Program-made: the position numbers and the translations under genes
Assembly: GCF_037948395.1 (NCBI RefSeq)
Contig: NZ_CP149940.1
Span: forward strand, 3,224,001-3,288,000
Length of the DNA: 64,000 bases
Direction: 5' to 3'
From: Serratia nevei
GTDB lineage: Bacteria; Pseudomonadota; Gammaproteobacteria; Enterobacterales; Enterobacteriaceae
Shown: in pieces, positions 1 through 64,000 of the stretch
Layout: every line of letters starts with the position of its first letter
How positions within the stretch are numbered: the first letter of the stretch is position 1
Notes under the pieces: generated by a model
What the model was told of the DNA's origin: nothing
Databases searched by the model: none
Seen by the model: only the letters and a program-made list of their open reading frames with translations

Positions 1-71
1 ATCGGCAAGATCATGTTGACGTTCTGAAACCGTTCCCCGCAGCCTGCGCTGCGGGTAAACCGATGCCGCGC

Positions 72-1124
72 TCAGGGAATGATGCCGCGGCGGCGGAACT
101 CATCGAACAGCGAGAAAAACATGGCTTCGGTTTCGACAAACTGATCGAAACCGAAACGCCGCGCCTTGCTGCCGTCCGCGAACATGTCATAGTCCCAGGA
201 AAAGACGAAGTCGGCGAAACGCCAGCCGGCCACCGCGCGATAGTCCGGTTCGGTCAATTGGTGCCGTTGCACCAACTCTCGCCACAGCATCGCTTTGTCC
301 GCCATCATGCTCTCCAACGGCATCGGCAGCGGCGGCGCGCATTCCAGCCCGAAGTAAGCGGCGATTTTTGGCCACATCTCGCTCCAGCGAAACAGATCGC
401 CATTGTTGATATTAAACGCCTGATTGGCCGCCGCCGGTTCGGTCGCCGCCCAGAGCGTGGCGCGCGCCAACAGCCCGGCATCGGTCATTTCCAGCAGGCT
501 GTGGTAAGCGCCCGGTTTGCCGGGGAAACGCAACGGCAGCCCAAGCGCTTTACTGATCGACGCGTAAACCGCGATGCTTAACGCCAGGTTCATCGGATTG
601 CCGAGGGAGAAGCCCCCCACCACGCTCGGGCGAATGGCGCTCCAGTGCCAACGTTTGCCGGCCTGACGCTGCGTCAGATACTGCTGTTGCGCCACGTTAA
701 ACTCCGGCGGCATATGCCCGGCGTCGCTTTCGCGCGCCGGTGTTTTAAACGGCCCCAAATGGGCGCCATACACCTTGTAGCCCTGCATCAGGCTGATATG
801 CTCCAGCGCCGGCGCGATCGGCTCCAGCCCCTCGACGACGTGTTGCAACATCTGCAGATTGGGCGCCACCAGGCCCGCCCAATCCGGCGCATCCTGATAG
901 GCGGCATAGAAGACGTGGCTAATCGCGCTCAGCGGCCGCAGCGCGTCGCGCGTTGCCTCCGCATCCAGCAGGTCCACCTGCAGGTGGCGCACACCAGGCG
1001 CCGGTTCCCCACCCCGGCGCGAGACGCCCACCACTTGCCAGCCCTGGCCGGTCAGCTCCTCAATCAATCGGCGCCCTATTACGCCATTGGCGCCGATCAC
1101 TAACGCCTGTCGCTTTGCGTTCAT
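72..1124 (-). CDS. PRISE-like SDR family oxidoreductase
   Basis: Predicted NAD(P)H-dependent reductase of 350 aa. The N-terminal Rossmann motif GANGVIG spans residues 11-17. The stretch LMQGYKVYG-AHLGPF (about 112-126) resembles the PRISE (progesterone 5-beta-reductase/iridoid synthase-like) active-site region, with K117 as the likely catalytic lysine and a downstream tyrosine in QQQYLTQR. Members reduce activated C=C bonds of enones; the substrate here is unknown. The ATG at 1124 follows a GAGGAG ribosome-binding site. It is divergent from a LysR regulator across a 110-bp gap, the usual layout of a LysR target. Family assignment is good; the reaction is inferred. Confidence 0.8.
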   Translation of the reverse strand: MNAKRQALVIGANGVIGRRLIEELTGQGWQVVGVSRRGGEPAPGVRHLQVDLLDAEATRDALRPLSAISHVFYAAYQDAPDWAGLVAPNLQMLQHVVEGLEPIAPALEHISLMQGYKVYGAHLGPFKTPARESDAGHMPPEFNVAQQQYLTQRQAGKRWHWSAIRPSVVGGFSLGNPMNLALSIAVYASISKALGLPLRFPGKPGAYHSLLEMTDAGLLARATLWAATEPAAANQAFNINNGDLFRWSEMWPKIAAYFGLECAPPLPMPLESMMADKAMLWRELVQRHQLTEPDYRAVAGWRFADFVFSWDYDMFADGSKARRFGFDQFVETEAMFFSLFDEFRRRGIIP

Positions 1125-1234
1125 CTTGTCACTCCTCGGGTTGTCGATACCCTGAGTGTTATTGATTAGTGATACTTGCGGTAGAAGAGGCTTTCCACTA
1201 ACACTTATAAGAAAAATCTATAGACAAGATCGAC

Positions 1235-2167
1235 ATGGACAAGCTGAACGCAATGAAAACCTTTGTGCGGGTGGCGGAGCTGGGCAGCCTGTCGGCCGCC
1301 GCTCGCGATCTGCGCTTGACGCAGCCGGCGGTCAGTCAGCAAATCGCCGGTCTGGAGCAGGAGCTGGGGGCGCAGCTGCTGTTTCGCAGCACCCGGGCAG
1401 TCTCCCTGACCGAGGCCGGCAGCGGTTATTATCAACGCCTCAAAGCGATTCTGGCGGCGGTCGACGAAGCGGAAGAGGCGCTGCACGGCCAGCGCCACCG
1501 GCTGCAGGGCAACCTGCGCCTTCACGCACCGACCGGATTCGGCCAGCGGCACGTCACGCCGCTGGCCATCGCTTTCCAGCAGCGCCATCCGGACCTCACC
1601 ATCGAGCTGCTGCTGGACGATCGTCGCGCCGACGTGATCGGCGAAGGCATCGACGTGGCGCTACGCTTCGGCGAACTGCACGCGCCCGGCATGGTGGCGA
1701 AACGGCTGGGCGAACTGCAACGCCTGCTGGTAGCGTCACCGGCGTATCTGGCAGAGCATGGCGCGCCACGCTCGCCGGCGGAGCTGGCAAAACATGCGCA
1801 CATTCGCTACAGCGGATTGAACGACGGGGATACGCTCACCCTGATCGGCCCGCACGGCCCCGAGATAGTGGCGCTGCGGCCCACGTTCCGCGCCAACAAT
1901 ACGCTATCGCTGCTGACGGCCATCGAGGCGGGGCTTGGTATCGGCGGCGCTCAGCGGCCGCTGATCGGCGAGCAGCTGGCGACAGGGGCGCTGGTGCCCG
2001 TATTGCCGGAATACCGCTATCCGCCCATGGCGCTGCACGCGGTCTATCCCGCATTACGATTTATTCCGGAGAAAGTGCGCGCCTGGGTGGCGCATCTGCA
2101 ACAGGCGTTGACGGCGATCGAGGGAATTAGCGGAGTGAATGCCCCCGGCCAGACGCCGGGAGCATAA
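1235..2167 (+). CDS. LysR family transcriptional regulator
   Basis: A 310-aa LysR-type regulator. Residues 1-60 carry the winged HTH (FVRVAELGSLSAAARDL, then LTQPAVSQQIAGLEQELG), followed by a periplasmic-binding-like effector domain from about residue 90. The effector domain has the CrgA/YafC-type pattern, with hydrophobic strands such as LTIELLLDDRR. It lies divergent to the PRISE-like reductase gene, so autoregulation and control of that reductase from the shared 110-bp region are likely. It is convergent with, and only 3 bp from, yidB. The ligand cannot be read from the sequence. Confidence 0.85.
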   Translation: MDKLNAMKTFVRVAELGSLSAAARDLRLTQPAVSQQIAGLEQELGAQLLFRSTRAVSLTEAGSGYYQRLKAILAAVDEAEEALHGQRHRLQGNLRLHAPTGFGQRHVTPLAIAFQQRHPDLTIELLLDDRRADVIGEGIDVALRFGELHAPGMVAKRLGELQRLLVASPAYLAEHGAPRSPAELAKHAHIRYSGLNDGDTLTLIGPHGPEIVALRPTFRANNTLSLLTAIEAGLGIGGAQRPLIGEQLATGALVPVLPEYRYPPMALHAVYPALRFIPEKVRAWVAHLQQALTAIEGISGVNAPGQTPGA

Positions 2168-2170
2168 GCC

Positions 2171-2563
2171 TTATTTGAACAGTTTGCCGACCATGTCGCC
2201 CAGTTCGTTGCTGTCTTGCTGCACTTCGCCATTTGGCGAAGCGGCATCCGCGACCGTTGGCAAGAACTGTGCAATGGTGCTGGAGGCCTGAGCCGGATCG
2301 ACACCCAGCTTTTCAGCCAGCTGATTAATCGCATCGCTACCCAACGCCTGCTGTACGTGATCGCCGGTAATCGGTTGGTTTTCGCCATTGCCGAGCCAGG
2401 AGCCGACGATATCGCCGAACTGCCCCTGACGAAACTTGTCCAAAATGGCCTGCAGGCCACCTTGTTGCTCAACCCACTGCATAATGGCGATGTAATCGAT
2501 GCCTTTGCCACCGTTGGCGCCGCCGCCCAGAATGTTACCCAATACGCTATCGAACAGACCCAT
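2171..2563 (-). CDS. yidB: YidB family (DUF937) protein
   Basis: A 130-aa protein of the YidB/DUF937 family. It opens with MGLFDSVLGNILGGG, continues with a glutamine- and glycine-rich middle segment (QWVEQQGGLQAILDKFRQ), and has the conserved segment QPITGDHVQQALGSD. It lacks a signal peptide and membrane segments and is probably soluble. The function of the family is not established. The ATG at 2563 has a strong AAAGGGGA ribosome-binding site. It is a single-gene unit, convergent with the LysR gene and upstream of the oppositely placed terminator at 2619-2642. The symbol is given by family resemblance. Confidence 0.8.
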   Translation of the reverse strand: MGLFDSVLGNILGGGANGGKGIDYIAIMQWVEQQGGLQAILDKFRQGQFGDIVGSWLGNGENQPITGDHVQQALGSDAINQLAEKLGVDPAQASSTIAQFLPTVADAASPNGEVQQDSNELGDMVGKLFK

Positions 2564-2618
2564 GATATTCCCCTTTCAGCCGATACGGCCCGCGCCGCAC
2601 CGCCGGATTGATTTCACG

Positions 2619-2642
2619 AAAAAGGGCCGCCGCGGCGACCCT
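2619..2642 (-). terminator. Rho-independent terminator of the yeaQ-like operon
   Basis: Read on the minus strand, a GC-rich hairpin (AGGGTCGCCG / CGGCGGCCCT, one mismatch) is followed by a run of T (the A-run at 2619-2623 on plus). It sits 16 bp past the stop of the YeaQ/GlsB-family gene and should end the two-gene minus-strand operon. Confidence 0.7.
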
Positions 2643-2658
2643 GTTGAGCAACGGCTGC

Positions 2659-2907
2659 TTAGCCTTTGATCTTCCTGTAGACAAAAAGCACCACCAGGGC
2701 ACCGATTACCGCCACCACAAAGCTGCCCAGGTTAAAGCCGTCAACGCGACCCATACCGAAGAAGGTGCTGATATAGCCGCCGACCACGGCGCCCACGACC
2801 CCCAGTACCACGGTCATAATAAACCCGCCGCCGTCTTTGCCCGGCATAATCCATTTGGCCAGGATACCGGCGATTAAACCAAAAATGATCCAGGAAATGA
2901 TGCCCAT
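2659..2907 (-). CDS. GlsB/YeaQ/YmgE family stress-response membrane protein
   Basis: An 82-aa small inner-membrane protein starting MGIISWIIFGLIAGILAKWI. It has three hydrophobic segments rich in glycine (about residues 2-20, 31-50 and 60-78), matching the transglycosylase-associated (Transgly_assoc) YeaQ/YmgE/GlsB family, typically linked to general or acid stress. The ATG at 2907 is chosen because it has an AGGGAGAG ribosome-binding site and matches the family N-terminus; the longer frame upstream would add 27 arginine-rich residues that belong to the preceding gene region. It lies 14 bp downstream of the ElaB-like gene and is probably cotranscribed with it. Confidence 0.85.
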   Translation of the reverse strand: MGIISWIIFGLIAGILAKWIMPGKDGGGFIMTVVLGVVGAVVGGYISTFFGMGRVDGFNLGSFVVAVIGALVVLFVYRKIKG

Positions 2908-2921
2908 CTTTACTCTCCCTA

Positions 2922-3119
2922 TTACCTTTTGCCTAACAGAAATCCTATTACCAGGCCCACGACGGCGCCGGCGCCTATCCCCGCCCAAGGATTATCCTTG
3001 ATGCAGCCACATGATTGCTCGAGCGCCGCTTTTACACCGCTGCGCACTTCGCAGGCGGTGGTTTTCACGTAGTCGCTCGGTTGCTCAACACCGTTTAGAT
3101 CGTCATTTTCATATGACAT
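2922..3119 (-). CDS. ElaB/YqjD family (DUF883) membrane-anchored protein
   Basis: A 65-aa protein with a charged N-terminal helix and a C-terminal membrane anchor (GIGAGAVVGLVIGFLLGKR, residues 47-65). This is the layout of the ElaB/YqjD/YgaM family, tail-anchored inner-membrane proteins reported to bind ribosomes in stationary phase. It is shorter than E. coli YqjD and ElaB (about 100 aa), and residues 23-39 hold three cysteines (C23, C37, C39), which is unusual. An AAGGATT ribosome-binding site precedes the ATG. First gene of a two-gene unit with the YeaQ-like gene. Confidence 0.75.
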   Translation of the reverse strand: MSYENDDLNGVEQPSDYVKTTACEVRSGVKAALEQSCGCIKDNPWAGIGAGAVVGLVIGFLLGKR

Positions 3120-3396
3120 GTCAAATCCTTACAGACCAATCCTCTGAGAATTGCGTCACATGTTTCACGCCCGGCACCGCCCGCCCCGCGATCTTGCTCC
3201 GGGCAATCTGCCCGCTGCCGCTCAATGCAGGGCGTACGGCGACAAACGCACAACTTCACACTATGACTATAGTAAAAAATCAGCGGTTTACCCATTTCCG
3301 TCCGTCTGAATTTCACCGTACAAAAAACGATCTAATTTCATCCTGCTGTCATCTCGACAGACTAAACTTTAAACAAATCTCCGGGAGGAAACGCCC

Positions 3397-3486
3397 ATGT
3401 TCAATGCCCCGTTCATCCTGATTCTCGCACTGCTGTACGCGCTGGCCGCCGTTTGGGACGGTTCCGCCGCGTTACTGTTTCTTTAA
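3397..3486 (+). CDS. Putative 29-aa membrane peptide
   Basis: A short frame encoding 29 residues, nearly all hydrophobic (MFNAPFILILALLYALAAV, then WDGSAALLFL). A near-perfect ribosome-binding site (GGGAGGAA, 3383-3390) lies 6 bases before the ATG, and a TAA stop follows. The peptide would form one transmembrane helix, like many small bacterial membrane proteins. I do not recognise a family. It lies alone between the ElaB-like gene (divergent, 277 bp away) and lpxP (260 bp downstream). Support comes from the ribosome-binding site and composition only. Confidence 0.5.
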   Translation: MFNAPFILILALLYALAAVWDGSAALLFL

Positions 3487-3746
3487 GGTTACATAGCGGT
3501 TGTCACTTTTGCGATGCGCTTAATTGTGTCTTTATTTTTCAATTGCGTCAGCCGGTTGAAATAGCGGTAAATATCCTCCTTTTCCTCGGTAAAAATCCTA
3601 ACTTGCCCCGTTATCCGTGCGTTGCTAAATAAAGCGCAAAAAAAAGCATTAATGGAAAACCCTATTTAGCACCAAATGTTCTATCATTCGCCGTATAACA
3701 ATTTGGGTTAAGGTCCCATTGGGAAAGAAAAGGAAGAACAGGAAAA

Positions 3747-4667
3747 ATGCTTTCAAACCAACGCTTTGAGCGCGAATTCTTGCGCCCTCGTTATTGGTTG
3801 CTGTGGATAGGGCTAGGAATGCTCTATCTCTTGGTGTTACTGCCCTACCCGCTCATATATCGGCTTGGACACGGCCTTGGAAGAATAGCCATGCGCCTGA
3901 TGAAACGCCGGGTAAAAATAGCGCGCCGCAATTTAGCACTCTGCTTCCCCGCAATGCCCGCCGCCGAGCGCGAGGCGCTGATCGTCAAAAATTTTGAGTC
4001 CGTCGGCATGGGCCTGTTCGAAGTCGGCATGGCCTGGTTCTGGCCCGACTGGCGCATCGCCCGCTGGTTCAAGGTGAGCGGCATGGAAAACATGCAGCTG
4101 GCACGCCAGGACGGCAAAGGCGTTCTGCTGATCGGCCTGCATTTCCTGACGCTGGAACTGGGCGCGCGCATTTTCGGCATGCAAAATCCCGGTATCGGCG
4201 TGCATCGCCCGCATAACAACAAGCTGATGGAGTGGGTCCAGACCCGCGGCCGGCTGCGCTCGAATAAGTTCATGATCGATCGTAAAGATATCAAAGGCAT
4301 GATCCGCAACCTGAAACAGGGGGAAATCCTGTGGTACGCGCCGGATCACGATTACGGTCCGCAAAGCAGCGTGTTCGCGCCGTTCTTCGCCGTTGAAAAC
4401 GCCGCCACGACAACCGGTACCTTTATCCTGGCGCGCATGGGGCGGCCGTCGATCGTGCCTTTCGTGCCGCGCCGGCTGCCGCATGCGCAGGGCTATGAGC
4501 TGATCGTACAGCCGCCGCTGAAGGACTTCCCGCTGGACGATGAAACGCGCGCGGCGACCATGATGAACCGCGTGGTGGAAGAACAGGTGCTGCTGGCACC
4601 CGATCAGTACATGTGGCTGCACCGCCGGTTTAAAACCCGTCCGCCCGGCGAACCTTCGCTGTATTAA
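3747..4667 (+). CDS. lpxP: Kdo2-lipid IVA acyltransferase (LpxP/LpxL family)
   Basis: A 306-aa inner-membrane acyltransferase that transfers a second fatty acyl chain to the Kdo2-lipid A precursor. A transmembrane anchor lies at residues 17-38. The HX4E catalytic motif HFLTLE has H132 and E137. Conserved blocks [26 protein letters not shown] and the C-terminal [13 protein letters not shown] match E. coli LpxP (cold-induced palmitoleoyltransferase) more closely than LpxL from memory. The start follows an AAAGGAAGAACAGG leader. The 260-bp upstream gap leaves room for a long leader, consistent with but not proof of cold regulation. A hairpin follows the stop. Confidence 0.88.
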
Positions 4668-4673
4668 CGCCCT

Positions 4674-4709
4674 CGCGCCTTCGCCCGCCACACCGCTGGC
4701 GAAGGCGCG
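4674..4709 (+). terminator. Hairpin after lpxP
   Basis: A perfect 12-bp inverted repeat (CGCGCCTTCGCC at 4674-4685 and its complement at 4698-4709, loop 12 nt) starts 6 bp after the lpxP stop. There is no T-tract, so it is a possible but weak terminator or an mRNA-stabilising hairpin. Confidence 0.5.
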
Positions 4710-4844
4710 CTCGCCTCGCACAAGCATTCTTCGCCAAGGGAACTACACTAATAAGTCACCGACGGCAATCATTGCCGCCAGCAACCATTTCTTCCTGCCC
4801 GTGGGCCGGTCGTTGCCTGTCGGGCCACAACCGAGGTCAATGTC

Positions 4845-5264
4845 ATGCTGGTACAACCCTATCTGTTTTTCAGCGGTAACTGTGAGCAAGCGATTAACTT
4901 CTACGTGCAGCAGTTGAATGCCAAAATTGAAATGGTCATGCGTTACAAAGATATGCCCGAAGAGGCTCGGCAAGGCGGGCCACAGGACGTCAACCCGGAG
5001 GCGATCATGCATGCGCGCCTGCTGATCGGCGACGGCGTGCTGATGGCCTCCGACGGCTGCCCGCAGGACGACAGCGGCGGCGCTTCCCATAAAGGCTTCT
5101 CGCTGTCGCTGAACCCCAGCGATGCGGAGCAAGGGCGCAAGCTGTTCGATAATCTGGCGCAGGGCGGCCAGGTGACGATGCCTTACCAAGCCACCTTTTG
5201 GGCCAAAGGCTTCGGCATGCTGACCGATAAATTTGGCGTCAACTGGATGATCAACGTCGAATAA
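4845..5264 (+). CDS. VOC family protein (PhnB/YjdN-like)
   Basis: A 139-aa protein of the vicinal oxygen chelate superfamily, PhnB/YjdN subgroup. It begins MLVQPYLFFSGNCEQAINFY and has the two-repeat beta-alpha-beta arrangement, with MASDG at the centre and the C-terminal strand GMLTDKFGVNWMINV typical of this subgroup. Family members are dimeric metal-binding or ligand-binding proteins; the substrate is not predictable. The ATG at 4845 is preceded by CCGAGGTCAATGTC. It is monocistronic and convergent with a small membrane protein gene. Confidence 0.8.
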   Translation: MLVQPYLFFSGNCEQAINFYVQQLNAKIEMVMRYKDMPEEARQGGPQDVNPEAIMHARLLIGDGVLMASDGCPQDDSGGASHKGFSLSLNPSDAEQGRKLFDNLAQGGQVTMPYQATFWAKGFGMLTDKFGVNWMINVE

Positions 5265-5279
5265 CCCGCCATGGCGCCG

Positions 5280-5474
5280 CTAGCTATAGCGGTGCCAGTC
5301 ATACGCCGCCTTGGCGAACAGCACGAACAGCAGCGTCAACAGCACCAACCCCAACCGCCAATAGGGCGACCGGCGCCGACGCCAGGCAAAGAACATCATC
5401 ACCGCCAGCGCCCCCAGCGTAAGGGGGTAATACACCGCCAGCGTCAGTAAAGCGATAATGATGTAATCCGACAT
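5280..5474 (-). CDS. Small two-helix membrane protein
   Basis: A 64-aa hydrophobic protein with two predicted transmembrane helices (about residues 5-29 and 40-58) separated by a basic loop, WRRRRSPYWR. I do not recognise a characterised family. The ATG at 5474 is chosen over an upstream frame start because GGAGTGGGAGAG directly precedes it and the added residues would be non-hydrophobic. By the positive-inside rule the arginine loop should be cytoplasmic. It is divergent from the GGDEF gene (161 bp apart) and 15 bp from the convergent VOC gene. Confidence 0.6.
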   Translation of the reverse strand: MSDYIIIALLTLAVYYPLTLGALAVMMFFAWRRRRSPYWRLGLVLLTLLFVLFAKAAYDWHRYS

Positions 5475-5635
5475 TGACTCTCCCACTCCGTCTTGTCCGC
5501 ACCGCCGCAGAGGCAGATTGCGGCATGCCTTTCTCCGTATCGCCTCGTTAAGGGCTAGAGGTCTGGCGCATTTATGCATAAAATATAGGATTGCTCTTAA
5601 CTCAAATTGAATAGTAATCAAACCACAAGGGTGAC

Positions 5636-7189
5636 ATGACTCAGCAGCAACCCATACAGGATGCCGTGCCGCCGCGCAGCGTTAAAAGCTCCCCATTATT
5701 ATTTCAGGCCGGCGTGTTTGTCATCATCGTTGCCGCCACGCTGATCCTCTTTAACAGCTGGCAAATCTGGAACGCGCACCAGCGCGATCTGCGCAGCGCC
5801 GAGCATGAATCCGCCAACCTCGCCCGCTCCCTGGCGCAGCACGCCGACGATACCTTCATGCAGGTGGACGGCAATCTGCTCGATCTGACCGAACGTCTCC
5901 AGAACGACGGGCTGGGCCCATCGCAGCTGACGCGGCTGCAGCGCGTCATGCAGACGCAGGTCGGCAATCTGCCGCAGCTGCATGGGCTGTTTATCTACGA
6001 TGCGCGCGGCCGCTGGCTGGCGACCTCCTCGGGCAAGTTCATCAAGAACGCCAACAACGCCGATCGTGATTACTTCAAATACCATCAAAACCGCGACGGC
6101 GGCGGTCTGTACATCGGCAAGGTGATCCGCAGCCGCACTAGCGGCGATCTGATCATCCCCGTATCACGGCGCTTCAACAACCCGGATGGCAGCTTTGGCG
6201 GCGTGGTGCTGGCGACGCTGTACGTCGATTATTTCCGCCAGTTTTACGACAGCTTCGCCCTCAACACCGACGCCTCGTTGAACCTGCTGCTGGCGGACGG
6301 CACCATCCTTTACCGTCGCCCTTACTCAGCGGCCTCGATCGGTAAAAACATCGCCAAGGGCGTGTTGTTCAGCGAAATTTTACCGCATTCGGAGTTCGGC
6401 AACGCCACCATCACCTCGCTGTACGACAAAGTGGAGCGCATCTACGGCTATTCGCGGGTCAATCGCTTTCCGCTGGTGATCGCCGCCGGGCTGTCGAAGC
6501 GCGACGCGCTGGCGGACTGGCGCACCGACGCCGGCCTGTTTGCCGCCGGCGGCCTCTCTCTGCTGATGATCCTGTTGGCGATGGGCATGGTGCTGCTGCG
6601 GCAAATCAAGCACAGCATGCAAACCGAAGCCGAGCTGATGCGCACCCGCGATCAGCTGACCAGCATCAACCAGATGCTCGAAGAGTTGGCGCTGCTGGAC
6701 GGCCTGACCGGTCTGGCCAATCGCCGCCAGTTTGATATCGCGCTGAAGAACGAGCTGGCGCGGGCTTCGCGCAATTACCGCAGCGTGGCGCTGCTGATGC
6801 TGGATATCGACTACTTCAAGCAGTACAACGACAGCTATGGCCACGTCGCCGGCGACCAGTGCCTGCAGCAAATCGGCCAAACGCTGAAGGGGCTGGCGTG
6901 CCGCAGCAACGACATTCTGGCGCGCTACGGCGGCGAAGAGATGGGGATTATCCTGCCGGATACCGACGTGCAGGGTGCGCTGATTTTCGCCGAACGCGTC
7001 ATCCAGGCGGTGCGCGATCTGAAAATTCCGCATCAGGGCAACCCGCACGGCATGGTCACCATCAGCATCGGCATCTGCGCCAAAGTGCCGCATATGTACA
7101 ACGATACGCCGATCAGCTTTATCAATGAGGCGGACAGCGCGCTGTATCAGGCCAAGAAAAAAGGCAAAAACTGCATTTACGGCGCTTAA
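5636..7189 (+). CDS. Cache-GGDEF diguanylate cyclase
   Basis: A 517-aa membrane sensor cyclase predicted to make cyclic di-GMP from two GTP. A transmembrane helix lies at about residues 23-44, followed by a periplasmic dCache-type sensor (about 45-290) containing the typical RDYFKYH and SGDLIIPVSRRF stretches. A second helix spans about 295-320, then a short coiled segment and the GGDEF domain (about 355-517). The active-site signature reads GGEEM at 432-436 in place of GGDEF/GGEEF. An RxxD inhibitory I-site (RSND) lies five residues upstream, so product inhibition is expected. Its signal is unknown. A terminator-like hairpin follows. Confidence 0.9.
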   Translation: MTQQQPIQDAVPPRSVKSSPLLFQAGVFVIIVAATLILFNSWQIWNAHQRDLRSAEHESANLARSLAQHADDTFMQVDGNLLDLTERLQNDGLGPSQLTRLQRVMQTQVGNLPQLHGLFIYDARGRWLATSSGKFIKNANNADRDYFKYHQNRDGGGLYIGKVIRSRTSGDLIIPVSRRFNNPDGSFGGVVLATLYVDYFRQFYDSFALNTDASLNLLLADGTILYRRPYSAASIGKNIAKGVLFSEILPHSEFGNATITSLYDKVERIYGYSRVNRFPLVIAAGLSKRDALADWRTDAGLFAAGGLSLLMILLAMGMVLLRQIKHSMQTEAELMRTRDQLTSINQMLEELALLDGLTGLANRRQFDIALKNELARASRNYRSVALLMLDIDYFKQYNDSYGHVAGDQCLQQIGQTLKGLACRSNDILARYGGEEMGIILPDTDVQGALIFAERVIQAVRDLKIPHQGNPHGMVTISIGICAKVPHMYNDTPISFINEADSALYQAKKKGKNCIYGA

Positions 7190-7683
7190 GCAATCATCGG
7201 GTCACCAAAATTTGGCGGCCCGATTTATTCACCCGGCAAAAATGAAATAGTTTCCCTCCGCAACATTATTTCACCGACTCGCCCCGCTCTCTGAATGAAA
7301 TAACGCCAATAAATAAGCAGGATATTAATTTACAATATAATTCAATAAGATAAGAATTGCGCCATTCAACAACCCATTCGTGCCATTTTTGATTATTCGT
7401 GCCTACGCCAGGCCCCGTTTAGCCCCCGTTTACTATTTATTGGCGTTGCCGGTGATACTCTTATCAGGACTATTCTCTATATCAGGAAGCCATCGCACGC
7501 TTCGGCGCACTGCGCCCTGCTGATACATCCATAATAGAACCCGCAAATTTCACGTTGCAATTGGGCGACCGGCGCAAAAATTTCTGGCGCCGCTCCAGCC
7601 AGCCACTGCGCAAGCCAGTGCAGCCAACCACGCGGCAACCTGAAAGACGGGAATAAAGCGATATAGATTTGCAAGGAGATCTC
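7190..7683. other. 494-bp intergenic region
   Basis: Non-coding stretch between the GGDEF gene and the Kdo hydroxylase-like gene. Apart from the hairpin at 7196-7230, I see an AT-rich block (about 7225-7450) that probably holds the downstream promoter and a GC-richer block (7490-7680) with no convincing reading frame on either strand. It could be a long leader of the downstream gene. Confidence 0.4.
7196..7230 (+). terminator. Terminator-like hairpin after the GGDEF gene
   Basis: ATCGGG at 7196-7201 pairs with CCCGAT at 7219-7224, with a partly paired interior and an AAAATTT loop, followed by TTATTC. It lies 6 bp past the stop codon. Confidence 0.55.
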
Positions 7684-8577
7684 ATGCCTACTGGCGATAT
7701 TACGCGTGAACGGGCCGTTCTGACGCTGCCGTTGCGACAATGGGCGGCGCAAGAAGCCTCCAGCGCGGTCAGCGAACTGGAACAGGGCAAGGTGCTGTTT
7801 CTGCCCGAGCTGGCCTTCACCCTGTCTGAGCAGGAAATGCCGCTGCTGGATCCGGCGTTGGTCGATCCGAAGCGCAAGAACATCAGCTATCAGCCGCTGT
7901 CCGGCAAGCTGACCGGCGTCGCCGTCGCGGAACGCCGGCAGCAGGTTCAGCAACTGCTGGAGCGCTATTACCAGTCGTGCCGTCAGCTGATCGCCGGGCT
8001 GTTGCCCGAGTATCAGGAGGCGCTGCACCACCCAACCGGCAGCCTGCGTTTGCATCCGGTCTCCGCCTGGCGCGCCAATAGCTCCTGGCGCAAAGACGAC
8101 AGCCGGCTGCACGTCGACGCTTTCCCGTCGCGCCCGAACTACGGCGAACGCATTCTGCGCATTTTCACCAACATCAATCCGCACGGTGAACATCGCCAAT
8201 GGCGGGTCGGCGAGCCGTTCCCTGAGCTGGCTGAACGCTTTATGCCGCGTCTGGCCCGCTATTCTGCGTTAAGCAGCTGGCTGCAGCACCAGGTGCGCAT
8301 CACCAAAACCCGCCGCAGCCATTATGACCACCTGATGCTGCAGTTGCATGACGCCATGAAGGCCGATGGCGATTATCAGCAGCGTGGCCCACAGCTGGCG
8401 CTGGCGTTCCCGCCGGGCAGCAGCTGGATTTGCTTCTCGGACCAAACGCCGCACGCCGCGATGGGCGGCCAGTTTATGCTGGAACAGACCTTCCTGCTGC
8501 CGGTGAATAAAATGCAGGATCCGCAACGTTCACCGCTGAAAGTGTTGGAACAGCTGCGCGGCCAGCCGTTGATCTGA
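7684..8577 (+). CDS. kdoO: Kdo hydroxylase (KdoO)-like dioxygenase
   Basis: A 297-aa protein resembling the Kdo hydroxylase family, Fe(II)/2-oxoglutarate-dependent enzymes that hydroxylate C3 of Kdo in the lipopolysaccharide inner core to give Ko. The HxD iron ligands are in HVDAF (H143, D145), the second histidine is in PHAAMGG (H257), and a downstream EQTF segment is conserved. The ATG at 7684 sits after AAGGAGATCTC, so an upstream TTG in the same frame is rejected. It is convergent with paaZ. With lpxP 3 kb upstream, two lipid A/core modifying enzymes lie in this stretch. The symbol rests on family resemblance. Confidence 0.8.
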   Translation: MPTGDITRERAVLTLPLRQWAAQEASSAVSELEQGKVLFLPELAFTLSEQEMPLLDPALVDPKRKNISYQPLSGKLTGVAVAERRQQVQQLLERYYQSCRQLIAGLLPEYQEALHHPTGSLRLHPVSAWRANSSWRKDDSRLHVDAFPSRPNYGERILRIFTNINPHGEHRQWRVGEPFPELAERFMPRLARYSALSSWLQHQVRITKTRRSHYDHLMLQLHDAMKADGDYQQRGPQLALAFPPGSSWICFSDQTPHAAMGGQFMLEQTFLLPVNKMQDPQRSPLKVLEQLRGQPLI

Positions 8578-8581
8578 CTGA

Positions 8582-8614
8582 TTTGCCGCCGTCGGCGTTA
8601 ACGGCGGCGGCAAA
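8582..8614. terminator. Convergent hairpin between kdoO and paaZ
   Basis: TTTGCCGCCG at 8582-8591 is complementary to CGGCGGCAAA at 8605-8614. The hairpin occupies the 43-bp gap between two converging stop codons, the normal place for a bidirectional terminator, although it lacks a long T-tract. Confidence 0.5.
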
Positions 8615-8620
8615 CGCGCA

Positions 8621-10687
<2,067 letters not shown>

Positions 10688-10873
10688 GTGCCCTCCGAAA
10701 TTCATAAATTTTCATCCTATAGCTTAATTACGTATCACATAAATACCAGTCCGCGCCAAACCAAATTTTAACAAAAAGAAAACAAAAGGCGCTTTCAGGG
10801 CATTTGACCTGCCATAAACAAGGAATTAATCACTTTATTTATCAAATAAAATCAACAAAATAACAAATCACCT

Positions 10874-10889
10874 TGTGATTAACCTCGCA
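10874..10889. promoter_or_regulatory. Candidate CRP binding site
   Basis: TGTGA-N6-TCGCA matches the CRP consensus TGTGA-N6-TCACA with one mismatch. It lies about 115-130 bp before paaA, consistent with the known carbon catabolite control of paa promoters. Confidence 0.5.
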
Positions 10890-10950
10890 AAACCACATGA
10901 ATTACGTTTGATCTTTTTGTTATCAGTTTGTAGCCTTATGGTTAGTTAAA

Positions 10951-10992
10951 GTGATTCACATTTTTATGTTTAATGTGAAAAATACGAATCAC
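10951..10992. promoter_or_regulatory. Candidate PaaX operator upstream of paaA
   Basis: GTGATTC (10951-10957) and its exact complement GAATCAC (10986-10992) flank an inner inverted pair CACATT/AATGTG, forming one extended dyad that ends 12 bp before the paaA ATG. TGATTC/GAATCA half-sites are characteristic of the E. coli PaaX operator. Phenylacetyl-CoA would relieve repression. Confidence 0.6.
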
Positions 10993-11004
10993 CAAGAGGC
11001 AAGC

Positions 11005-11943
11005 ATGACAACTGACGCACAGTATCAGCAGCATTTCGACGACAAGATCGCGGCGGACATCGCCATTGAGGCCAAAGACTGGATGCCGGACGCCTACCGT
11101 CAGAACCTGATTCGGCAGATTGGCCAACACGCCCACTCGGAAGTCATCGGCATGCTGCCGGAAGCCAACTGGCTGACGCGCGCCCCCACGCTGCGCCGCA
11201 AGGCGGTGCTGCTGGCCAAGGTGCAGGACGAAGCCGGCCACGGTCTGTACCTCTACAGCGCCGCCGAGACCCTCGGCTGTTCGCGCCAGGACATCTACCA
11301 AAAGATGCTCGACGGCAAGATGAAGTACTCCTCTATCTTCAATTACCCCACGCTCAACTGGGCGGATATCGGCGTGATCGGCTGGCTGGTCGACGGCGCC
11401 GCCATCGTCAACCAGGTGGCGCTGTGCCGCGCGTCCTACGGCCCCTATGCGCGGGCGATGGTGAAAATCTGCAAAGAGGAAAGCTTCCACCAACGCCAGG
11501 GCTACGAGGCGGTGATGGCGATGGCCAACGGCAGCGACACGCAGCGCGCCATGTTGCAGGACGCTATCGATCGCTTCTGGTGGCCGGTGCTGATGATGTT
11601 CGGCCCGAGCGACGCCGACTCCCCCCACAGCGCCCAGAGCATGGCGTGGAAAATCAAACGCCACAGCAACGATGAGCTGCGGCAGAAATTCGTCGACAAC
11701 ACCGTGCCGCAGCTTGAGGCGCTGGGCATGACGGCGCCGGACCCGAGCCTTACCTGGGACGAGGCCGCCGGCCACTATCGCTTCGGCGAGATCGACTGGA
11801 GCGAACTGCATGAGGTGATCAAAGGGCGCGGCCAATGCAACCACGAACGCCTGCAGGCCAAACGCCGCGCCTGGGAAGACGGCGCCTGGGTACGCGACGG
11901 CGCCATGGCCCACGCCGCGAAAAACGCCGCCTCCGCCGCATAG
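11005..11943 (+). CDS. paaA: PaaA, ring 1,2-phenylacetyl-CoA epoxidase catalytic subunit
   Basis: A 312-aa diiron subunit of the multicomponent monooxygenase PaaABCE, which forms the 1,2-epoxide of phenylacetyl-CoA. Two carboxylate-histidine iron motifs are visible: DEAGHGLY and EESFHQRQG. The segment [29 protein letters not shown] is essentially that of E. coli PaaA. The ATG at 11005 follows AAGAGGCAAGC; the longer frame would run into the operator. First gene of the paaABCDEFGHIJK operon. Confidence 0.97.
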
Positions 11944-11964
11944 CCAACATAAGGAAACGAGATC

Positions 11965-12252
11965 ATGAGCCACGTTGAATGGCCGCTGTATGAAGTGTTT
12001 ATCCGCAGCAAACAAGGGCTGGCGCATCGCCACGTCGGCAGCCTGCACGCCGCCGACGACCAAATGGCGCTGGAAAATGCCCGCGACGCCTATACGCGCC
12101 GCAACGAAGGCTGCTCGATCTGGGTGGTGCAGTCGCGCCATCTGATCGCCTCGCAGCCGGAAGATCGCGGCGCGTTCTTCGATCCGTCCGAAGATAAGAT
12201 CTACCGTCATCCGACGTTTTACACCATTCCCGACGGCATCAAGAACATGTAG
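11965..12252 (+). CDS. paaB: PaaB, epoxidase small subunit
   Basis: A 95-aa subunit of the phenylacetyl-CoA epoxidase. It matches the PaaB family over its full length (start MSHVEWPLYEVFIRSKQGL, then HVGSLHAADDQMALENARD, RRNEGCSIWVV). PaaB bridges PaaAC heterodimers and is required for activity with PaaE. It is 21 bp downstream of paaA with an AAGGAAACGAG site and 8 bp before paaC, clearly within one operon. It has no metal ligands or membrane segments. Confidence 0.95.
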   Translation: MSHVEWPLYEVFIRSKQGLAHRHVGSLHAADDQMALENARDAYTRRNEGCSIWVVQSRHLIASQPEDRGAFFDPSEDKIYRHPTFYTIPDGIKNM

Positions 12253-12260
12253 AGGCGACC

Positions 12261-13019
12261 ATGACGGTTAACGATCCGCGCATCAGCTATTTGCTCCGCC
12301 AGGGCGACACGCCTCTGATCCTCGCCCAGCGCCTGTGCGCCTGGTGCGGCCACGCGCCCGAGCTGGAAATCGATCTGGCGTTGGCCAACATCGGGCTCGA
12401 TCTGCTCGGCCAGGCGCGCAACTTTCTGGGTTACGCCGCCGAACTGGCCGGCCCGCCCTGCAGCGAAGACAGCCTGGCCTTCGGCCGCGACGAGCGCCAG
12501 TTTCATAACCTGCTGTTGGCGGAGCAGCCGAACGGCGGTTTCAACGACACGCTGGTGCGTCAGTTCCTGCTCGATGCCTACCACGTACAGCTGCACCAGG
12601 CGCTGAGCCGCAGCCTCGATGTGCAGATCGCCGCCATCGCCGCCAAATCGTTGAAGGAGGCCGATTATCACCTGCGCTTCAGCCACGGCTGGATGATCCG
12701 CCTGGCTGACGGCACCGACGTCAGCCACCGCAAGATCCAGCAATCGCTGGATAACCTGTGGCGGTTCACCGCCGAGCTGTTCCACGCCGACGCGCTGGAG
12801 CTGGAACTGGCAGAACAAGGCATCGCCGTCGATCCGCGCGAACTGCAGGCCCCCTGGCAAGCGCAGGTGGAAGAGACGCTGCGCCAGGCGACGCTGGCGC
12901 TGCCTGCCGAGCAGGCGTTCCGGCACGGCGGCAAGCAAGGCCGGCACAGCGAACACCTCGGCCCGCTGCTGGCGGAAATGCAGTTCCTGCAGCGCGCCTA
13001 TCCAAACGGTCAATGGTAG
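12261..13019 (+). CDS. paaC: PaaC, epoxidase structural subunit
   Basis: A 252-aa subunit with the same ferritin-like fold as PaaA but lacking a functional diiron centre; it pairs with PaaA in the epoxidase. Visible family blocks are LAQRLCAWCGHAPELE, LANIGLDLLGQARNFL, ESDYH-type LKEADYHLRFSHGWMIRL, and a C-terminal H-G-K-Q-G-RHSEHLG block. An AGAGGCGACC site precedes the ATG. It lies between paaB and paaD with gaps under 10 bp. Confidence 0.95.
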   Translation: MTVNDPRISYLLRQGDTPLILAQRLCAWCGHAPELEIDLALANIGLDLLGQARNFLGYAAELAGPPCSEDSLAFGRDERQFHNLLLAEQPNGGFNDTLVRQFLLDAYHVQLHQALSRSLDVQIAAIAAKSLKEADYHLRFSHGWMIRLADGTDVSHRKIQQSLDNLWRFTAELFHADALELELAEQGIAVDPRELQAPWQAQVEETLRQATLALPAEQAFRHGGKQGRHSEHLGPLLAEMQFLQRAYPNGQW

Positions 13020-13028
13020 GAGGCCACG

Positions 13029-13526
13029 ATGAACGTCACCCGTTTGCAACCCGCCGAAATCCCGCAGATTTGGCACTGCCTGCAGCAGATCAGCGATCCC
13101 GAACTGCCGGTGCTGTCGATCACCGATTTGGGCATGGTGCGCGACGTAGCGCGCGACGGCGCGGGCTGGCGCGTGACCTTCACCCCAACCTATTCCGGCT
13201 GCCCGGCCACCGAATTTTTGCTCAACGCCATCGAGCAGCGGCTGGCGGCCGCCGGCTTCAGCCCGGTGCAGGTGGACATTCGCCTCAGCCCGGCCTGGAC
13301 CACCGACTGGATGAACGCCGACGCCCGCGAGCGGCTGCGGCAATACGGCGTAGCGCCCCCGCAGGGGCACACCTGCGATCGGCCGCACGCCCACGGCCCG
13401 GTAGCCTGCCCGCGCTGCGGCAGCACCCACAGCGAGAAGATCAGCGAGTTCGGCTCCACCGCCTGTAAAGCGCTGTACCGCTGCTGCGACTGCCGGGAAC
13501 CGTTCGATTATTTCAAATGCATATAG
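13029..13526 (+). CDS. paaD: PaaD, Fe-S cluster assembly-type protein for the epoxidase
   Basis: A 165-aa protein with an N-terminal DUF59/MIP18-like domain (ISDPELPVLSITDLGMVRDV, then TPTYSGCPATEFL) and a C-terminal metal-binding region with repeated CxxC-like pairs (CPRCGSTHSEKISEFGST, CCDCREPF). It is needed for epoxidase function in vivo, probably by helping mature the Fe-S centre of PaaE. The AGGAGGCC site overlaps the end of paaC, giving tight coupling. Confidence 0.93.
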   Translation: MNVTRLQPAEIPQIWHCLQQISDPELPVLSITDLGMVRDVARDGAGWRVTFTPTYSGCPATEFLLNAIEQRLAAAGFSPVQVDIRLSPAWTTDWMNADARERLRQYGVAPPQGHTCDRPHAHGPVACPRCGSTHSEKISEFGSTACKALYRCCDCREPFDYFKCI

Positions 13527-13539
13527 GAGCGCTGACACC

Positions 13540-14598
13540 ATGACGGTCTTTCATCGCCTGAACGTCGCCGCCATCGAGCGCGAAACGCCGGACGCCGTAG
13601 CCATCACCCTGCGGGTGCCCGAAGAGCTGCAAAACCAATACCGCTATACCCCCGGCCAGCACCTGACGCTCAAGGCGTTGGTCAACGGCGAAGAGCTGCG
13701 GCGTTGCTACTCCATCTGCAGTTCGCCGCAGGAAGGCCTGCTGCAGATCGGCGTGAAGGCGATTGACCAGGGGCGCTTCTCCGGCTTCGTCAACCGCATG
13801 CTGAAGGTCGGCGACGCGCTGGAGGTGATGGTGCCTCAGGGGCGCTTCGGCTACCAGCCGCAGGCAGAGCGCCACGGCAACTACCTGGCGATCGCCGCCG
13901 GCTCAGGCATCACGCCGATGCTGTCGATCATCAAGGCGACGCTGCTGCTCGAACCGGGCAGCAGCTTCACCCTGATCTACGGCAACCGCAACAGCCGTTC
14001 GATGATGTTCAAAGAGGCGCTGTCGGATCTGAAAAACCGCTACCCGCAGCGTTTTCAGCAGCTGTATCTGTTCAGCCAGGAAAGTCTCGACAGCCCGCTG
14101 CTCAGCGGCCGCATCGACCGTGAACGCCTGACGGCGATCGGCGGCGCGCTGCTGGATTTCCGCGACTATGACCACGCCTTTATCTGCGGGCCGGAATCGA
14201 TGATGGACGACGCACAAACCGTGCTGGAACAGGCCGGCGTCCCGGCCAACCACATCCACAGCGAACGCTTCAACACCAGCGGCCTGGTCGTCCGCCCGCG
14301 AAGCAGCGGCGATCGCAACGCCACCCGGGTGGCGATCCTGCTCGACGGCCGCCGGTTGGATATCGAGGTCGGCGAACAGGACGACAGCATTCTCGACGCC
14401 GCGCTGCGCCAGGGCGCCGACCTGCCCTACGCCTGCAAAGGCGGCGTATGCGCCACCTGCAAATGCCGTCTGAAGGCCGGCCAGGTGGAGATGGGCGTCA
14501 ACTACAGCCTGGAGCCGGATCAGCTGGCGGCAGGCTACGTATTGAGCTGCCAGTCGTGGCCGAAAGGCGACGGCGTGGTATTGGACTTCGACGTCTAG
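13540..14598 (+). CDS. paaE: PaaE, epoxidase reductase
   Basis: A 352-aa reductase that passes electrons from NADPH to the diiron epoxidase. An N-terminal FAD-binding domain (YTPGQHLTLKALV, RCYSICSS) is followed by a nucleotide-binding domain (AAGSGITPMLSI, CGPESMMDDA), then a C-terminal plant-type 2Fe-2S ferredoxin domain with CKGGVCATCKCRL and a fourth cysteine in LSCQSWP. Length and layout match E. coli PaaE (356 aa). It follows paaD by 13 bp with TAGGAGCGC. Confidence 0.96.
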   Translation: MTVFHRLNVAAIERETPDAVAITLRVPEELQNQYRYTPGQHLTLKALVNGEELRRCYSICSSPQEGLLQIGVKAIDQGRFSGFVNRMLKVGDALEVMVPQGRFGYQPQAERHGNYLAIAAGSGITPMLSIIKATLLLEPGSSFTLIYGNRNSRSMMFKEALSDLKNRYPQRFQQLYLFSQESLDSPLLSGRIDRERLTAIGGALLDFRDYDHAFICGPESMMDDAQTVLEQAGVPANHIHSERFNTSGLVVRPRSSGDRNATRVAILLDGRRLDIEVGEQDDSILDAALRQGADLPYACKGGVCATCKCRLKAGQVEMGVNYSLEPDQLAAGYVLSCQSWPKGDGVVLDFDV

Positions 14599-14606
14599 GA
14601 GCCGCG

Positions 14607-15380
14607 ATGGACACCCCCTTTATTTTGCATCAGCAGCAGCACCGCGTGGTCACGCTGACGCTGCATCGCCCGGAGGCGCGCAACGCCCTGAGCACGCCGT
14701 GCCTGGAACAGCTGGTTGCTCGCCTGGAGCAGGCCGACGCCGACAGCGGCGTGGGCGCCGTAGTGATCGCCGGTGCGGCGCGCTTCTTCGCCGCCGGCGC
14801 CGATCTGCGCGAACTGCAACAGCAGGATCTGCCGGCCGCGCTGGCGGATCGCCGTCCGCAGCTGTGGCAGCGGCTGGCGCAGTTCAGCAAGCCCCTGCTG
14901 GCGGCGGTGAACGGTTATGCCCTGGGCGCCGGCTGCGAGCTGGCGCTGGCCTGCGACATCGTCATCGGCGGCGAAAGCGCCCGCTTCGGCCTGCCGGAGA
15001 TCACCCTCGGCCTGATGCCGGGCGCCGGGGGCACCCAGCGTCTGATCCGCTGCGTCGGCAAGTCGCGCGCCAGCCAGATGGTGCTGACCGGCGAGCCCAT
15101 CGACGCCTGCACCGCGTTGCAGGCCGGCCTTATCAGCGAAGTGTGCGTCGATGCCCTGACGCTGGAACGCACGCAGCAGATTGCCGATCGCATCAGCCGT
15201 CAGGCGCCGCTGGCGCTGCGCGCCGCCAAACAGGCGCTGAAACAGGCCGAGGAAATCGGCCTTAGCCAGGGGCTGACGATGGAGCGTCAGCAGTTCGTCA
15301 CCCTGGCCGCCACCGACGATCGCCGCGAAGGCATCGCCGCCTTTTTCGAAAAACGTACGCCAAACTATCAGGGGCGCTGA
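14607..15380 (+). CDS. paaF: PaaF, 2,3-dehydroadipyl-CoA hydratase
   Basis: A 257-aa crotonase-fold enoyl-CoA hydratase that hydrates 2,3-dehydroadipyl-CoA in the lower phenylacetate pathway. Visible features are the oxyanion-hole segment FAAGADLREL, NGYALGAGCELALACD, and the GLPEITLGLMPGAGGTQRL block carrying the catalytic glutamates. The ATG at 14607 (site TAGGAGCCGCG) gives the normal length; a much longer frame starting inside paaE is rejected. Operon position between paaE and paaG supports the name. Confidence 0.94.
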   Translation: MDTPFILHQQQHRVVTLTLHRPEARNALSTPCLEQLVARLEQADADSGVGAVVIAGAARFFAAGADLRELQQQDLPAALADRRPQLWQRLAQFSKPLLAAVNGYALGAGCELALACDIVIGGESARFGLPEITLGLMPGAGGTQRLIRCVGKSRASQMVLTGEPIDACTALQAGLISEVCVDALTLERTQQIADRISRQAPLALRAAKQALKQAEEIGLSQGLTMERQQFVTLAATDDRREGIAAFFEKRTPNYQGR

Positions 15381-15383
15381 TTT

Positions 15384-16175
15384 ATGGATAACGCATTGAT
15401 TCTCAGCCATCTCGACGCCGGCGTGTTGACGCTGACCCTTAACCGGCCGGATCGGCTCAACAGCTTTAACGACGAGATGCATCGCCAGCTGAGTGAAGCG
15501 CTGACGCAAGCCGAGCGCGACGACAGCGTGCGCTGCCTGCTGATCGCCGGCGCCGGGCGCGGTTTCTGCGCCGGGCAGGATCTCAACGATCGCAACGTCA
15601 GCGCCGATCAACAGGCGCCGGATCTCGGCCTGTCGGTCGAACGTTTCTACAACCCCCTGATCCGTCGCCTGACCGCCCTGCCGAAGCCGGTGGTGTGCGC
15701 GGTCAACGGCGTGGCGGCCGGCGCCGGCGCCGCGCTGGCCCTGGCGTGCGATATCGTCATCGCCGCCGACAATGCCAGCTTCATTCAGTCTTTCTGCCGT
15801 CTGGGGCTGGTGCCTGACTCCGGCGGCAGCTGGCTCCTGCCGCGGCTGGCCGGCCACGCCCGCGCGATGGGCATGGCCATGCTGGGTGACAAAATCAGCG
15901 CCCAACAGGCGCTGGCGTGGGGCATGATCTGGCAGGTAGTGCCGGCGGATGAATTGGCCGACCGCACGCAAACGCTGGCGCGCCATCTGGCCACCCAGCC
16001 GACCTACGGTCTGGGGCTGATCAAGAAAGCCCTCTACAGCTCGGCCACCAACAGCCTCGATCAGCAGCTCGATCTGGAGCGCGATCTGCAGCGCCTGGGC
16101 GGCCGCAGCGACGACTATCGCGAAGGCGTCAGCGCGTTCTTTGCCAAACGCACGCCAAACTTCAGCGGGAAATAG
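15384..16175 (+). CDS. paaG: PaaG, 1,2-epoxyphenylacetyl-CoA isomerase
   Basis: A 263-aa crotonase-superfamily isomerase that converts the ring epoxide to oxepin-CoA and later shifts a double bond. Family blocks are LNRPDRLNSFNDEMH, AGAGRGFCAGQDLNDR, NGVAAGAGAALALACD and LGLVPDSGGSWLLPRL, where the aspartate of PDSGG replaces the glutamate seen in hydratases and is the catalytic acid/base of PaaG. It starts 3 bp after paaF. Confidence 0.95.
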   Translation: MDNALILSHLDAGVLTLTLNRPDRLNSFNDEMHRQLSEALTQAERDDSVRCLLIAGAGRGFCAGQDLNDRNVSADQQAPDLGLSVERFYNPLIRRLTALPKPVVCAVNGVAAGAGAALALACDIVIAADNASFIQSFCRLGLVPDSGGSWLLPRLAGHARAMGMAMLGDKISAQQALAWGMIWQVVPADELADRTQTLARHLATQPTYGLGLIKKALYSSATNSLDQQLDLERDLQRLGGRSDDYREGVSAFFAKRTPNFSGK

Positions 16176-16177
16176 CC

Positions 16178-17707
16178 ATGAACGCGCCCCTTCTTAACGG
16201 CCAGGTGGCGGTGATCGGCGCCGGCACCATGGGTATCGGCATAGCCCAGGTGGCCGCCGCCGCCGGCCACCCGGTGCGGCTGTTCGATATCGCGCCCGCC
16301 GCCGCCCAGCGCGCGATCGACGATCTCGCTCGCCGCCTGCGCCAGCGGGTCGACGACGGCAAGGCCGACGCCGCGCCCACCGAAGCCCTGCTGGCGCGCC
16401 TCGAATGCGCCGACTCGCTCGAGCAGCTGGCCGACTGCACGCTGGTGATTGAAGCGGTGGCGGAAAATTTGGCGATCAAACAGGGCCTGTTCCGCGATCT
16501 GGAGGCGCTCTGCGCACCCACGACGCTGTTCGCCAGCAATACCTCTTCGCTGTCGATCACCGCCATCGCCGGGGCACTGCAACACCCGGCCCGCATGGCC
16601 GGGCTGCACTTCTTCAACCCGGCGCCGCTGATGAAGCTGGTGGAGATCGTCAGCGGCCTGGAGACCGGCGCCGAGACCCTCGCCGCGCTGCAGGCCCTGG
16701 CACAGCGCTGGGGTAAGCAGAGCGTCGTGTGCCGCTCGACGCCGGGATTTATCGTCAACCGCGTGGCGCGGCCGTTCTATGCCGAAACCCTGCGCGCGCT
16801 GGAGGAACAGGTGGCCGACGCCGCCACGCTGGATACGGTATTGCGCGACGCCGGCGGCTTCGCCATGGGCCCGCTGCAATTGACCGATCTGATCGGCCAG
16901 GACGTCAATTACGCCGTGACCGAATCGGTGTATCAGGCCTTCTATCAGGATCCGCGCTTCACGCCCTCACTGGTGCAGCAGGAGTTGGTGGCCGCCGGGC
17001 ACCTCGGCCGTAAATCCGGCCGCGGTTTCTACCGCTACGACGCCCCGCGATCCGCCGCCGCGATCACCTTTGCGCCACCGGCGCAGGCCGCACTGCCGCA
17101 ACGCGTTACGCTGCACGGCGACTGGTCTTCGCTGGCCGATTTGGCGCAGCTGTTAAGCGAAAATGCGGGGGCGATCAAACAACCTGGCCAGACCAGCCCA
17201 CACGTCACGATCGACGACGTTACACTGATGTTAACCAATGGTAAAACCGCCGGCCAACTGGCCGACGAACGTGGAACGCCCGTGGTGCTGTTCGATCTCT
17301 GTGCCGACTATGCGCACGCCTCCGCCATCGCCATCAGCTGCGCGGCGCAAAACGATGCGCAACACAATGCCAAAGCGATTCGCCTGCTGCAGTCCCTCGG
17401 CAAGCAGGTCATTCCGTTGCCGGATTACCCCGGCCTGCTGACGATGCGCACCCTGGCCATGCTGGCCAACGAAGCGCTCGACGTGGTGAACAAAGGCGTC
17501 GCCAGCGCCGAAGATACCGATCTGGCGATGCTGCGCGGCGTCAACTATCCGCGCGGCCCGCTGGCCTGGGGCGCCGCGCTCGGCTGGCGCCACATTCTGG
17601 CAACGCTGGAAAATCTGCAACGCTATTACGGCGAAGCGCGCTATCGCCCGATGCCGCTGCTGCGCCGCTACGCTTCCCCCGCCTCTTTCCCAGGAGCCGA
17701 ACGATGA
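16178..17707 (+). CDS. paaH: PaaH, 3-hydroxyadipyl-CoA dehydrogenase
   Basis: A 509-aa NAD-dependent 3-hydroxyacyl-CoA dehydrogenase. The N-terminal Rossmann motif GAGTMGIGIAQ is at about residues 14-24, the catalytic His/Glu region is in GLHFFNPAPLMKLVEIV, and FIVNRVARPFYAETLR begins the helical domain. A second, incomplete C-terminal repeat (RGVNYPRGPLAWGAALGW) gives the usual PaaH length. It acts on 3-hydroxyadipyl-CoA from PaaF. It overlaps paaI by 4 bp. Confidence 0.95.
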   Translation: MNAPLLNGQVAVIGAGTMGIGIAQVAAAAGHPVRLFDIAPAAAQRAIDDLARRLRQRVDDGKADAAPTEALLARLECADSLEQLADCTLVIEAVAENLAIKQGLFRDLEALCAPTTLFASNTSSLSITAIAGALQHPARMAGLHFFNPAPLMKLVEIVSGLETGAETLAALQALAQRWGKQSVVCRSTPGFIVNRVARPFYAETLRALEEQVADAATLDTVLRDAGGFAMGPLQLTDLIGQDVNYAVTESVYQAFYQDPRFTPSLVQQELVAAGHLGRKSGRGFYRYDAPRSAAAITFAPPAQAALPQRVTLHGDWSSLADLAQLLSENAGAIKQPGQTSPHVTIDDVTLMLTNGKTAGQLADERGTPVVLFDLCADYAHASAIAISCAAQNDAQHNAKAIRLLQSLGKQVIPLPDYPGLLTMRTLAMLANEALDVVNKGVASAEDTDLAMLRGVNYPRGPLAWGAALGWRHILATLENLQRYYGEARYRPMPLLRRYASPASFPGAER

Positions 17708-18144
17708 ACGCCAATACGCCGCGCGCGCTGGCTCAGCGCTGCGCCGAACAGATGTTCCAACAAGATACCTGCGCTCAGGCGATGGGGATGCACATCGATG
17801 CCGTCGACGCCGGGTACGCTCAGGTCAGCATGACCGTCGGCCCGCAGATGCTCAACGGTCACCAGACCTGCCACGGCGGCCAGCTGTTCAGCCTGGCGGA
17901 CACCGCCTTCGCCTACGCCTGCAACAGCCAGGGGCTGGCGGCGGTGGCCTCCGGCTGCAGCATCGACTTCGTCCGCCCGGCGCTGGCCGGCGATCGCCTC
18001 ACCGCCAGCGCGGCGGTGCGCCATCAGGGCAAAGCCACCGGGCTGTATGACGTCGAAATCGTTAACCAACTGGGCAAAACCGTCGCCTGGTTCCGCGGCC
18101 GCGCGCACCGCCTCGGCCACAGCATTTTAGGAGATCAGGCATGA
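17704..18144 (+). CDS. paaI: PaaI, hydroxyphenylacetyl-CoA thioesterase
   Basis: A 146-aa hotdog-fold thioesterase. The signature [19 protein letters not shown] holds the HGG oxyanion element and the catalytic aspartate. It is thought to release CoA from dead-end hydroxyphenylacetyl-CoA products and so protect the CoA pool. It overlaps paaH by 4 bp at its start and paaJ by 4 bp at its end, so the three are translationally coupled. Confidence 0.95.
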
Positions 18145-19346
18145 ATCAGGCATTTATCTGCGACGGCGTGCGTACCCCGATCGGCCGCTATGGCGGAGCG
18201 CTGGCCCAGGTGCGCGCCGACGACCTCGCCGCCCTGCCGCTGCGCGTGCTGTTGGAACGCCATCCGCAGGTAGATTGGGCGCAGCTGGACGACGTGATCC
18301 TCGGCTGCGCCAACCAGGCCGGGGAAGACAACCGCAACCTGGCACGCATGGCGCTGCTGCTGGCCGGCGTGCCGGTCGGCGTGTCCGGCACCACGGTGAA
18401 CCGCCTGTGCGGTTCGGGCCTGGATGCGCTGGCGATGGCGGCGCGCAGCATCAAGGCCGGTGACGCCGGGCTGTTGCTGGCGGGCGGCGCGGAATCGATG
18501 ACCCGCGCGCCGCTGGTGATGGGCAAGGCAGACAGTGCCTTCAGCCGCCAGGCGCAGCTGTACGACACCACCCTCGGCTGGCGCTTCGTCAATCCGCGGA
18601 TGCAGGCCGAGTTCGGCATTGATTCAATGCCGGAGACCGCCGAAAACGTCGCGGCGCAGTTCAACATCAGCCGTGCCGATCAGGACGCCTTTGCGCTGCG
18701 CAGCCAGCAGCGCGCCGCCCGGGCGCAGGCGCAGGGCCACCTGGCGCAGGAGATAGCCCCGGTCAGCCTCACCGGCAAAAAAGGCGCGGTGACGCTGTTC
18801 AGCCAGGATGAACACCCGCGCCCCGACACCACCTTTGATCAGCTGCAGGCGCTGAAAACCCCGTTTCGTCAGCCCGGCAGCGTCACCGCCGGCAACGCCT
18901 CGGGCCTGAACGACGGTGCGGCGGCCCTGATCGTCGCCTCCGAAGCGATGGCGGCGCGCCAGGGGCTGACGCCGCGCGCGCGCATCGTTGCCACCGCCAC
19001 CTGCGGCGTGGAGCCGCGGCTGATGGGCATCGGCCCGCTGCCGGCCACCCGCAAGGTGCTGGAAATCGCCGGGCTGAGCCTGGCGCAGATGGACGTTATC
19101 GAACTGAACGAAGCGTTCGCCGCCCAGGCGTTGGCAGTGATGCGCCAGCTTGGCCTGCCGGACGATGCCCCGCAGGTCAACCCCAACGGCGGCGCGATCG
19201 CCCTGGGGCATCCGCTGGGCATGAGCGGCGCGCGCCTGGCGCTGGCCGCCCTGTTTGAACTGGAACGGCGAGCCGGCCGCTACGCGCTTTGCACCATGTG
19301 CATCGGCGTCGGCCAAGGCATCGCCATGATCATTGAGCGTGTCTGA
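18141..19346 (+). CDS. paaJ: PaaJ, 3-oxoadipyl-CoA/3-oxo-5,6-dehydrosuberyl-CoA thiolase
   Basis: A 401-aa thiolase that performs the two CoA-dependent cleavages of the pathway, yielding acetyl-CoA and succinyl-CoA. The acyl-accepting cysteine is in [11 protein letters not shown], the second active-site region is [19 protein letters not shown] with the catalytic histidine, and the second cysteine is in [10 protein letters not shown]. Length equals E. coli PaaJ (401 aa). Start overlaps paaI. Confidence 0.96.
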
Positions 19347-19361
19347 CCCCTGAGGCTAACC

Positions 19362-20669
<1,308 letters not shown>

Positions 20670-20747
20670 GGCGCACGGCGTCACGGATGACGCCGCCTTA
20701 AATTATGGTAATGTTATGGCTCATCGAAGGCTAACCCATGGAAAAAT

Positions 20748-21686
20748 ATGGAACATAAACTGGATGAGTTCATTCGCCATGCCGTCGACGCGCAGCCGAT
20801 CAGCGGCACCTCGCTGATCATTTCGCTGTACGGCGACGCGCTCAGCCACCGCGGCGGCGAAGTGTGGCTCGGCAGCCTGAGCGCGCTGCTGGAGGCCTTC
20901 GGCTTCGGCGATCGCTTCGTGCGCACCTCGGTGTTCCGCCTGCAGAAAGAGGGTTGGCTGGCGGTGGAAAAAATAGGCCGCCGCAGCTTCTACCGCGTGA
21001 CCGAGCAAGGGATGCGCCAGTTCCGCCACGCCGAATCGAAAATCTATCTGCGCGAGCAGCCCGCCTGGGACGGCAAGTGGGAGCTGTTGCTGCTGGAAAG
21101 CGCCGAAAAAAACGAGCGCGCGCGGCTGAAAAAAGAGCTGGGCTGGCTCGGGTTCGGGCAAATCGCCAGCAACCTGATGGCCGCCCCCACCCATGCGCAA
21201 ACCGACGTGACGGCACTGCTCGGCGAGCTGAACGCCAGCGAGCAGGTGATTTACTTCCGCGCCGATTATCCCTATAACCGCTCCGAGCAAACCCTGCAGA
21301 ACTTGGTGGCCGACTGCTGGTCGCTAAACGAGGTGGCGGCCGGCTATCACGAGTTTATCGTCTCCTTCCGGCCGCTGATGGCGCTGCTGCGCGAAGTCGA
21401 CCCGTCGGCGCTGACGCCGCTGCGCTGTTTCCAGATTAAGCTATTATTGATTCACTTCTTCCGTCGCGTGGTGTTGAAAGATCCGCTGCTGCCGGACGCG
21501 CTGCTGCCCGCGCAGTGGGAGGGCCAGATCGCCCGCAACCTGTGCATCAATCTTTATCAACAGGTCGATCGCGCCGCAACGGAATATGTCAGCGCGCTGG
21601 CGGAAACCACCATCGGCGCCCTGCCCGCGCCGGCCGCCGGCTACTATCGGCGCTTCGGCGGCCTGCCGCGCGACCCTACATTTTAA
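20748..21686 (+). CDS. paaX: PaaX, phenylacetyl-CoA-responsive repressor
   Basis: A 312-aa PaaX-family transcriptional repressor (E. coli PaaX is 316 aa). The N-terminal winged HTH includes ISGTSLIISLYGDALSHRGG and the DNA-recognition segment RTSVFRLQKEGWL. The central and C-terminal domains match the family through RRFGGLPRDPTF at the end. Phenylacetyl-CoA binding releases it from the paaZ/paaA operators. The preceding gap holds an AT-rich stretch (TATGGTAATGTTATGG) that may be its own promoter. Confidence 0.95.
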   Translation: MEHKLDEFIRHAVDAQPISGTSLIISLYGDALSHRGGEVWLGSLSALLEAFGFGDRFVRTSVFRLQKEGWLAVEKIGRRSFYRVTEQGMRQFRHAESKIYLREQPAWDGKWELLLLESAEKNERARLKKELGWLGFGQIASNLMAAPTHAQTDVTALLGELNASEQVIYFRADYPYNRSEQTLQNLVADCWSLNEVAAGYHEFIVSFRPLMALLREVDPSALTPLRCFQIKLLLIHFFRRVVLKDPLLPDALLPAQWEGQIARNLCINLYQQVDRAATEYVSALAETTIGALPAPAAGYYRRFGGLPRDPTF

Positions 21687-21698
21687 GGAACTCACGCT

Positions 21699-22295
21699 AT
21701 GCCTGTGTATCAGATTGACGGCCTGACGCCGGTCGTCGACCCCAGCAGTTACGTGCACCCGACGGCGGTGCTGATCGGCGACGTGATCGTCGGCAAGCAC
21801 GTATACATCGGCCCGAATGCCAGCCTGCGCGGCGATTTTGGCCGCCTGGTGATCTGCGACGGCGCCAACATTCAGGATAACTGCGTGATGCACGGCTTCC
21901 CGCAGCAGGACACGGTGGTGGAAGAAGACGGCCATATCGGCCACGGCGCCATCCTGCACGGCTGCCGCATTCGCCGCAATGCGATGGTGGGCATGAACGC
22001 GGTGGTGATGGACGGCGCGGAAATCGGCGAGAACACCATCGTCGGCGCGATGGCGTTCGTCAAAGCCGCGGCGGTGATCGAAGCCAACAAGCTGGTGGTC
22101 GGCAGCCCGGCGCGCGTGCTGCGCGATCTGACCGAACAGGAATTGGCCTGGAAGATCGCAGGCACCCGCGAGTATCAGGATCTGGTACAGCGCTGCAAAT
22201 CCTCGCTGCACGAAGTGGCGCCGCTGACCGAAATCGAACCGGGCCGCCAACGCCTGAGCTTCGGCGACCACCTGATCCCGAAAAGCCAGCTGTAA
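21699..22295 (+). CDS. paaY: PaaY, hexapeptide-repeat thioesterase/acyltransferase-fold protein
   Basis: A 198-aa left-handed beta-helix protein with repeated hexapeptides ([54 protein letters not shown]) and metal-binding histidines in the gamma-carbonic anhydrase style. PaaY family proteins accompany PaaX and are reported to hydrolyse inhibitory CoA derivatives. It begins 12 bp after paaX with an AAGGAACTCACGCT site and is cotranscribed. A strong terminator follows. Confidence 0.93.
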
Positions 22296-22300
22296 TCCCC

Positions 22301-22328
22301 GGGGCTGAGGAACGCCTCAGCCCCTTCC
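22301..22328. terminator. Bidirectional terminator between paaY and the permease gene
   Basis: A perfect 10-bp stem (GGGGCTGAGG at 22301-22310, CCTCAGCCCC at 22315-22324) with an AACG loop and a TTCCCTT tail lies in the 37-bp gap between converging stops. Confidence 0.75.
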
Positions 22329-22332
22329 CTTA

Positions 22333-23730
22333 TTACTCCACCTCCGGCGCCTTGAACGGCGACGGCACGGCCGCGCGGCGGCTCTGGACGTGATAAGCCA
22401 CCACCAGCAGCAAGGTGAACGGAATACCGAACCACAGCGTCATGCGGAAGAATTCGGTAAACGCCGTCGAGATCATCAGCGCCGCCATCAGCCCGGCACC
22501 CAGCAAGGTGGTATACGGGAACCCCCACATGCGGAACTTCAGGTGGGTCTGCCGATGCCGGCGGCGGAAGAACAGGTGGGTGACGAAAATCATCAGCCAG
22601 GTAAAGCAGGCGCCATACACCGAAATAGACATCATGGCGGCGAACGACGTTTCCGGTGCCACCAGGCTCAGCACGATAGACACCACGATGCCGATGCACG
22701 ACATCGCCAGCGCATTGACCGGAATGCCACGCCGGCTGACGCGCCCCAACGCCGCCGGCGCCTGCCCGGCGCGCGACAGCGAGAACATCATGCGGGTGGT
22801 GATATACAGCTGGCTGTTCATCGCCGACAGCGCCGCCACCAGCACGATAAAGTTGAAAATACCGGCGGCAGCGGGCAGATGGATCACGTTCATCGCCATC
22901 AGGAACGGGCTTTCGCCGGTGCCGGACTGCCGCCAGGGCACGATGGCCAGCATCAGGGCGATCGACAGCATGTAGAAGATGAACAGCCGCACGATGGTGC
23001 CCTTGAACGCTGCCTTCACCGCAATCACCGGATTTTTCGCCTCGCCGGCGGCCACCGCGATCATTTCAATGCTCAGGTAGCTGAAGATGGACACGATCAC
23101 CGCGAACCACATGCCCTTGATGCCAAACGGCATAAAGCCGCCGGCGGTCAGGTTGCGCAGGCCGTAGGCCGGGTTGCCCGAGAACGCCAGAATGCCGATG
23201 CCGATCAGAATGAACGCCACGATCGCCGTCACTTTGACGGTGGACAGCGCGTATTCCACCTGGCCGAACGACTTCACGCCGATCACGTTGACGATGATTA
23301 CCGCCGCCGAGAACAGCAGCACCCACGGCCAGGTCGGCGTCGCCGGGAACCAGAACTGCATGTACATGCCGATGGCGGTGACTTCGGTGCCCACCGCCAG
23401 CACCACGCAAGACCAGTAGGAATAGCGCACCAGAAAACCGAACAGCGGGCCGAGGTAGAATTCGGCATAGTCGCCGAACGAACCGGGCGTCGGGTGTTCG
23501 GAGGTCATTTCCGCCAGGCTGCCCATCAACAGCAGCGCAATAACGCCGCCGATCAGGTAGCTCAGCAATACCGACGGCCCCGCCATCTGAATGGCGTAGG
23601 CGCTGCCGAGAAACAGCCCGGTGCCGATGGCGCCGCCGATCGCCAGCATCGACATCTGCCCGGCGGTAAGATGCTTGTTCAACCCGCCCTGACGGCGGGC
23701 GATATGCTCAAAATCATTCATCTGTGGCAT
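22333..23730 (-). CDS. Amino acid permease (APC superfamily)
   Basis: A 465-aa integral membrane permease with about 12 hydrophobic helices. The first helix carries the APC hallmark GGAIGTGLFLGSA, and EMTSEHPTPGSFGDYA follows helix 3; these fit the AAT (amino acid transporter) subgroup that includes PheP, AroP, GabP and ProY. The substrate cannot be fixed by eye. The ATG at 23730 gives the family start (MPQMNDFEHIARRQGGLNKHL); an upstream arginine-rich extension is rejected. It lies 20 bp after the aminotransferase gene and is the last gene of a four-gene operon, suggesting it imports the substrate of that pathway. Confidence 0.85.
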   Translation of the reverse strand: MPQMNDFEHIARRQGGLNKHLTAGQMSMLAIGGAIGTGLFLGSAYAIQMAGPSVLLSYLIGGVIALLLMGSLAEMTSEHPTPGSFGDYAEFYLGPLFGFLVRYSYWSCVVLAVGTEVTAIGMYMQFWFPATPTWPWVLLFSAAVIIVNVIGVKSFGQVEYALSTVKVTAIVAFILIGIGILAFSGNPAYGLRNLTAGGFMPFGIKGMWFAVIVSIFSYLSIEMIAVAAGEAKNPVIAVKAAFKGTIVRLFIFYMLSIALMLAIVPWRQSGTGESPFLMAMNVIHLPAAAGIFNFIVLVAALSAMNSQLYITTRMMFSLSRAGQAPAALGRVSRRGIPVNALAMSCIGIVVSIVLSLVAPETSFAAMMSISVYGACFTWLMIFVTHLFFRRRHRQTHLKFRMWGFPYTTLLGAGLMAALMISTAFTEFFRMTLWFGIPFTLLLVVAYHVQSRRAAVPSPFKAPEVE

Positions 23731-23750
23731 GGCTGTGTTCCCGAGCGAAG

Positions 23751-24938
23751 TTAGGCGGTACGGGTGACGTCGAGAATGGCGGCGGTCACGTAGTCGATAT
23801 TGCCGGGGTTGAGCCCCGGCAGGCACATGCGGCCGGGCGAAACCAGATAGATGGCATAGCGCTGCCGCAGGGTCTGCAGCTGCGCTTCGTTCAGGCCGGT
23901 ATAGCTGAACATGCCGCGCTGATCGCGTATGCGCCGGTGATCCAGCGAAGAACCTCCCCGCGCCAGGCCGGCGGCCAGCTGCTCACGCATCTGCTTGATG
24001 CGCACGCGCATTTCCGCCAGCTCATTGCGCCAAAGCTCACCGAGTTCGGCGTCGCCGAGCAGGGTTTCCACGATCTGGCTGCCGTGCGTCGGCGGGCAGG
24101 AGTAGCTGCGGCGGATCAGCGTTTTTAACGCGCCTTTGACGTTAGCGGCGTTTTCCGCATCGGCGCAGCGCACCGACAGCGCGCCCAGCCGCTGGCCGTA
24201 CAGCGCCACGTTTTTGGAAAACGAGTTGCAGACCAAAAACGGCAGATCGGTTTTCAGCGCTTCGCGCAACGCCAAGCAGTCCTCCTCCAGCCCGTCGCCG
24301 AAGCCCTGATAGGCGAGATCGAACAGCGGCAGCAGGTGACGCCGCTGCAGCACGGCGAGCGTGGCGCGCCACTGCTCCGCCGTCAGATCGGTGCCGGTAG
24401 GGTTATGGCAGCAAGGATGCAACAGGACTACGCTGCCGGGCGGCAGGCTGTCCAGCGCGTCGAGCATGGCGGCGAAACGCAGGCCGCCCGCCGCTTCGTC
24501 AAAGTAGGGATAGGTATTCACCCGCAGCCCGGCGCCTTCAAATATCGCCCAGTGATTGGCCCAGGTGGGATCGGACACCCAAATGTCACCGCGCGCCAGA
24601 AAGTGGCGCAAAAAATCCGCCGCCAACTTTAGCGCACCGGAGCCGCCGACGGTCTGCACCGTGGCGATCTCGACCGCCTGTTGCTCGCCGAACAGCAGCG
24701 CCTGCACCTGGCGAGCGAACTGCGGCGAACCTTCGATCGGCGGATAACCGTGCGGGCGACGCAGCGCCAGCAACCGCTGCTCGGCGGCCTCCACCGCCTG
24801 CATCAGCGGAATATTCCCCTGCCGGTCGTAATAGAGTCCAATGCCTAAATTCACTTTTTTCGGATTGGGGTCCTGCAAATAGGCTTCCATCAGCGACATA
24901 ATAGGATCGGCTGCAGAAGGTGCAATCTGTTTAAACAT
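23751..24938 (-). CDS. Class I aminotransferase (AspC/TyrB family)
   Basis: A 395-aa PLP-dependent aminotransferase of the aspartate/aromatic subgroup. It opens MFKQIAPSAADPIMSLMEAY and has VNLGIGLYYDRQGNIPLM, the LLHPCCHNPTG segment (cofactor contacts) and the PLP lysine in NSFSKNVALYGQRLG. The substrate specificity is unknown; TyrB-like enzymes use phenylalanine, tyrosine, aspartate and related amino acids. It sits between a RidA-family gene (57 bp upstream) and a permease gene (20 bp downstream). In this context it may deaminate the amino acid released by the formamidase-like enzyme. Confidence 0.88.
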   Translation of the reverse strand: MFKQIAPSAADPIMSLMEAYLQDPNPKKVNLGIGLYYDRQGNIPLMQAVEAAEQRLLALRRPHGYPPIEGSPQFARQVQALLFGEQQAVEIATVQTVGGSGALKLAADFLRHFLARGDIWVSDPTWANHWAIFEGAGLRVNTYPYFDEAAGGLRFAAMLDALDSLPPGSVVLLHPCCHNPTGTDLTAEQWRATLAVLQRRHLLPLFDLAYQGFGDGLEEDCLALREALKTDLPFLVCNSFSKNVALYGQRLGALSVRCADAENAANVKGALKTLIRRSYSCPPTHGSQIVETLLGDAELGELWRNELAEMRVRIKQMREQLAAGLARGGSSLDHRRIRDQRGMFSYTGLNEAQLQTLRQRYAIYLVSPGRMCLPGLNPGNIDYVTAAILDVTRTA

Positions 24939-24995
24939 GACGCATCCTTAACTCGTTATTGAATTAATATGAAGACAGACTTAATAAAAATTAAA

Positions 24996-25367
24996 TCAGG
25001 CGATGGCGCTGACGGTGATTTCTATTTTCATTCCCGGCACCACCAGTTTTTCGACAATAACCGTGGAACGATTGGGATAAGGATAATTAAAGTATTTCCG
25101 GTAAATATCATCGAGCAATTTAACGTCGTTGACGTCGGTAAGATAAACGATCACCTGCAGTACCTTATCGCTGTGGCTGCCCGCCGCCTTCAACGTCTGC
25201 GCCAGGTTATCGAAGGTTAACGCAATCTGTTGCTCCGGCGCGCCGGTCTCGATGCTGCCGTCCGCCCGCACCGGGCCGTGGGCGGTAAACAGCATGCCGC
25301 CGCCCCGGGTGGCCCAGGAAAAAGGCTGGCCGATGTCCGGCAGCCCGGTCTCTACGATCTCGCGCAT
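24996..25367 (-). CDS. RidA family protein
   Basis: A 123-aa YjgF/YER057c/UK114 (RidA) family protein, usually a homotrimer that hydrolyses reactive enamine/imine intermediates made by PLP enzymes. The C-terminal block PNRSTVIVEKLVVPGMKIEI fits the family, although the canonical arginine motif (R-x-A-V) is here RSTVIV. Alternatives are a 2-aminomuconate deaminase-like role. The ATG at 25367 is one base after the hydrolase stop (TGA-C-ATG), so the two genes are translationally coupled. Partnership with the adjacent aminotransferase is a natural inference. Confidence 0.85.
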   Translation of the reverse strand: MREIVETGLPDIGQPFSWATRGGGMLFTAHGPVRADGSIETGAPEQQIALTFDNLAQTLKAAGSHSDKVLQVIVYLTDVNDVKLLDDIYRKYFNYPYPNRSTVIVEKLVVPGMKIEITVSAIA

Positions 25368-25368
25368 G

Positions 25369-26166
25369 TCAGTGGTTCCCGTGGTGGTCAAGTTGGCGAA
25401 GCAGCGCGCCGTCGGCGGCGAACAACGCATCCAGAATGGTGAAATGATTGGCGCCGGGCACCGCGACCAGTTCGGCCGGCAACCCGCGTTGGCGCAGCGC
25501 CGCGTGATAGTGTTGCGACTGACCGATCAACTCCGGCAGCTCAGCTGCGCCGTAATACAGCGTGAGCGGCTTACTGCGCGCCGGCGGGTGGCGCGCCGGG
25601 CTTAGCGTTTCAATCTGCCGCTCGGTCAGCTGCAGCGCCCGATTGACATAGCTCTCTTGCAGCGGCGCCAGTTCGAACAGGCCGCTGATGGGAAAGACCG
25701 CCTCCACCAACGCATGCTGCTGCCAAAACGCCGCCAGATGCCCGCCGGCGGAATGGCCGCACAGATGCACCGGATGGGCATAGTGCGGCGGCAGACGGCG
25801 CTGAATAGCATCAAGCGCCGCCCCCACCTGGCGACAAATAGCGTCAAGATTAACCGCCGGCGCCAGCGCATATTCCACCAGCACCACGTCAAAACCCAAC
25901 GCCAACGGCCCGGCGGCGATAAAGGCGAAATCCGCCTTATCGCAGAATTGCCAATAGCCGCCGTGAATAAAAATTAACGTCCCCTGGTGCTGCTTTGCAG
26001 AATAGAGCCAATCCATCGTCTCGCGTTCGCTTTCGCCATACGCAATATTCTTTTCATGTTTTGTCTGATGATAAATAGCCGCGCTGCGGGTCTGAAATGA
26101 AGCCAAAATAGCGTCTTCATTATCCACCGCAGCGCCGTTGTCATAGCTCCCCGCAAGTAGTTTCAT
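25369..26166 (-). CDS. Kynurenine formamidase-like alpha/beta hydrolase
   Basis: A 265-aa alpha/beta hydrolase of the esterase/lipase-type arylformamidase group. The oxyanion motif HGGYW is at residues 68-72, the nucleophile S139 lies in GHSAGGHLA, and a C-terminal histidine is in GANHFTI. HGG-[YF]-W plus a GHSAG elbow is typical of N-formylkynurenine formamidases, but related enzymes cleave other amides or esters. First gene of the operon hydrolase-ridA-aminotransferase-permease. No tryptophan dioxygenase or kynureninase gene lies in the window, so kynurenine use is not established. Confidence 0.75.
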   Translation of the reverse strand: MKLLAGSYDNGAAVDNEDAILASFQTRSAAIYHQTKHEKNIAYGESERETMDWLYSAKQHQGTLIFIHGGYWQFCDKADFAFIAAGPLALGFDVVLVEYALAPAVNLDAICRQVGAALDAIQRRLPPHYAHPVHLCGHSAGGHLAAFWQQHALVEAVFPISGLFELAPLQESYVNRALQLTERQIETLSPARHPPARSKPLTLYYGAAELPELIGQSQHYHAALRQRGLPAELVAVPGANHFTILDALFAADGALLRQLDHHGNH

Positions 26167-26313
26167 ATATTAAACTTCGTTTATTATTTAAAATATGAAT
26201 TAACTATTAGCACCGGCAACATTATTGTCAAGACGGGTCTATCAGCAATGCGCGCCCGGTAAAATAAAACAACACCGGCAGCGAAAAAGTTTAACCCATG
26301 AAACTTTTTGCGC

Positions 26314-27225
26314 TTATTTTCCCCGCCCGTCCGGCTGAATTTGCGGCAATGCGCTTAGCCGCTCAAACGCATAATCCCAAAAGGCACGCACCTTCAGCGG
26401 CATGCGCTGCGCCTGCTGCGCCACCAGCTGCACCGGCATCGGCAACGGTTCATGGTCCGCCAGCAGCCGCACCAGCGTACCGGCGGCCACATCGTCCGCT
26501 ACCTGATACGAGAGCAGCCGGGCGATGCCCTTGCCGGCGCGCACCGCCAGCAGCTGCGCTTCCACATCGTTGAGCAACAGTCGGGGGGCCAAGCGCACCC
26601 GCTCGCCGTTTTCCTGCGGGCCGAAGCGCCATTCACGCAGCGACGGCCGCTGAGTGCCGACGATGGTGGCATGCTCCGCCAGCTGCGCCGGTGAGCGCGG
26701 CTCGCCGCAGCGCGCCAGGTAAGCCGGGCTGGCGACCGTCACCCGGCTGACCTGCCCCAGCCGCCGTGCCACGCGCGAAGAGTCCTGCAGATGGCCGATG
26801 CGCACCGCGATATCCAGCCCTTCGTCAATCAGATCGAGATTGCGATCGTTCAACACCATTTCGATCTGCATCTGCGGGTAGTCATCGAGAAACGCCATCA
26901 CCACCGGCGCCACGTAGCGGCGGCCGAACTGCACCGGCGAAGTGACGCGCAGCAAGCCGCTCAGCTGCGCTTCGGCGGTATCCTGCACCACCGCCTGATA
27001 ATCCTGCAGCAGCTGTTGCGCGCGCTCCAGCAACCGCACGCCCGCCTCGGTGGGCGCCAGCCGCCGGGTGGTGCGCTCCACCAGCCGGGTGCCGAACCGC
27101 TGTTCCAGCGCGGCGATCGCCCGGGTGATCGCCGGCGCCGAGCGCCGCAGTTTGCGCCCGGCGGCCGCCAGGCTGCCCTGCTGCACCACCGCCACGAAGA
27201 TGGCCAACTCGTCTAACCGATCCAT
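26314..27225 (-). CDS. LysR family transcriptional regulator
   Basis: A 303-aa LysR regulator. The N-terminal HTH reads FVAVVQQGSLAAAGRKL and SAPAITRAIAALEQRFG; the effector domain contains LNDRNLDLIDEGLDIAVRIG, a block common in the CrgA/DsdC-like LTTR subgroup. An AAGAG site precedes the ATG at 27225. It is divergent from the GST gene across a 98-bp gap and upstream of the formamidase-like operon (147-bp gap, same strand). Control of the GST gene is the likelier role by layout. Confidence 0.85.
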   Translation of the reverse strand: MDRLDELAIFVAVVQQGSLAAAGRKLRRSAPAITRAIAALEQRFGTRLVERTTRRLAPTEAGVRLLERAQQLLQDYQAVVQDTAEAQLSGLLRVTSPVQFGRRYVAPVVMAFLDDYPQMQIEMVLNDRNLDLIDEGLDIAVRIGHLQDSSRVARRLGQVSRVTVASPAYLARCGEPRSPAQLAEHATIVGTQRPSLREWRFGPQENGERVRLAPRLLLNDVEAQLLAVRAGKGIARLLSYQVADDVAAGTLVRLLADHEPLPMPVQLVAQQAQRMPLKVRAFWDYAFERLSALPQIQPDGRGK

Positions 27226-27323
27226 AGACTCTTCCGATAAGTGAAATTATCAATTTCCACATTGCCGGATTCCGCTCATTCACCGCAAGAGTATGCTGAA
27301 AAAAAACACTGAGGAGAAACGCC

Positions 27324-27941
27324 ATGTCCACCATCACCCTCTACGGCACCCCGCTTTCCGGCCACGTTCACCGCGTGGCGTTGCTGCTGCGCATGCTGGC
27401 GCTGCCCTATGAATGGGTAGAGGCCTCGGCGGACGTGCGGCAGAGCGCGGCCTTTCGCCGGCTCAACCCGTTTGGCCAGATCCCGGTCTTGCAGGACGGC
27501 GATCTGACGCTGGCCGACAGCAACGCCATTCTGGTTTATCTGGCGAAACGCTATGCGCCGGACAGCCACTGGCTGCCTGAACAGCCGGCGGCGGCGGCGC
27601 GGGTGCAGGCCTGGCTTTCCAAAGCCGCCGGCGAAGTCCGCTACGGCCCGGCCTCCTGCCGATTGATCGCCCAGTTCGCGGTGCCGGAGGATTATCAGGC
27701 GGCGCGGGCAATCAGCGATCGTTTTCTGCCGCAGATGGAACAGCACCTGAGCGAGCGCGGCTATCTGGCCAGTGAACAGGCGACCATCGCCGATTTGGCC
27801 TGCTACAGCTATGTGGCGGTCGCGGCCGAAGGCGGCATTTCGCTGGCGCCTTACCCCGCCATACGGCGTTGGGTGGCGAGCATCGCGGCGCTTCCTGGCT
27901 TCTTCGCCATGCCGGCCCTGCCGGCACCGGCGGCGAGCTGA
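27324..27941 (+). CDS. Glutathione S-transferase family protein
   Basis: A 205-aa GST. The N-terminal thioredoxin-like domain (ITLYGTPLSGHVHRVALLLRML, then NPFGQIPVLQDGDLTLADSNAI with the conserved cis-proline and the D/E-S-x-A-I glutathione contact) precedes an all-helical C-terminal domain. Substrate unknown. AGGAGAAACGCC precedes the ATG. It ends 4 bp before the start of the pyridoxamine oxidase-like gene, so the two form an operon. Confidence 0.9.
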   Translation: MSTITLYGTPLSGHVHRVALLLRMLALPYEWVEASADVRQSAAFRRLNPFGQIPVLQDGDLTLADSNAILVYLAKRYAPDSHWLPEQPAAAARVQAWLSKAAGEVRYGPASCRLIAQFAVPEDYQAARAISDRFLPQMEQHLSERGYLASEQATIADLACYSYVAVAAEGGISLAPYPAIRRWVASIAALPGFFAMPALPAPAAS

Positions 27942-27945
27942 CGCC

Positions 27946-28865
27946 ATGATCCCGCAACGGTTCCACCCCGATGAGCTGCGCGCGCAGACGCTGGCCGGTT
28001 TCGATCGCGTAGGCGGAGGCATCTACCCCGCGATGCCAGATCAGCACCGTGCGTTTTTTGCCGCACTGCCCTACCTGTTCGTCGCCACGCTGGACGACCA
28101 GGACTGGCCCATCGCCACCCTGTTCAGCGGCCCGCCCGGATTTTTACGCACGCCGGACGACACGCACCTGCGCATCAGCGCGCCGCGCCGCGCCGCAGCG
28201 ACGATCCCGCCCAGGCGCTGTTACTGCCCGGCAAACCGGTCGGCGCGCTCGGGCTCGACTTCAGCAACCGGCGGCGCAACCGCGCCAACGGCACCGTCGG
28301 CCGCACCGACAAAAACCGGGTGGAGATCGTCGTTCACCAAAGCTTCGGCAACTGCCCGCAGTACATTCAGCGCCGCGAACTCTACCCGGTGGAGAGCCGG
28401 CCACAGCCGGTTGAGCATTTAGCGTCGCTCGATGCGGCGGCGCAGGCGCTGATCCGCACCGCAGACACCAGCTTCGTCGCCAGCGGTGCGCACCTGGAAC
28501 TGACGCAGGGCGGCGTCGATATTTCCCATCGCGGCGGGCGCCCCGGCTTTATCCATCTGGAAGGCGACACGCTGTGGATGCCGGACTTTCGCGGCAACCG
28601 CTATATGAATACGTTGGGCAACCTGCTGGCCGAACCGCGGGCGGCGCTGCTGTTCATCGATTTCGATCGCGGCGACGTGCTGCACCTGCAAGGAAAAACG
28701 CAGATCCTCTGGCAGGCGCAAGGGGATCCCGGCGTTGAAGGGGCGGAACGCTATTGGCGGTTTGACGTTCACCGCGCCTGGCGTTTTGCGGCGGCGCTGC
28801 CGTGGCGGGGACGCGATCTGGAGTATTCACCGGCGACGCTGGCGACCGGAGTGTGGCACCGCTGA
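27946..28865 (+). pseudogene. Frameshifted pyridoxamine 5'-phosphate oxidase-like FMN-binding protein
   Basis: A split-barrel flavin-binding family gene, interrupted by a frameshift. The first frame (from the ATG at 27946) reads a plausible N-terminus through FLRTPDDTHLRISAPRR and then becomes nonsense. The frame two bases on resumes as DDPAQALLLPGKPVGALGLD and FSNRRRNRANG and runs to 28865 (RNRY-MNTLGNLLAEPRAALLFID). The shift lies at about 28190-28200, in a GC-rich CGCCGCGCCGC run, and one missing base would restore a product of about 306 aa. It could be a true mutation or a sequencing error. The gene is 4 bp after the GST stop. Confidence 0.8.
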
Positions 28866-28868
28866 AAT

Positions 28869-28893
28869 GAAAAGCCCCGCTGCGGCGGGGCTG
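28869..28893 (-). terminator. Terminator of the 71-aa protein gene
   Basis: An 8-bp stem (AGCCCCGC at 28873-28880, GCGGGGCT at 28885-28892, loop TGCG) followed on the minus strand by TTTT. It also lies just after the stop at 28865 on plus. Confidence 0.7.
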
Positions 28894-28903
28894 AATCGGG
28901 AAA

Positions 28904-29119
28904 TTACAGGCTGTGTTCGGCCGCCGCTGCGGCCTGATAAAGCTGACGAAAATAACTCAACCGCGCAAAGAACAGGCGGCTTTGCTGTTCCGACATATTG
29001 CCGGCCACCTGCCCGGCGTCAATCTGCCGCCCTTGCCATTCCATCAGGGCGATACTCGACGCCAAAAAATCCATTTCGCTGCCGTAGGCCGCGAGATGTC
29101 TGTCCACTGATTTCATCAT
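28904..29119 (-). CDS. Hypothetical 71-aa protein
   Basis: I do not recognise this family. The predicted 71-residue product is soluble and helical, starting MMKSVDRHLAAYGSEMDFLA and ending with an alanine-rich tail, YQAAAAAEHSL. The start at 29119 is chosen because AAAAGGAG ends 7 bases upstream; the longer upstream frame lacks such a site. The gene has its own terminator and is divergent from the aldehyde dehydrogenase gene (211 bp gap). Codon use is ordinary for the window. Confidence 0.6.
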   Translation of the reverse strand: MMKSVDRHLAAYGSEMDFLASSIALMEWQGRQIDAGQVAGNMSEQQSRLFFARLSYFRQLYQAAAAAEHSL

Positions 29120-29330
29120 TCGCACACTCCTTTTAATCACATCGAAAAGGGTCATATGCCTGCTCTTTCAGTATCGGCCCGGCGGCGGATATTTTTTGTA
29201 CAGAAGGTGCGCATGAAGAAAACGCTCATCTTGTCGCCACGCTGGCAAACGGCGACGGCAAAGTTTGCTAGGGTAAAGGGTAGCCGTATGGGATAGACCA
29301 TTCTGTTGAACTCAGCAAAGGAAGAGACCA

Positions 29331-30806
29331 ATGAGCACCAGCATCAGCGCTACCCTCAAGGACCCCACGCTGTTCCGCGAGGCCAATTACATCGACGGGC
29401 AATGGTTGCCGGCCAAAGCAGGCCACGCGATCGCCATCCATAACCCCGCCAACGGCGAGCTGGTTGGCCATGTGCCGGCCTTCGGTGCCGAAGAAACCAC
29501 GCGCGCCATCGCCGCCGCCAAGAAGGCGCTGCCCGCCTGGCGTGCGCTGACCGCCAAAGAACGCGCCGGCAAACTGCGGCGGCTGTTTAAGCTGATGATG
29601 GAAAATCAGGAGGATCTGGCGCGCATCATGACGGCGGAACAGGGCAAACCGCTGGCCGAAAGCCGCGGTGAGATCGCCTATGCCGCCTCCTTTATCGAAT
29701 GGTTCGCCGAGGAAGGCAAGCGGGTCTACGGCGACACCATTCCGCAGCCTCAGGCGGGCCGCCGCATCATCGTGCAGAAAGAGCCGATAGGCGTGTTCGC
29801 CGCCATCACTCCGTGGAACTTCCCGGCGGCGATGATCACCCGCAAAGCCGGCCCCGGCTGGGCGGCGGGCTGTACCGGGGTGATCCGTCCCGCCAGCCAG
29901 ACCCCGTTCTCGGCGCTGGCGATCGCCGTGCTGGCGGAGCGCGCCGGGCTGCCCGCCGGGGTGTGCAACGTGATCACCGGCCCCAGTAAAGGCATCGGCG
30001 GCGAGCTCACCGCCAACCCGGACGTGCGTAAACTCTCCTTCACCGGCAGCACCGAAGTCGGCGCGCAGCTACTGGCCCAGTGTGCGCCCACCATCAAGAA
30101 AACCAGTATGGAGCTGGGCGGCAACGCGCCGTTTATCGTGTTCGACGACGCCGATCTGGACGCCGCCGTGGCCGGCGCGGTCGCCTCGAAATACCGCAAC
30201 GCCGGCCAGACCTGCGTCTGCACCAACCGTTTTCTGGTGCAGGACGGCGTGTACGACGCCTTCGCCGCCATACTGAAAGCCGCCGTCGCCAAGCTGAAAG
30301 TTGGCAACGGCCTGGATGACGGCGTCACCATCGGCCCCTTGATTAACCCGGACGCGGTGGAGAAAGTGCGCGAGCATATCGCCGACGCCGTCGAGCACGG
30401 TGCCTCGGTGCTGCTGGGCGGCAAGCCTGACGCGCTGGGCGGCAATTTCTTCACCCCGACCATCCTGACCGACGTACCGCGCACGGCGAAAATCTTCCGC
30501 GAGGAGACGTTCGGCCCGGTGGCGCCCCTGATCCGCTTCAACCAGGAAGCGGAAGCCATCGAACTGGCCAACGACACGCCGTTCGGCCTGGCCGCTTACT
30601 TCTACAGCCGCGACATCGGCCGGGTGATGCGCGTGGCCGAAGCGCTGGAGTACGGCATCGTCGGCATCAACGAAGGGCTGATTTCCACCGAGGTGGCGCC
30701 GTTCGGCGGCATGAAGTACTCCGGTTTGGGCCGCGAAGGCTCAAAATACGGCATCGAGGACTATCTCGAGATCAAATACCTGTGCCTTGGCGGTTTGGGC
30801 GCTTGA
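29331..30806 (+). CDS. NAD(P)-dependent succinate-semialdehyde dehydrogenase-like protein
   Basis: A 491-aa aldehyde dehydrogenase of the GabD group, likely oxidising succinate semialdehyde or a related aldehyde. Visible blocks are TPWNFPAAMITRKAGPGWAA, FTGSTEVGAQLL, the catalytic glutamate in MELGGNAPF and catalytic C295 in NAGQTCVCTNR. Position 186 reads IRPAS, where most members have [VL]KPA[SE]; the lysine normally contacts the cofactor ribose. AAGGAAGAGACC precedes the start. Monocistronic by spacing; no gabT or gabP adjacent. Confidence 0.85.
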   Translation: MSTSISATLKDPTLFREANYIDGQWLPAKAGHAIAIHNPANGELVGHVPAFGAEETTRAIAAAKKALPAWRALTAKERAGKLRRLFKLMMENQEDLARIMTAEQGKPLAESRGEIAYAASFIEWFAEEGKRVYGDTIPQPQAGRRIIVQKEPIGVFAAITPWNFPAAMITRKAGPGWAAGCTGVIRPASQTPFSALAIAVLAERAGLPAGVCNVITGPSKGIGGELTANPDVRKLSFTGSTEVGAQLLAQCAPTIKKTSMELGGNAPFIVFDDADLDAAVAGAVASKYRNAGQTCVCTNRFLVQDGVYDAFAAILKAAVAKLKVGNGLDDGVTIGPLINPDAVEKVREHIADAVEHGASVLLGGKPDALGGNFFTPTILTDVPRTAKIFREETFGPVAPLIRFNQEAEAIELANDTPFGLAAYFYSRDIGRVMRVAEALEYGIVGINEGLISTEVAPFGGMKYSGLGREGSKYGIEDYLEIKYLCLGGLGA

Positions 30807-30907
30807 TGCGATCGGCCTCCGCGTCTGCGGGGGCCCTGTCTGGCGGATCCGGGAAGCCTTTGCTACCTTTAGGCCTCTCGTTCGAACGGTTAAAAGGAAT
30901 TTCCAGT

Positions 30908-31321
30908 ATGCAACCTCTCGTGATACAGCTGCCCGGCTTTTACGTCGCCGGCCAAACGGTCAGAACCACCAATCAGGACGAAACCCGGCCCGAGACGGCA
31001 AAAATCCCGGCGCTGTGGTCAGACTTTTTCGCCACCTCGCCCGCCACGCCGGTCTATGGGGTCTACTCCAACTACGCCTCCGACGCCGGCGGGCCGTTTG
31101 ACGTCACCGCCGGCAGCGCGGCAGAGAGCGGTTTGCACATCCAACCCGGCCGCTATCTGGTGTTCCAGGCCCGTGGCGCCATGCCGGCGGCGGTTATCGC
31201 AGGCTGGCAAGCCATCTGGGCCTACTTCGAGCAACACCCGGAAATCGAACGCCGCTTCCTGACCGACTTCGAAGCCTATACCGGCCCCGAGGCGGTCGAT
31301 ATCCATATCGGCTGCCGCTAA
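30908..31321 (+). CDS. GyrI-like effector-binding domain protein
   Basis: A 137-aa stand-alone AraC-type effector-binding (GyrI-like/SOUL-related) protein, starting MQPLVIQLPGFYVAGQTVRT. It has the IPALWSDFF segment, the VYGVYSNYASD strand and LTDFEAY near the end, as in many small GyrI-like proteins and the C-terminus of Rob-type regulators. No HTH is present. Such proteins bind hydrophobic ligands or, in GyrI, DNA gyrase; the role here is unknown. The ATG at 30908 follows AAAAGGAATTTCCAGT. It lies 19 bp before a VOC gene and is likely cotranscribed with it. Confidence 0.75.
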   Translation: MQPLVIQLPGFYVAGQTVRTTNQDETRPETAKIPALWSDFFATSPATPVYGVYSNYASDAGGPFDVTAGSAAESGLHIQPGRYLVFQARGAMPAAVIAGWQAIWAYFEQHPEIERRFLTDFEAYTGPEAVDIHIGCR

Positions 31322-31340
31322 CGTAACAGTGAGATCGACG

Positions 31341-31712
31341 ATGATCACCTTCTCGCCTGCCATTCCGATCCTGCGCATTTTTGCGGTCGACAAGGCCAAA
31401 GAGTTTTATCTGGACTTTCTCGGTTTCACGCTGGAGTGGGAGCACCGTTTCAGCGAAGATCTGCCGCTGTACATGCAGGTGACCCGCGCCGGATTGACGC
31501 TGCACCTGAGCGAACACTATGGCGACAGCACGCCCGGCGCCGCTATTTTCATCCCGGTGCACGATATCGACGCGCTGCACCGGGAGCTCACGGCCAAAAA
31601 CTACCGCTATGCCCGGCCGGGGTTGGAGGTTGTCGACTGGGGCAAAGAGCTGAACCTGACCGATCCGTTCGGCAACCGCCTGCGGTTTTGCGAGCAGAGT
31701 GGATCAGAATGA
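31341..31712 (+). CDS. Glyoxalase/bleomycin-resistance superfamily (VOC) protein
   Basis: A 123-aa VOC-superfamily protein of the compact bleomycin-resistance-like type: MITFSPAIPILRIFAVDKAK, FYLDFLGFTLEWEH, LHLSEHYGD, and the C-terminal LTDPFGNRLRFCE. Members bind drugs or metals; no function can be assigned. The ATG at 31341 is preferred over a GTG at 31329 because it gives the normal family N-terminus. It is 19 bp after the GyrI-like gene. From its end onward the DNA becomes noticeably AT-richer. Confidence 0.78.
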   Translation: MITFSPAIPILRIFAVDKAKEFYLDFLGFTLEWEHRFSEDLPLYMQVTRAGLTLHLSEHYGDSTPGAAIFIPVHDIDALHRELTAKNYRYARPGLEVVDWGKELNLTDPFGNRLRFCEQSGSE

Positions 31713-31944
31713 ATGTGATAACGTTCATGAGTCCATTTTACCGATCTACCGGATGAGAATACTATTTTCAATCTCGTAAAATTGAAAAGCGCTCATCACA
31801 TTCATTTAGTCAAAAATATTCACCGCTGTGCTTAAAAAAAGTTACTTTCGGCAGGAAATGGGCTTTGCTATAAATTCCCCATCCGATGTAAGCACCTCGT
31901 TATAACAACATCGTGATCTCCCTTAAACATTGCCGGAGTGCACT

Positions 31945-32388
31945 ATGAAAAGTCACATTTTAATATCCACAATAGTCCTTCTAACGTCCGTTTCCGCATT
32001 TTCCAAAGATCAAAAGACGGCTTCTGCTAAAGTAGAGCAGCTGGTGGAAAGTACGTCAGCCTGGGATGGCACACCCTACAAAAGTTACCCATCCGGCCAA
32101 CCTGATCTAAGAGTCATCAGAATGACGATTCCTGCCAACACGGCGCTTCCCTGGCATACACACCCCTATCCAAACGCAGGTTATGTTTTAAAAGGTCAGC
32201 TTACTATCGAAGACAGAGACTCTGGTAAAAAACAAACGTTTAAAACCGGTGAGGCCTTTCCTGAAACGGTCGGAGGCGTACATCGTGGTATCAGTGGGAA
32301 TACCGAGACAGTGCTGATATTGACTTATTCTGCAGTTAAGGGTGTTCCGACATTTACATCAGAGCCAGGCGAAGTGGATGAGTATTGA
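31945..32388 (+). CDS. Secreted cupin-domain protein
   Basis: A 147-aa protein with a signal peptide (MKSHILISTIVLLTSVSAFS, about residues 1-20) and a single cupin barrel with metal-type ligands in LPWHTHPYPNAGYVLKG and a later HRG. Predicted periplasmic or extracellular metal-binding cupin; enzymatic activity unknown. CGGAGTGCACT precedes the ATG. Codon use is AT-richer than upstream genes, suggesting a different origin. It is convergent with a LysR gene and separated from it by a hairpin. Confidence 0.75.
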   Translation: MKSHILISTIVLLTSVSAFSKDQKTASAKVEQLVESTSAWDGTPYKSYPSGQPDLRVIRMTIPANTALPWHTHPYPNAGYVLKGQLTIEDRDSGKKQTFKTGEAFPETVGGVHRGISGNTETVLILTYSAVKGVPTFTSEPGEVDEY

Positions 32389-32475
32389 TAACTGAAACTG
32401 AGCCGTATGCTTTTTCAATTTAGATATCCAATGCCACTTTGGATTAAATACCCTGTTAGTTAAAATATCTTGTAT

Positions 32476-32504
32476 GGACAGCCCCAGCTTTAGAAGGGCT
32501 GTCC
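32476..32504. terminator. Hairpin between secreted cupin and LysR genes
   Basis: A perfect 9-bp stem (GGACAGCCC at 32476-32484, GGGCTGTCC at 32496-32504, 11-nt loop) lies between two converging stop codons. No T-tract follows on either strand, so termination is plausible but not certain. Confidence 0.45.
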
Positions 32505-32553
32505 CGCCAAACGCCCCCCTCACTCACCGATATAATGGCATTAAGAATAAGGT

Positions 32554-33414
32554 CTAGCAGAACGCACCTGATACAAAGTCAGAGACCAGTATTGATGCGT
32601 CATCACTCTTTCTCCATACAAAAAATAAATCATTCCTTTCAAGCTCAGGAATCTCCATGGCCTGTATTTTACTCTGAGTTGGAAAGCACTTTTCTAAAAT
32701 ACTTTCCGGTACCAAGGAGAACCCCAAACCGGCACTTACGCAGGCGGTGATAACATCATACGACTCCATCTCCAATATCATATTAGGTTTGATTTTTTTA
32801 CTCGAAAGTAGGTATTCAATCAGGTGTCGATAGCTACAGCTTTTTCTAAATGTATAAAGATCCAGTGTTTCCAGAAAGCCAAGATCGATGGTTGCCGGCA
32901 AGGACGGGGGCACAATCAACATTAATCGCTCCCTAAACGCCAACGTGCTGGAAAGCAACGGATGCTCTATGGGACCATCGGTAATGATGAGATCGAGTGC
33001 CCCTTCGAGTAACTCTCGCTCCAGATTAAGAGAGTTATCAGACCTGATATGCAATTCTATATTGGGGTATTTCATTCGATGATTGACGATGTATGAAGGC
33101 ATGTGAGAGGACAGCACCCCCTCCAGAGCGCCGACAAGAAAAACACCGTTCGCTGCAGTATTTCTATTGAATAAATGTTCAATATTGACAGCACGCAACA
33201 ATAAGTCTTTAGCACTGCGGTAAAGTATGCGCCCCTGTGGCGTTATCAATAATCGGTTCTTTTCTCGATTGAATAGCTTCGCCCCCAACTGCTCTTCAAG
33301 TTGTTTCAACCGAATAGTGATATTGGACGGAACACAATTCAGCTTCTTGGCCGCAGCGGCAATGGTTCCATTTTCGACAATTGCACAGAATAAGCTTAAT
33401 TGATGTAACTTCAT
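32554..33414 (-). CDS. LysR family transcriptional regulator
   Basis: A 286-aa LysR regulator. The HTH region reads FCAIVENGTIAAAAKKL and CVPSNITIRLKQLEEQLG; the effector domain includes LEGALDLIITDGPIEHP. The protein is of the type with an S/T-N-I-T-x-R-L recognition helix found in several Serratia/Pseudomonas virulence or efflux regulators. It is lower in GC than the flanking core genes. Possible targets are the convergent secreted cupin or the neighbouring XRE regulator gene; the sequence does not decide. Confidence 0.82.
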   Translation of the reverse strand: MKLHQLSLFCAIVENGTIAAAAKKLNCVPSNITIRLKQLEEQLGAKLFNREKNRLLITPQGRILYRSAKDLLLRAVNIEHLFNRNTAANGVFLVGALEGVLSSHMPSYIVNHRMKYPNIELHIRSDNSLNLERELLEGALDLIITDGPIEHPLLSSTLAFRERLMLIVPPSLPATIDLGFLETLDLYTFRKSCSYRHLIEYLLSSKKIKPNMILEMESYDVITACVSAGLGFSLVPESILEKCFPTQSKIQAMEIPELERNDLFFVWRKSDDASILVSDFVSGAFC

Positions 33415-33523
33415 TTTATCGCTTGATTCCTTTCTTCTTACTATAAAACAGACTAATAATCTGCATTTAAAATAAAACCCTCATAAGACCAGCCGCCTCT
33501 AATCGATAAAAAACCAGACAACG

Positions 33524-34339
33524 CTATTGTTGCAAGGCAGCAAGGCGTTCGCGAGTCGCCATATCATTAGGAAAATAGACGACCAGGCGCAATAAAGGAT
33601 TTTGGTTAAGCGTAAAAGTCTCGTACGAAGTTTCAAGCCGTGTGCCATCCGGATAAAACAACGGCCGATACCCGTTGGTTTTTTCCAGGACGCGATGCTG
33701 ATTCCAGAGCAGGCGAAACAGATCGCTTCGTTCATAAAGCTCCGCATGCAGTTCAAAAAGATACGTGTCCTGCGGGAAAAGAGCTATCGCAAAACGCAAC
33801 ATAGCCGCCGTATCTTCAGCCTTCTCACGCCAGGTGGCGTAGCGGTTCTTTGCCTCATCATCCAGAAAAACCACTCGCGCCAGATTCAATTCATGTACAC
33901 TTTCATCTGTGCCGGTAATCAGCTTTCTGGCCAAAAAATTCGGACTTATGATGTCAAGCCGTACATCCAGAAAATAGGCAGGCGTCAACACAAAGGACTC
34001 AATATAAAACTGCAGCGTTGCTGCGTCAGAATATATTTCCGCAGAGGAAAGAGGCCGCTCTCGGTTAAACAACAAGTACAAATATTGCCGTTCCGACGCG
34101 TCTAACCTGAGTACATCCGCCAGAACGGACAGCGTCTGCAACGAAGGGTTGCTCACTCGCCCCTGCTCCAACTTGGTATAATATTCTACGCTCAACCCCG
34201 CCTGCTCGGCCAACTCCTCTCTGCGTAATCCTTTGACTCGTCTATTCTTTCCATCATCCAAAATACCAAAATCAGTGGGTTTCAAGCGACATCTTCGGCT
34301 GTAAAAAAAACTGCGAATCTGCTCGATCAACATATTCAT
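33524..34339 (-). CDS. XRE-family regulator with MmyB-like ligand-binding domain
   Basis: A 271-aa helix-turn-helix regulator. The N-terminal HTH is RRVKGLRREELAEQAGLS followed by VEYYTKLEQGR, the hallmark of the MmyB-like family, and the rest (about 100-270) is the PAS-like MLTR ligand-binding domain. Members often control a nearby oxidoreductase or stress gene. AGGATGTTGT precedes the ATG. It is divergent from a small gene and from the DJ-1/hydrolase/methyltransferase genes; a repeated sequence at 34504 and 34815 is a candidate operator. Confidence 0.85.
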   Translation of the reverse strand: MNMLIEQIRSFFYSRRCRLKPTDFGILDDGKNRRVKGLRREELAEQAGLSVEYYTKLEQGRVSNPSLQTLSVLADVLRLDASERQYLYLLFNRERPLSSAEIYSDAATLQFYIESFVLTPAYFLDVRLDIISPNFLARKLITGTDESVHELNLARVVFLDDEAKNRYATWREKAEDTAAMLRFAIALFPQDTYLFELHAELYERSDLFRLLWNQHRVLEKTNGYRPLFYPDGTRLETSYETFTLNQNPLLRLVVYFPNDMATRERLAALQQ

Positions 34340-34596
34340 ACAACATCCTGTTTCGTTGGGTCCGACGTTATCAGGGGGCGTAAAATAACGTTATTCATTA
34401 TTAATTAATAACACCTCATGACCTCTCCCGCCATTTTTATTTTCTGTCATATCGCCGAAGCAGAACGCCCGCTCTCGCTTGGAAACAATTATAACAAACT
34501 GGTACTGTCAGAGACTGTTTGGACAACGAGTAAAACGGTAAAGTTATGTCACCCACTGCTTTAACAAGAACACATTTATACCCCTTGGAGATGATC
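34340..34596. promoter_or_regulatory. Divergent promoter region of the XRE regulator
   Basis: A 257-bp AT-rich non-coding region between the XRE gene and the 56-aa protein gene. It includes ATTATTAATTAATAA near 34398 and the candidate operator at 34504-34524. No reading frame is convincing. Confidence 0.45.
34504..34524. promoter_or_regulatory. Candidate operator copy 1
   Basis: ACTGTCAGAGACTGTTTGGAC, of which 17 of 21 bases recur at 34815-34835. The common core CAGAGACTG is a near palindrome (CAG-AGA-CTG). It lies 165 bp upstream of the divergent XRE start and 73 bp before the 56-aa protein start. Confidence 0.45.
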
Positions 34597-34767
34597 ATGT
34601 ATCAATTTAATCATTACACGGCCAAAGAGCTGGCGCTAGCCTATTTAGCGGGAATCAATCATAAACTGACTCCGGATGAGTTTATATTGGAAGTGAAACG
34701 GCAAGAGCAATGCTTCAGCAAAATATTAAACAAACAACATCAATCAGATGTTGTTATAACCTGCTGA
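34597..34767 (+). CDS. Hypothetical 56-aa protein
   Basis: A small gene product of 56 residues, MYQFNHYTAKELALAYLAGI followed by a lysine- and glutamine-rich tail ending DVVITC. I do not recognise a family. The ATG at 34597 is chosen because TTGGAG lies 6 bases upstream; an earlier ATG overlaps that site. It is predicted soluble and mostly helical. Preceded by one copy of the candidate operator and followed, 122 bp on, by the DJ-1 family gene, which is preceded by the second copy. Confidence 0.5.
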   Translation: MYQFNHYTAKELALAYLAGINHKLTPDEFILEVKRQEQCFSKILNKQHQSDVVITC

Positions 34768-34814
34768 TAAACATAACCATACCATTCATCTCTTCATACT
34801 TGTAACAAGGTGGC

Positions 34815-34835
34815 TCTGCCAGAGACTGGTTGGGC
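34815..34835. promoter_or_regulatory. Candidate operator copy 2
   Basis: TCTGCCAGAGACTGGTTGGGC starting one base before; here the dyad extends to CCAG-AGA-CTGG. It lies 53 bp before the ATG of the DJ-1 family gene, a position suited to controlling that promoter. See copy 1 at 34504. Confidence 0.45.
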
Positions 34836-34888
34836 GCAATTTTGCGTTGCTATTATCCCCATGGCCCTCATGTTTGAAGGAAATCTGT

Positions 34889-35443
34889 ATGTCTACGTTA
34901 AATAAACGAATCCTTTTCATTACCTATAACATCGGTGTGGAAAAAGATGAACTGCTTATCCCATTACGTCGCCTTGCCGCTAAAGGTGCAGAGGTTGTGC
35001 ACGCGGCGGCGGAAAGCTTACGCGTGCAGACTTTTGTCAACGATACCGATAAAGACGAAATTGTTAATGCCGATCGACTGCTCAGCGATGAAATTAAAAC
35101 CGCTGATTTCGATGCATTAGTCATCCCGGGCGGGACGGTCAACGCCGATAATATTCGTATCGACACGCACGCCATCAGGTTGGTCAACGAATTTATCACC
35201 GCCGGCAAACCCGTAGCGGCGGTTTGTCATGCCCCCTGGCTGCTGGTCGAAGCCGACCGCCTGGCGGGCAAAAAACTGACGTCCTACCATACGATGAAGA
35301 AAGACCTGACCAATGCCGGCGCCCGCTGGAGCGACGCTCCCGTGGTCCGTTCGGACGAAAATGGCTGGGTATTGATCACCTCAAGAAACCCAGGGGACCT
35401 GGAACCTTTCTCCCTGGCAATCGCAAAAGAATTAGGCTTATAA
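34889..35443 (+). CDS. DJ-1/PfpI family protein (YhbO-like)
   Basis: A 184-aa class I glutamine amidotransferase-like protein of the DJ-1/PfpI group. The nucleophile C113 with H114 lies in AAVCHAPWLLVEADRL, an acidic residue is supplied by GVEKDELLIPL near residues 16-26, and LVIPGGTVNADNIR forms the oxyanion loop. Family members include protein deglycases/hydrolases and general stress proteins. GAAGGAAATCTGT precedes the ATG. It ends 8 bp before the downstream hydrolase gene and is cotranscribed with it. Confidence 0.85.
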   Translation: MSTLNKRILFITYNIGVEKDELLIPLRRLAAKGAEVVHAAAESLRVQTFVNDTDKDEIVNADRLLSDEIKTADFDALVIPGGTVNADNIRIDTHAIRLVNEFITAGKPVAAVCHAPWLLVEADRLAGKKLTSYHTMKKDLTNAGARWSDAPVVRSDENGWVLITSRNPGDLEPFSLAIAKELGL

Positions 35444-35451
35444 GGAACACA

Positions 35452-36486
35452 ATGATGAATGAAGCATTCAAAGCGCAACATGCCGGTTCCGAACCCGGTT
35501 TTCTTACCAGAAACAACGTGGGTGAATTTAAAACCCAGGACTGGGATGAGAATGCTCGTCTGCAGGTCACTGATTATGTTGTTGAACGCATCACCTTTGA
35601 TAGCCAAGGGGTGGAAATTGTCGGCAATCTCTTTTCACCGGCAAAATCAGCTTACCGCACCCCCGCAATCGCCGTGATGGGGCCGATCAGTTACGTGAAG
35701 GAACAGGCACCGTTGCAATACGCCAGCCGCTTGGTCAAACACGGTTTTACCGTACTGACCTTTGATCCTCGCGGTTTTGGCGAATCGTCAGGTGAACCGC
35801 GCGGCTATGACTGGGGCGCCAATAAAACCGAAGATTTGAACGCAGCGGTTGCTTATCTTTCGCAGTTGGACAGTGTGGATGAAGAAAGCATTTACGCGCT
35901 TGGGCTGTGCCAAGGCGTTAACTGGACCATTGATGCGGTCAATTCCAATCCGTTAATCCGCGCCACTGCCCTGATCGCAGGGCAGTATTTAGTGCCGGCA
36001 ACCTGGATGCTCTACCTTCAGTCGCAAGAGGCGATCGACAATCGCGTTGGCATGGCGCTTAAGGCCCGTGAACGCTTTGAGAAAGCCGGTGAAGTAGAAT
36101 ACATCCCGGTGGTCAGCACAGAAGATAAATCGGCTTATCTGACTGCGGAAGCCATATACAATTTCTACGCTCCCTGGGCGCAGCATGACGTTCTGGCCAA
36201 CCACCGTGGCCGCTGGGAGAATAAAATGACTCGCATGAGCGAAGCGGGGATCTGGGCACGAGACAGCAGTAAAGCGATCGCCGATCTGCAAAAACCCGTG
36301 CTAATGATCCATAGTGAACGCGCCGCGAGCGGAGAACAAATCCCGCGACAGCTGTTTGACAGCATTGGCAGCAGCAATAAACAGCTGGTCTGGTTTGGCG
36401 GCAGAAACCAACTCCAGTTCTATCAGGATCCGCTCACCGTTGATGCAGCAGTACCGCACGTCGCCAATTTCTTTAACAAGTTTTAA
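35452..36486 (+). CDS. Alpha/beta hydrolase with GxCxG elbow
   Basis: A 344-aa protein resembling dienelactone hydrolase-like/polyketide-transferase alpha/beta hydrolases. The strand-loop FDPRGFGESSGEPR is typical. The nucleophile elbow reads GLCQG with C153 in place of serine. Where related proteins have a catalytic histidine in a G-x-x-H-x-D/Q-x-Y block, this one reads GGRNQLQFY (N319), so the triad may be incomplete. AAGGAACACA precedes the ATG at 35452; the long upstream frame within the DJ-1 gene is rejected. Substrate unknown. It is cotranscribed with the DJ-1 gene. Confidence 0.75.
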   Translation: MMNEAFKAQHAGSEPGFLTRNNVGEFKTQDWDENARLQVTDYVVERITFDSQGVEIVGNLFSPAKSAYRTPAIAVMGPISYVKEQAPLQYASRLVKHGFTVLTFDPRGFGESSGEPRGYDWGANKTEDLNAAVAYLSQLDSVDEESIYALGLCQGVNWTIDAVNSNPLIRATALIAGQYLVPATWMLYLQSQEAIDNRVGMALKARERFEKAGEVEYIPVVSTEDKSAYLTAEAIYNFYAPWAQHDVLANHRGRWENKMTRMSEAGIWARDSSKAIADLQKPVLMIHSERAASGEQIPRQLFDSIGSSNKQLVWFGGRNQLQFYQDPLTVDAAVPHVANFFNKF

Positions 36487-36543
36487 TTCCACATCAGGCG
36501 TTCGCCGTTATCGAGCGGACGCCCCCACGAGCAGGATTTCACC

Positions 36544-37119
36544 ATGTCCCACCCACGCAAAACAAACCAGGAAACGCTGGCGCCGCTGGCCACCCTTTAT
36601 CAGGAAACCAAAAGATTACAGCGTAAACGCGGCAACTGGTCATACGTATTCGAAGACGCTGTCGGACTCTACGACACCGTTAGCAATCTGTGCCCCACCA
36701 GGATACTGGAGTTAGGCACGGCCATCGGCTTTACCTCATGCGTTATGGCGCTCGCAGCTCCTCAGGCAGCGATCGACACTATAGATAAAGATGACGTGAA
36801 CGTTGAACTTGCCCGACACAATACCGCCTGGCTTAGCCTTTCATCGCGGATAACTGTGCACCACGGCGATTTCAACACCGTCATCGATACGTTAGACACA
36901 GAATACGATTTTGCCTTCTTCGACGGTTTTGCACCGGAAATCACGTTGCTCAAGAAGATACATCATCGTCTCGCATCGCAGGGCGTTCTGGCCTGTTCCA
37001 ATTTATCTCTCTGCAACGATGCCAAAGTCATGGCGTTTTTGACTTCTGCCGAAATCTGGCGCGAACTGCCGCCTATCGAGCAAGCCAACACGCGCATCTT
37101 CAGAAAACGCTCCGGATGA
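36544..37119 (+). CDS. SAM-dependent O-methyltransferase-like protein
   Basis: A 191-aa class I methyltransferase-like protein, compact as in the caffeoyl-CoA O-methyltransferase group. The SAM-binding motif I reads ILELGTAIGFTS (about residues 54-65), an acidic residue IDKDD follows strand 2, and a post-I aspartate lies in FAFFDGFAPE. The methyl acceptor is unknown. GCAGGATTTCACC precedes the ATG. It is 57 bp after the hydrolase gene on the same strand and may belong to the same transcript. Confidence 0.75.
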   Translation: MSHPRKTNQETLAPLATLYQETKRLQRKRGNWSYVFEDAVGLYDTVSNLCPTRILELGTAIGFTSCVMALAAPQAAIDTIDKDDVNVELARHNTAWLSLSSRITVHHGDFNTVIDTLDTEYDFAFFDGFAPEITLLKKIHHRLASQGVLACSNLSLCNDAKVMAFLTSAEIWRELPPIEQANTRIFRKRSG

Positions 37120-37279
37120 AGATCACACGCGGAAATTGCCTGTAGCAGAACTCGCCCGGACAAAATCATCCGCCTCGTCTAGCTAAACGCCGCGGCGTTC
37201 TATTCGCATCATTCCCTATTTCCCCCACTGACACTCTTGCCAGAGCGGCATCGTTGAATTCACTGACAAGGATAATTTC

Positions 37280-38017
37280 ATGCAAAAAGTTATTATTCAT
37301 AAAATGCTGGAGTGGCTCGAATCCAGCCTGCAGAGTGACCTGACGCTGAATGCTGTTTCTCAGCGCAGTGGTTATTCCAAATGGCACCTGCAGCGAGAGT
37401 TCAAGAAAGTCACCGGCAAAGATTTAGGGCATTACATTCGCGTTCGCCGACTGTCAAAAGCCGCACTGGCGCTGCGCTTAACCCGTAACTCTATCTATAA
37501 TATCGCCAAGCGATACGGATTCGACAGTCAGCAAGCTTTCACTCGTGCTTTCACGCGGCAGTTCGGCCTCTCCCCCAGCCGTTACCGCCAGCACGAAAAA
37601 TGGGACATGAGCACGCTGCATCCCCCATTGCAAATCGACAGCGGCATAGTGCCGCAAACTGAATTTATGTACCTTACCCACCGGCGCCTAAGCGACCTGG
37701 CCAGGCGTTATTCCTCGATTCCATGGCGCGTTCATCCTCCGGCACTCGACGCACCTCATATACGGATGATGTTGTCATGCTTCTGCAGCGAAAAATCCGC
37801 TGTAACACCGGGAAGATATGCCGTGTTCCGTTACGCCGGGCCCCACAATAAGCTACTCGATTTCGTCCTCTCGTTGTATGACTCAATTCTGCCCCTCAAC
37901 AGGTTAAGTCGCAGGGAAGGTTCAGATCTCAAACTGGTTTATGCTGAACAGGCGACAACGAGCGATCCCGGCACTTTTCGCTGCGATTATCTGATCCCGA
38001 TCATCAGGCTGGGGTAA
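37280..38017 (+). CDS. AraC family regulator (Rob/SoxS-like)
   Basis: A 245-aa AraC/XylS regulator with the DNA-binding domain at the N-terminus. The two HTH units are LTLNAVSQRSGYSKWHLQRE (after SSLQSD) and IYNIAKRYGFDSQQAFTRAF, close to MarA/SoxS/Rob. The C-terminal half (about 110-245) is a GyrI-like effector domain, a Rob-type architecture. AAGGATAATTTC precedes the start. Rob-type regulators often control efflux and detoxification genes; the target is unknown. Confidence 0.85.
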   Translation: MQKVIIHKMLEWLESSLQSDLTLNAVSQRSGYSKWHLQREFKKVTGKDLGHYIRVRRLSKAALALRLTRNSIYNIAKRYGFDSQQAFTRAFTRQFGLSPSRYRQHEKWDMSTLHPPLQIDSGIVPQTEFMYLTHRRLSDLARRYSSIPWRVHPPALDAPHIRMMLSCFCSEKSAVTPGRYAVFRYAGPHNKLLDFVLSLYDSILPLNRLSRREGSDLKLVYAEQATTSDPGTFRCDYLIPIIRLG

Positions 38018-38054
38018 ATCATCGCCGCAACATCGATTCAGTCTCGCCATCGGG

Positions 38055-38450
38055 CTATTGCCGGTACTCCGTCTCGCTGACCGCCTCCAGCCAGGTCACC
38101 GGGCTGCCGTCCACCGCTTCGGCGATGGCGATATGGGTCATGGCGGTGTCCGGCGTCGCGCCGTGCCAGTGTTTGACGCCTGCCGGGATCCAGACGATAT
38201 CGCCGGGGTGCATTTCCTGCGTGGTCTCGCCCCACATTTGGATCCACCCGCGCCCCTGGGTGACGATCAGCGTCTGGCCGAGCGGATGGGTATGCCAGGC
38301 CGTGCGGGCGCCGGGTTCAAAGGTGACGGTCGCGCCGCCCACCCTGGCCGGCGCGTCACCGGCGAACGGCGCGTCGATGCGTACCTGCCCGGTAAAATAT
38401 TCTGCCGAACCGCGCTGTGATGGGATCGAACCGCTGCGTTGTATTTTCAT
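38055..38450 (-). CDS. Cupin-domain protein
   Basis: A 131-aa single-domain cupin. Motif 1 is [20 protein letters not shown] and motif 2 is [19 protein letters not shown], carrying the typical histidine metal ligands. Proteins of this kind often accompany carboxymuconolactone decarboxylase or dehydrogenase genes, but none lies here. It has no signal peptide, unlike the cupin at 31945. It is divergent from a LysR gene, with a gap of 173 bp to the start chosen here. Confidence 0.8.
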
Positions 38451-38548
38451 CTGTCGTGTCCTCCGCGCCGGCTCTCACCGCCGGTGCTGATCGTCATGAG
38501 TCAGTGATGCCAAGATAGCGCCATGCTTTTCCGGCGACTAGCGGGTAA

Positions 38549-40626
<2,078 letters not shown>

Positions 40627-40633
40627 TCATGAA

Positions 40634-43600
40634 TCAGAGACTCTCGTTAAGCGCTTGCCCGATCTCCGCCTCACACAGCAGGATGTTGTGGTGATGACAA
40701 GCCAGCGGGATGACCTGCAGCCGCTCGCAGGCGGCGCCAAGCCCATTATCTTCCACCGCCAGCAGCGGCGCCGTGACCGCTTCCGGCAACTGCGGGTTAC
40801 CCTCCATCGCCTTGAACAACGTCACCTTCGTGGTTTGCAGCCTGCGGCTCAGACTCCCCTCAGACAGCCGTCGCTCCGCCTGCCCTGCGGCCATGGCGCG
40901 TGTCGCCGCCTCGCCCTCGATGCCCAACGCCGGCAACAGCTGCTCCAAAGGCAACTCCGCCGTGGCCTGCCGGTAGAAGCTGTCCAGCAGATACAGTTGC
41001 ACGTTACGGTAGCCGCGCGCTTCCAGGCGGGCGGCAATCTCCAGCGCAATGATGCCCCCCAGCGACCAACCGAGAATGCGCACCGGCCCGGCGCCTTGCA
41101 GCAGGCCGGCGGCGATCATGTCGTTCAGATACCGTTCGGCCAGATCGCCGAGCGAGTCGATGGCCGGTTGATGGTAAAGGTTATGGTTGTCGACGCCGTA
41201 ACAGTTGAATCGCCCCTGCAACGGCTGAGCGAAAGCGTGAAACGCTTCCGCCCCCACCAGCGCCGGGTGGATCATCCATACGACGGGCGCGCCCTCTGCC
41301 CAACGGTTAAGCGGCAAGACCAGGCGGCGTTCGTTGGCGGCCAGCAGGTTTTTCAGGGTGCGGCTTTGCAACAGCTGCACCACCGGCACCGGCGCGGCCA
41401 TCAGTTCCCCCATGCCGACACACAGGGAAATGGCCTTGATCGAGGTGCCGCCCAGCAGGAAGAAATCGTCCGTCATGCCGACCTGCCCGCACTGCAGCGC
41501 CGCCTGCCACAGCGCGCACAGCTGCTGTTCCAGCTCGTTCGCGGGAGCGACATAGGCCTGCGCTTCGCTCGCCGCCGGCGCAGGCAACGCCTTGCGATCC
41601 AGTTTGCCGCTGGAGTTATATGGCAGAGCGTCCAGCCGCATCAGCGCCGCAGGCAGCATGTACAACGGCAGTTGCCCGCTCATAAAGGCCAGCAGCGCCG
41701 ATTCATCCAGCGGCGCCTCGCTGACGTAATACAGCGCCAGGCGCTGCCGATGCGCCTCCGACAGCACGACCGCGCAGCAGGATCTGATCGCGCCGAACGC
41801 CAGCGCACATTGCTCGACCTCTCCCAGCTCAACGCGGTAGCCGTTGATTTTCACCTGAAAATCCATACGGCCGAGGAACTCCAGGTTGCCGTCCGGCAAA
41901 TAGCGGCCGGCGTCGCCGGTGCGATAAAGCCGCTCCCCCAGTTCCGGATGGTAGATGAACTTCTCTTCGGTCAGCGACGGATTGCGGTAATAGCCGCGCG
42001 CCACGCCGGCCCCACCGATGTATTGCTCTCCCGGCAAGCAAGGCGGCAGTACGCGCTGATGGCGATCCAGCACGTAAAAGCGCTGATGCGCCATCGCCTG
42101 GCCGTAAGGCACGCTGGGCGCCAGGATCGGCGTTTCCGGGATGTCGTACAGGATCGACCAAATGGAGCTCTCGGTCGCGCCCCCGGCGCTGACGATCCGG
42201 CACCCTGGCCGCCATTGGCGAATACGCGCCGGCAGTTGGCGGGAGATCACCTCGCCCACCAGCACCACATTGCGCAGCTGCGGCCACTGCGCCTGCGACG
42301 CGGCGGACTCCAACTGCTCCACCAGCAGCGTCATCACTGAAGGCGCGGAATTCCAGAAGGTTACGCCCTGGGTCATCAACAGCCGATGCCAGGCCTCAGG
42401 CTGGTAGCGTTCGGTTTCGGACGGCATCACTATGGCGCCCCCCACCGACAGCAGGCCGAAAATATCGAACACCGAAATGTCGAAACTCAACGCGCTGAGC
42501 GCCAACCCGCGATCGTCCGCGCCGAGTTCCAGCTGGTGCAACGTATCGATGATGCTGTTCACCGCGCCGCGATGTTCTATCGCCACCCCTTTCGGCGCGC
42601 CGGTAGAGCCGGAGGTGAAGATCACATAGGCCAGCGCGGAAGGTGCCGGCAAAATAGCCTCGCCCGGCGGAGCCGGCGGCAACTCCATGACGGCCCCCTG
42701 CGGATCGATCGTCAACAGCCTGGCCTCACCGCTGGCCCCCCACTCCCGGCTGCTCAGAATCACCCGGGTCTGCGACTGCGCGACGATATCCAGGCGGCGG
42801 CGTTCCGGCCAGGCGCCGTCCAGCGGCAAATAGGTCTTGCCGGCCATCAGAATCGCCAGCACCGCAATGATTTGCGCCCGCCCTTTGTCCACCATCACTG
42901 CGATGGTCTCGGCGCGCATGTCCGCGTGCTCACGCAGCTGCAACGACAGCGTCAGCGCCCGCCGATACAGCTCACCGTAGCTCAGCTCGCCCCATTCATC
43001 GACGATTGCCACCCGCTGCGGCTCGCGCTCGGCCTGACGGATGAAGTCATGATGGATGGCGCGTTCGAAATCGTAGGCCGGTGGACAGGATTGATGGAAG
43101 GCGCGCTGCCGCGCCATTTCACTCTCCGAGATCAGCGCCAACTGGCTGACGCGCTGCTCCCCGTGATTGACGATCTGCGTGAGGATCGTCAGATAATACT
43201 CCCCCAGCAGCGCCAGCGTAGCCGGTGCAAACAAGGCGGTGGCATAGTTGAAGATCGCCCGCCCGCCCTGCGGTGCCGACTGGATGCTCAGCGTCAAATC
43301 GAATTTGGCCGCCTGGTAGTGCGCCAGCAGATCCTGCGGCGCCAGCCAGGCCGGCGCGGCCCCCGCCTCCTCCAGCGCGAACAGCGCCTGGAACAGCGGA
43401 TGGCGCGACAGATCGCGCGGCACCTGCAGCAGTTCGATCAGCTGATCCAACGGCAAATTCTGATACCGCTGCGCCTGCAGCACGCCGTCAAAGACGCGAT
43501 GCACATAATCGTTCAGCGACGCCGCATCGTCTATTTGCGAGCGCAGCGGCAGCGTGTTGACGAAGAATCCGATCGCTGAGCGGGTCTCTGCCGCCGGTCG

Positions 43601-46600
43601 GTTGGCAACCGGCGTACCGACCAGAATGTCTTGCTGGCCGCTGAAGTAACCGAGCAGCAAATTAAAGGCCGCAAGATACAGCGCAAACGGCGTGACGCCC
43701 TGCTGCCGGGCGAACTGCGCCGCCTGCGCCACCAGCGCCTCCGGCAGCGCGATGACGTGGTTGGCGCCACGATGATCGAAGCGAGCCGGCCGCACGAAAT
43801 CGAGCGGCATTTCCAGCGCCTGCCACCCCGCCAGGGCTTGGCGCCAATAGGCTTTCGCCTCATCCGCCTGAACGGAATCCAGCCAGCGCCGCTGCCAGAC
43901 GGCATAGTCGCCATAGTGCAACGGCAACGCCGCCAGCCCGGCCTCTCGCCCTTGCCGCTGCGCCTGATACAGCACGTCCAGCTCCTGCAGCAGCACCGGC
44001 TGCGACCAGCCGTCAAACGCCAGGTGATGCACCAGAATCAGGCTGTAATTCACCCACCCGCCATCCGGCTGCGCCACCCGGTAAACGGCCGCCCTGATCG
44101 GCAATTCCGCCCCCAGCGCGAACGGCCGGTCGATATCCTGCCGCAGCCTGTCCGGCCAGTGCGCCGCCTCCAACGTCACGCGCTCCAGCGAAAGCGTCAG
44201 TTCACAGGCTCGGGATACGGCGCTTTGGGATGGCATCTGGACAATCAGGCTGTGTAAAACCTGATGCCGGGCGACGACCGCCTGTAAACTGCGCTCGTAA
44301 GCCGCCAGACACACCTCGTCGCCGAGACGGAACAGCATCGGCACATGGTAAAGATTGCCGCCGCCGTTCAGATTCTCGATAAACCACAGCTGCAGCTGTG
44401 AAGAAGAGAGCGGATACTCGCGTTGCCGCAGCGGCGGGATCGACACCGGCGCGGCGCCCTGCTCCTGTTGCTGCAACACGCGACACAGCGAACGGATCGT
44501 CGGGAACCGCCCCAGCTCGCTCAGCGTTATCTCACGCGCCAGCCGCCGGCCGATCTGATAACAGGCCTGAATAGCCAGAAGAGAGTTGCCCCCCAGCGAG
44601 AAGAAGTTGTCCTCCACGCCGATATCCTGCCGCTGCAGCAAATCGCGCCACACCGCCAGACAGGCGTTCTCCCATTCGCCCTGCGCCGCGACGAACTCAC
44701 GCACCGCCCTTTCCGGCTGCGGCAAGGCCTGTCGGGCTATCTTGCCGTTTTCGGTCAGCGGCAGCTGCGCCAGCTGCATCAGCGCCTGCGGCACCATGTA
44801 CGGAGGCAGTTGGCTGCTCAAGTGCTGAGCCAGCGCCTGGGGGGCGATCGTCTCATCGGCAACGTAGTACGCGGCCAGGCAGGGCTGCGGTTGCGTGACG
44901 AGCACGCAGCAACAGGCGGTCACGCCCGGATAGGCGAGCACCGCATGTTCTATCTCCCCCAGCTCGATGCGATAGCCGTTCAGCTTGATCTGCTGATCGA
45001 GGCGCCCCATGAACTCCACGTTGCCATCCTCCAGCCATCGGCCCGCGTCGCCGGTGCGGTACACCCGCTCCTGCAGCTCGTCATGCCAGAAAAAACTCTC
45101 GGCGGTGCGTTGCGGATCGCCGTAATACCCGCGCGCCAGGCCCTCACCCGCCAGATAGATTTCCCCTCGCACCCCCGGCGCGGCGGGCCGTCGCCCGGCG
45201 TCCAGGATATAGCAACGCTGGTGCGGCAACGGTTTGCCGTAAGGAATGCTGACCGACCGAATGTTCTGACCGCGCGGGACCTCGTACAGCATGGTGAAGA
45301 TCGCCGCCTCCGTCGCGCCGCCGGCGCTGCAAAAACGGCCGTGCGGCGCCCAGGCCAGGCAGCGTTCCGGCAGCGAGGTGGCGATCCAGTCGCCCCCCAC
45401 CATCACCGCCCGCAGCGCCGGTGCCGGCCCTGCCGTTAACCCCGCGCCGTTCACATAATCCAGCAACAGCTCCATCAGCGCCGGTGCGCTCAGCCATTGC
45501 GTCACCCGATGTGCCATCATCAATTGATACCAGGCCTGCGGATTGCTCCTGTCCCGCTCGGCCGGCATCACGACCGCACCGCCGGCGCTCAGCGGGCTGA
45601 AAATGTCGAAGATCGCCAGATCGAAGCTCAACGCGCTGAGGGCCAGGCTGCGATCCCGCTCGTTGAGGCCGAAATACCGCCGCACGCCCTCCAGCATGTT
45701 CACCGCGCTGCGATGTTCGATCGCCACGCCCTTCGGTGTGCCGGTCGATCCTGAGGTGAAAATGATATAGGCCAGGCTGTCAGGCCCTGCATCCAGCGCC
45801 GGCAGGCGCTGTTCCGGCAGCGGCAGCTGCGCCGCCAGCCCTGCGGCATTCAGTTCGATCAGGTTGATCTCGGCGCAGGCCCAGGGCGCATCGCTGAGCA
45901 GCGTATTGATGCCGGCCTGCGCCATCACTTTCAGCCGCCGCTGCGGTGGCCATGCCGCCTCCATCGGCAAGAACGCCTTACCGCACATCAGCGCCGCCAG
46001 CAGGGCTACCGGCTGCCGGCGCCCTTTGTCGGCGATGACGGCGATGGCGTCGCCGGTCACCCGTCCTTGCACGCGCAGTTGAGTGGCCAGCGTCAACGCC
46101 GCCTCGTGCAGCTCACCGTAAGTCATCTCCCCCTGCTCGTCGACAACCGCCACCGCCTGCGGACTGCGCCGCGCATGCTGCACGAAATCCTGTTGCAGGC
46201 TGCGTTCAAACGCATAGCCGAAGGGGGATCCGGCCGGTAGCGCCTGGCTTTGCGGTTGCAAGCGGATGTTTTCCAGCGGCCAGTCGTCGTGGTGAGCCAT
46301 CTGCTGCAATACGGCGAGATAGTAACCGGCCAGCCGATCCATCGACGCCTTGCTGAACAACGCCGAAGCGAAGTTGAAGCGCGCACGCATCTGCTCGCCC
46401 TGCGGCGTCAGCGTGAGCGTCAGGTCGAACTTGGCGGTGCGCTCATAAGCGCTCAGATCGACCACCGACAGCCAGTCCGGGCGCGCCTGCGCGCCGCCCT
46501 CGCTCTCCAGCGCGAACATGACCTGGAACAGCGGATGGCGAGAAAAATCGCGCGGCAGCGCCAGATCGTCCACCAGCGCTTCCAGCGACAGCGTCTGATG

Positions 46601-49600
46601 CTGCTGCGCCTGCAGCGTCGTGGCCGCCACCTGCCGCACAAACTCGGCGACGCGATGACGCGGATCGAGTCGCTGGCGTAAAGGCAGCGTATTGACGAAG
46701 AACCCAATCAGATTCTCCAGTTCGGGGCGGTGGCGGTTCGCCAGCGGCGTACCGACCATGACATCGTTCTGGCCGCTGTAGCGGGACAACAGCAGCATGA
46801 ACCCCGCCAGCATCACCGCATGCAGCGTCACCCCCTCTCTGCGCGCCAGCGCATCCAGCGCCTTCACCAGCGCCGCCGGCAACGGCACTTCGCTGTTGTC
46901 ACCGCGCTCGTCGAAGACCGCCGGCCGCAAAAAGTCCAACGGCAGATCGAGTTGCTGGCAACCTGCCAGTGCTTGCCGCCAAAAGGCCAATTCGTCCGCC
47001 CGGCGCTGCACATTTTCCGGCGCTTGTTGCCAGCACGCATAGTCGAGGTATTGCAACGCCGGCTCTGTCGCCTCACGCCACGTCCCGCGATAGCGCGCGT
47101 CCAATTCCTGCAACAGCACCTCAAGCGACCAGCCGTCAAAGACGATGTGATGGAACACCAACAGGCAAACGGTCGTTTCCCGCTCCGCCGCATCGCGGTA
47201 ACGGTAGCGCGTGGCGCGCAGCGGCAGCTCGCGCGTCAAATCCATCGGCTGGCTGCAGGCTTGCGCCAGCGCAGCGTCAAATTCATCGGCACTCAGCGTC
47301 AGCAAAGGTACCGGCAGCACGGTGTCGCTGACCCACTGACTGGCTTCGCCCCGGTCATTCTGGCGGATCAGGCTGCGCAAGATCTGGTGGCGCTCGACGA
47401 TCGCCTGCAGACACGCCGCAAAGCGTTCGTCATCGACATCCGGCGGCAGCCGCAGCAGCACCGGCGACAGATAATGCGTGGCATTCACCGACAGTTGCTG
47501 AACAAACCACAGCCGCGACTGCTGAAGCGACAGCGGCGCCTCCCGCAGCCCGCCGGAGAGGATCGGCAGCTCATCCGGCGGCGCCTGCCGTTGGGCGGCG
47601 ATGTGCTCGCTCAATGCGGCCACCGTCGGATGCTGATTCAACGTCAGTACCGAGATCTTTGCCCCCGGCAGTTTATTCACTTCGTGGCACAGCCTGATGG
47701 CCATAATGGAGTTGCCGCCGAGGCGGAAGAAGTTGTCCTCCACGCCAACATCGCCCCCCAGCAGCCGGTTGAACAGCGCCGACAGACGGGTCTCCAGCGG
47801 CGTGCCCGGCCGGCGAAACGCCGTTTGCGGCTCGACCGGCAGCGGTTCCGGCAATGCCCGGTAATCGACCTTGCGGCTCACCGTCAGCGGCAGCGCCGCC
47901 AGCGCCCGCATCGCCGAAGGCAACATGTAGTGCGGCAGCTGCGCCGCCAGGCGTTGCAAGATGTCGCCGGCCTCCGGCTCCGCGCCAGCTTGCGGCACAT
48001 ACCAGGCCGCCAGCTGGTCCGTAGTGCCGGGACGCAGACTCACCACCGCCTCGGCCACCTCAGGCAGCGCACGCAGCTGCATTTCTATTTCGCCCAATTC
48101 GATGCGATAGCCGTTGATCTTGATTTGCTGATCGTGCCGCCCGAGGTACTCCAGACCGCCGTCGGCCAAGCGCCGCACTCTGTCACCGGTGCGATACAGG
48201 CGCCGGTACGGTTCCCGCAGTTCAAATGGGTTGGCGACGAACGTGGACGCCGTCAGCGCCGGCAGGTTCAGGTATCCCCGCGCCAACCCCACGCCGGCCA
48301 GGCACAGCTCGCCTTCTACGCCCAACGGTAACAAATTATCTTTCTCGTCAATCACATAACAACGCATATTGGCGATAGCGTGGCCGATATTGCGCGCGCC
48401 GTTGCGGCGATAGATATTCAGGCTGGCGCTGACCGAGGCTTCGGTCGGGCCATACATGTTGGCGACCTGCATGCCGCTGGCCAGGTAATGGTCGAGCGCT
48501 TCCTGCGCGGTCGCCTCACCGCCGGTCGCGAGATAGCGCACCGAAGCCGGAAGTTCAGGCAAGGTGCCAAGCAGCGCCGGCGGCAGGAAGCAGGCCTCGA
48601 TGCCCCAGACCGCCATCTGTTCGCACAACTGCGCCGGATCCCGCCGCTGCGCTTCGCTCGCGATGAACAGCCGGTAGCCGTTGTCCAGGGCCACGAACAC
48701 TTCGAAGACGTGCGCGTCAAACGCCAGCGACGCGAACTGCAGGCAGTTGAGCGCATCCGGCTCATTGCACAACAAACGCTGCGTGTGGCCCCGCACCATA
48801 TTGGCCGCGCCCCGGTGTTCGCACAGCGTGCCTTTTGGCCGCCCGGAAGTGCCGGAGGTGTAAATCACGTAGGCCAACTGCCGGGCGTCCACACTCGGCA
48901 AGGCTGCGGCATCCGCGTCGGCGAGCGGTTCATCTGCCGACAGGCAAAGGGTGCCCGGCGCCAATCGCTGCGCCGCAGCCTGCAACGCGTTTTCGGTCAA
49001 GACGATCGGGCTGTTGACCTCTTGCAGGATATAATCCAGCCGCTGCGCCGGCGCGGCGGGATCCAGCGGCACATAGGCACCGCCCGCCTTCATGATGGCC
49101 AGCATCGCCACCACCGCCTCCGCGCTGCGCTGCAGATACAGCGGGATCAGCGTCTCCGGCGGCATGGCCACGCCGCACAGCCGTTGATACTCCGCCCGCA
49201 GCCGCAGCGCCAGACGATCGCTGCGCTGCGCCAGCTGGCGGTAGCTGAGCGATCCTTTGGCATCGGTCACGGCGATGCGCTCCGGGTGACGGCGCGCCTG
49301 TCTGGCCACGCCCTCGAGCAGCGTCGCTTCCGCATCGGCCGTTGCCGGCCCGCTCTCCCAGCCGTCGCGGCAGCGTAAAACCTGCTGCGCCGTCAGCTGT
49401 GGCCAAGCGGCAATCGGCGCGTCCGGTTCGGTTAACGCGCGCTGCAACAGCCAGAGATACTGCTCCGCCATCTCCGTCATTTGGGTCGCGTCGAACAGAT
49501 CGGGGCGGTAGCGCAGGCGAAACTCAAAGGCCTGCTCGGTAGGCTGATACTCCAGCAGCAGTTCCGAACCGGCCAAATCGACGTTGAAGCGATGATTGAC

Positions 49601-50650
49601 GCCGATGCAACAACCGTCGAGCGCCAGCGGCGCATCTTTCAGGTAAGCCTGGGTAAAGTTGACGTTCAGCTGACGCACCGGGCTGAGGCTCAGCATGTCA
49701 TAAACCGGCAACTGGCTGTGCCGCAGCTTGCCTGCCGCCTTGAGCGCTTTGCTGTAGGCCAGCGTCGCGCGGTACAGCTGATTGAACGTGGCCCCCGGGG
49801 CGAGGGTCAAGGGGAACACGGCGGTATTGACCTGTGCGCCGAAGAACAGCGCCTCGCCGCCCTCCGGCGCGACGGGATAACCGATATGCACCGTTTCCTG
49901 CGCGGATTGCCGGGCGATCAGCAACGCCCACAGCGTTTTGAATATCAGGAAAGGATTGGCATACCTGACGCCGGATTTCAGCGCCTGCCACTCGGCGAAC
50001 GGTAACCTAAAGCGCACTTCACCGGCGCCAGGCGCTTCGGGGGCTGCGCCGGGAAGATAAGGCAACGCCACGCGCGGAGCGCATTCAGCCAGCAGGCTGC
50101 CCCAGAATGACGCAGAGCCGAACTCGTGCTTCAACGTCGCGACATCCGCCTCATAACGCTCGTACAATGTGCAGATGTCCGTTTCATCCGCCTGCGGCGG
50201 CGCCACCGCCGCGCCGCGATTGTAATAGGCGGAAACGGCGCTGTAGAACTCCTGCCCCGACAGGCCGTCGATCAGGATGTGATGAACGACAATGATCAGG
50301 TTATAGCGCTGAGGGGCCAGCTCAATCAGGTAGAAGCGGCACAGCGGCCCTTCCCGGAGATCGAACGGCGTGTTGATTAACTTACCGATATCACAATCGG
50401 CATCGAGCGTTTCCAACGCAATTTTTTTCGCCGTCTTTACCCAGCGCAGTGGCGAGGAACTGTCATCCAAAACGTGGTGAAACAGAATATAGTCCCGGCA
50501 AACCCCGTCGATCGCCGCGCGCAATCGTCCGACGTCCAGCTCTCCCTCAATCGTCTGATCCAGCACCAGGTTGTACTCGCAGGAGTGTGGATTGAGCACG
50601 TACTCATTCCAAAACGTGTGGGTATAAGGTGAAGCGATGAGCACGTTCAT
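40634..50650 (-). CDS. Three-module nonribosomal peptide synthetase with thioesterase
   Basis: A 3338-aa nonribosomal peptide synthetase, C-A-PCP-C-A-PCP-C-A-PCP-TE. Condensation signatures HHxxxDG occur as HHILIDG (about residue 123), HHIVFDG (about 1166) and HHLAFDG (about 2207). Adenylation cores YTSGTSGRPKG (about 603), FTSGSTGTPKG (about 1635) and a third at about 2682 are present. Carrier sites are LGGNS (S about 980), LGGNS (about 2023) and LGGTS (about 3070). The thioesterase elbow is GWSLGG (S about 3196). By hand alignment to GrsA the codes are roughly DAFFAGMV, DLFLMGAI and DIFNVVAI, low confidence and not matching any substrate I know. There is no epimerase, heterocyclisation or methylation domain. 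The N-terminal condensation domain could acylate the first residue. The ATG at 50650 has AAGGGAA upstream. Product unknown. Confidence 0.95.
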   Translation of the reverse strand: MNVLIASPYTHTFWNEYVLNPHSCEYNLVLDQTIEGELDVGRLRAAIDGVCRDYILFHHVLDDSSSPLRWVKTAKKIALETLDADCDIGKLINTPFDLREGPLCRFYLIELAPQRYNLIIVVHHILIDGLSGQEFYSAVSAYYNRGAAVAPPQADETDICTLYERYEADVATLKHEFGSASFWGSLLAECAPRVALPYLPGAAPEAPGAGEVRFRLPFAEWQALKSGVRYANPFLIFKTLWALLIARQSAQETVHIGYPVAPEGGEALFFGAQVNTAVFPLTLAPGATFNQLYRATLAYSKALKAAGKLRHSQLPVYDMLSLSPVRQLNVNFTQAYLKDAPLALDGCCIGVNHRFNVDLAGSELLLEYQPTEQAFEFRLRYRPDLFDATQMTEMAEQYLWLLQRALTEPDAPIAAWPQLTAQQVLRCRDGWESGPATADAEATLLEGVARQARRHPERIAVTDAKGSLSYRQLAQRSDRLALRLRAEYQRLCGVAMPPETLIPLYLQRSAEAVVAMLAIMKAGGAYVPLDPAAPAQRLDYILQEVNSPIVLTENALQAAAQRLAPGTLCLSADEPLADADAAALPSVDARQLAYVIYTSGTSGRPKGTLCEHRGAANMVRGHTQRLLCNEPDALNCLQFASLAFDAHVFEVFVALDNGYRLFIASEAQRRDPAQLCEQMAVWGIEACFLPPALLGTLPELPASVRYLATGGEATAQEALDHYLASGMQVANMYGPTEASVSASLNIYRRNGARNIGHAIANMRCYVIDEKDNLLPLGVEGELCLAGVGLARGYLNLPALTASTFVANPFELREPYRRLYRTGDRVRRLADGGLEYLGRHDQQIKINGYRIELGEIEMQLRALPEVAEAVVSLRPGTTDQLAAWYVPQAGAEPEAGDILQRLAAQLPHYMLPSAMRALAALPLTVSRKVDYRALPEPLPVEPQTAFRRPGTPLETRLSALFNRLLGGDVGVEDNFFRLGGNSIMAIRLCHEVNKLPGAKISVLTLNQHPTVAALSEHIAAQRQAPPDELPILSGGLREAPLSLQQSRLWFVQQLSVNATHYLSPVLLRLPPDVDDERFAACLQAIVERHQILRSLIRQNDRGEASQWVSDTVLPVPLLTLSADEFDAALAQACSQPMDLTRELPLRATRYRYRDAAERETTVCLLVFHHIVFDGWSLEVLLQELDARYRGTWREATEPALQYLDYACWQQAPENVQRRADELAFWRQALAGCQQLDLPLDFLRPAVFDERGDNSEVPLPAALVKALDALARREGVTLHAVMLAGFMLLLSRYSGQNDVMVGTPLANRHRPELENLIGFFVNTLPLRQRLDPRHRVAEFVRQVAATTLQAQQHQTLSLEALVDDLALPRDFSRHPLFQVMFALESEGGAQARPDWLSVVDLSAYERTAKFDLTLTLTPQGEQMRARFNFASALFSKASMDRLAGYYLAVLQQMAHHDDWPLENIRLQPQSQALPAGSPFGYAFERSLQQDFVQHARRSPQAVAVVDEQGEMTYGELHEAALTLATQLRVQGRVTGDAIAVIADKGRRQPVALLAALMCGKAFLPMEAAWPPQRRLKVMAQAGINTLLSDAPWACAEINLIELNAAGLAAQLPLPEQRLPALDAGPDSLAYIIFTSGSTGTPKGVAIEHRSAVNMLEGVRRYFGLNERDRSLALSALSFDLAIFDIFSPLSAGGAVVMPAERDRSNPQAWYQLMMAHRVTQWLSAPALMELLLDYVNGAGLTAGPAPALRAVMVGGDWIATSLPERCLAWAPHGRFCSAGGATEAAIFTMLYEVPRGQNIRSVSIPYGKPLPHQRCYILDAGRRPAAPGVRGEIYLAGEGLARGYYGDPQRTAESFFWHDELQERVYRTGDAGRWLEDGNVEFMGRLDQQIKLNGYRIELGEIEHAVLAYPGVTACCCVLVTQPQPCLAAYYVADETIAPQALAQHLSSQLPPYMVPQALMQLAQLPLTENGKIARQALPQPERAVREFVAAQGEWENACLAVWRDLLQRQDIGVEDNFFSLGGNSLLAIQACYQIGRRLAREITLSELGRFPTIRSLCRVLQQQEQGAAPVSIPPLRQREYPLSSSQLQLWFIENLNGGGNLYHVPMLFRLGDEVCLAAYERSLQAVVARHQVLHSLIVQMPSQSAVSRACELTLSLERVTLEAAHWPDRLRQDIDRPFALGAELPIRAAVYRVAQPDGGWVNYSLILVHHLAFDGWSQPVLLQELDVLYQAQRQGREAGLAALPLHYGDYAVWQRRWLDSVQADEAKAYWRQALAGWQALEMPLDFVRPARFDHRGANHVIALPEALVAQAAQFARQQGVTPFALYLAAFNLLLGYFSGQQDILVGTPVANRPAAETRSAIGFFVNTLPLRSQIDDAASLNDYVHRVFDGVLQAQRYQNLPLDQLIELLQVPRDLSRHPLFQALFALEEAGAAPAWLAPQDLLAHYQAAKFDLTLSIQSAPQGGRAIFNYATALFAPATLALLGEYYLTILTQIVNHGEQRVSQLALISESEMARQRAFHQSCPPAYDFERAIHHDFIRQAEREPQRVAIVDEWGELSYGELYRRALTLSLQLREHADMRAETIAVMVDKGRAQIIAVLAILMAGKTYLPLDGAWPERRRLDIVAQSQTRVILSSREWGASGEARLLTIDPQGAVMELPPAPPGEAILPAPSALAYVIFTSGSTGAPKGVAIEHRGAVNSIIDTLHQLELGADDRGLALSALSFDISVFDIFGLLSVGGAIVMPSETERYQPEAWHRLLMTQGVTFWNSAPSVMTLLVEQLESAASQAQWPQLRNVVLVGEVISRQLPARIRQWRPGCRIVSAGGATESSIWSILYDIPETPILAPSVPYGQAMAHQRFYVLDRHQRVLPPCLPGEQYIGGAGVARGYYRNPSLTEEKFIYHPELGERLYRTGDAGRYLPDGNLEFLGRMDFQVKINGYRVELGEVEQCALAFGAIRSCCAVVLSEAHRQRLALYYVSEAPLDESALLAFMSGQLPLYMLPAALMRLDALPYNSSGKLDRKALPAPAASEAQAYVAPANELEQQLCALWQAALQCGQVGMTDDFFLLGGTSIKAISLCVGMGELMAAPVPVVQLLQSRTLKNLLAANERRLVLPLNRWAEGAPVVWMIHPALVGAEAFHAFAQPLQGRFNCYGVDNHNLYHQPAIDSLGDLAERYLNDMIAAGLLQGAGPVRILGWSLGGIIALEIAARLEARGYRNVQLYLLDSFYRQATAELPLEQLLPALGIEGEAATRAMAAGQAERRLSEGSLSRRLQTTKVTLFKAMEGNPQLPEAVTAPLLAVEDNGLGAACERLQVIPLACHHHNILLCEAEIGQALNESL

Positions 50651-51177
50651 AAAGCAATTCCCTTTTAATATATTCCAAAAATATATCAACCACTACTTAT
50701 GCATTAAATAAATAGCGTGGCCGTTATGCGATTGAGCTGTTAGCTGAAAAACTAAAAACATAAGTGCGAATATTATTTTATTTTTATAAAAAATAAAGCC
50801 ACAAAAATACAAATAAATAAACATCATAAAAAACAATTAATTAGGATTGATTTTGATTTTCCATCAATGGATTAACCACATTGCATTCATTAATAAAATA
50901 AATGAAACAAACAAATTAAAAAAACAAATAGGATTATATTTAAGATAAGTGAGGGTAATTTAAAAACGCCCGGCAAATCACTATTGAATAGAGAATTTTC
51001 TTAATTAAAAACACACCGCTTTCTGCTGCGCTATTCCAAAGCGCACGATGTCGGAATATCCTATACTCTTTGCAGGATGCAGTTTCCTTCCCATTGAATG
51101 CCAGTACAGGGAGTCAAAAATGGCTATTTTCGCCCCTTTGCGGGCAACTCTTTCAGCATTATTGGCAGAATTATCTG
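50651..51177. promoter_or_regulatory. NRPS-pqqU divergent intergenic region
   Basis: A 527-bp strongly AT-rich region (especially 50690-51010) between the divergent NRPS and pqqU starts. No reading frame is convincing. An inverted repeat TGCGCT/AGCGCA lies at 51027-51045. I see no clear Fur box here. The AT-richness beside a GC-rich 10-kb gene would suit H-NS silencing. Confidence 0.45.
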
Positions 51178-53322
51178 ATGAATAAAAAACGTCCCGCCTT
51201 GACCCCGGCAACCCTGTTATTGCTGCAGCCGATCTGTATCGGCTCGGCCCTGGCGGCGGAGCAAAAAGACAGCGACACCCTGGTGGTGATGGCGCAACCC
51301 ACCGGATTGACCGAGCTGGGGTCGCCGGTCTCCGTCAGCGTGATCGACGGCGAAACCCTGCGCAACGCCGCGCCGCAGATTAACCTGTCGGAAAACCTCG
51401 GCAGCGTGCCGGGCCTGCAGATCCAAAATCGGCAAAACTATGCGCAGGATCTGCAGATGTCGATACGCGGGTTCGGCAGCCGTTCGATGTTCGGCGTGCG
51501 CGGGGTGCGCATGTACGTCGACGGCATTCCCGCCACCATGCCCGACGGCCAGGGGCAAACCTCCAATATCGACATCAATTCCGTCGAACGCATCGAGGTG
51601 CTGCGCGGCCCTTATTCCGCGCTGTACGGCAACGCCTCGGGCGGGGTTATCAATGTTGATACGATAACCGGCACCCAGCCGCCGACGCTGGAAGCCGGCG
51701 GCTATTTCGGCAGCGACAACACCTGGCGCTACGGGGTGAAAGCGACCGGCGCCACCGGCGACGGTACCCAGGCCGGCGACGTCAACTACGCCATCTCCGG
51801 CACCCGCTTTACCACCCAGGGCTACCGCGATCACAGCGCCGCGCGGAAAAACCTCGGCAACGGCAAGCTCGGCGTGCGGCTGGACGACGTCAGCACCCTG
51901 ACGCTGATGTTCAACAGCGTCTCGATTGACGCCGGCGATCCGGGCGGCCTGACCGAGGCGGAATGGAAGGCCAACCCGCGCCAGGCGCCGCGCGCGGATC
52001 AATACAACACCCGCAAATCGCTCGACCAGACCCAGGCCGGCCTGCGCTATCAACGCCAGATGAGCGAGCGCGATGAACTGACCCTGACCGCCTACCACGG
52101 CGAGCGCCACACCACGCAATACCAATCAATCCCGATGGGGCCGCAGCTCAACCCCACCCACGCCGGCGGGGTGATCGTGCTGGAAAGAAAATATCAGGGC
52201 ATTGACACTCGCTGGAAGCATGAGGATACTCTCGCATCGTTACCGGTAACACTGATCGGCGGTCTGGATTATGAAACCATGACCGAACGCCGCCAGGGGT
52301 TCGAAAACTTTATTCTGCGAGACGGCACAGTGGACTACGGCGAGAAAGGCGACCAGCGGCGCAACGAGAAGAACCGCATCTGGAACCTGGATCCTTACCT
52401 GCAAACCTCCTGGCAACTGACGCCGCACTGGACGCTGGACGCCGGCCTGCGCTACAGCACGGTCAGCTTCGACTCGACCGACTACTACATCACGCCGCGC
52501 AACGGCGACGACAGCGGCAGCAAACGCTACCACCAGTGGCTGCCGATGGGCTCGCTCAACTACAAGATCAATCCGGCGTGGAACGTTTATCTCTCCGCCG
52601 GCCGCGGCTTTGAAACCCCCACCATCAACGAGCTCTCCTACCGTCCCGACGGCCAGTCAGGCCTCAACATCGGCCTACAGCCTTCCACCAGCGATACCGT
52701 CGAACTGGGCAGCAAACTGCGCCTCGGCAACGGCCTGGTGAGCGCGGCCCTGTTCCAGACCGATACCGATAACGAGCTGGTGGTAGCGGAAAGCAGCGGC
52801 GGACGCACCAGCTATGCCAACGCCGGCAAAACCCGGCGGCGCGGCCTGGAGCTGGCGCTGGATCAAGAGTTTGCGCTGGACTGGCGCCTGCATATGGCCT
52901 GGACGCTGCTGGACGCCACCTACCGCAGCGATATGTGCGGCAAAGCCGTTTGTACCCCGGCCCAGACCATTCCCGCCGGCAATCGCCTGCCGGGCATCGC
53001 GCGCAACATGGGCTACGCTTCGCTGGCCTTTGCGCCGCCGGAAGGCTGGCACGCCGGCGCGGAGCTGCGCTACATGAGCGACATTCAGGCCAACGACGCC
53101 AACAGCGCGCAGGCCCCCTCTTACACCGTGGCCGGCGTAAACGCCGGCTATCGCTTTACCTGGAACCGCTGGGCGCTGGACGTGTTCAGCCGGGTAGATA
53201 ACGTGTTCGATCGCCGTTACGTCGGTTCGGTGATCGTCAACGAAGGCAACGGCCGCTATTTCGAGCCGGCGCCGGGTCGCAACTGGGGTGGCGGCGCCAC
53301 CTTGTCTTACCGCTTTGAATAA
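51178..53322 (+). CDS. pqqU: PqqU/YncD TonB-dependent receptor (PQQ uptake)
   Basis: A 714-aa TonB-dependent outer membrane receptor matching E. coli YncD (PqqU), which takes up pyrroloquinoline quinone. A signal peptide (about 1-26), TonB box-like segment (DTLVVMAQ), plug domain (LSENLGSVPGLQIQNRQNYA, MSIRGFGSRSMFGVRG, VEVLRGP-type IEVLRGPYSALYGN) and a 22-strand barrel ending in YRFE are visible. The stretches GFETPTINELSYR and TDTDNELVV are family-specific. The ATG at 51178 gives the family N-terminus; an upstream frame lacks a signal. It precedes gcd by 147 bp. Confidence 0.9.
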   Translation: MNKKRPALTPATLLLLQPICIGSALAAEQKDSDTLVVMAQPTGLTELGSPVSVSVIDGETLRNAAPQINLSENLGSVPGLQIQNRQNYAQDLQMSIRGFGSRSMFGVRGVRMYVDGIPATMPDGQGQTSNIDINSVERIEVLRGPYSALYGNASGGVINVDTITGTQPPTLEAGGYFGSDNTWRYGVKATGATGDGTQAGDVNYAISGTRFTTQGYRDHSAARKNLGNGKLGVRLDDVSTLTLMFNSVSIDAGDPGGLTEAEWKANPRQAPRADQYNTRKSLDQTQAGLRYQRQMSERDELTLTAYHGERHTTQYQSIPMGPQLNPTHAGGVIVLERKYQGIDTRWKHEDTLASLPVTLIGGLDYETMTERRQGFENFILRDGTVDYGEKGDQRRNEKNRIWNLDPYLQTSWQLTPHWTLDAGLRYSTVSFDSTDYYITPRNGDDSGSKRYHQWLPMGSLNYKINPAWNVYLSAGRGFETPTINELSYRPDGQSGLNIGLQPSTSDTVELGSKLRLGNGLVSAALFQTDTDNELVVAESSGGRTSYANAGKTRRRGLELALDQEFALDWRLHMAWTLLDATYRSDMCGKAVCTPAQTIPAGNRLPGIARNMGYASLAFAPPEGWHAGAELRYMSDIQANDANSAQAPSYTVAGVNAGYRFTWNRWALDVFSRVDNVFDRRYVGSVIVNEGNGRYFEPAPGRNWGGGATLSYRFE

Positions 53323-53469
53323 GGCAAAGCACCTTAAGGTTAAAAGACGGGATGGGTTTTACGTCACCCTAGCGGCTTCCCGCTGAAATATTAGGGAGAA
53401 ACCGCGTGTTTTTTCCGATTTGGCTTAATCTCTAAATCGGGGACTTTCATTTTTGGTAAGGGTATTGCT

Positions 53470-55842
53470 ATGCAAAATAAAGCGTCACTATCGCCGCTTA
53501 TCGTCATAACGGCGCTGTTTGCCGCCCTGAGCGGGCTTTATCTGCTCGGCGGCGGCATTTGGCTGGCCAAGTTGGGCGGTTCGCTGTATTACATCATCGC
53601 CGGGCTGGTGCTGCTGGCGACCTCTTGGCTGCTGTTCCGCCGCCGCGCCACCGCGCTGCTGCTGTACGCCGTGTTCCTGTTGGGCACCACCGTTTGGGCC
53701 CTGTGGGAAGTCGGCCCGGACTTCTGGGCGTTGACGCCGCGTCTGGACGTCACCTTCTTCTTCGGCCTGTGGCTGGTGCTGCCGTTTATCTACCGTAAGC
53801 TGGTGGCCAACGGCAAGTTCGCCTACGGTGCGCTGAGCGCCGCGCTGGTCATCACCGTCATTGCGCTGGCCTATGCCGTGTTCAACGATCCGCAAGAGAT
53901 CAACGGCACCCTCGACGCCGCGCAGGTGCAGCCTAAAGACACCACCGGCGCCGACTGGCCGGCCTATGGCCGCACCCAAGAAGGCACCCGTTACTCGCCG
54001 CTGAGCCAGATCAACGACAAAAACGTTGGCCAACTGCAAGAGGTTTGGCGTTTCCAGACCGGCGATCTGAAGACCGCCAACGATCCGGGTGAGATCACCA
54101 ACGAAGTCACGCCGATCAAGATCCGCGATACCCTTTACATGTGTACGCCGCACCAGAAGCTGTTTGCGCTGGATGCCGCCACCGGTAAAGAAAAATGGAA
54201 GTTTGATCCGCAGCTGAAGTACAACCCGACCTTCCAGCACATCACCTGCCGTGGCGTGTCTTACCACGAAACCGCTGCCGCCGCAGACGCTGCCGGCAAC
54301 GCCGCACCGGCGATGTGCGCACGCCGTATCATTCTGCCGGTCAACGACGGCCGCCTGTTCGCGCTGGACGCCGAAACCGGCAAACCGTGCCCGGACTTCG
54401 CCAACAACGGCGAACTGAACCTGCAGAGCAACATGCCGTATGCGACGCCGGGCCACTACGAGCCGACTTCGCCGCCGGTGATCACCGATAAAGTGATCGT
54501 CGTCGCCGGCGCCGTGACCGACAACTACTCCACCCGCGAGCCTTCCGGCGTGATCCGCGGCTTCGACGTCAACAGCGGCAAGCTGCTGTGGGCCTTCGAT
54601 CCGGGCGCGAAAGATCCGAACGCCATCCCGGCGGACGAGCATCACTTCGTGCCGAACTCGCCGAACTCCTGGGCACCGGCCGCTTATGACGCCAAGCTGG
54701 ATATCGTCTATCTGCCGATGGGCGTCGCCACGCCGGACATCTGGGGCGGCAACCGCACCCCGGAAATGGAGCGCTACGCCAGCGGCCTGTTGGCGCTGAA
54801 CGCCTCCACCGGCAAGCTGGCCTGGTTCTATCAGACGGTCCACCATGACCTGTGGGACATGGACGTGCCGGCGCAGCCGACCCTGGCGGACATTACCGAC
54901 AAGAGCGGTAAAAAAGTGCCGGTCATCTATGTGCCGACCAAAACCGGCAACATCTTCGTGCTGAACCGCACCAACGGCGAACTGGTGGTGCCGGCGCCGG
55001 AGAAACCGGTACCGCAGGGGCCGGCCAAAGGCGATCGCCTGTCACCGACCCAGCCGTTCTCCGAGCTGACCTTCCGCCCTGAGAAGAAACTGACCGGTGC
55101 AGACATGTGGGGCGCGACCATCTATGACCAGCTGGTCTGCCGCGTGATGTTCCACAGCCTGCGTTATGAAGGCACCTTCACCCCGCCTTCCGAGCAGGGC
55201 ACGCTGGTGTTCCCGGGTAACCTCGGCATGTTCGAGTGGGGCGGCCTGGCCGTCGATACCGATCGCGAAATCGCCATCGCCAACCCAATCGCGCTGCCGT
55301 TCGTCTCCAAACTGATCCCACGCGGCCCAGGCAACCCGATTGAGCCGCCGGAAGGCGACAAGGGCGGCAGCGGTACCGAAACCGGTATCCAGCCGCAGTA
55401 TGGCGTGCCGTTCGGCGTCACGCTGAATCCGTTCCTGTCACCGTTCGGCCTGCCGTGCAAACAGCCGGCCTGGGGTTACATTTCCGCCGTTGATCTGAAA
55501 ACCAACGACATCGTGTGGAAAAAACGCATCGGCACCGTGCGCGACAGCTCCCCGCTGCCACTGCCGTTCAAAATGGGCATGCCGATGCTGGGCGGCCCGG
55601 TGACCACCGCCGGTAACGTGTTCTTCATCGGCGCCACCGCAGACAACTACCTGCGCGCCTTCAGCGTGACCAACGGTGAGAAACTGTGGGAAGCGCGCTT
55701 GCCGGCCGGCGGCCAGGCGACGCCGATGACCTATGAGGTCAACGGTAAGCAGTACGTCCTGATCTACGCCGGCGGCCACGGTTCCTTCGGCACCAAGCTG
55801 GGCGACTATGTGGTCGCTTACGCGCTGCCCGATCAGAAGTAA
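53470..55842 (+). CDS. gcd: PQQ-dependent glucose dehydrogenase
   Basis: A 790-aa membrane-bound quinoprotein glucose dehydrogenase that oxidises glucose to gluconolactone in the periplasm and feeds ubiquinone. Five N-terminal hydrophobic helices (about 1-140) precede the PQQ beta-propeller, with the family blocks ALTPRLDVTFFFGLW, CRGVSYHE, NDPGEITNEVTPI, YLPMGVATPDIWGGNRTP, the catalytic-region VHHDLWDMD (H458-D466) and GGPVTTAGNVFF. Sequence closely follows E. coli Gcd (796 aa). No pqq biosynthesis genes are in the window; PQQ could come through the adjacent PqqU. Confidence 0.96.
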   Translation: MQNKASLSPLIVITALFAALSGLYLLGGGIWLAKLGGSLYYIIAGLVLLATSWLLFRRRATALLLYAVFLLGTTVWALWEVGPDFWALTPRLDVTFFFGLWLVLPFIYRKLVANGKFAYGALSAALVITVIALAYAVFNDPQEINGTLDAAQVQPKDTTGADWPAYGRTQEGTRYSPLSQINDKNVGQLQEVWRFQTGDLKTANDPGEITNEVTPIKIRDTLYMCTPHQKLFALDAATGKEKWKFDPQLKYNPTFQHITCRGVSYHETAAAADAAGNAAPAMCARRIILPVNDGRLFALDAETGKPCPDFANNGELNLQSNMPYATPGHYEPTSPPVITDKVIVVAGAVTDNYSTREPSGVIRGFDVNSGKLLWAFDPGAKDPNAIPADEHHFVPNSPNSWAPAAYDAKLDIVYLPMGVATPDIWGGNRTPEMERYASGLLALNASTGKLAWFYQTVHHDLWDMDVPAQPTLADITDKSGKKVPVIYVPTKTGNIFVLNRTNGELVVPAPEKPVPQGPAKGDRLSPTQPFSELTFRPEKKLTGADMWGATIYDQLVCRVMFHSLRYEGTFTPPSEQGTLVFPGNLGMFEWGGLAVDTDREIAIANPIALPFVSKLIPRGPGNPIEPPEGDKGGSGTETGIQPQYGVPFGVTLNPFLSPFGLPCKQPAWGYISAVDLKTNDIVWKKRIGTVRDSSPLPLPFKMGMPMLGGPVTTAGNVFFIGATADNYLRAFSVTNGEKLWEARLPAGGQATPMTYEVNGKQYVLIYAGGHGSFGTKLGDYVVAYALPDQK

Positions 55843-55863
55843 CCGCCACCGGTAATACCCTGC

Positions 55864-55895
55864 AAAGCACGCCGCAAGGCGTGCTTTTTCTTTTT
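55864..55895 (+). terminator. Rho-independent terminator of gcd
   Basis: AAAGCACGCC (55864-55873) pairs perfectly with GGCGTGCTTT (55878-55887) around a GCAA loop, and TTCTTTTT follows. It is 21 bp past the gcd stop. Confidence 0.9.
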
Positions 55896-55949
55896 ACGCC
55901 CCGCCTGATGCGCCGCCCGCAATACCCTTAATTTTTTCATTTTCATTAT

Positions 55950-55964
55950 TGATAATAATTATCA
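55950..55964. promoter_or_regulatory. Fur box
   Basis: TGATAATAATTATCA, a perfect 7-1-7 inverted repeat of the Fur consensus (TGATAAT-N-ATTATCA). It lies 107 bp before the ATG of a small gene and 86 bp after the gcd stop. It should repress whichever promoter overlaps it in iron-replete cells. Confidence 0.85.
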
Positions 55965-56039
55965 TTCGCAATATTATGAGTACGTGGCCCCGGCAGTGGC
56001 CCGCAATCCTTCTCCACCTTAATGGGCAATATGGCAGTC

Positions 56040-56057
56040 GGCCGCCTGCGGGCGGCC
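56040..56057 (+). other. Leader hairpin in the Fur-controlled transcript
   Basis: GGCCGCC (56040-56046) pairs with GGCGGCC (56051-56057) across a TGCG loop, directly before the ribosome-binding site of the small gene at 56072. It may modulate translation or be a partial terminator (no T-tract). Confidence 0.45.
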
Positions 56058-56071
56058 CTATTCGGAGGCGC

Positions 56072-56257
56072 ATGGTCGACCACACGCAAAGACACCAAAA
56101 GAAGATCCTGCAAGCGGCGGTGAAGACGCGGCGCGCCGGCCTGCCGTTCGAGCCGGCTCACCCCGTCCATTCGCCCTTTGTCGGGCTTCCCCATCAAACA
56201 GAGGCCGTGCTGGTGCACCTGATCGGCCAAGATGACCCACAGGAGCCGCCGGAATGA
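56072..56257 (+). CDS. Putative Fur-controlled 61-aa protein
   Basis: A short reading frame of 61 residues, beginning MVDHTQRHQKKILQAAVKTR with a basic N-terminal helix and ending in an acidic, proline-rich tail (QDDPQEPPE). I do not recognise a family. GGAGG lies only 3 bases before the ATG, and no better start is seen. Its stop overlaps the ATG of the next small gene (ATGA), suggesting coupled translation. Transcription probably starts near the Fur box at 55950-55964. Reality is supported by context, not homology. Confidence 0.45.
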   Translation: MVDHTQRHQKKILQAAVKTRRAGLPFEPAHPVHSPFVGLPHQTEAVLVHLIGQDDPQEPPE

Positions 56258-56433
56258 ATGTGCAGCCTTTTACCGCCATGCTGATGTTTGCCTACGTGCT
56301 ACTGATGGTGCCGCTGCTCTACGTCATCGACAGCCGTCTGAGCGCCGGCAAGCTGGTGCGCAAAGCCACGCAAAACGTCATCATCATCGCGTTGACGCTG
56401 TTGTTCTTCAGCGCGATGACCCTGCTGTATTGA
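56254..56433 (+). CDS. Putative 59-aa two-helix membrane protein, Fur-controlled unit
   Basis: A 59-residue hydrophobic protein (start MNVQPFTAMLMFAYVLLMVP, second helix NVIIIALTLLFFSAMTLLY) with a short basic loop between the two predicted transmembrane helices. AGGAG lies 8 bases upstream of the ATG. The start overlaps the stop of the preceding 61-aa frame, and both lie behind a perfect Fur box. I do not recognise a family. A strong hairpin follows the stop. Role possibly in iron-related envelope physiology, by inference only. Confidence 0.6.
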   Translation: MNVQPFTAMLMFAYVLLMVPLLYVIDSRLSAGKLVRKATQNVIIIALTLLFFSAMTLLY

Positions 56434-56440
56434 CGCCGCA

Positions 56441-56473
56441 GCGGCTCAGGCGTAGGTCTGGCGCCTGAGCCGC
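56441..56473. terminator. 12-bp hairpin between convergent genes
   Basis: GCGGCTCAGGCG (56441-56452) is perfectly complementary to CGCCTGAGCCGC (56462-56473), loop 9 nt. It separates the 59-aa gene and the converging LuxR-type gene, as a terminator would, but has no T-tract on either side. Confidence 0.55.
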
Positions 56474-56477
56474 GCCG

Positions 56478-57083
56478 TCACCCTCGCGGCCGCTCTACGG
56501 TTTTCAACCCGCCCATTCGCAGCCAGTGGTAGAGATCCGCGTTGCGTTTGAAACCCAGTTTTCTCATCGCCGCCTGTTTGTGGTTGCTGACGGTTTTCAC
56601 GCTCAGGTGCAGGTTGCGCGCAATGGTGGTCTGCGGTAATTCACAGGCCAGATAGCGCATCACGTCCTGCTCACGGCGGGTAATGCGCTGCCGTTCGCAC
56701 CAATGGCAGCGGTGCGCTGCCCCACTTTGCGCCCGTGCCGCCAGCGCCAGGTCCAGCTGTCTGACTACGCTGTCCGGCGAGTCATTGCGGAAGATCACCC
56801 CCGTTTCGCTGATGCAGCGCGGCTTATCGCGCCAGCGAATATCGCCCGGCTCACGCAGCGCAAAGTTGATCGGTCGGCAGCCGCTCACTGAACGCAGGCA
56901 GAAACGCGCCTGCCAGTCTCGCTCCACGGACTGGAACACCATATCCGCCCGATGCGCCTGTGCGGCGTCCAGCAGCTGAACCCGCATGCCACGGCGCGAG
57001 AAATACGCCAGCAGCAGCCGCTGCAATCCTTCAATAAAGAAACGGTCATTATCGATAAACGCCAGAGTGATGGTGCTTTCCAT
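56478..57083 (-). CDS. LuxR-type HTH regulator of the fimbrial locus
   Basis: A 201-aa regulator with a C-terminal LuxR/FixJ HTH (ITRREQDVMRYLACELPQTT through SVKTVSNHKQAAMRKLGF) and an N-terminal response-regulator-like segment (LAFIDNDRFFIEGLQRLL) whose phosphoacceptor site is not obvious. The ATG at 57083 is favoured over GTG 57089 because AAAGGGAG is 7 bases from it. It lies on the same strand as, and 121 bp downstream of, the fimbrial operon, where MR/P-type operons place their regulator (mrpJ). Regulation of the fimbriae or of motility is inferred. Confidence 0.75.
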   Translation of the reverse strand: MESTITLAFIDNDRFFIEGLQRLLLAYFSRRGMRVQLLDAAQAHRADMVFQSVERDWQARFCLRSVSGCRPINFALREPGDIRWRDKPRCISETGVIFRNDSPDSVVRQLDLALAARAQSGAAHRCHWCERQRITRREQDVMRYLACELPQTTIARNLHLSVKTVSNHKQAAMRKLGFKRNADLYHWLRMGGLKTVERPRG

Positions 57084-57204
57084 CGGCACGCTCCCTTTAA
57101 AATAATCCTTTCCGGCCGCCGCCGAGCGTGAGTCATCCCCCCGACGGCGGGCGACTCAACGGCATAACGCGGCATCGCGCCGGCGCGCGGCGGGGGTAAT
57201 GCGG

Positions 57205-58047
57205 CTACGGCAGCGCCAGAATGGCGACCGATTGCCCCGAGTAATCGCCGGCCTTGACCGTTCCGGTCACGCCGAGCGTGGAAGTGATCGGCACCGTGAC
57301 GCCGCGTGTATCAGAAGTGAACTGGTAACCCAGGTTGCCCAGAGCGCCATTGATGCGCAGCGTGCTGTAAACGCCGGAGTTCCCCAGATCCAGGCGGCCA
57401 TTGCTGCCGACACGGATATACATGACGATGTTCATCTTCTGCGAGCAAACCACGCGCAGGCTGCCACGCGCCGTGTTGCCCACCAGTTCGGTATCCGGCA
57501 ACACCCCGTGGTTCAGATCGAGCTGTTGCTCATCGATGCCGCACACCCCGACCGGCGGTGGCGCGATGCCGCAAACGCTGCTCGGCATCAATCTCGCACT
57601 GGCCCCCTGAACAACGGAAGAGGAACTGGTGGTATAAAACAGCCCGACACACTCCTGAGTGATAGCGTCCCCCACATGAGAAGTCGCGCCGACAATCGGC
57701 AACGGATAGATGTTTTGGTAGAAGCGGCTGAGTTCGCCCATCGTCCTCAATTGGGTGATCTGTGGGTAGCGCCCTGAGCCGACGATAGAGGTCGACGGTG
57801 TCACCGCCGTACTGCCGCCGGTATTGGCACTGGTGTGGCGGTGGTTGATCCCCACCGCGCACATACTTTGCTGGTAACAGGGATTGGGCGACGAATCGTC
57901 CGTATCCCAGCTTTCGAGCACAAATTCATAGGACGCGTTGCTGGGGGAGCCGGTGCTCTTGGTCACGTACGAGTATATTTGCGCCGAGCACAGCCCCGGC
58001 AGCAGGCCAAACAGTAAGTACATCCATCTGAAGTGAACACGCTGCAT
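57205..58047 (-). CDS. MrpH-like fimbrial tip adhesin
   Basis: A 280-aa secreted two-domain adhesin. A signal peptide (about 1-22) ends at LCSA, an N-terminal adhesin domain (about 24-155) follows, then a pilin domain (about 160-280). The pattern NHRHTSAN with H69 and H71, plus H124 in SHVGD, corresponds to the three zinc ligands of Proteus mirabilis MrpH (H72, H74, H117). Cysteines in PCYQQSMC and CGIAPPPVGVCG suggest disulfides. The C-terminal strand (GQSVAILALP) suits chaperone donor-strand contacts. Last structural gene of the operon. Confidence 0.78.
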   Translation of the reverse strand: MQRVHFRWMYLLFGLLPGLCSAQIYSYVTKSTGSPSNASYEFVLESWDTDDSSPNPCYQQSMCAVGINHRHTSANTGGSTAVTPSTSIVGSGRYPQITQLRTMGELSRFYQNIYPLPIVGATSHVGDAITQECVGLFYTTSSSSVVQGASARLMPSSVCGIAPPPVGVCGIDEQQLDLNHGVLPDTELVGNTARGSLRVVCSQKMNIVMYIRVGSNGRLDLGNSGVYSTLRINGALGNLGYQFTSDTRGVTVPITSTLGVTGTVKAGDYSGQSVAILALP

Positions 58048-58086
58048 CGCGTCATATCCTTATTCTGTGGTGCCGGAGCCCGGCGC

Positions 58087-58641
58087 TCATTGGTAATCCA
58101 GACTGAAAGTCGCAATGGCGCTGAAAGCGCCGCGACCGATAGCTCGCTTCGCGATCGCTTCCGGTTCGCCGCGCACATAAGCCTGTACGCCGATAACCGT
58201 GCTGCCGTTCTGCAACGGGTACTTGCCGCCGGCGCTGTTGAGCGGTAACGGCTGCCCCTGCGGCGTCTCCATGCCGATGGCGATCCCGCGCGCCTGGCTG
58301 CTCGCCGCCAGTGCCAGAAGCCCCGGCAGCTGCGCATTCTCCGTGCCTTTGAAGGTGATCGAGACCGTCTTGCCCAGGCTGAGATCGCACTCCGTCAGCC
58401 GCAGCTCGAACGGTTGCCCCTGCGTGCGCTGGTTCAGGTACAGGTATTTGTCGACCAGCGTGCCGAAATCCAGCTCGATGTCTTCGTCGCCCGGCTGGAT
58501 GACGCAAGGCTCCGCCACCAGCGCTCCGTGCATGCGCAGGTTGTCCACCGCGTGCGCCGCGCCGTTCACGCCCAGCGTCAGCAACAGCAGACCGATGGCT
58601 CCGTGGCCGCCTGGCCGGCGGCGGGCTTGTATTGTCTTCAC
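58087..58641 (-). CDS. Fimbrial minor subunit
   Basis: A 184-aa chaperone-usher fimbrial subunit. Signal peptide of about 30 residues ending GVNGAAHA, pilin domain with the disulfide cysteines in EPCVIQPGDEDIELDFG and LTECDLSL, and the terminal strand ending FSLDYQ. The GTG at 58641 is preferred over the ATG at 58659 because AAGGAGG stands 6 bases before it; the ATG (overlapping the previous stop as ATGA) would place the ribosome-binding site inside the gene. It has no one-to-one match among MR/P E, F, G; it may be an extra adaptor. Confidence 0.75.
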   Translation of the reverse strand: MKTIQARRRPGGHGAIGLLLLTLGVNGAAHAVDNLRMHGALVAEPCVIQPGDEDIELDFGTLVDKYLYLNQRTQGQPFELRLTECDLSLGKTVSITFKGTENAQLPGLLALAASSQARGIAIGMETPQGQPLPLNSAGGKYPLQNGSTVIGVQAYVRGEPEAIAKRAIGRGAFSAIATFSLDYQ

Positions 58642-58655
58642 GCGCGCCTCCTTGT

Positions 58656-59147
58656 TCATTGGTAGTCGGCCCGCAGCGTCGCCGCGGCCTCGAATGCGCC
58701 TTCCGTCAAAGCTTCGCCCGGTTTGCCGACCGGCACCGCTTCCAGCACCGGCGGTTTGGCGGGATCGACGGGCAGTGCGCTGCCCACTTTGAACGGTTGG
58801 GCGTTCTGGTAAATGCGGATCCCCAGAGCGCGCCGATTGGTTTGCACCGCCGCTTCGTCGAACGTCGCGGCGGTGCCGGTCAGGCTCAGCAACATGTCCC
58901 ATTTGCCGATCCCCGGTTCGCAGCGAATGCGGTAGCCGATGGTTTGTCGGTAGTTCACGCCATCAACCTTGTTGATGCCGACGCGATCGCCGAAGTCCAC
59001 GTCGATGATCCCGTCGTCGTTAAGGGTGCAGGGCGGCGGCGCGATCAGCGTGCCGCGAAACTGCATGTCGACCGTTTTTTCCGCCCAGGCGAAAGGGCAC
59101 GCCATCGCGGCGCACAGCAGCACGCTCGCCGTAAAACGTTGTTTCAT
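58656..59147 (-). CDS. Fimbrial minor subunit (MrpG/F-like)
   Basis: A 163-aa fimbrial protein: signal peptide MKQRFTASVLLCAAMACPFA-WA, pilin cysteine in APPPCTLNDDGIIDVDFGD with its partner in RIRCEPGIG, and terminal strand ATLRADYQ. The PPPCTLNDD-x-x-I-x-V-DFGD block is shared by the next two subunits, showing they are paralogs. It is 15 bp downstream of the preceding subunit gene and overlaps the stop-start of the following one. Predicted secreted via Sec and assembled by the operon chaperone and usher. Confidence 0.8.
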   Translation of the reverse strand: MKQRFTASVLLCAAMACPFAWAEKTVDMQFRGTLIAPPPCTLNDDGIIDVDFGDRVGINKVDGVNYRQTIGYRIRCEPGIGKWDMLLSLTGTAATFDEAAVQTNRRALGIRIYQNAQPFKVGSALPVDPAKPPVLEAVPVGKPGEALTEGAFEAAATLRADYQ

Positions 59148-59162
59148 GCTCTCGCTCCCGCG

Positions 59163-59654
59163 TTACTGGTAATCCACCTTCATGGTGGCGCCGGCGGTGA
59201 ACTCGCCCGCCGTCAGCCTGGCGGAAGCCGATTTCACCGGCACCGCCTCAAGCGTCGGCGCGGCCGGATAGGTAAAGCTCAGCCATTGATTGACCGGCCA
59301 GCGGCGGCCGCCGTTCAGCAGCGCAATACCTAGCCCGTCCTTGCTGGTGCGCAGCAGCTGGCCGTCGAAACCGCTCGCCGCCCCCTGCACCTGCAGCTTG
59401 AGCCCGTTGCTGCTCTGCCCGCTGCACGTCAGCGTGTAATTCACCGCCCGCCGATAATTGGCGCCGTCGATGCGGGTGGTCATCACCTCATCGCCAAAGT
59501 CCACCTCAATCGGGCGCCCGCCGTTGATGATGCAGGGGGGCGAAAGCACGGTGACCCGCACGTTCACCGTGGTCGCCTGCGCCGGCAGTTGGCCCAGCGC
59601 CAGTATCCCCGCCAGCCAGAACGCTGCCCGGCAACGCGTTATCTTCTGTGCCAT
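59163..59654 (-). CDS. Fimbrial minor subunit (MrpF-like)
   Basis: A 163-aa fimbrial protein with a signal peptide (MAQKITRCRAAFWLAGILAL, cleaved near ALGQLPAQA), pilin domain SPPCIINGGRPIEVDFGDEV, cysteine partner in LTCSGQSS and the C-terminal donor strand TMKVDYQ. It resembles the adjoining 163-aa subunit at the DFGDEVMTTRIDGANYRR/V-x-Y region, supporting local duplication. It is 9 bp from the preceding subunit gene. Confidence 0.8.
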   Translation of the reverse strand: MAQKITRCRAAFWLAGILALGQLPAQATTVNVRVTVLSPPCIINGGRPIEVDFGDEVMTTRIDGANYRRAVNYTLTCSGQSSNGLKLQVQGAASGFDGQLLRTSKDGLGIALLNGGRRWPVNQWLSFTYPAAPTLEAVPVKSASARLTAGEFTAGATMKVDYQ

Positions 59655-59663
59655 CGCCTCGCC

Positions 59664-60272
59664 TCAGTCATAACTCAGCCTAAAATCCACCGTCGCCCGA
59701 TACGCGCCGGCCATCAGCGGCGCCGCGGTTCGCTCCGGCGTCACGCTGTAGCTCAATGCATCTTGCCCCGGCGTCAACAGCAGCGGTTGCCCGCGGCTGC
59801 CCAGACGAACGTCGCGGCCGCGGCCGTCCAGCAGGCGCAGCCCCAGCCCGGAGGTACCCTGCGCTTTCACCAGCTGCGGGTTGTCGCTGTCCGCCGTCGA
59901 GCCGAAGCTGACCGTCACCGCCGGCTGATTCAGCGCCCAGGTCAACGCGCCGGTGCGCGCATCACGCTGGCCGCCCGGGGTGCGCAGACAATCCTGCAAG
60001 CGCAGCTCGAACGCCACCGGCTGCCCGCGATCGCCGACCTGCCGCAACCGTGCGGTGCCGGTCTCACCCAGCCAGATGTCCTGCCGCGCGCTGGTCATCT
60101 CCAACCGGCAGGCGCTCTCCGTCAGCGCGCCATACACCTGCAGCACGCCATTGGCGCCCTCTACCTGCCAGTTGTCCACCTCGTCGGCCTGCGCTGGCGG
60201 CATCGCTATCACGCCCAGACTGAGCGCCAGCAGCAACGCGCCTGCGCCGATTTTTTTCCGTTCTCGTTTCAT
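59664..60272 (-). CDS. Fimbrial minor subunit (MrpE-like)
   Basis: A 202-aa fimbrial protein, longer than its paralogs. Signal peptide (MKRERKKIGAGALLLALSLGV-IAMPPAQA), pilin cysteines in ESACRLEMTS and LRLQDCLRT, and C-terminal TVDFRLSYD. The position directly after the chaperone gene matches mrpE in the MR/P operon. The longer middle segment (PGGQRDARTGALTWAL) is absent from neighbours. Confidence 0.78.
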   Translation of the reverse strand: MKRERKKIGAGALLLALSLGVIAMPPAQADEVDNWQVEGANGVLQVYGALTESACRLEMTSARQDIWLGETGTARLRQVGDRGQPVAFELRLQDCLRTPGGQRDARTGALTWALNQPAVTVSFGSTADSDNPQLVKAQGTSGLGLRLLDGRGRDVRLGSRGQPLLLTPGQDALSYSVTPERTAAPLMAGAYRATVDFRLSYD

Positions 60273-60302
60273 CCTTTACCCCTGAATGGCTCACAGCGCG
60301 GG

Positions 60303-61061
60303 TTATGAAGCCGTCCGTTTCTCCGGCACCACCTTGCAGCTCGTGCCGCTGCAGTTGAAGATCAGCTGCGGCCGGCCGCCGTAATCGTTGATGTAGGTCA
60401 GCACCGGGCTGCCGCCCAGCGCCGCAGCGCCGACGGTCAGGCTCGCCTGGCTTTTCGGCGCGATCATGAAAGGCTCAAACCCCTTCACGCCCTCGCCGCC
60501 CTTTTTGCTGCCCGCATCGACGATGGTGATGTAGTACGGCGTCGGGTTATTGACCTGGTAGCGCTCTCCTTGCCGTGTCAGCGTCAACTGCTCCTGCCAC
60601 GGCGTCGCCATGTCGGTACGGCTCGGCACGATAGCCGCCGGGCGGTAGAACAGCTTGATGCGCGTCTGCAGCGCGATCTGCAGCGTATTGGGCTTGTTGC
60701 TCTTCGGCGGGATCTCGCGCAGGTTGAAGTAGTACAGCGTCTCGCGGTCCTGCGGCAGCTGTTTGGCCGCCGGCAGCGCCTGGATCTTGATCTGGCTCGG
60801 TTTGCCCGGCTCGATGCGCTGCACCGGCGGCAACACCACCAGCGGGCTCTGGATCTTGTTGCCCTGCTCGTCCTCCAGCCAGCCCTGCGCCAGGTACGGC
60901 AGCTGTTTGTTCTGGTTGCTGAGATTGAGGCTGACCGAGTTCTGGCCGCCGTCGAAGATCACCCGGGTGCGGTCGAGCGCGATCGCCGCCTGCGCGTGCT
61001 GCGACACCGTGGCGCCCAGCAGCACGAGCGCCGCCGTGGTTTTCAGAGAAAAAGTTTGCAT
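60303..61061 (-). CDS. Fimbrial periplasmic chaperone (PapD family)
   Basis: A 252-aa PapD-like chaperone that captures subunits in the periplasm by donor-strand complementation. Signal peptide (about 1-25), first Ig-like domain with TRVIFDGGQNSVSLNLSN and the G1 strand TLYYFNLREIPPKSN, and IALQTRIKLFYRP leading to domain two; the conserved R and K residues that bind the subunit C-terminus are in DRTRVIF and RIKLFYRP. Usher gene is immediately upstream (33 bp). Confidence 0.93.
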   Translation of the reverse strand: MQTFSLKTTAALVLLGATVSQHAQAAIALDRTRVIFDGGQNSVSLNLSNQNKQLPYLAQGWLEDEQGNKIQSPLVVLPPVQRIEPGKPSQIKIQALPAAKQLPQDRETLYYFNLREIPPKSNKPNTLQIALQTRIKLFYRPAAIVPSRTDMATPWQEQLTLTRQGERYQVNNPTPYYITIVDAGSKKGGEGVKGFEPFMIAPKSQASLTVGAAALGGSPVLTYINDYGGRPQLIFNCSGTSCKVVPEKRTAS

Positions 61062-61094
61062 GTTGTCGATAACTCCAAATTCAGGATGATGAAT

Positions 61095-63635
61095 TTATTC
61101 AACCGGCTCCGCCGGCGCCGCGGCGATCGGCCGGCAAGGCAGCAGCAGCGTACGCGTGAGCATGTCGGCCGGCAGCGTGGCAGGCAGCTGCACCTGACAC
61201 TGCGCCGCGCCGCTCCAGTGAAGCGTCATGATCTCGCCGGCGTTGATGCCGCTCAGGTAGACGCTGCCGCCGTCGTTGACGATGCCGGTTTCTTGTTTAC
61301 GGGCGTTCAGCACCGTGGCGCCGAACGGCGGCGTGCTGCCGTCCGCCAGTTTGACGATCGCCATTGCCTTCTCGCCGGCGATGACGTCAAACTGACGGTA
61401 GCCGATCGCGCCTTCGGTCAGGGTGGCCTGTACCACCGAGCGGGTGGCTTCGGCGTTGTCGCCCAGCTTGTCCAGATCGATGCTGGCCTTGTTGCGGTAG
61501 TAGCTGTTGACGTCCGCCACCACCGCCTTGCCGAAGCGGTTGGTGCTGACGGTGCTGCCGTAGCCGCGCACCGGCACCCCGGCCACGCCGTTGGTGTCCA
61601 GCAGCAGGCGCGTGCCGCCAATCATGCCGACGCGGTGCAACGCGCCGCCTTCCGGCGTCAGCGTCATGCCGCCCTGCGCGGACAGCCCCACGGCGCTGTA
61701 GCGTCCTTCCTGATAGCTGGCGTTGGCGCTCAGGCGCGCCGCATCGCCCTCGTGGTTGTAGTAGCCGCTCAGGTTGGCGCCGCGGCGCGAGCTGCCGGCA
61801 CTCAGCTGATAGTTGTTGTGCTCATCGACTCGCTGGTAGTACCCCACCCGGTTCGTGTTGTCGTTGCGGTTCACCGTGCTGTTGTAGCTGAGCGTGGCGC
61901 CGTTGCCCCACGGCATCGACAGCGACAGGTACACGCCGTCGTCGTTGGTTTCGTTGTAGCGGTTGCGGTAGGCCGACAGCGACAGATTCAGGTTTTTTAT
62001 CTCGCCGAGATCGAAATAGCGCGACAGCGTCAGGTTGTAACGATCGTTGGACGGACGATCCCAATAGGTCTGGTGGCTGTAGTTGAGATAGCTGCTCAGC
62101 CCCCAGTCGCGGAACTGCTTGTTGAAGGTGATGGTGTACATCTCCTTGTTGTTGCCGACCCGGCTGCCGTAATAGCGCGCATCGAGGTATTCGCCCATGC
62201 TCATGAAGTCCTCCTCCGAGAAGCGATAGCCTGCGAAGGTGACCTGACTGTCCAGCTCGTCGAAGGTTTTCGAATAACTCACGCGATAAGAGCCGCCGCT
62301 CAGCGTCTCATCCCGCTGCGGCAACCGCGCCCGCGACTGGGTGGCGTCGAACGACAGCGCGCCGAACATCATCAGATCGCGGCCTATCCCCAGCGACAGC
62401 GCGTTATAGTCGCCGCCCAGCAGCGCCCCGCCATACAGCGACCACCCGTTGCTGACGCCCCAGGAGAACTCGCCGGTGCCGAACAGCGGCCCGCGCGAAT
62501 GGTGTTGCCAGTCCGAAGGTTTGCCGGCGGCCAGCTTGAAGCGCCACGAGCCGGGGCGCGTCAGGTACGGAATACTGGCGGTGTTGACCTTGAACGCCTG
62601 CACGCTGCCATCCTGTTCCTCCACCCGCACGTCCAGCTCGCCGCTGATGGCGTCGTTGATGTCCTGAATGCGAAACGGCCCCGCCGCCACCTGAGTTTCA
62701 TAGATCACCCGCCCCTGCTGGCTGATCGTCACCTTGGCGTTGGTCTTGGCGACCCCGACCACCTCAGGCGCATAGCCGCGCAGGTTAGGCGGCAGCATGT
62801 TGTCATCCGACACCAGGCTCACGCCGGAGAAGCGGAAGCTGTCGAAAATGCCCGAATCCAGATAATCCTCACCCAACGTCAGGCGCGAGCGCAGCGCGGA
62901 AACGGCCCTATAGGCGTAGTAACGGCTCCAGTCCAACCGTTTGTCGGTCGATTGCCCGCTGCCGGTCTGATGGTTCACCTGCCCCTGCCAGTCGGCGCGC
63001 AGGCGCCAGGCGCCGAGGTTGGCGCCGGCGGTGCCGTTGCCGCTGACGCTGTACCCCCGCGTGCCGCCCTGCTGCTGCTGCCGGCTCTGGGCGTTGACGT
63101 TGTAATCGAACAGCAGGCCCGGAATGCCTTCATCCCAACGCGACGGCGGATCCCAGTCTTCCGAGCTGTATTCCAGGTAGGCCTGCGGCACGCTTAAATA
63201 CAGCGCACCCGTCGCCAGATCGCCGCGCGACACCATCCCTTTCAGGCTGGACTCATCCAGACACTCTCCCTGATGCCACCAGGTGAGCGTTTGCATCGCC
63301 GCCGATTTCAGCCCCAGCTGATCGACCAGCGCTTTGCCGACGCAGGCGCGGCTGCCGTCAGGTTCGTTGTCCGGCGGATAAAAAGGGATTTTCTGCTCGG
63401 GTAACTCGCTTTTATTGAGATGAACCACCATGCTGTAACTTCCCGGCATAATGTATCCACTGCGGGAAAATTGGCTTAGGTCGATATTTTTGCGATCGTT
63501 CACGTCCAAAATGTCGGCATTAAACTGAATACCGTCTTCGGCATATACCCACGTTGATGAACTTCCCAGCGCCAGCGTGATACATAACCCCAGCACCTGA
63601 AAACGAAATAGCTTCCCAGCAGGCGACAACATCAT
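61095..63635 (-). CDS. Fimbrial outer membrane usher (PapC/FimD family)
   Basis: An 846-aa outer membrane usher forming the pore and assembly platform. Signal peptide (about 1-32), the N-terminal chaperone-subunit-binding domain FNADILDVNDRKNIDLSQF, the conserved cysteines in RACVGKALVDQLG and HQGECLDE, the long barrel with plug (RGYAPEVVGVAKTNAKVTI), and C-terminal domains from about 750. The two initial methionines both have a weak GGGA site; the start could be the second. It is 56 bp from the partial upstream subunit gene. Confidence 0.95.
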   Translation of the reverse strand: MMLSPAGKLFRFQVLGLCITLALGSSSTWVYAEDGIQFNADILDVNDRKNIDLSQFSRSGYIMPGSYSMVVHLNKSELPEQKIPFYPPDNEPDGSRACVGKALVDQLGLKSAAMQTLTWWHQGECLDESSLKGMVSRGDLATGALYLSVPQAYLEYSSEDWDPPSRWDEGIPGLLFDYNVNAQSRQQQQGGTRGYSVSGNGTAGANLGAWRLRADWQGQVNHQTGSGQSTDKRLDWSRYYAYRAVSALRSRLTLGEDYLDSGIFDSFRFSGVSLVSDDNMLPPNLRGYAPEVVGVAKTNAKVTISQQGRVIYETQVAAGPFRIQDINDAISGELDVRVEEQDGSVQAFKVNTASIPYLTRPGSWRFKLAAGKPSDWQHHSRGPLFGTGEFSWGVSNGWSLYGGALLGGDYNALSLGIGRDLMMFGALSFDATQSRARLPQRDETLSGGSYRVSYSKTFDELDSQVTFAGYRFSEEDFMSMGEYLDARYYGSRVGNNKEMYTITFNKQFRDWGLSSYLNYSHQTYWDRPSNDRYNLTLSRYFDLGEIKNLNLSLSAYRNRYNETNDDGVYLSLSMPWGNGATLSYNSTVNRNDNTNRVGYYQRVDEHNNYQLSAGSSRRGANLSGYYNHEGDAARLSANASYQEGRYSAVGLSAQGGMTLTPEGGALHRVGMIGGTRLLLDTNGVAGVPVRGYGSTVSTNRFGKAVVADVNSYYRNKASIDLDKLGDNAEATRSVVQATLTEGAIGYRQFDVIAGEKAMAIVKLADGSTPPFGATVLNARKQETGIVNDGGSVYLSGINAGEIMTLHWSGAAQCQVQLPATLPADMLTRTLLLPCRPIAAAPAEPVE

Positions 63636-63691
63636 ATCCCTAACCTTATATCGTATAATTCTGGCGTTGCGGCTCGCCGCAATCGCAGCGC

Positions 63692-64000
63692 TCAGTAATA
63701 ATCCAGCTTAAAACGCACGGCGGAAAAATAATTCCCTGCACGCATCGGTTGATTATTGGCAACCAGCTTTATGGAATAATTAAGCGACATGCTGCCTGGC
63801 GTTATATCGCCAAGCGGCAACGGCCGACCTGGCGCGGCAATATTCCCCAGGCCATCGGATATTTGCAGCGCGATGCCTTTCGCTTCGCCGTGCACGCCGA
63901 ATAAATCGCCCTCGGCATCACCGTCGAAAACCACCTGAAACTGCCGCCAGTCCGGTAAATTCGGCTTCGGGCGCTCAAGCGTGCAGTTGATTAATTCAAT
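63692..64000 (-). CDS. Fimbrial subunit, partial (C-terminal part)
   Basis: The last 102 residues of a fimbrial subunit that continues beyond the right edge. The visible part holds the pilin cysteine in IELINCTLERPKPN, a DFG-like VVFDGDAEGDLFGV segment, LPLGDITPGSMSLNYSIKL and the terminal donor strand AVRFKLDYY. It lies directly before the usher gene, where mrpB sits in MR/P operons. The true start and full length cannot be seen. Confidence 0.8.
   Translation of the reverse strand: MELINCTLERPKPNLPDWRQFQVVFDGDAEGDLFGVHGEAKGIALQISDGLGNIAAPGRPLPLGDITPGSMSLNYSIKLVANNQPMRAGNYFSAVRFKLDYY

Follow-up and report, generated by a model that had tools for sequence, protein, structure and literature searches.

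What does a lone nonribosomal peptide synthetase (NRPS) make, and do the genes around it take part? A 10-kb gene in the stretch of Serratia nevei DNA analysed here (64,000 nucleotides, hereafter the window) raises this question, since a preliminary description had proposed three C-A-PCP modules and a thioesterase (TE) and no tailoring genes.

Architecture and catalytic residues of the synthetase

The gene lies on the minus strand, with an intact frame from the ATG at 50650 to the stop at 40634. An AAGGG ends nine bases ahead of this ATG. The open reading frame can also be opened at a TTG (40634-50689); the aligned Serratia copies start at the ATG. Pfam found three Condensation, three AMP-binding and three PP-binding domains and one Thioesterase domain, all above cut-off, as well as AMP-binding_C above cut-off in two of the three adenylation (A) domains. 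Together with a domain search, which supplied the residue limits in Table 1, these matches bear out the proposed modular order. Chance cannot plausibly account for an open frame of 3338 codons in which ten domains are recognised. The domain set includes no epimerisation (E) domain, and no PKS domain was found by Pfam.

Nineteen catalytic or substrate-anchoring positions were compared in 36 aligned rows (the window protein, P0002-P0034, L016 and L017), many of them near-duplicates, so that counts of constancy overstate independence. Fifteen positions are constant in all 36 rows, and the His, His and Asp of the HHxxxDG motif of the first condensation (C) domain, C1, are constant in 36/36. As P0015 and P0025 are short and lack the TE end, 34 rows cover the TE Asp and His: Asp3223 is constant in all of them and His3320 in 33, while the His on each side of His3320 varies (25/34 and 27/34). 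The features of a type I NRPS are all present, namely the HHxxxDG of the C domains, the carrier Ser and the A-domain residues Asp235 and Lys517 in the usual numbering. The protein ends in a TE with Ser, Asp and His.

Table 1. Features of the NRPS locus, with window coordinates and protein residues (L042, a five-module NRPS of the same genome, is described in the text)
Feature	Coordinates	Strand	Residues	Basis or remark
NRPS gene, C-A-T-C-A-T-C-A-T-TE, 3338 aa	40634..50650	-		ORF, Pfam and domain search
C1, N-terminal C-domain subfamily, HHILIDG	49331..50650	-	1-440	domain search, C tree
A1, code DAFFAGMVS, probably aliphatic substrate	47831..49315	-	446-940	domain search, A tree
T1, Ser981	47600..47785	-		Pfam, alignment
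C2, HHIVFDG, groups with L042 C2/C4	46211..47545	-	1036-1480	domain search, C tree
A2, code DLFLMGAIF, Cys-clade A domain	44696..46165	-	1496-1985	domain search, A tree
T2, Ser2023	44441..44653 (approximate limits)	-		Pfam, alignment
C3, HHLAFDG, groups with C2	43091..44425	-	2076-2520	domain search, C tree
A3, code DIFNVVAIW, Cys-clade A domain	41546..43030	-	2541-3035	domain search, A tree
T3, Ser3070	41306..41518 (approximate limits)	-		Pfam, alignment
TE, Ser3196, Asp3223, His3320	40637..41278 (approximate limits)	-		Pfam, alignment
A+T-rich upstream stretch, presumed promoter region	50651..51055 (right limit approximate)	.		27% G+C over 50651-51050; no recognisable empty-site counterpart
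Dyad TTATGAGCCAGGCTCATGAA, left NRPS border, also in empty sites	40614..40633	.

Distribution of the family and composition of the locus

A protein search scored 2270 candidates, 1776 of them at E <= 1e-30, and the best 120 were listed. Among these listed matches, 33 proteins (P0002-P0034; 3207-3409 aa) are co-linear with the query, at 45-99% identity over 96-100% of its length; the next in rank drops to 34% identity, in a protein of 5812 aa. Their named sources include S. marcescens, S. ureilytica, S. plymuthica and S. entomophila and, outside Serratia, Erwinia tasmaniensis, Pseudomonas chlororaphis, Pantoea sp. 1.19 and Providencia, which makes five named genera, about half of the 33 proteins having no usable source name. 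Eleven loci were available on named contigs; five hold family members (S. ureilytica, S. marcescens 106R, S. nevei, S. plymuthica and Erwinia aphidicola) and six are remote from the family (38% or less). The 90% cluster of the window protein has 1074 member sequences, displayed without their source organisms. The earlier label of an orphan therefore holds in the sense of a stand-alone gene and fails in the sense of an oddity of one strain.

A full-length copy at 74% or more occurs in eight of 30 genus genomes, own genome included, and the other 22 do not have it; a match at threshold was found in 20 of the 30, mostly to other NRPSs. With C1 as the query, samples of 394 order and 369 class genomes yielded two stand-alone C proteins and no full-length copy besides that of the own genome, which speaks for patchiness and not for absence. 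Among 392 plasmid records, all below 60% identity, the sole family member is a Providencia protein (45%); the other 19 plasmid matches among those listed reach 32.7-34.4%. The distribution of the family is patchy. Compared with the window copy, seven Serratia copies have dN/dS (Nei-Gojobori) of 0.123-0.230 and the Erwinia gene 0.177, with dS near saturation; dS was not computable for Providencia. Ratios of this order indicate that the gene is under purifying selection.

The gene on the same strand 46 bases downstream encodes an aldo/keto reductase (AKR; PF00248, no NCBIfam model above cut-off) and the divergent neighbour encodes PqqU (NF041535, 1283 bits, cut-off 1200), in agreement with the preliminary description, which had also seen no MbtH, phosphopantetheinyl transferase (PPTase), transporter or siderophore receptor adjoining the NRPS. 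Twenty ORFs that we picked from among those between 29331 and 61061 were scanned: they include no PPTase, MbtH, transporter or iron gene, and PqqU is their sole TonB-type receptor. The own genome has two MbtH and three ACPS-family matches, all outside the window. Beyond the NRPS, pqqU adjoins a gene for a PQQ-dependent membrane dehydrogenase (51070-55842), and fimbrial genes with an MrpH-type adhesin lie at 56478-61061, with a LuxR-type regulator between them and the dehydrogenase.

Six NRPS-negative genomes (G022, G011, G009, G001, G010 and G024) were compared with the window at base level. In these empty sites the matched AKR and pqqU stretches are 131-181 bases apart. On the left flank, identity to the window is 84-98%, and each of the six matches stops at 40635, within the NRPS stop codon. 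The right border, near 51055, was placed from G024, the one significant match (51056-51126, 71%, E 8e-5), and from pqqU leaders read by eye; the hits in G011, G009 and G001 span 20 bases at E 0.43, while G022 and G010 gave none. The pqqU frames of G024 and G010 have one stop each. Relative to the empty sites, the extra DNA consists of the NRPS gene and about 0.4 kb of upstream DNA at 27% G+C. Read by eye, the empty site has about 60 bases that the window lacks, which looks more like a replacement than a clean insertion. Between 40581-40660 and 51001-51080 no shared word of at least 8 bases was found, nor was a target-site duplication seen there. Rfam gave no match over 39000-52000, and promoter and terminator scans of both NRPS borders did not rise above shuffles. 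A tRNA-Asn call by ARAGORN (50706-50784) was considered as an integration site and set aside by eye: it falls in A+T-rich non-coding DNA inside the stretch missing from the empty sites, and is probably false.

Within the genus the locus is shared: in seven of the eight NRPS-positive Serratia sites read, the gene stops at this dyad or at a variant form; in L017 and L037 the NRPS ends about 35 bases past the dyad, and in L038 (G013) the AKR-side flank is different DNA. All eight Serratia upstream regions compared have GAATATTATTTYATTT in common (by eye), the first eleven bases of which are absent from the 420 bases upstream of the Erwinia and Providencia NRPS genes. In G002 and S. plymuthica, short pqqU-like pieces lie between the NRPS and the dehydrogenase, and a pqqU at 69-71% is found elsewhere in the genome; these pieces suggest that pqqU once stood at their NRPS locus. 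The dS of the NRPS is 0.94 against G002 and 0.78 against S. plymuthica, that of the dehydrogenase 0.64 and 0.42, and that of the G002 AKR, 0.67, is nearer than the dehydrogenase to the NRPS value; in S. ureilytica and G013 the NRPS dS (0.32 and 0.34) exceeds the 0.15-0.20 of their flanks. We read this as a probable old acquisition with several losses and some recombination; the gene could also have arrived repeatedly at one spot in the genus.

Outside Serratia, the Erwinia aphidicola NRPS has no window neighbour in common within 10 kb. The copy on a Providencia rettgeri plasmid (L032:14977-25717) overlaps a PPTase gene by eight bases, with fimbrial genes ahead of it and an IS6 transposase and plasmid genes after it; over 190 aa this PPTase shows 29% identity to one of the own genome's three candidates. 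On the loci seen, given the six empty sites, the lack of a neighbour shared with Erwinia aphidicola and the Providencia overlap limited to the PPTase gene, the NRPS behaves as a solo gene, that is one NRPS plus any suitable PPTase. The AKR gene and pqqU predate the NRPS at this site and do not serve it as tailoring genes. The proposal of a three-module NRPS without tailoring genes has thus been strengthened by the empty sites, the locus shared within the genus and the distant plasmid copy.

Three other readings of the locus have to be weighed against these data. That the AKR is a tailoring enzyme of the pathway might be supposed from its strand and proximity and from its being intact beside most marcescens-type copies, and is nevertheless very unlikely: an AKR at 81% identity or higher is found in 18 of the 30 genomes of the genus, of which 12 belong to the 22 without the NRPS; it is missing beside the NRPS of G013, is reduced to a 55-residue match in the S. 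plymuthica flank and carries one in-frame TGA in G002; and it was not found in the Erwinia or Providencia NRPS flanks. Still harder to credit is a siderophore synthetase, which the nearby TonB-dependent receptor would accommodate, because an NCBIfam equivalog identifies that receptor as PqqU, whose gene also occurs where the NRPS is missing, because none of the codes shows the Ser, Lys/Orn or Thr patterns found in the siderophore NRPS L036 of the own genome, and because the scanned ORFs yielded no iron gene. A decaying gene kept by chance would account for its absence from so many genus genomes, and is hardly compatible with eight genus copies free of stop codons, with the low dN/dS (0.12-0.23) and with the conserved catalytic residues.

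Substrate codes and condensation domains

The residue loaded by A1 is probably aliphatic and branched, judging from known Val/Ile codes. In a tree of 42 of 57 A domains (five proteins omitted), A2 and A3 fall in the Cys clade with support 100/100, and in the family alignment their codes are nearly fixed over the five named genera. No substrate match was found for these two codes. A comparison with heterocyclising Cys modules (DLYNxSLIW-type code plus Cy domain) was negative, as A2 and A3 have other codes and no C domain is of the Cy type. None of the A domains has a Ser-type code. Searched as text strings in the literature, the codes matched no paper, and no code matching them was found in the accessible part of PMC12283262. 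A2 and A3 would show how the pocket of a Cys-type A domain takes on a new substrate.

C1 is 35% identical over 418 aa (E 6e-85) to the first C domain of L034, against 25% (E 5e-9) to its own C2. L034:1985-7798, in the own genome about 30 kb beyond the NRPS and outside the window, encodes a 1937-aa NRPS with the order C-A(Val code)-T-C-C; its second C falls in the probable-E clade, and Pfam finds no TE in it. In the available portion of PMC9911388, the gcd NRPS has one module with D-Val and is assigned to fatty-acyl-Val glucosamine derivatives, the printed link between gene and product resting on genome mining; structures of Serratia glucosamine derivatives are given in PMC8007976 (in part). 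By architecture and Val code, and not by a published sequence, L034 fits the described gcd glucosamine-lipid synthetase. L034 and the window NRPS have the C1 subfamily, a probably aliphatic first residue and the genome in common; they differ in that L034 has one module, a probable E and no TE, whereas the window NRPS has three modules and a TE, lacks E and is not the single Val module of gcd. The two proteins are 34% identical, over query residues 4-1326 only. When the L034 C1 was searched against the 30 genomes of the genus, hits at E <= 1e-60 fell only in this NRPS (8 genomes) and in the L034 type (5 genomes).

A tree of 66 C-domain rows that we chose, from which a length filter dropped the second C of P0046, places C1 in a clade of 18 rows, with support 100/100, that contains first domains and stand-alone proteins only: the family C1 domains, those of five related three-module NRPSs, the L034 C1 and two stand-alone C proteins. 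The tie of this clade to the C1 of L042 and L036, two other starter-type C domains, is weak (73/85), with long branches meeting there. C2 and C3 group with C2 and C4 of L042, apart from the C domains that follow probable E domains, these E assignments being drawn from the tree and domain order. L042 C3 and C5 fall among the latter; as sphA has no E domains according to the accessible text of PMC9911388, the C tree is not a clean guide to stereochemistry.

L042:858-18725, in the own genome outside the window, encodes a 5955-aa five-module NRPS with Thr-Ser-Ser-X-X codes, and so by these codes would be of the stephensiolide type rather than serrawettin W2; its C1 falls outside the C1 clade of the window NRPS. 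SphA (stephensiolide) and SwrA (serrawettin W2) are, like the window NRPS, products of a single large Serratia gene ending in a TE, and have the acyl start that is predicted for it; they differ from it in having five modules and other codes. Serrawettin W1 (structure in PMC7767323, in part) calls for one module activating Ser, and the window NRPS has three modules. Althiomycin synthase has Cys-type A domains in common with it; according to the part of PMC3445576 at hand, Alb4/Alb5 is an NRPS-PKS hybrid that comprises six modules, performs heterocyclisation and is accompanied by tailoring genes, whereas the window NRPS is one gene with plain C domains and no PKS domain. Module number, A-codes and the lack of PKS domains thus uphold the earlier exclusion of serrawettins W1 and W2 and althiomycin. 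Also related are the three-module NRPSs P0046, P0048, P0053, P0055 (Chania) and P0064 (Xenorhabdus), which share the C1 clade, a related last C domain and, in all five, a TE; P0046, P0055 and P0064, alone in the A tree, also have a Cys-clade A3. These five proteins differ in an extra C-like domain after module 1, a probable E in the four of the five that entered the C tree, a length of 3735-3819 aa and other codes, at 37-43% identity over 66-69%.

A predicted lipotripeptide and its alternatives

We propose, with a probability of roughly 0.6, that this single gene suffices as the locus of a short lipopeptide, namely an N-acyl tripeptide of all-L configuration that leaves the enzyme through the TE. 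A resident Sfp-type PPTase would charge the three carrier domains, C1 would attach a fatty acyl chain, taken from CoA or ACP, to the residue loaded by A1, C2 and C3 would add the A2 and A3 residues in turn, and the TE would free the product through hydrolysis or ring closure. The acyl chain is expected mainly from the kinship of C1 with the C1 of gcd-like L034 and from the literature link to fatty-acyl-Val glucosamine lipids, and the all-L configuration from the lack of an E domain. The enzyme is of a known kind, and the literature searched describes no product of it.

Two other outcomes of the same domains are each unlikely. The TE might act iteratively, joining two tripeptidyl chains to give a cyclic hexapeptide or a dilactone; gramicidin S and the symmetric serrawettin W1 arise in this way, and other short NRPSs with a TE do likewise. 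The conserved Ser-Asp-His permits this, yet no sequence feature demands it, and N-acylation of the first residue would prevent head-to-tail joining unless a hydroxyl group of a side chain took part. We consider it about as improbable that C1 is a relic or structural domain and that a free or cyclised tripeptide is released. C1 does lie far from the usual C domains, its best match among solved structures standing at E 3e-11, and is tied weakly to known starter types; against this reading stand the invariant catalytic triplet of its motif and a dN/dS of 0.13-0.20 in the seven Serratia copies, purifying like that of the other domains.

More tentatively, and at somewhat less than even odds, the lipotripeptide may be the same or nearly the same undescribed compound in Serratia, Erwinia, Pantoea, Providencia and Pseudomonas chlororaphis, which would define a self-sufficient one-enzyme class whose Cys-lineage A pockets were recoded for two successive residues and then kept. 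Conservation across five named genera and purifying selection suggest that the product is probably useful to its makers. The gene is a compact target for product discovery, as one gene and one PPTase should suffice for the compound.

No product of the window NRPS was found in the published literature, in a search that covered article texts. Four other NRPS clusters are reported in strain SM6 (PMC6498229). The texts consulted further mention two unnamed NRPSs found only in SM39 (PMC4231636), single-gene NRPS loci of Db10 tabulated as siderophores or serrawettin W2 with no module counts (PMC4117218) and four uncharacterised NRPS clusters in S. plymuthica WS3236 (PMC6366047), which may include an NRPS of the window type.

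Further loci were noted outside the window. The own genome has a PKS/NRPS locus, L043, whose A-codes we read as Ala, Cys, Asp and Cys. In two genomes of one other genus, L040:6484-8157 and L041:4578-6251 encode 557-aa stand-alone proteins, the frame open in both, which consist of a C1-type condensation domain followed by a stub resembling the end of an A domain.
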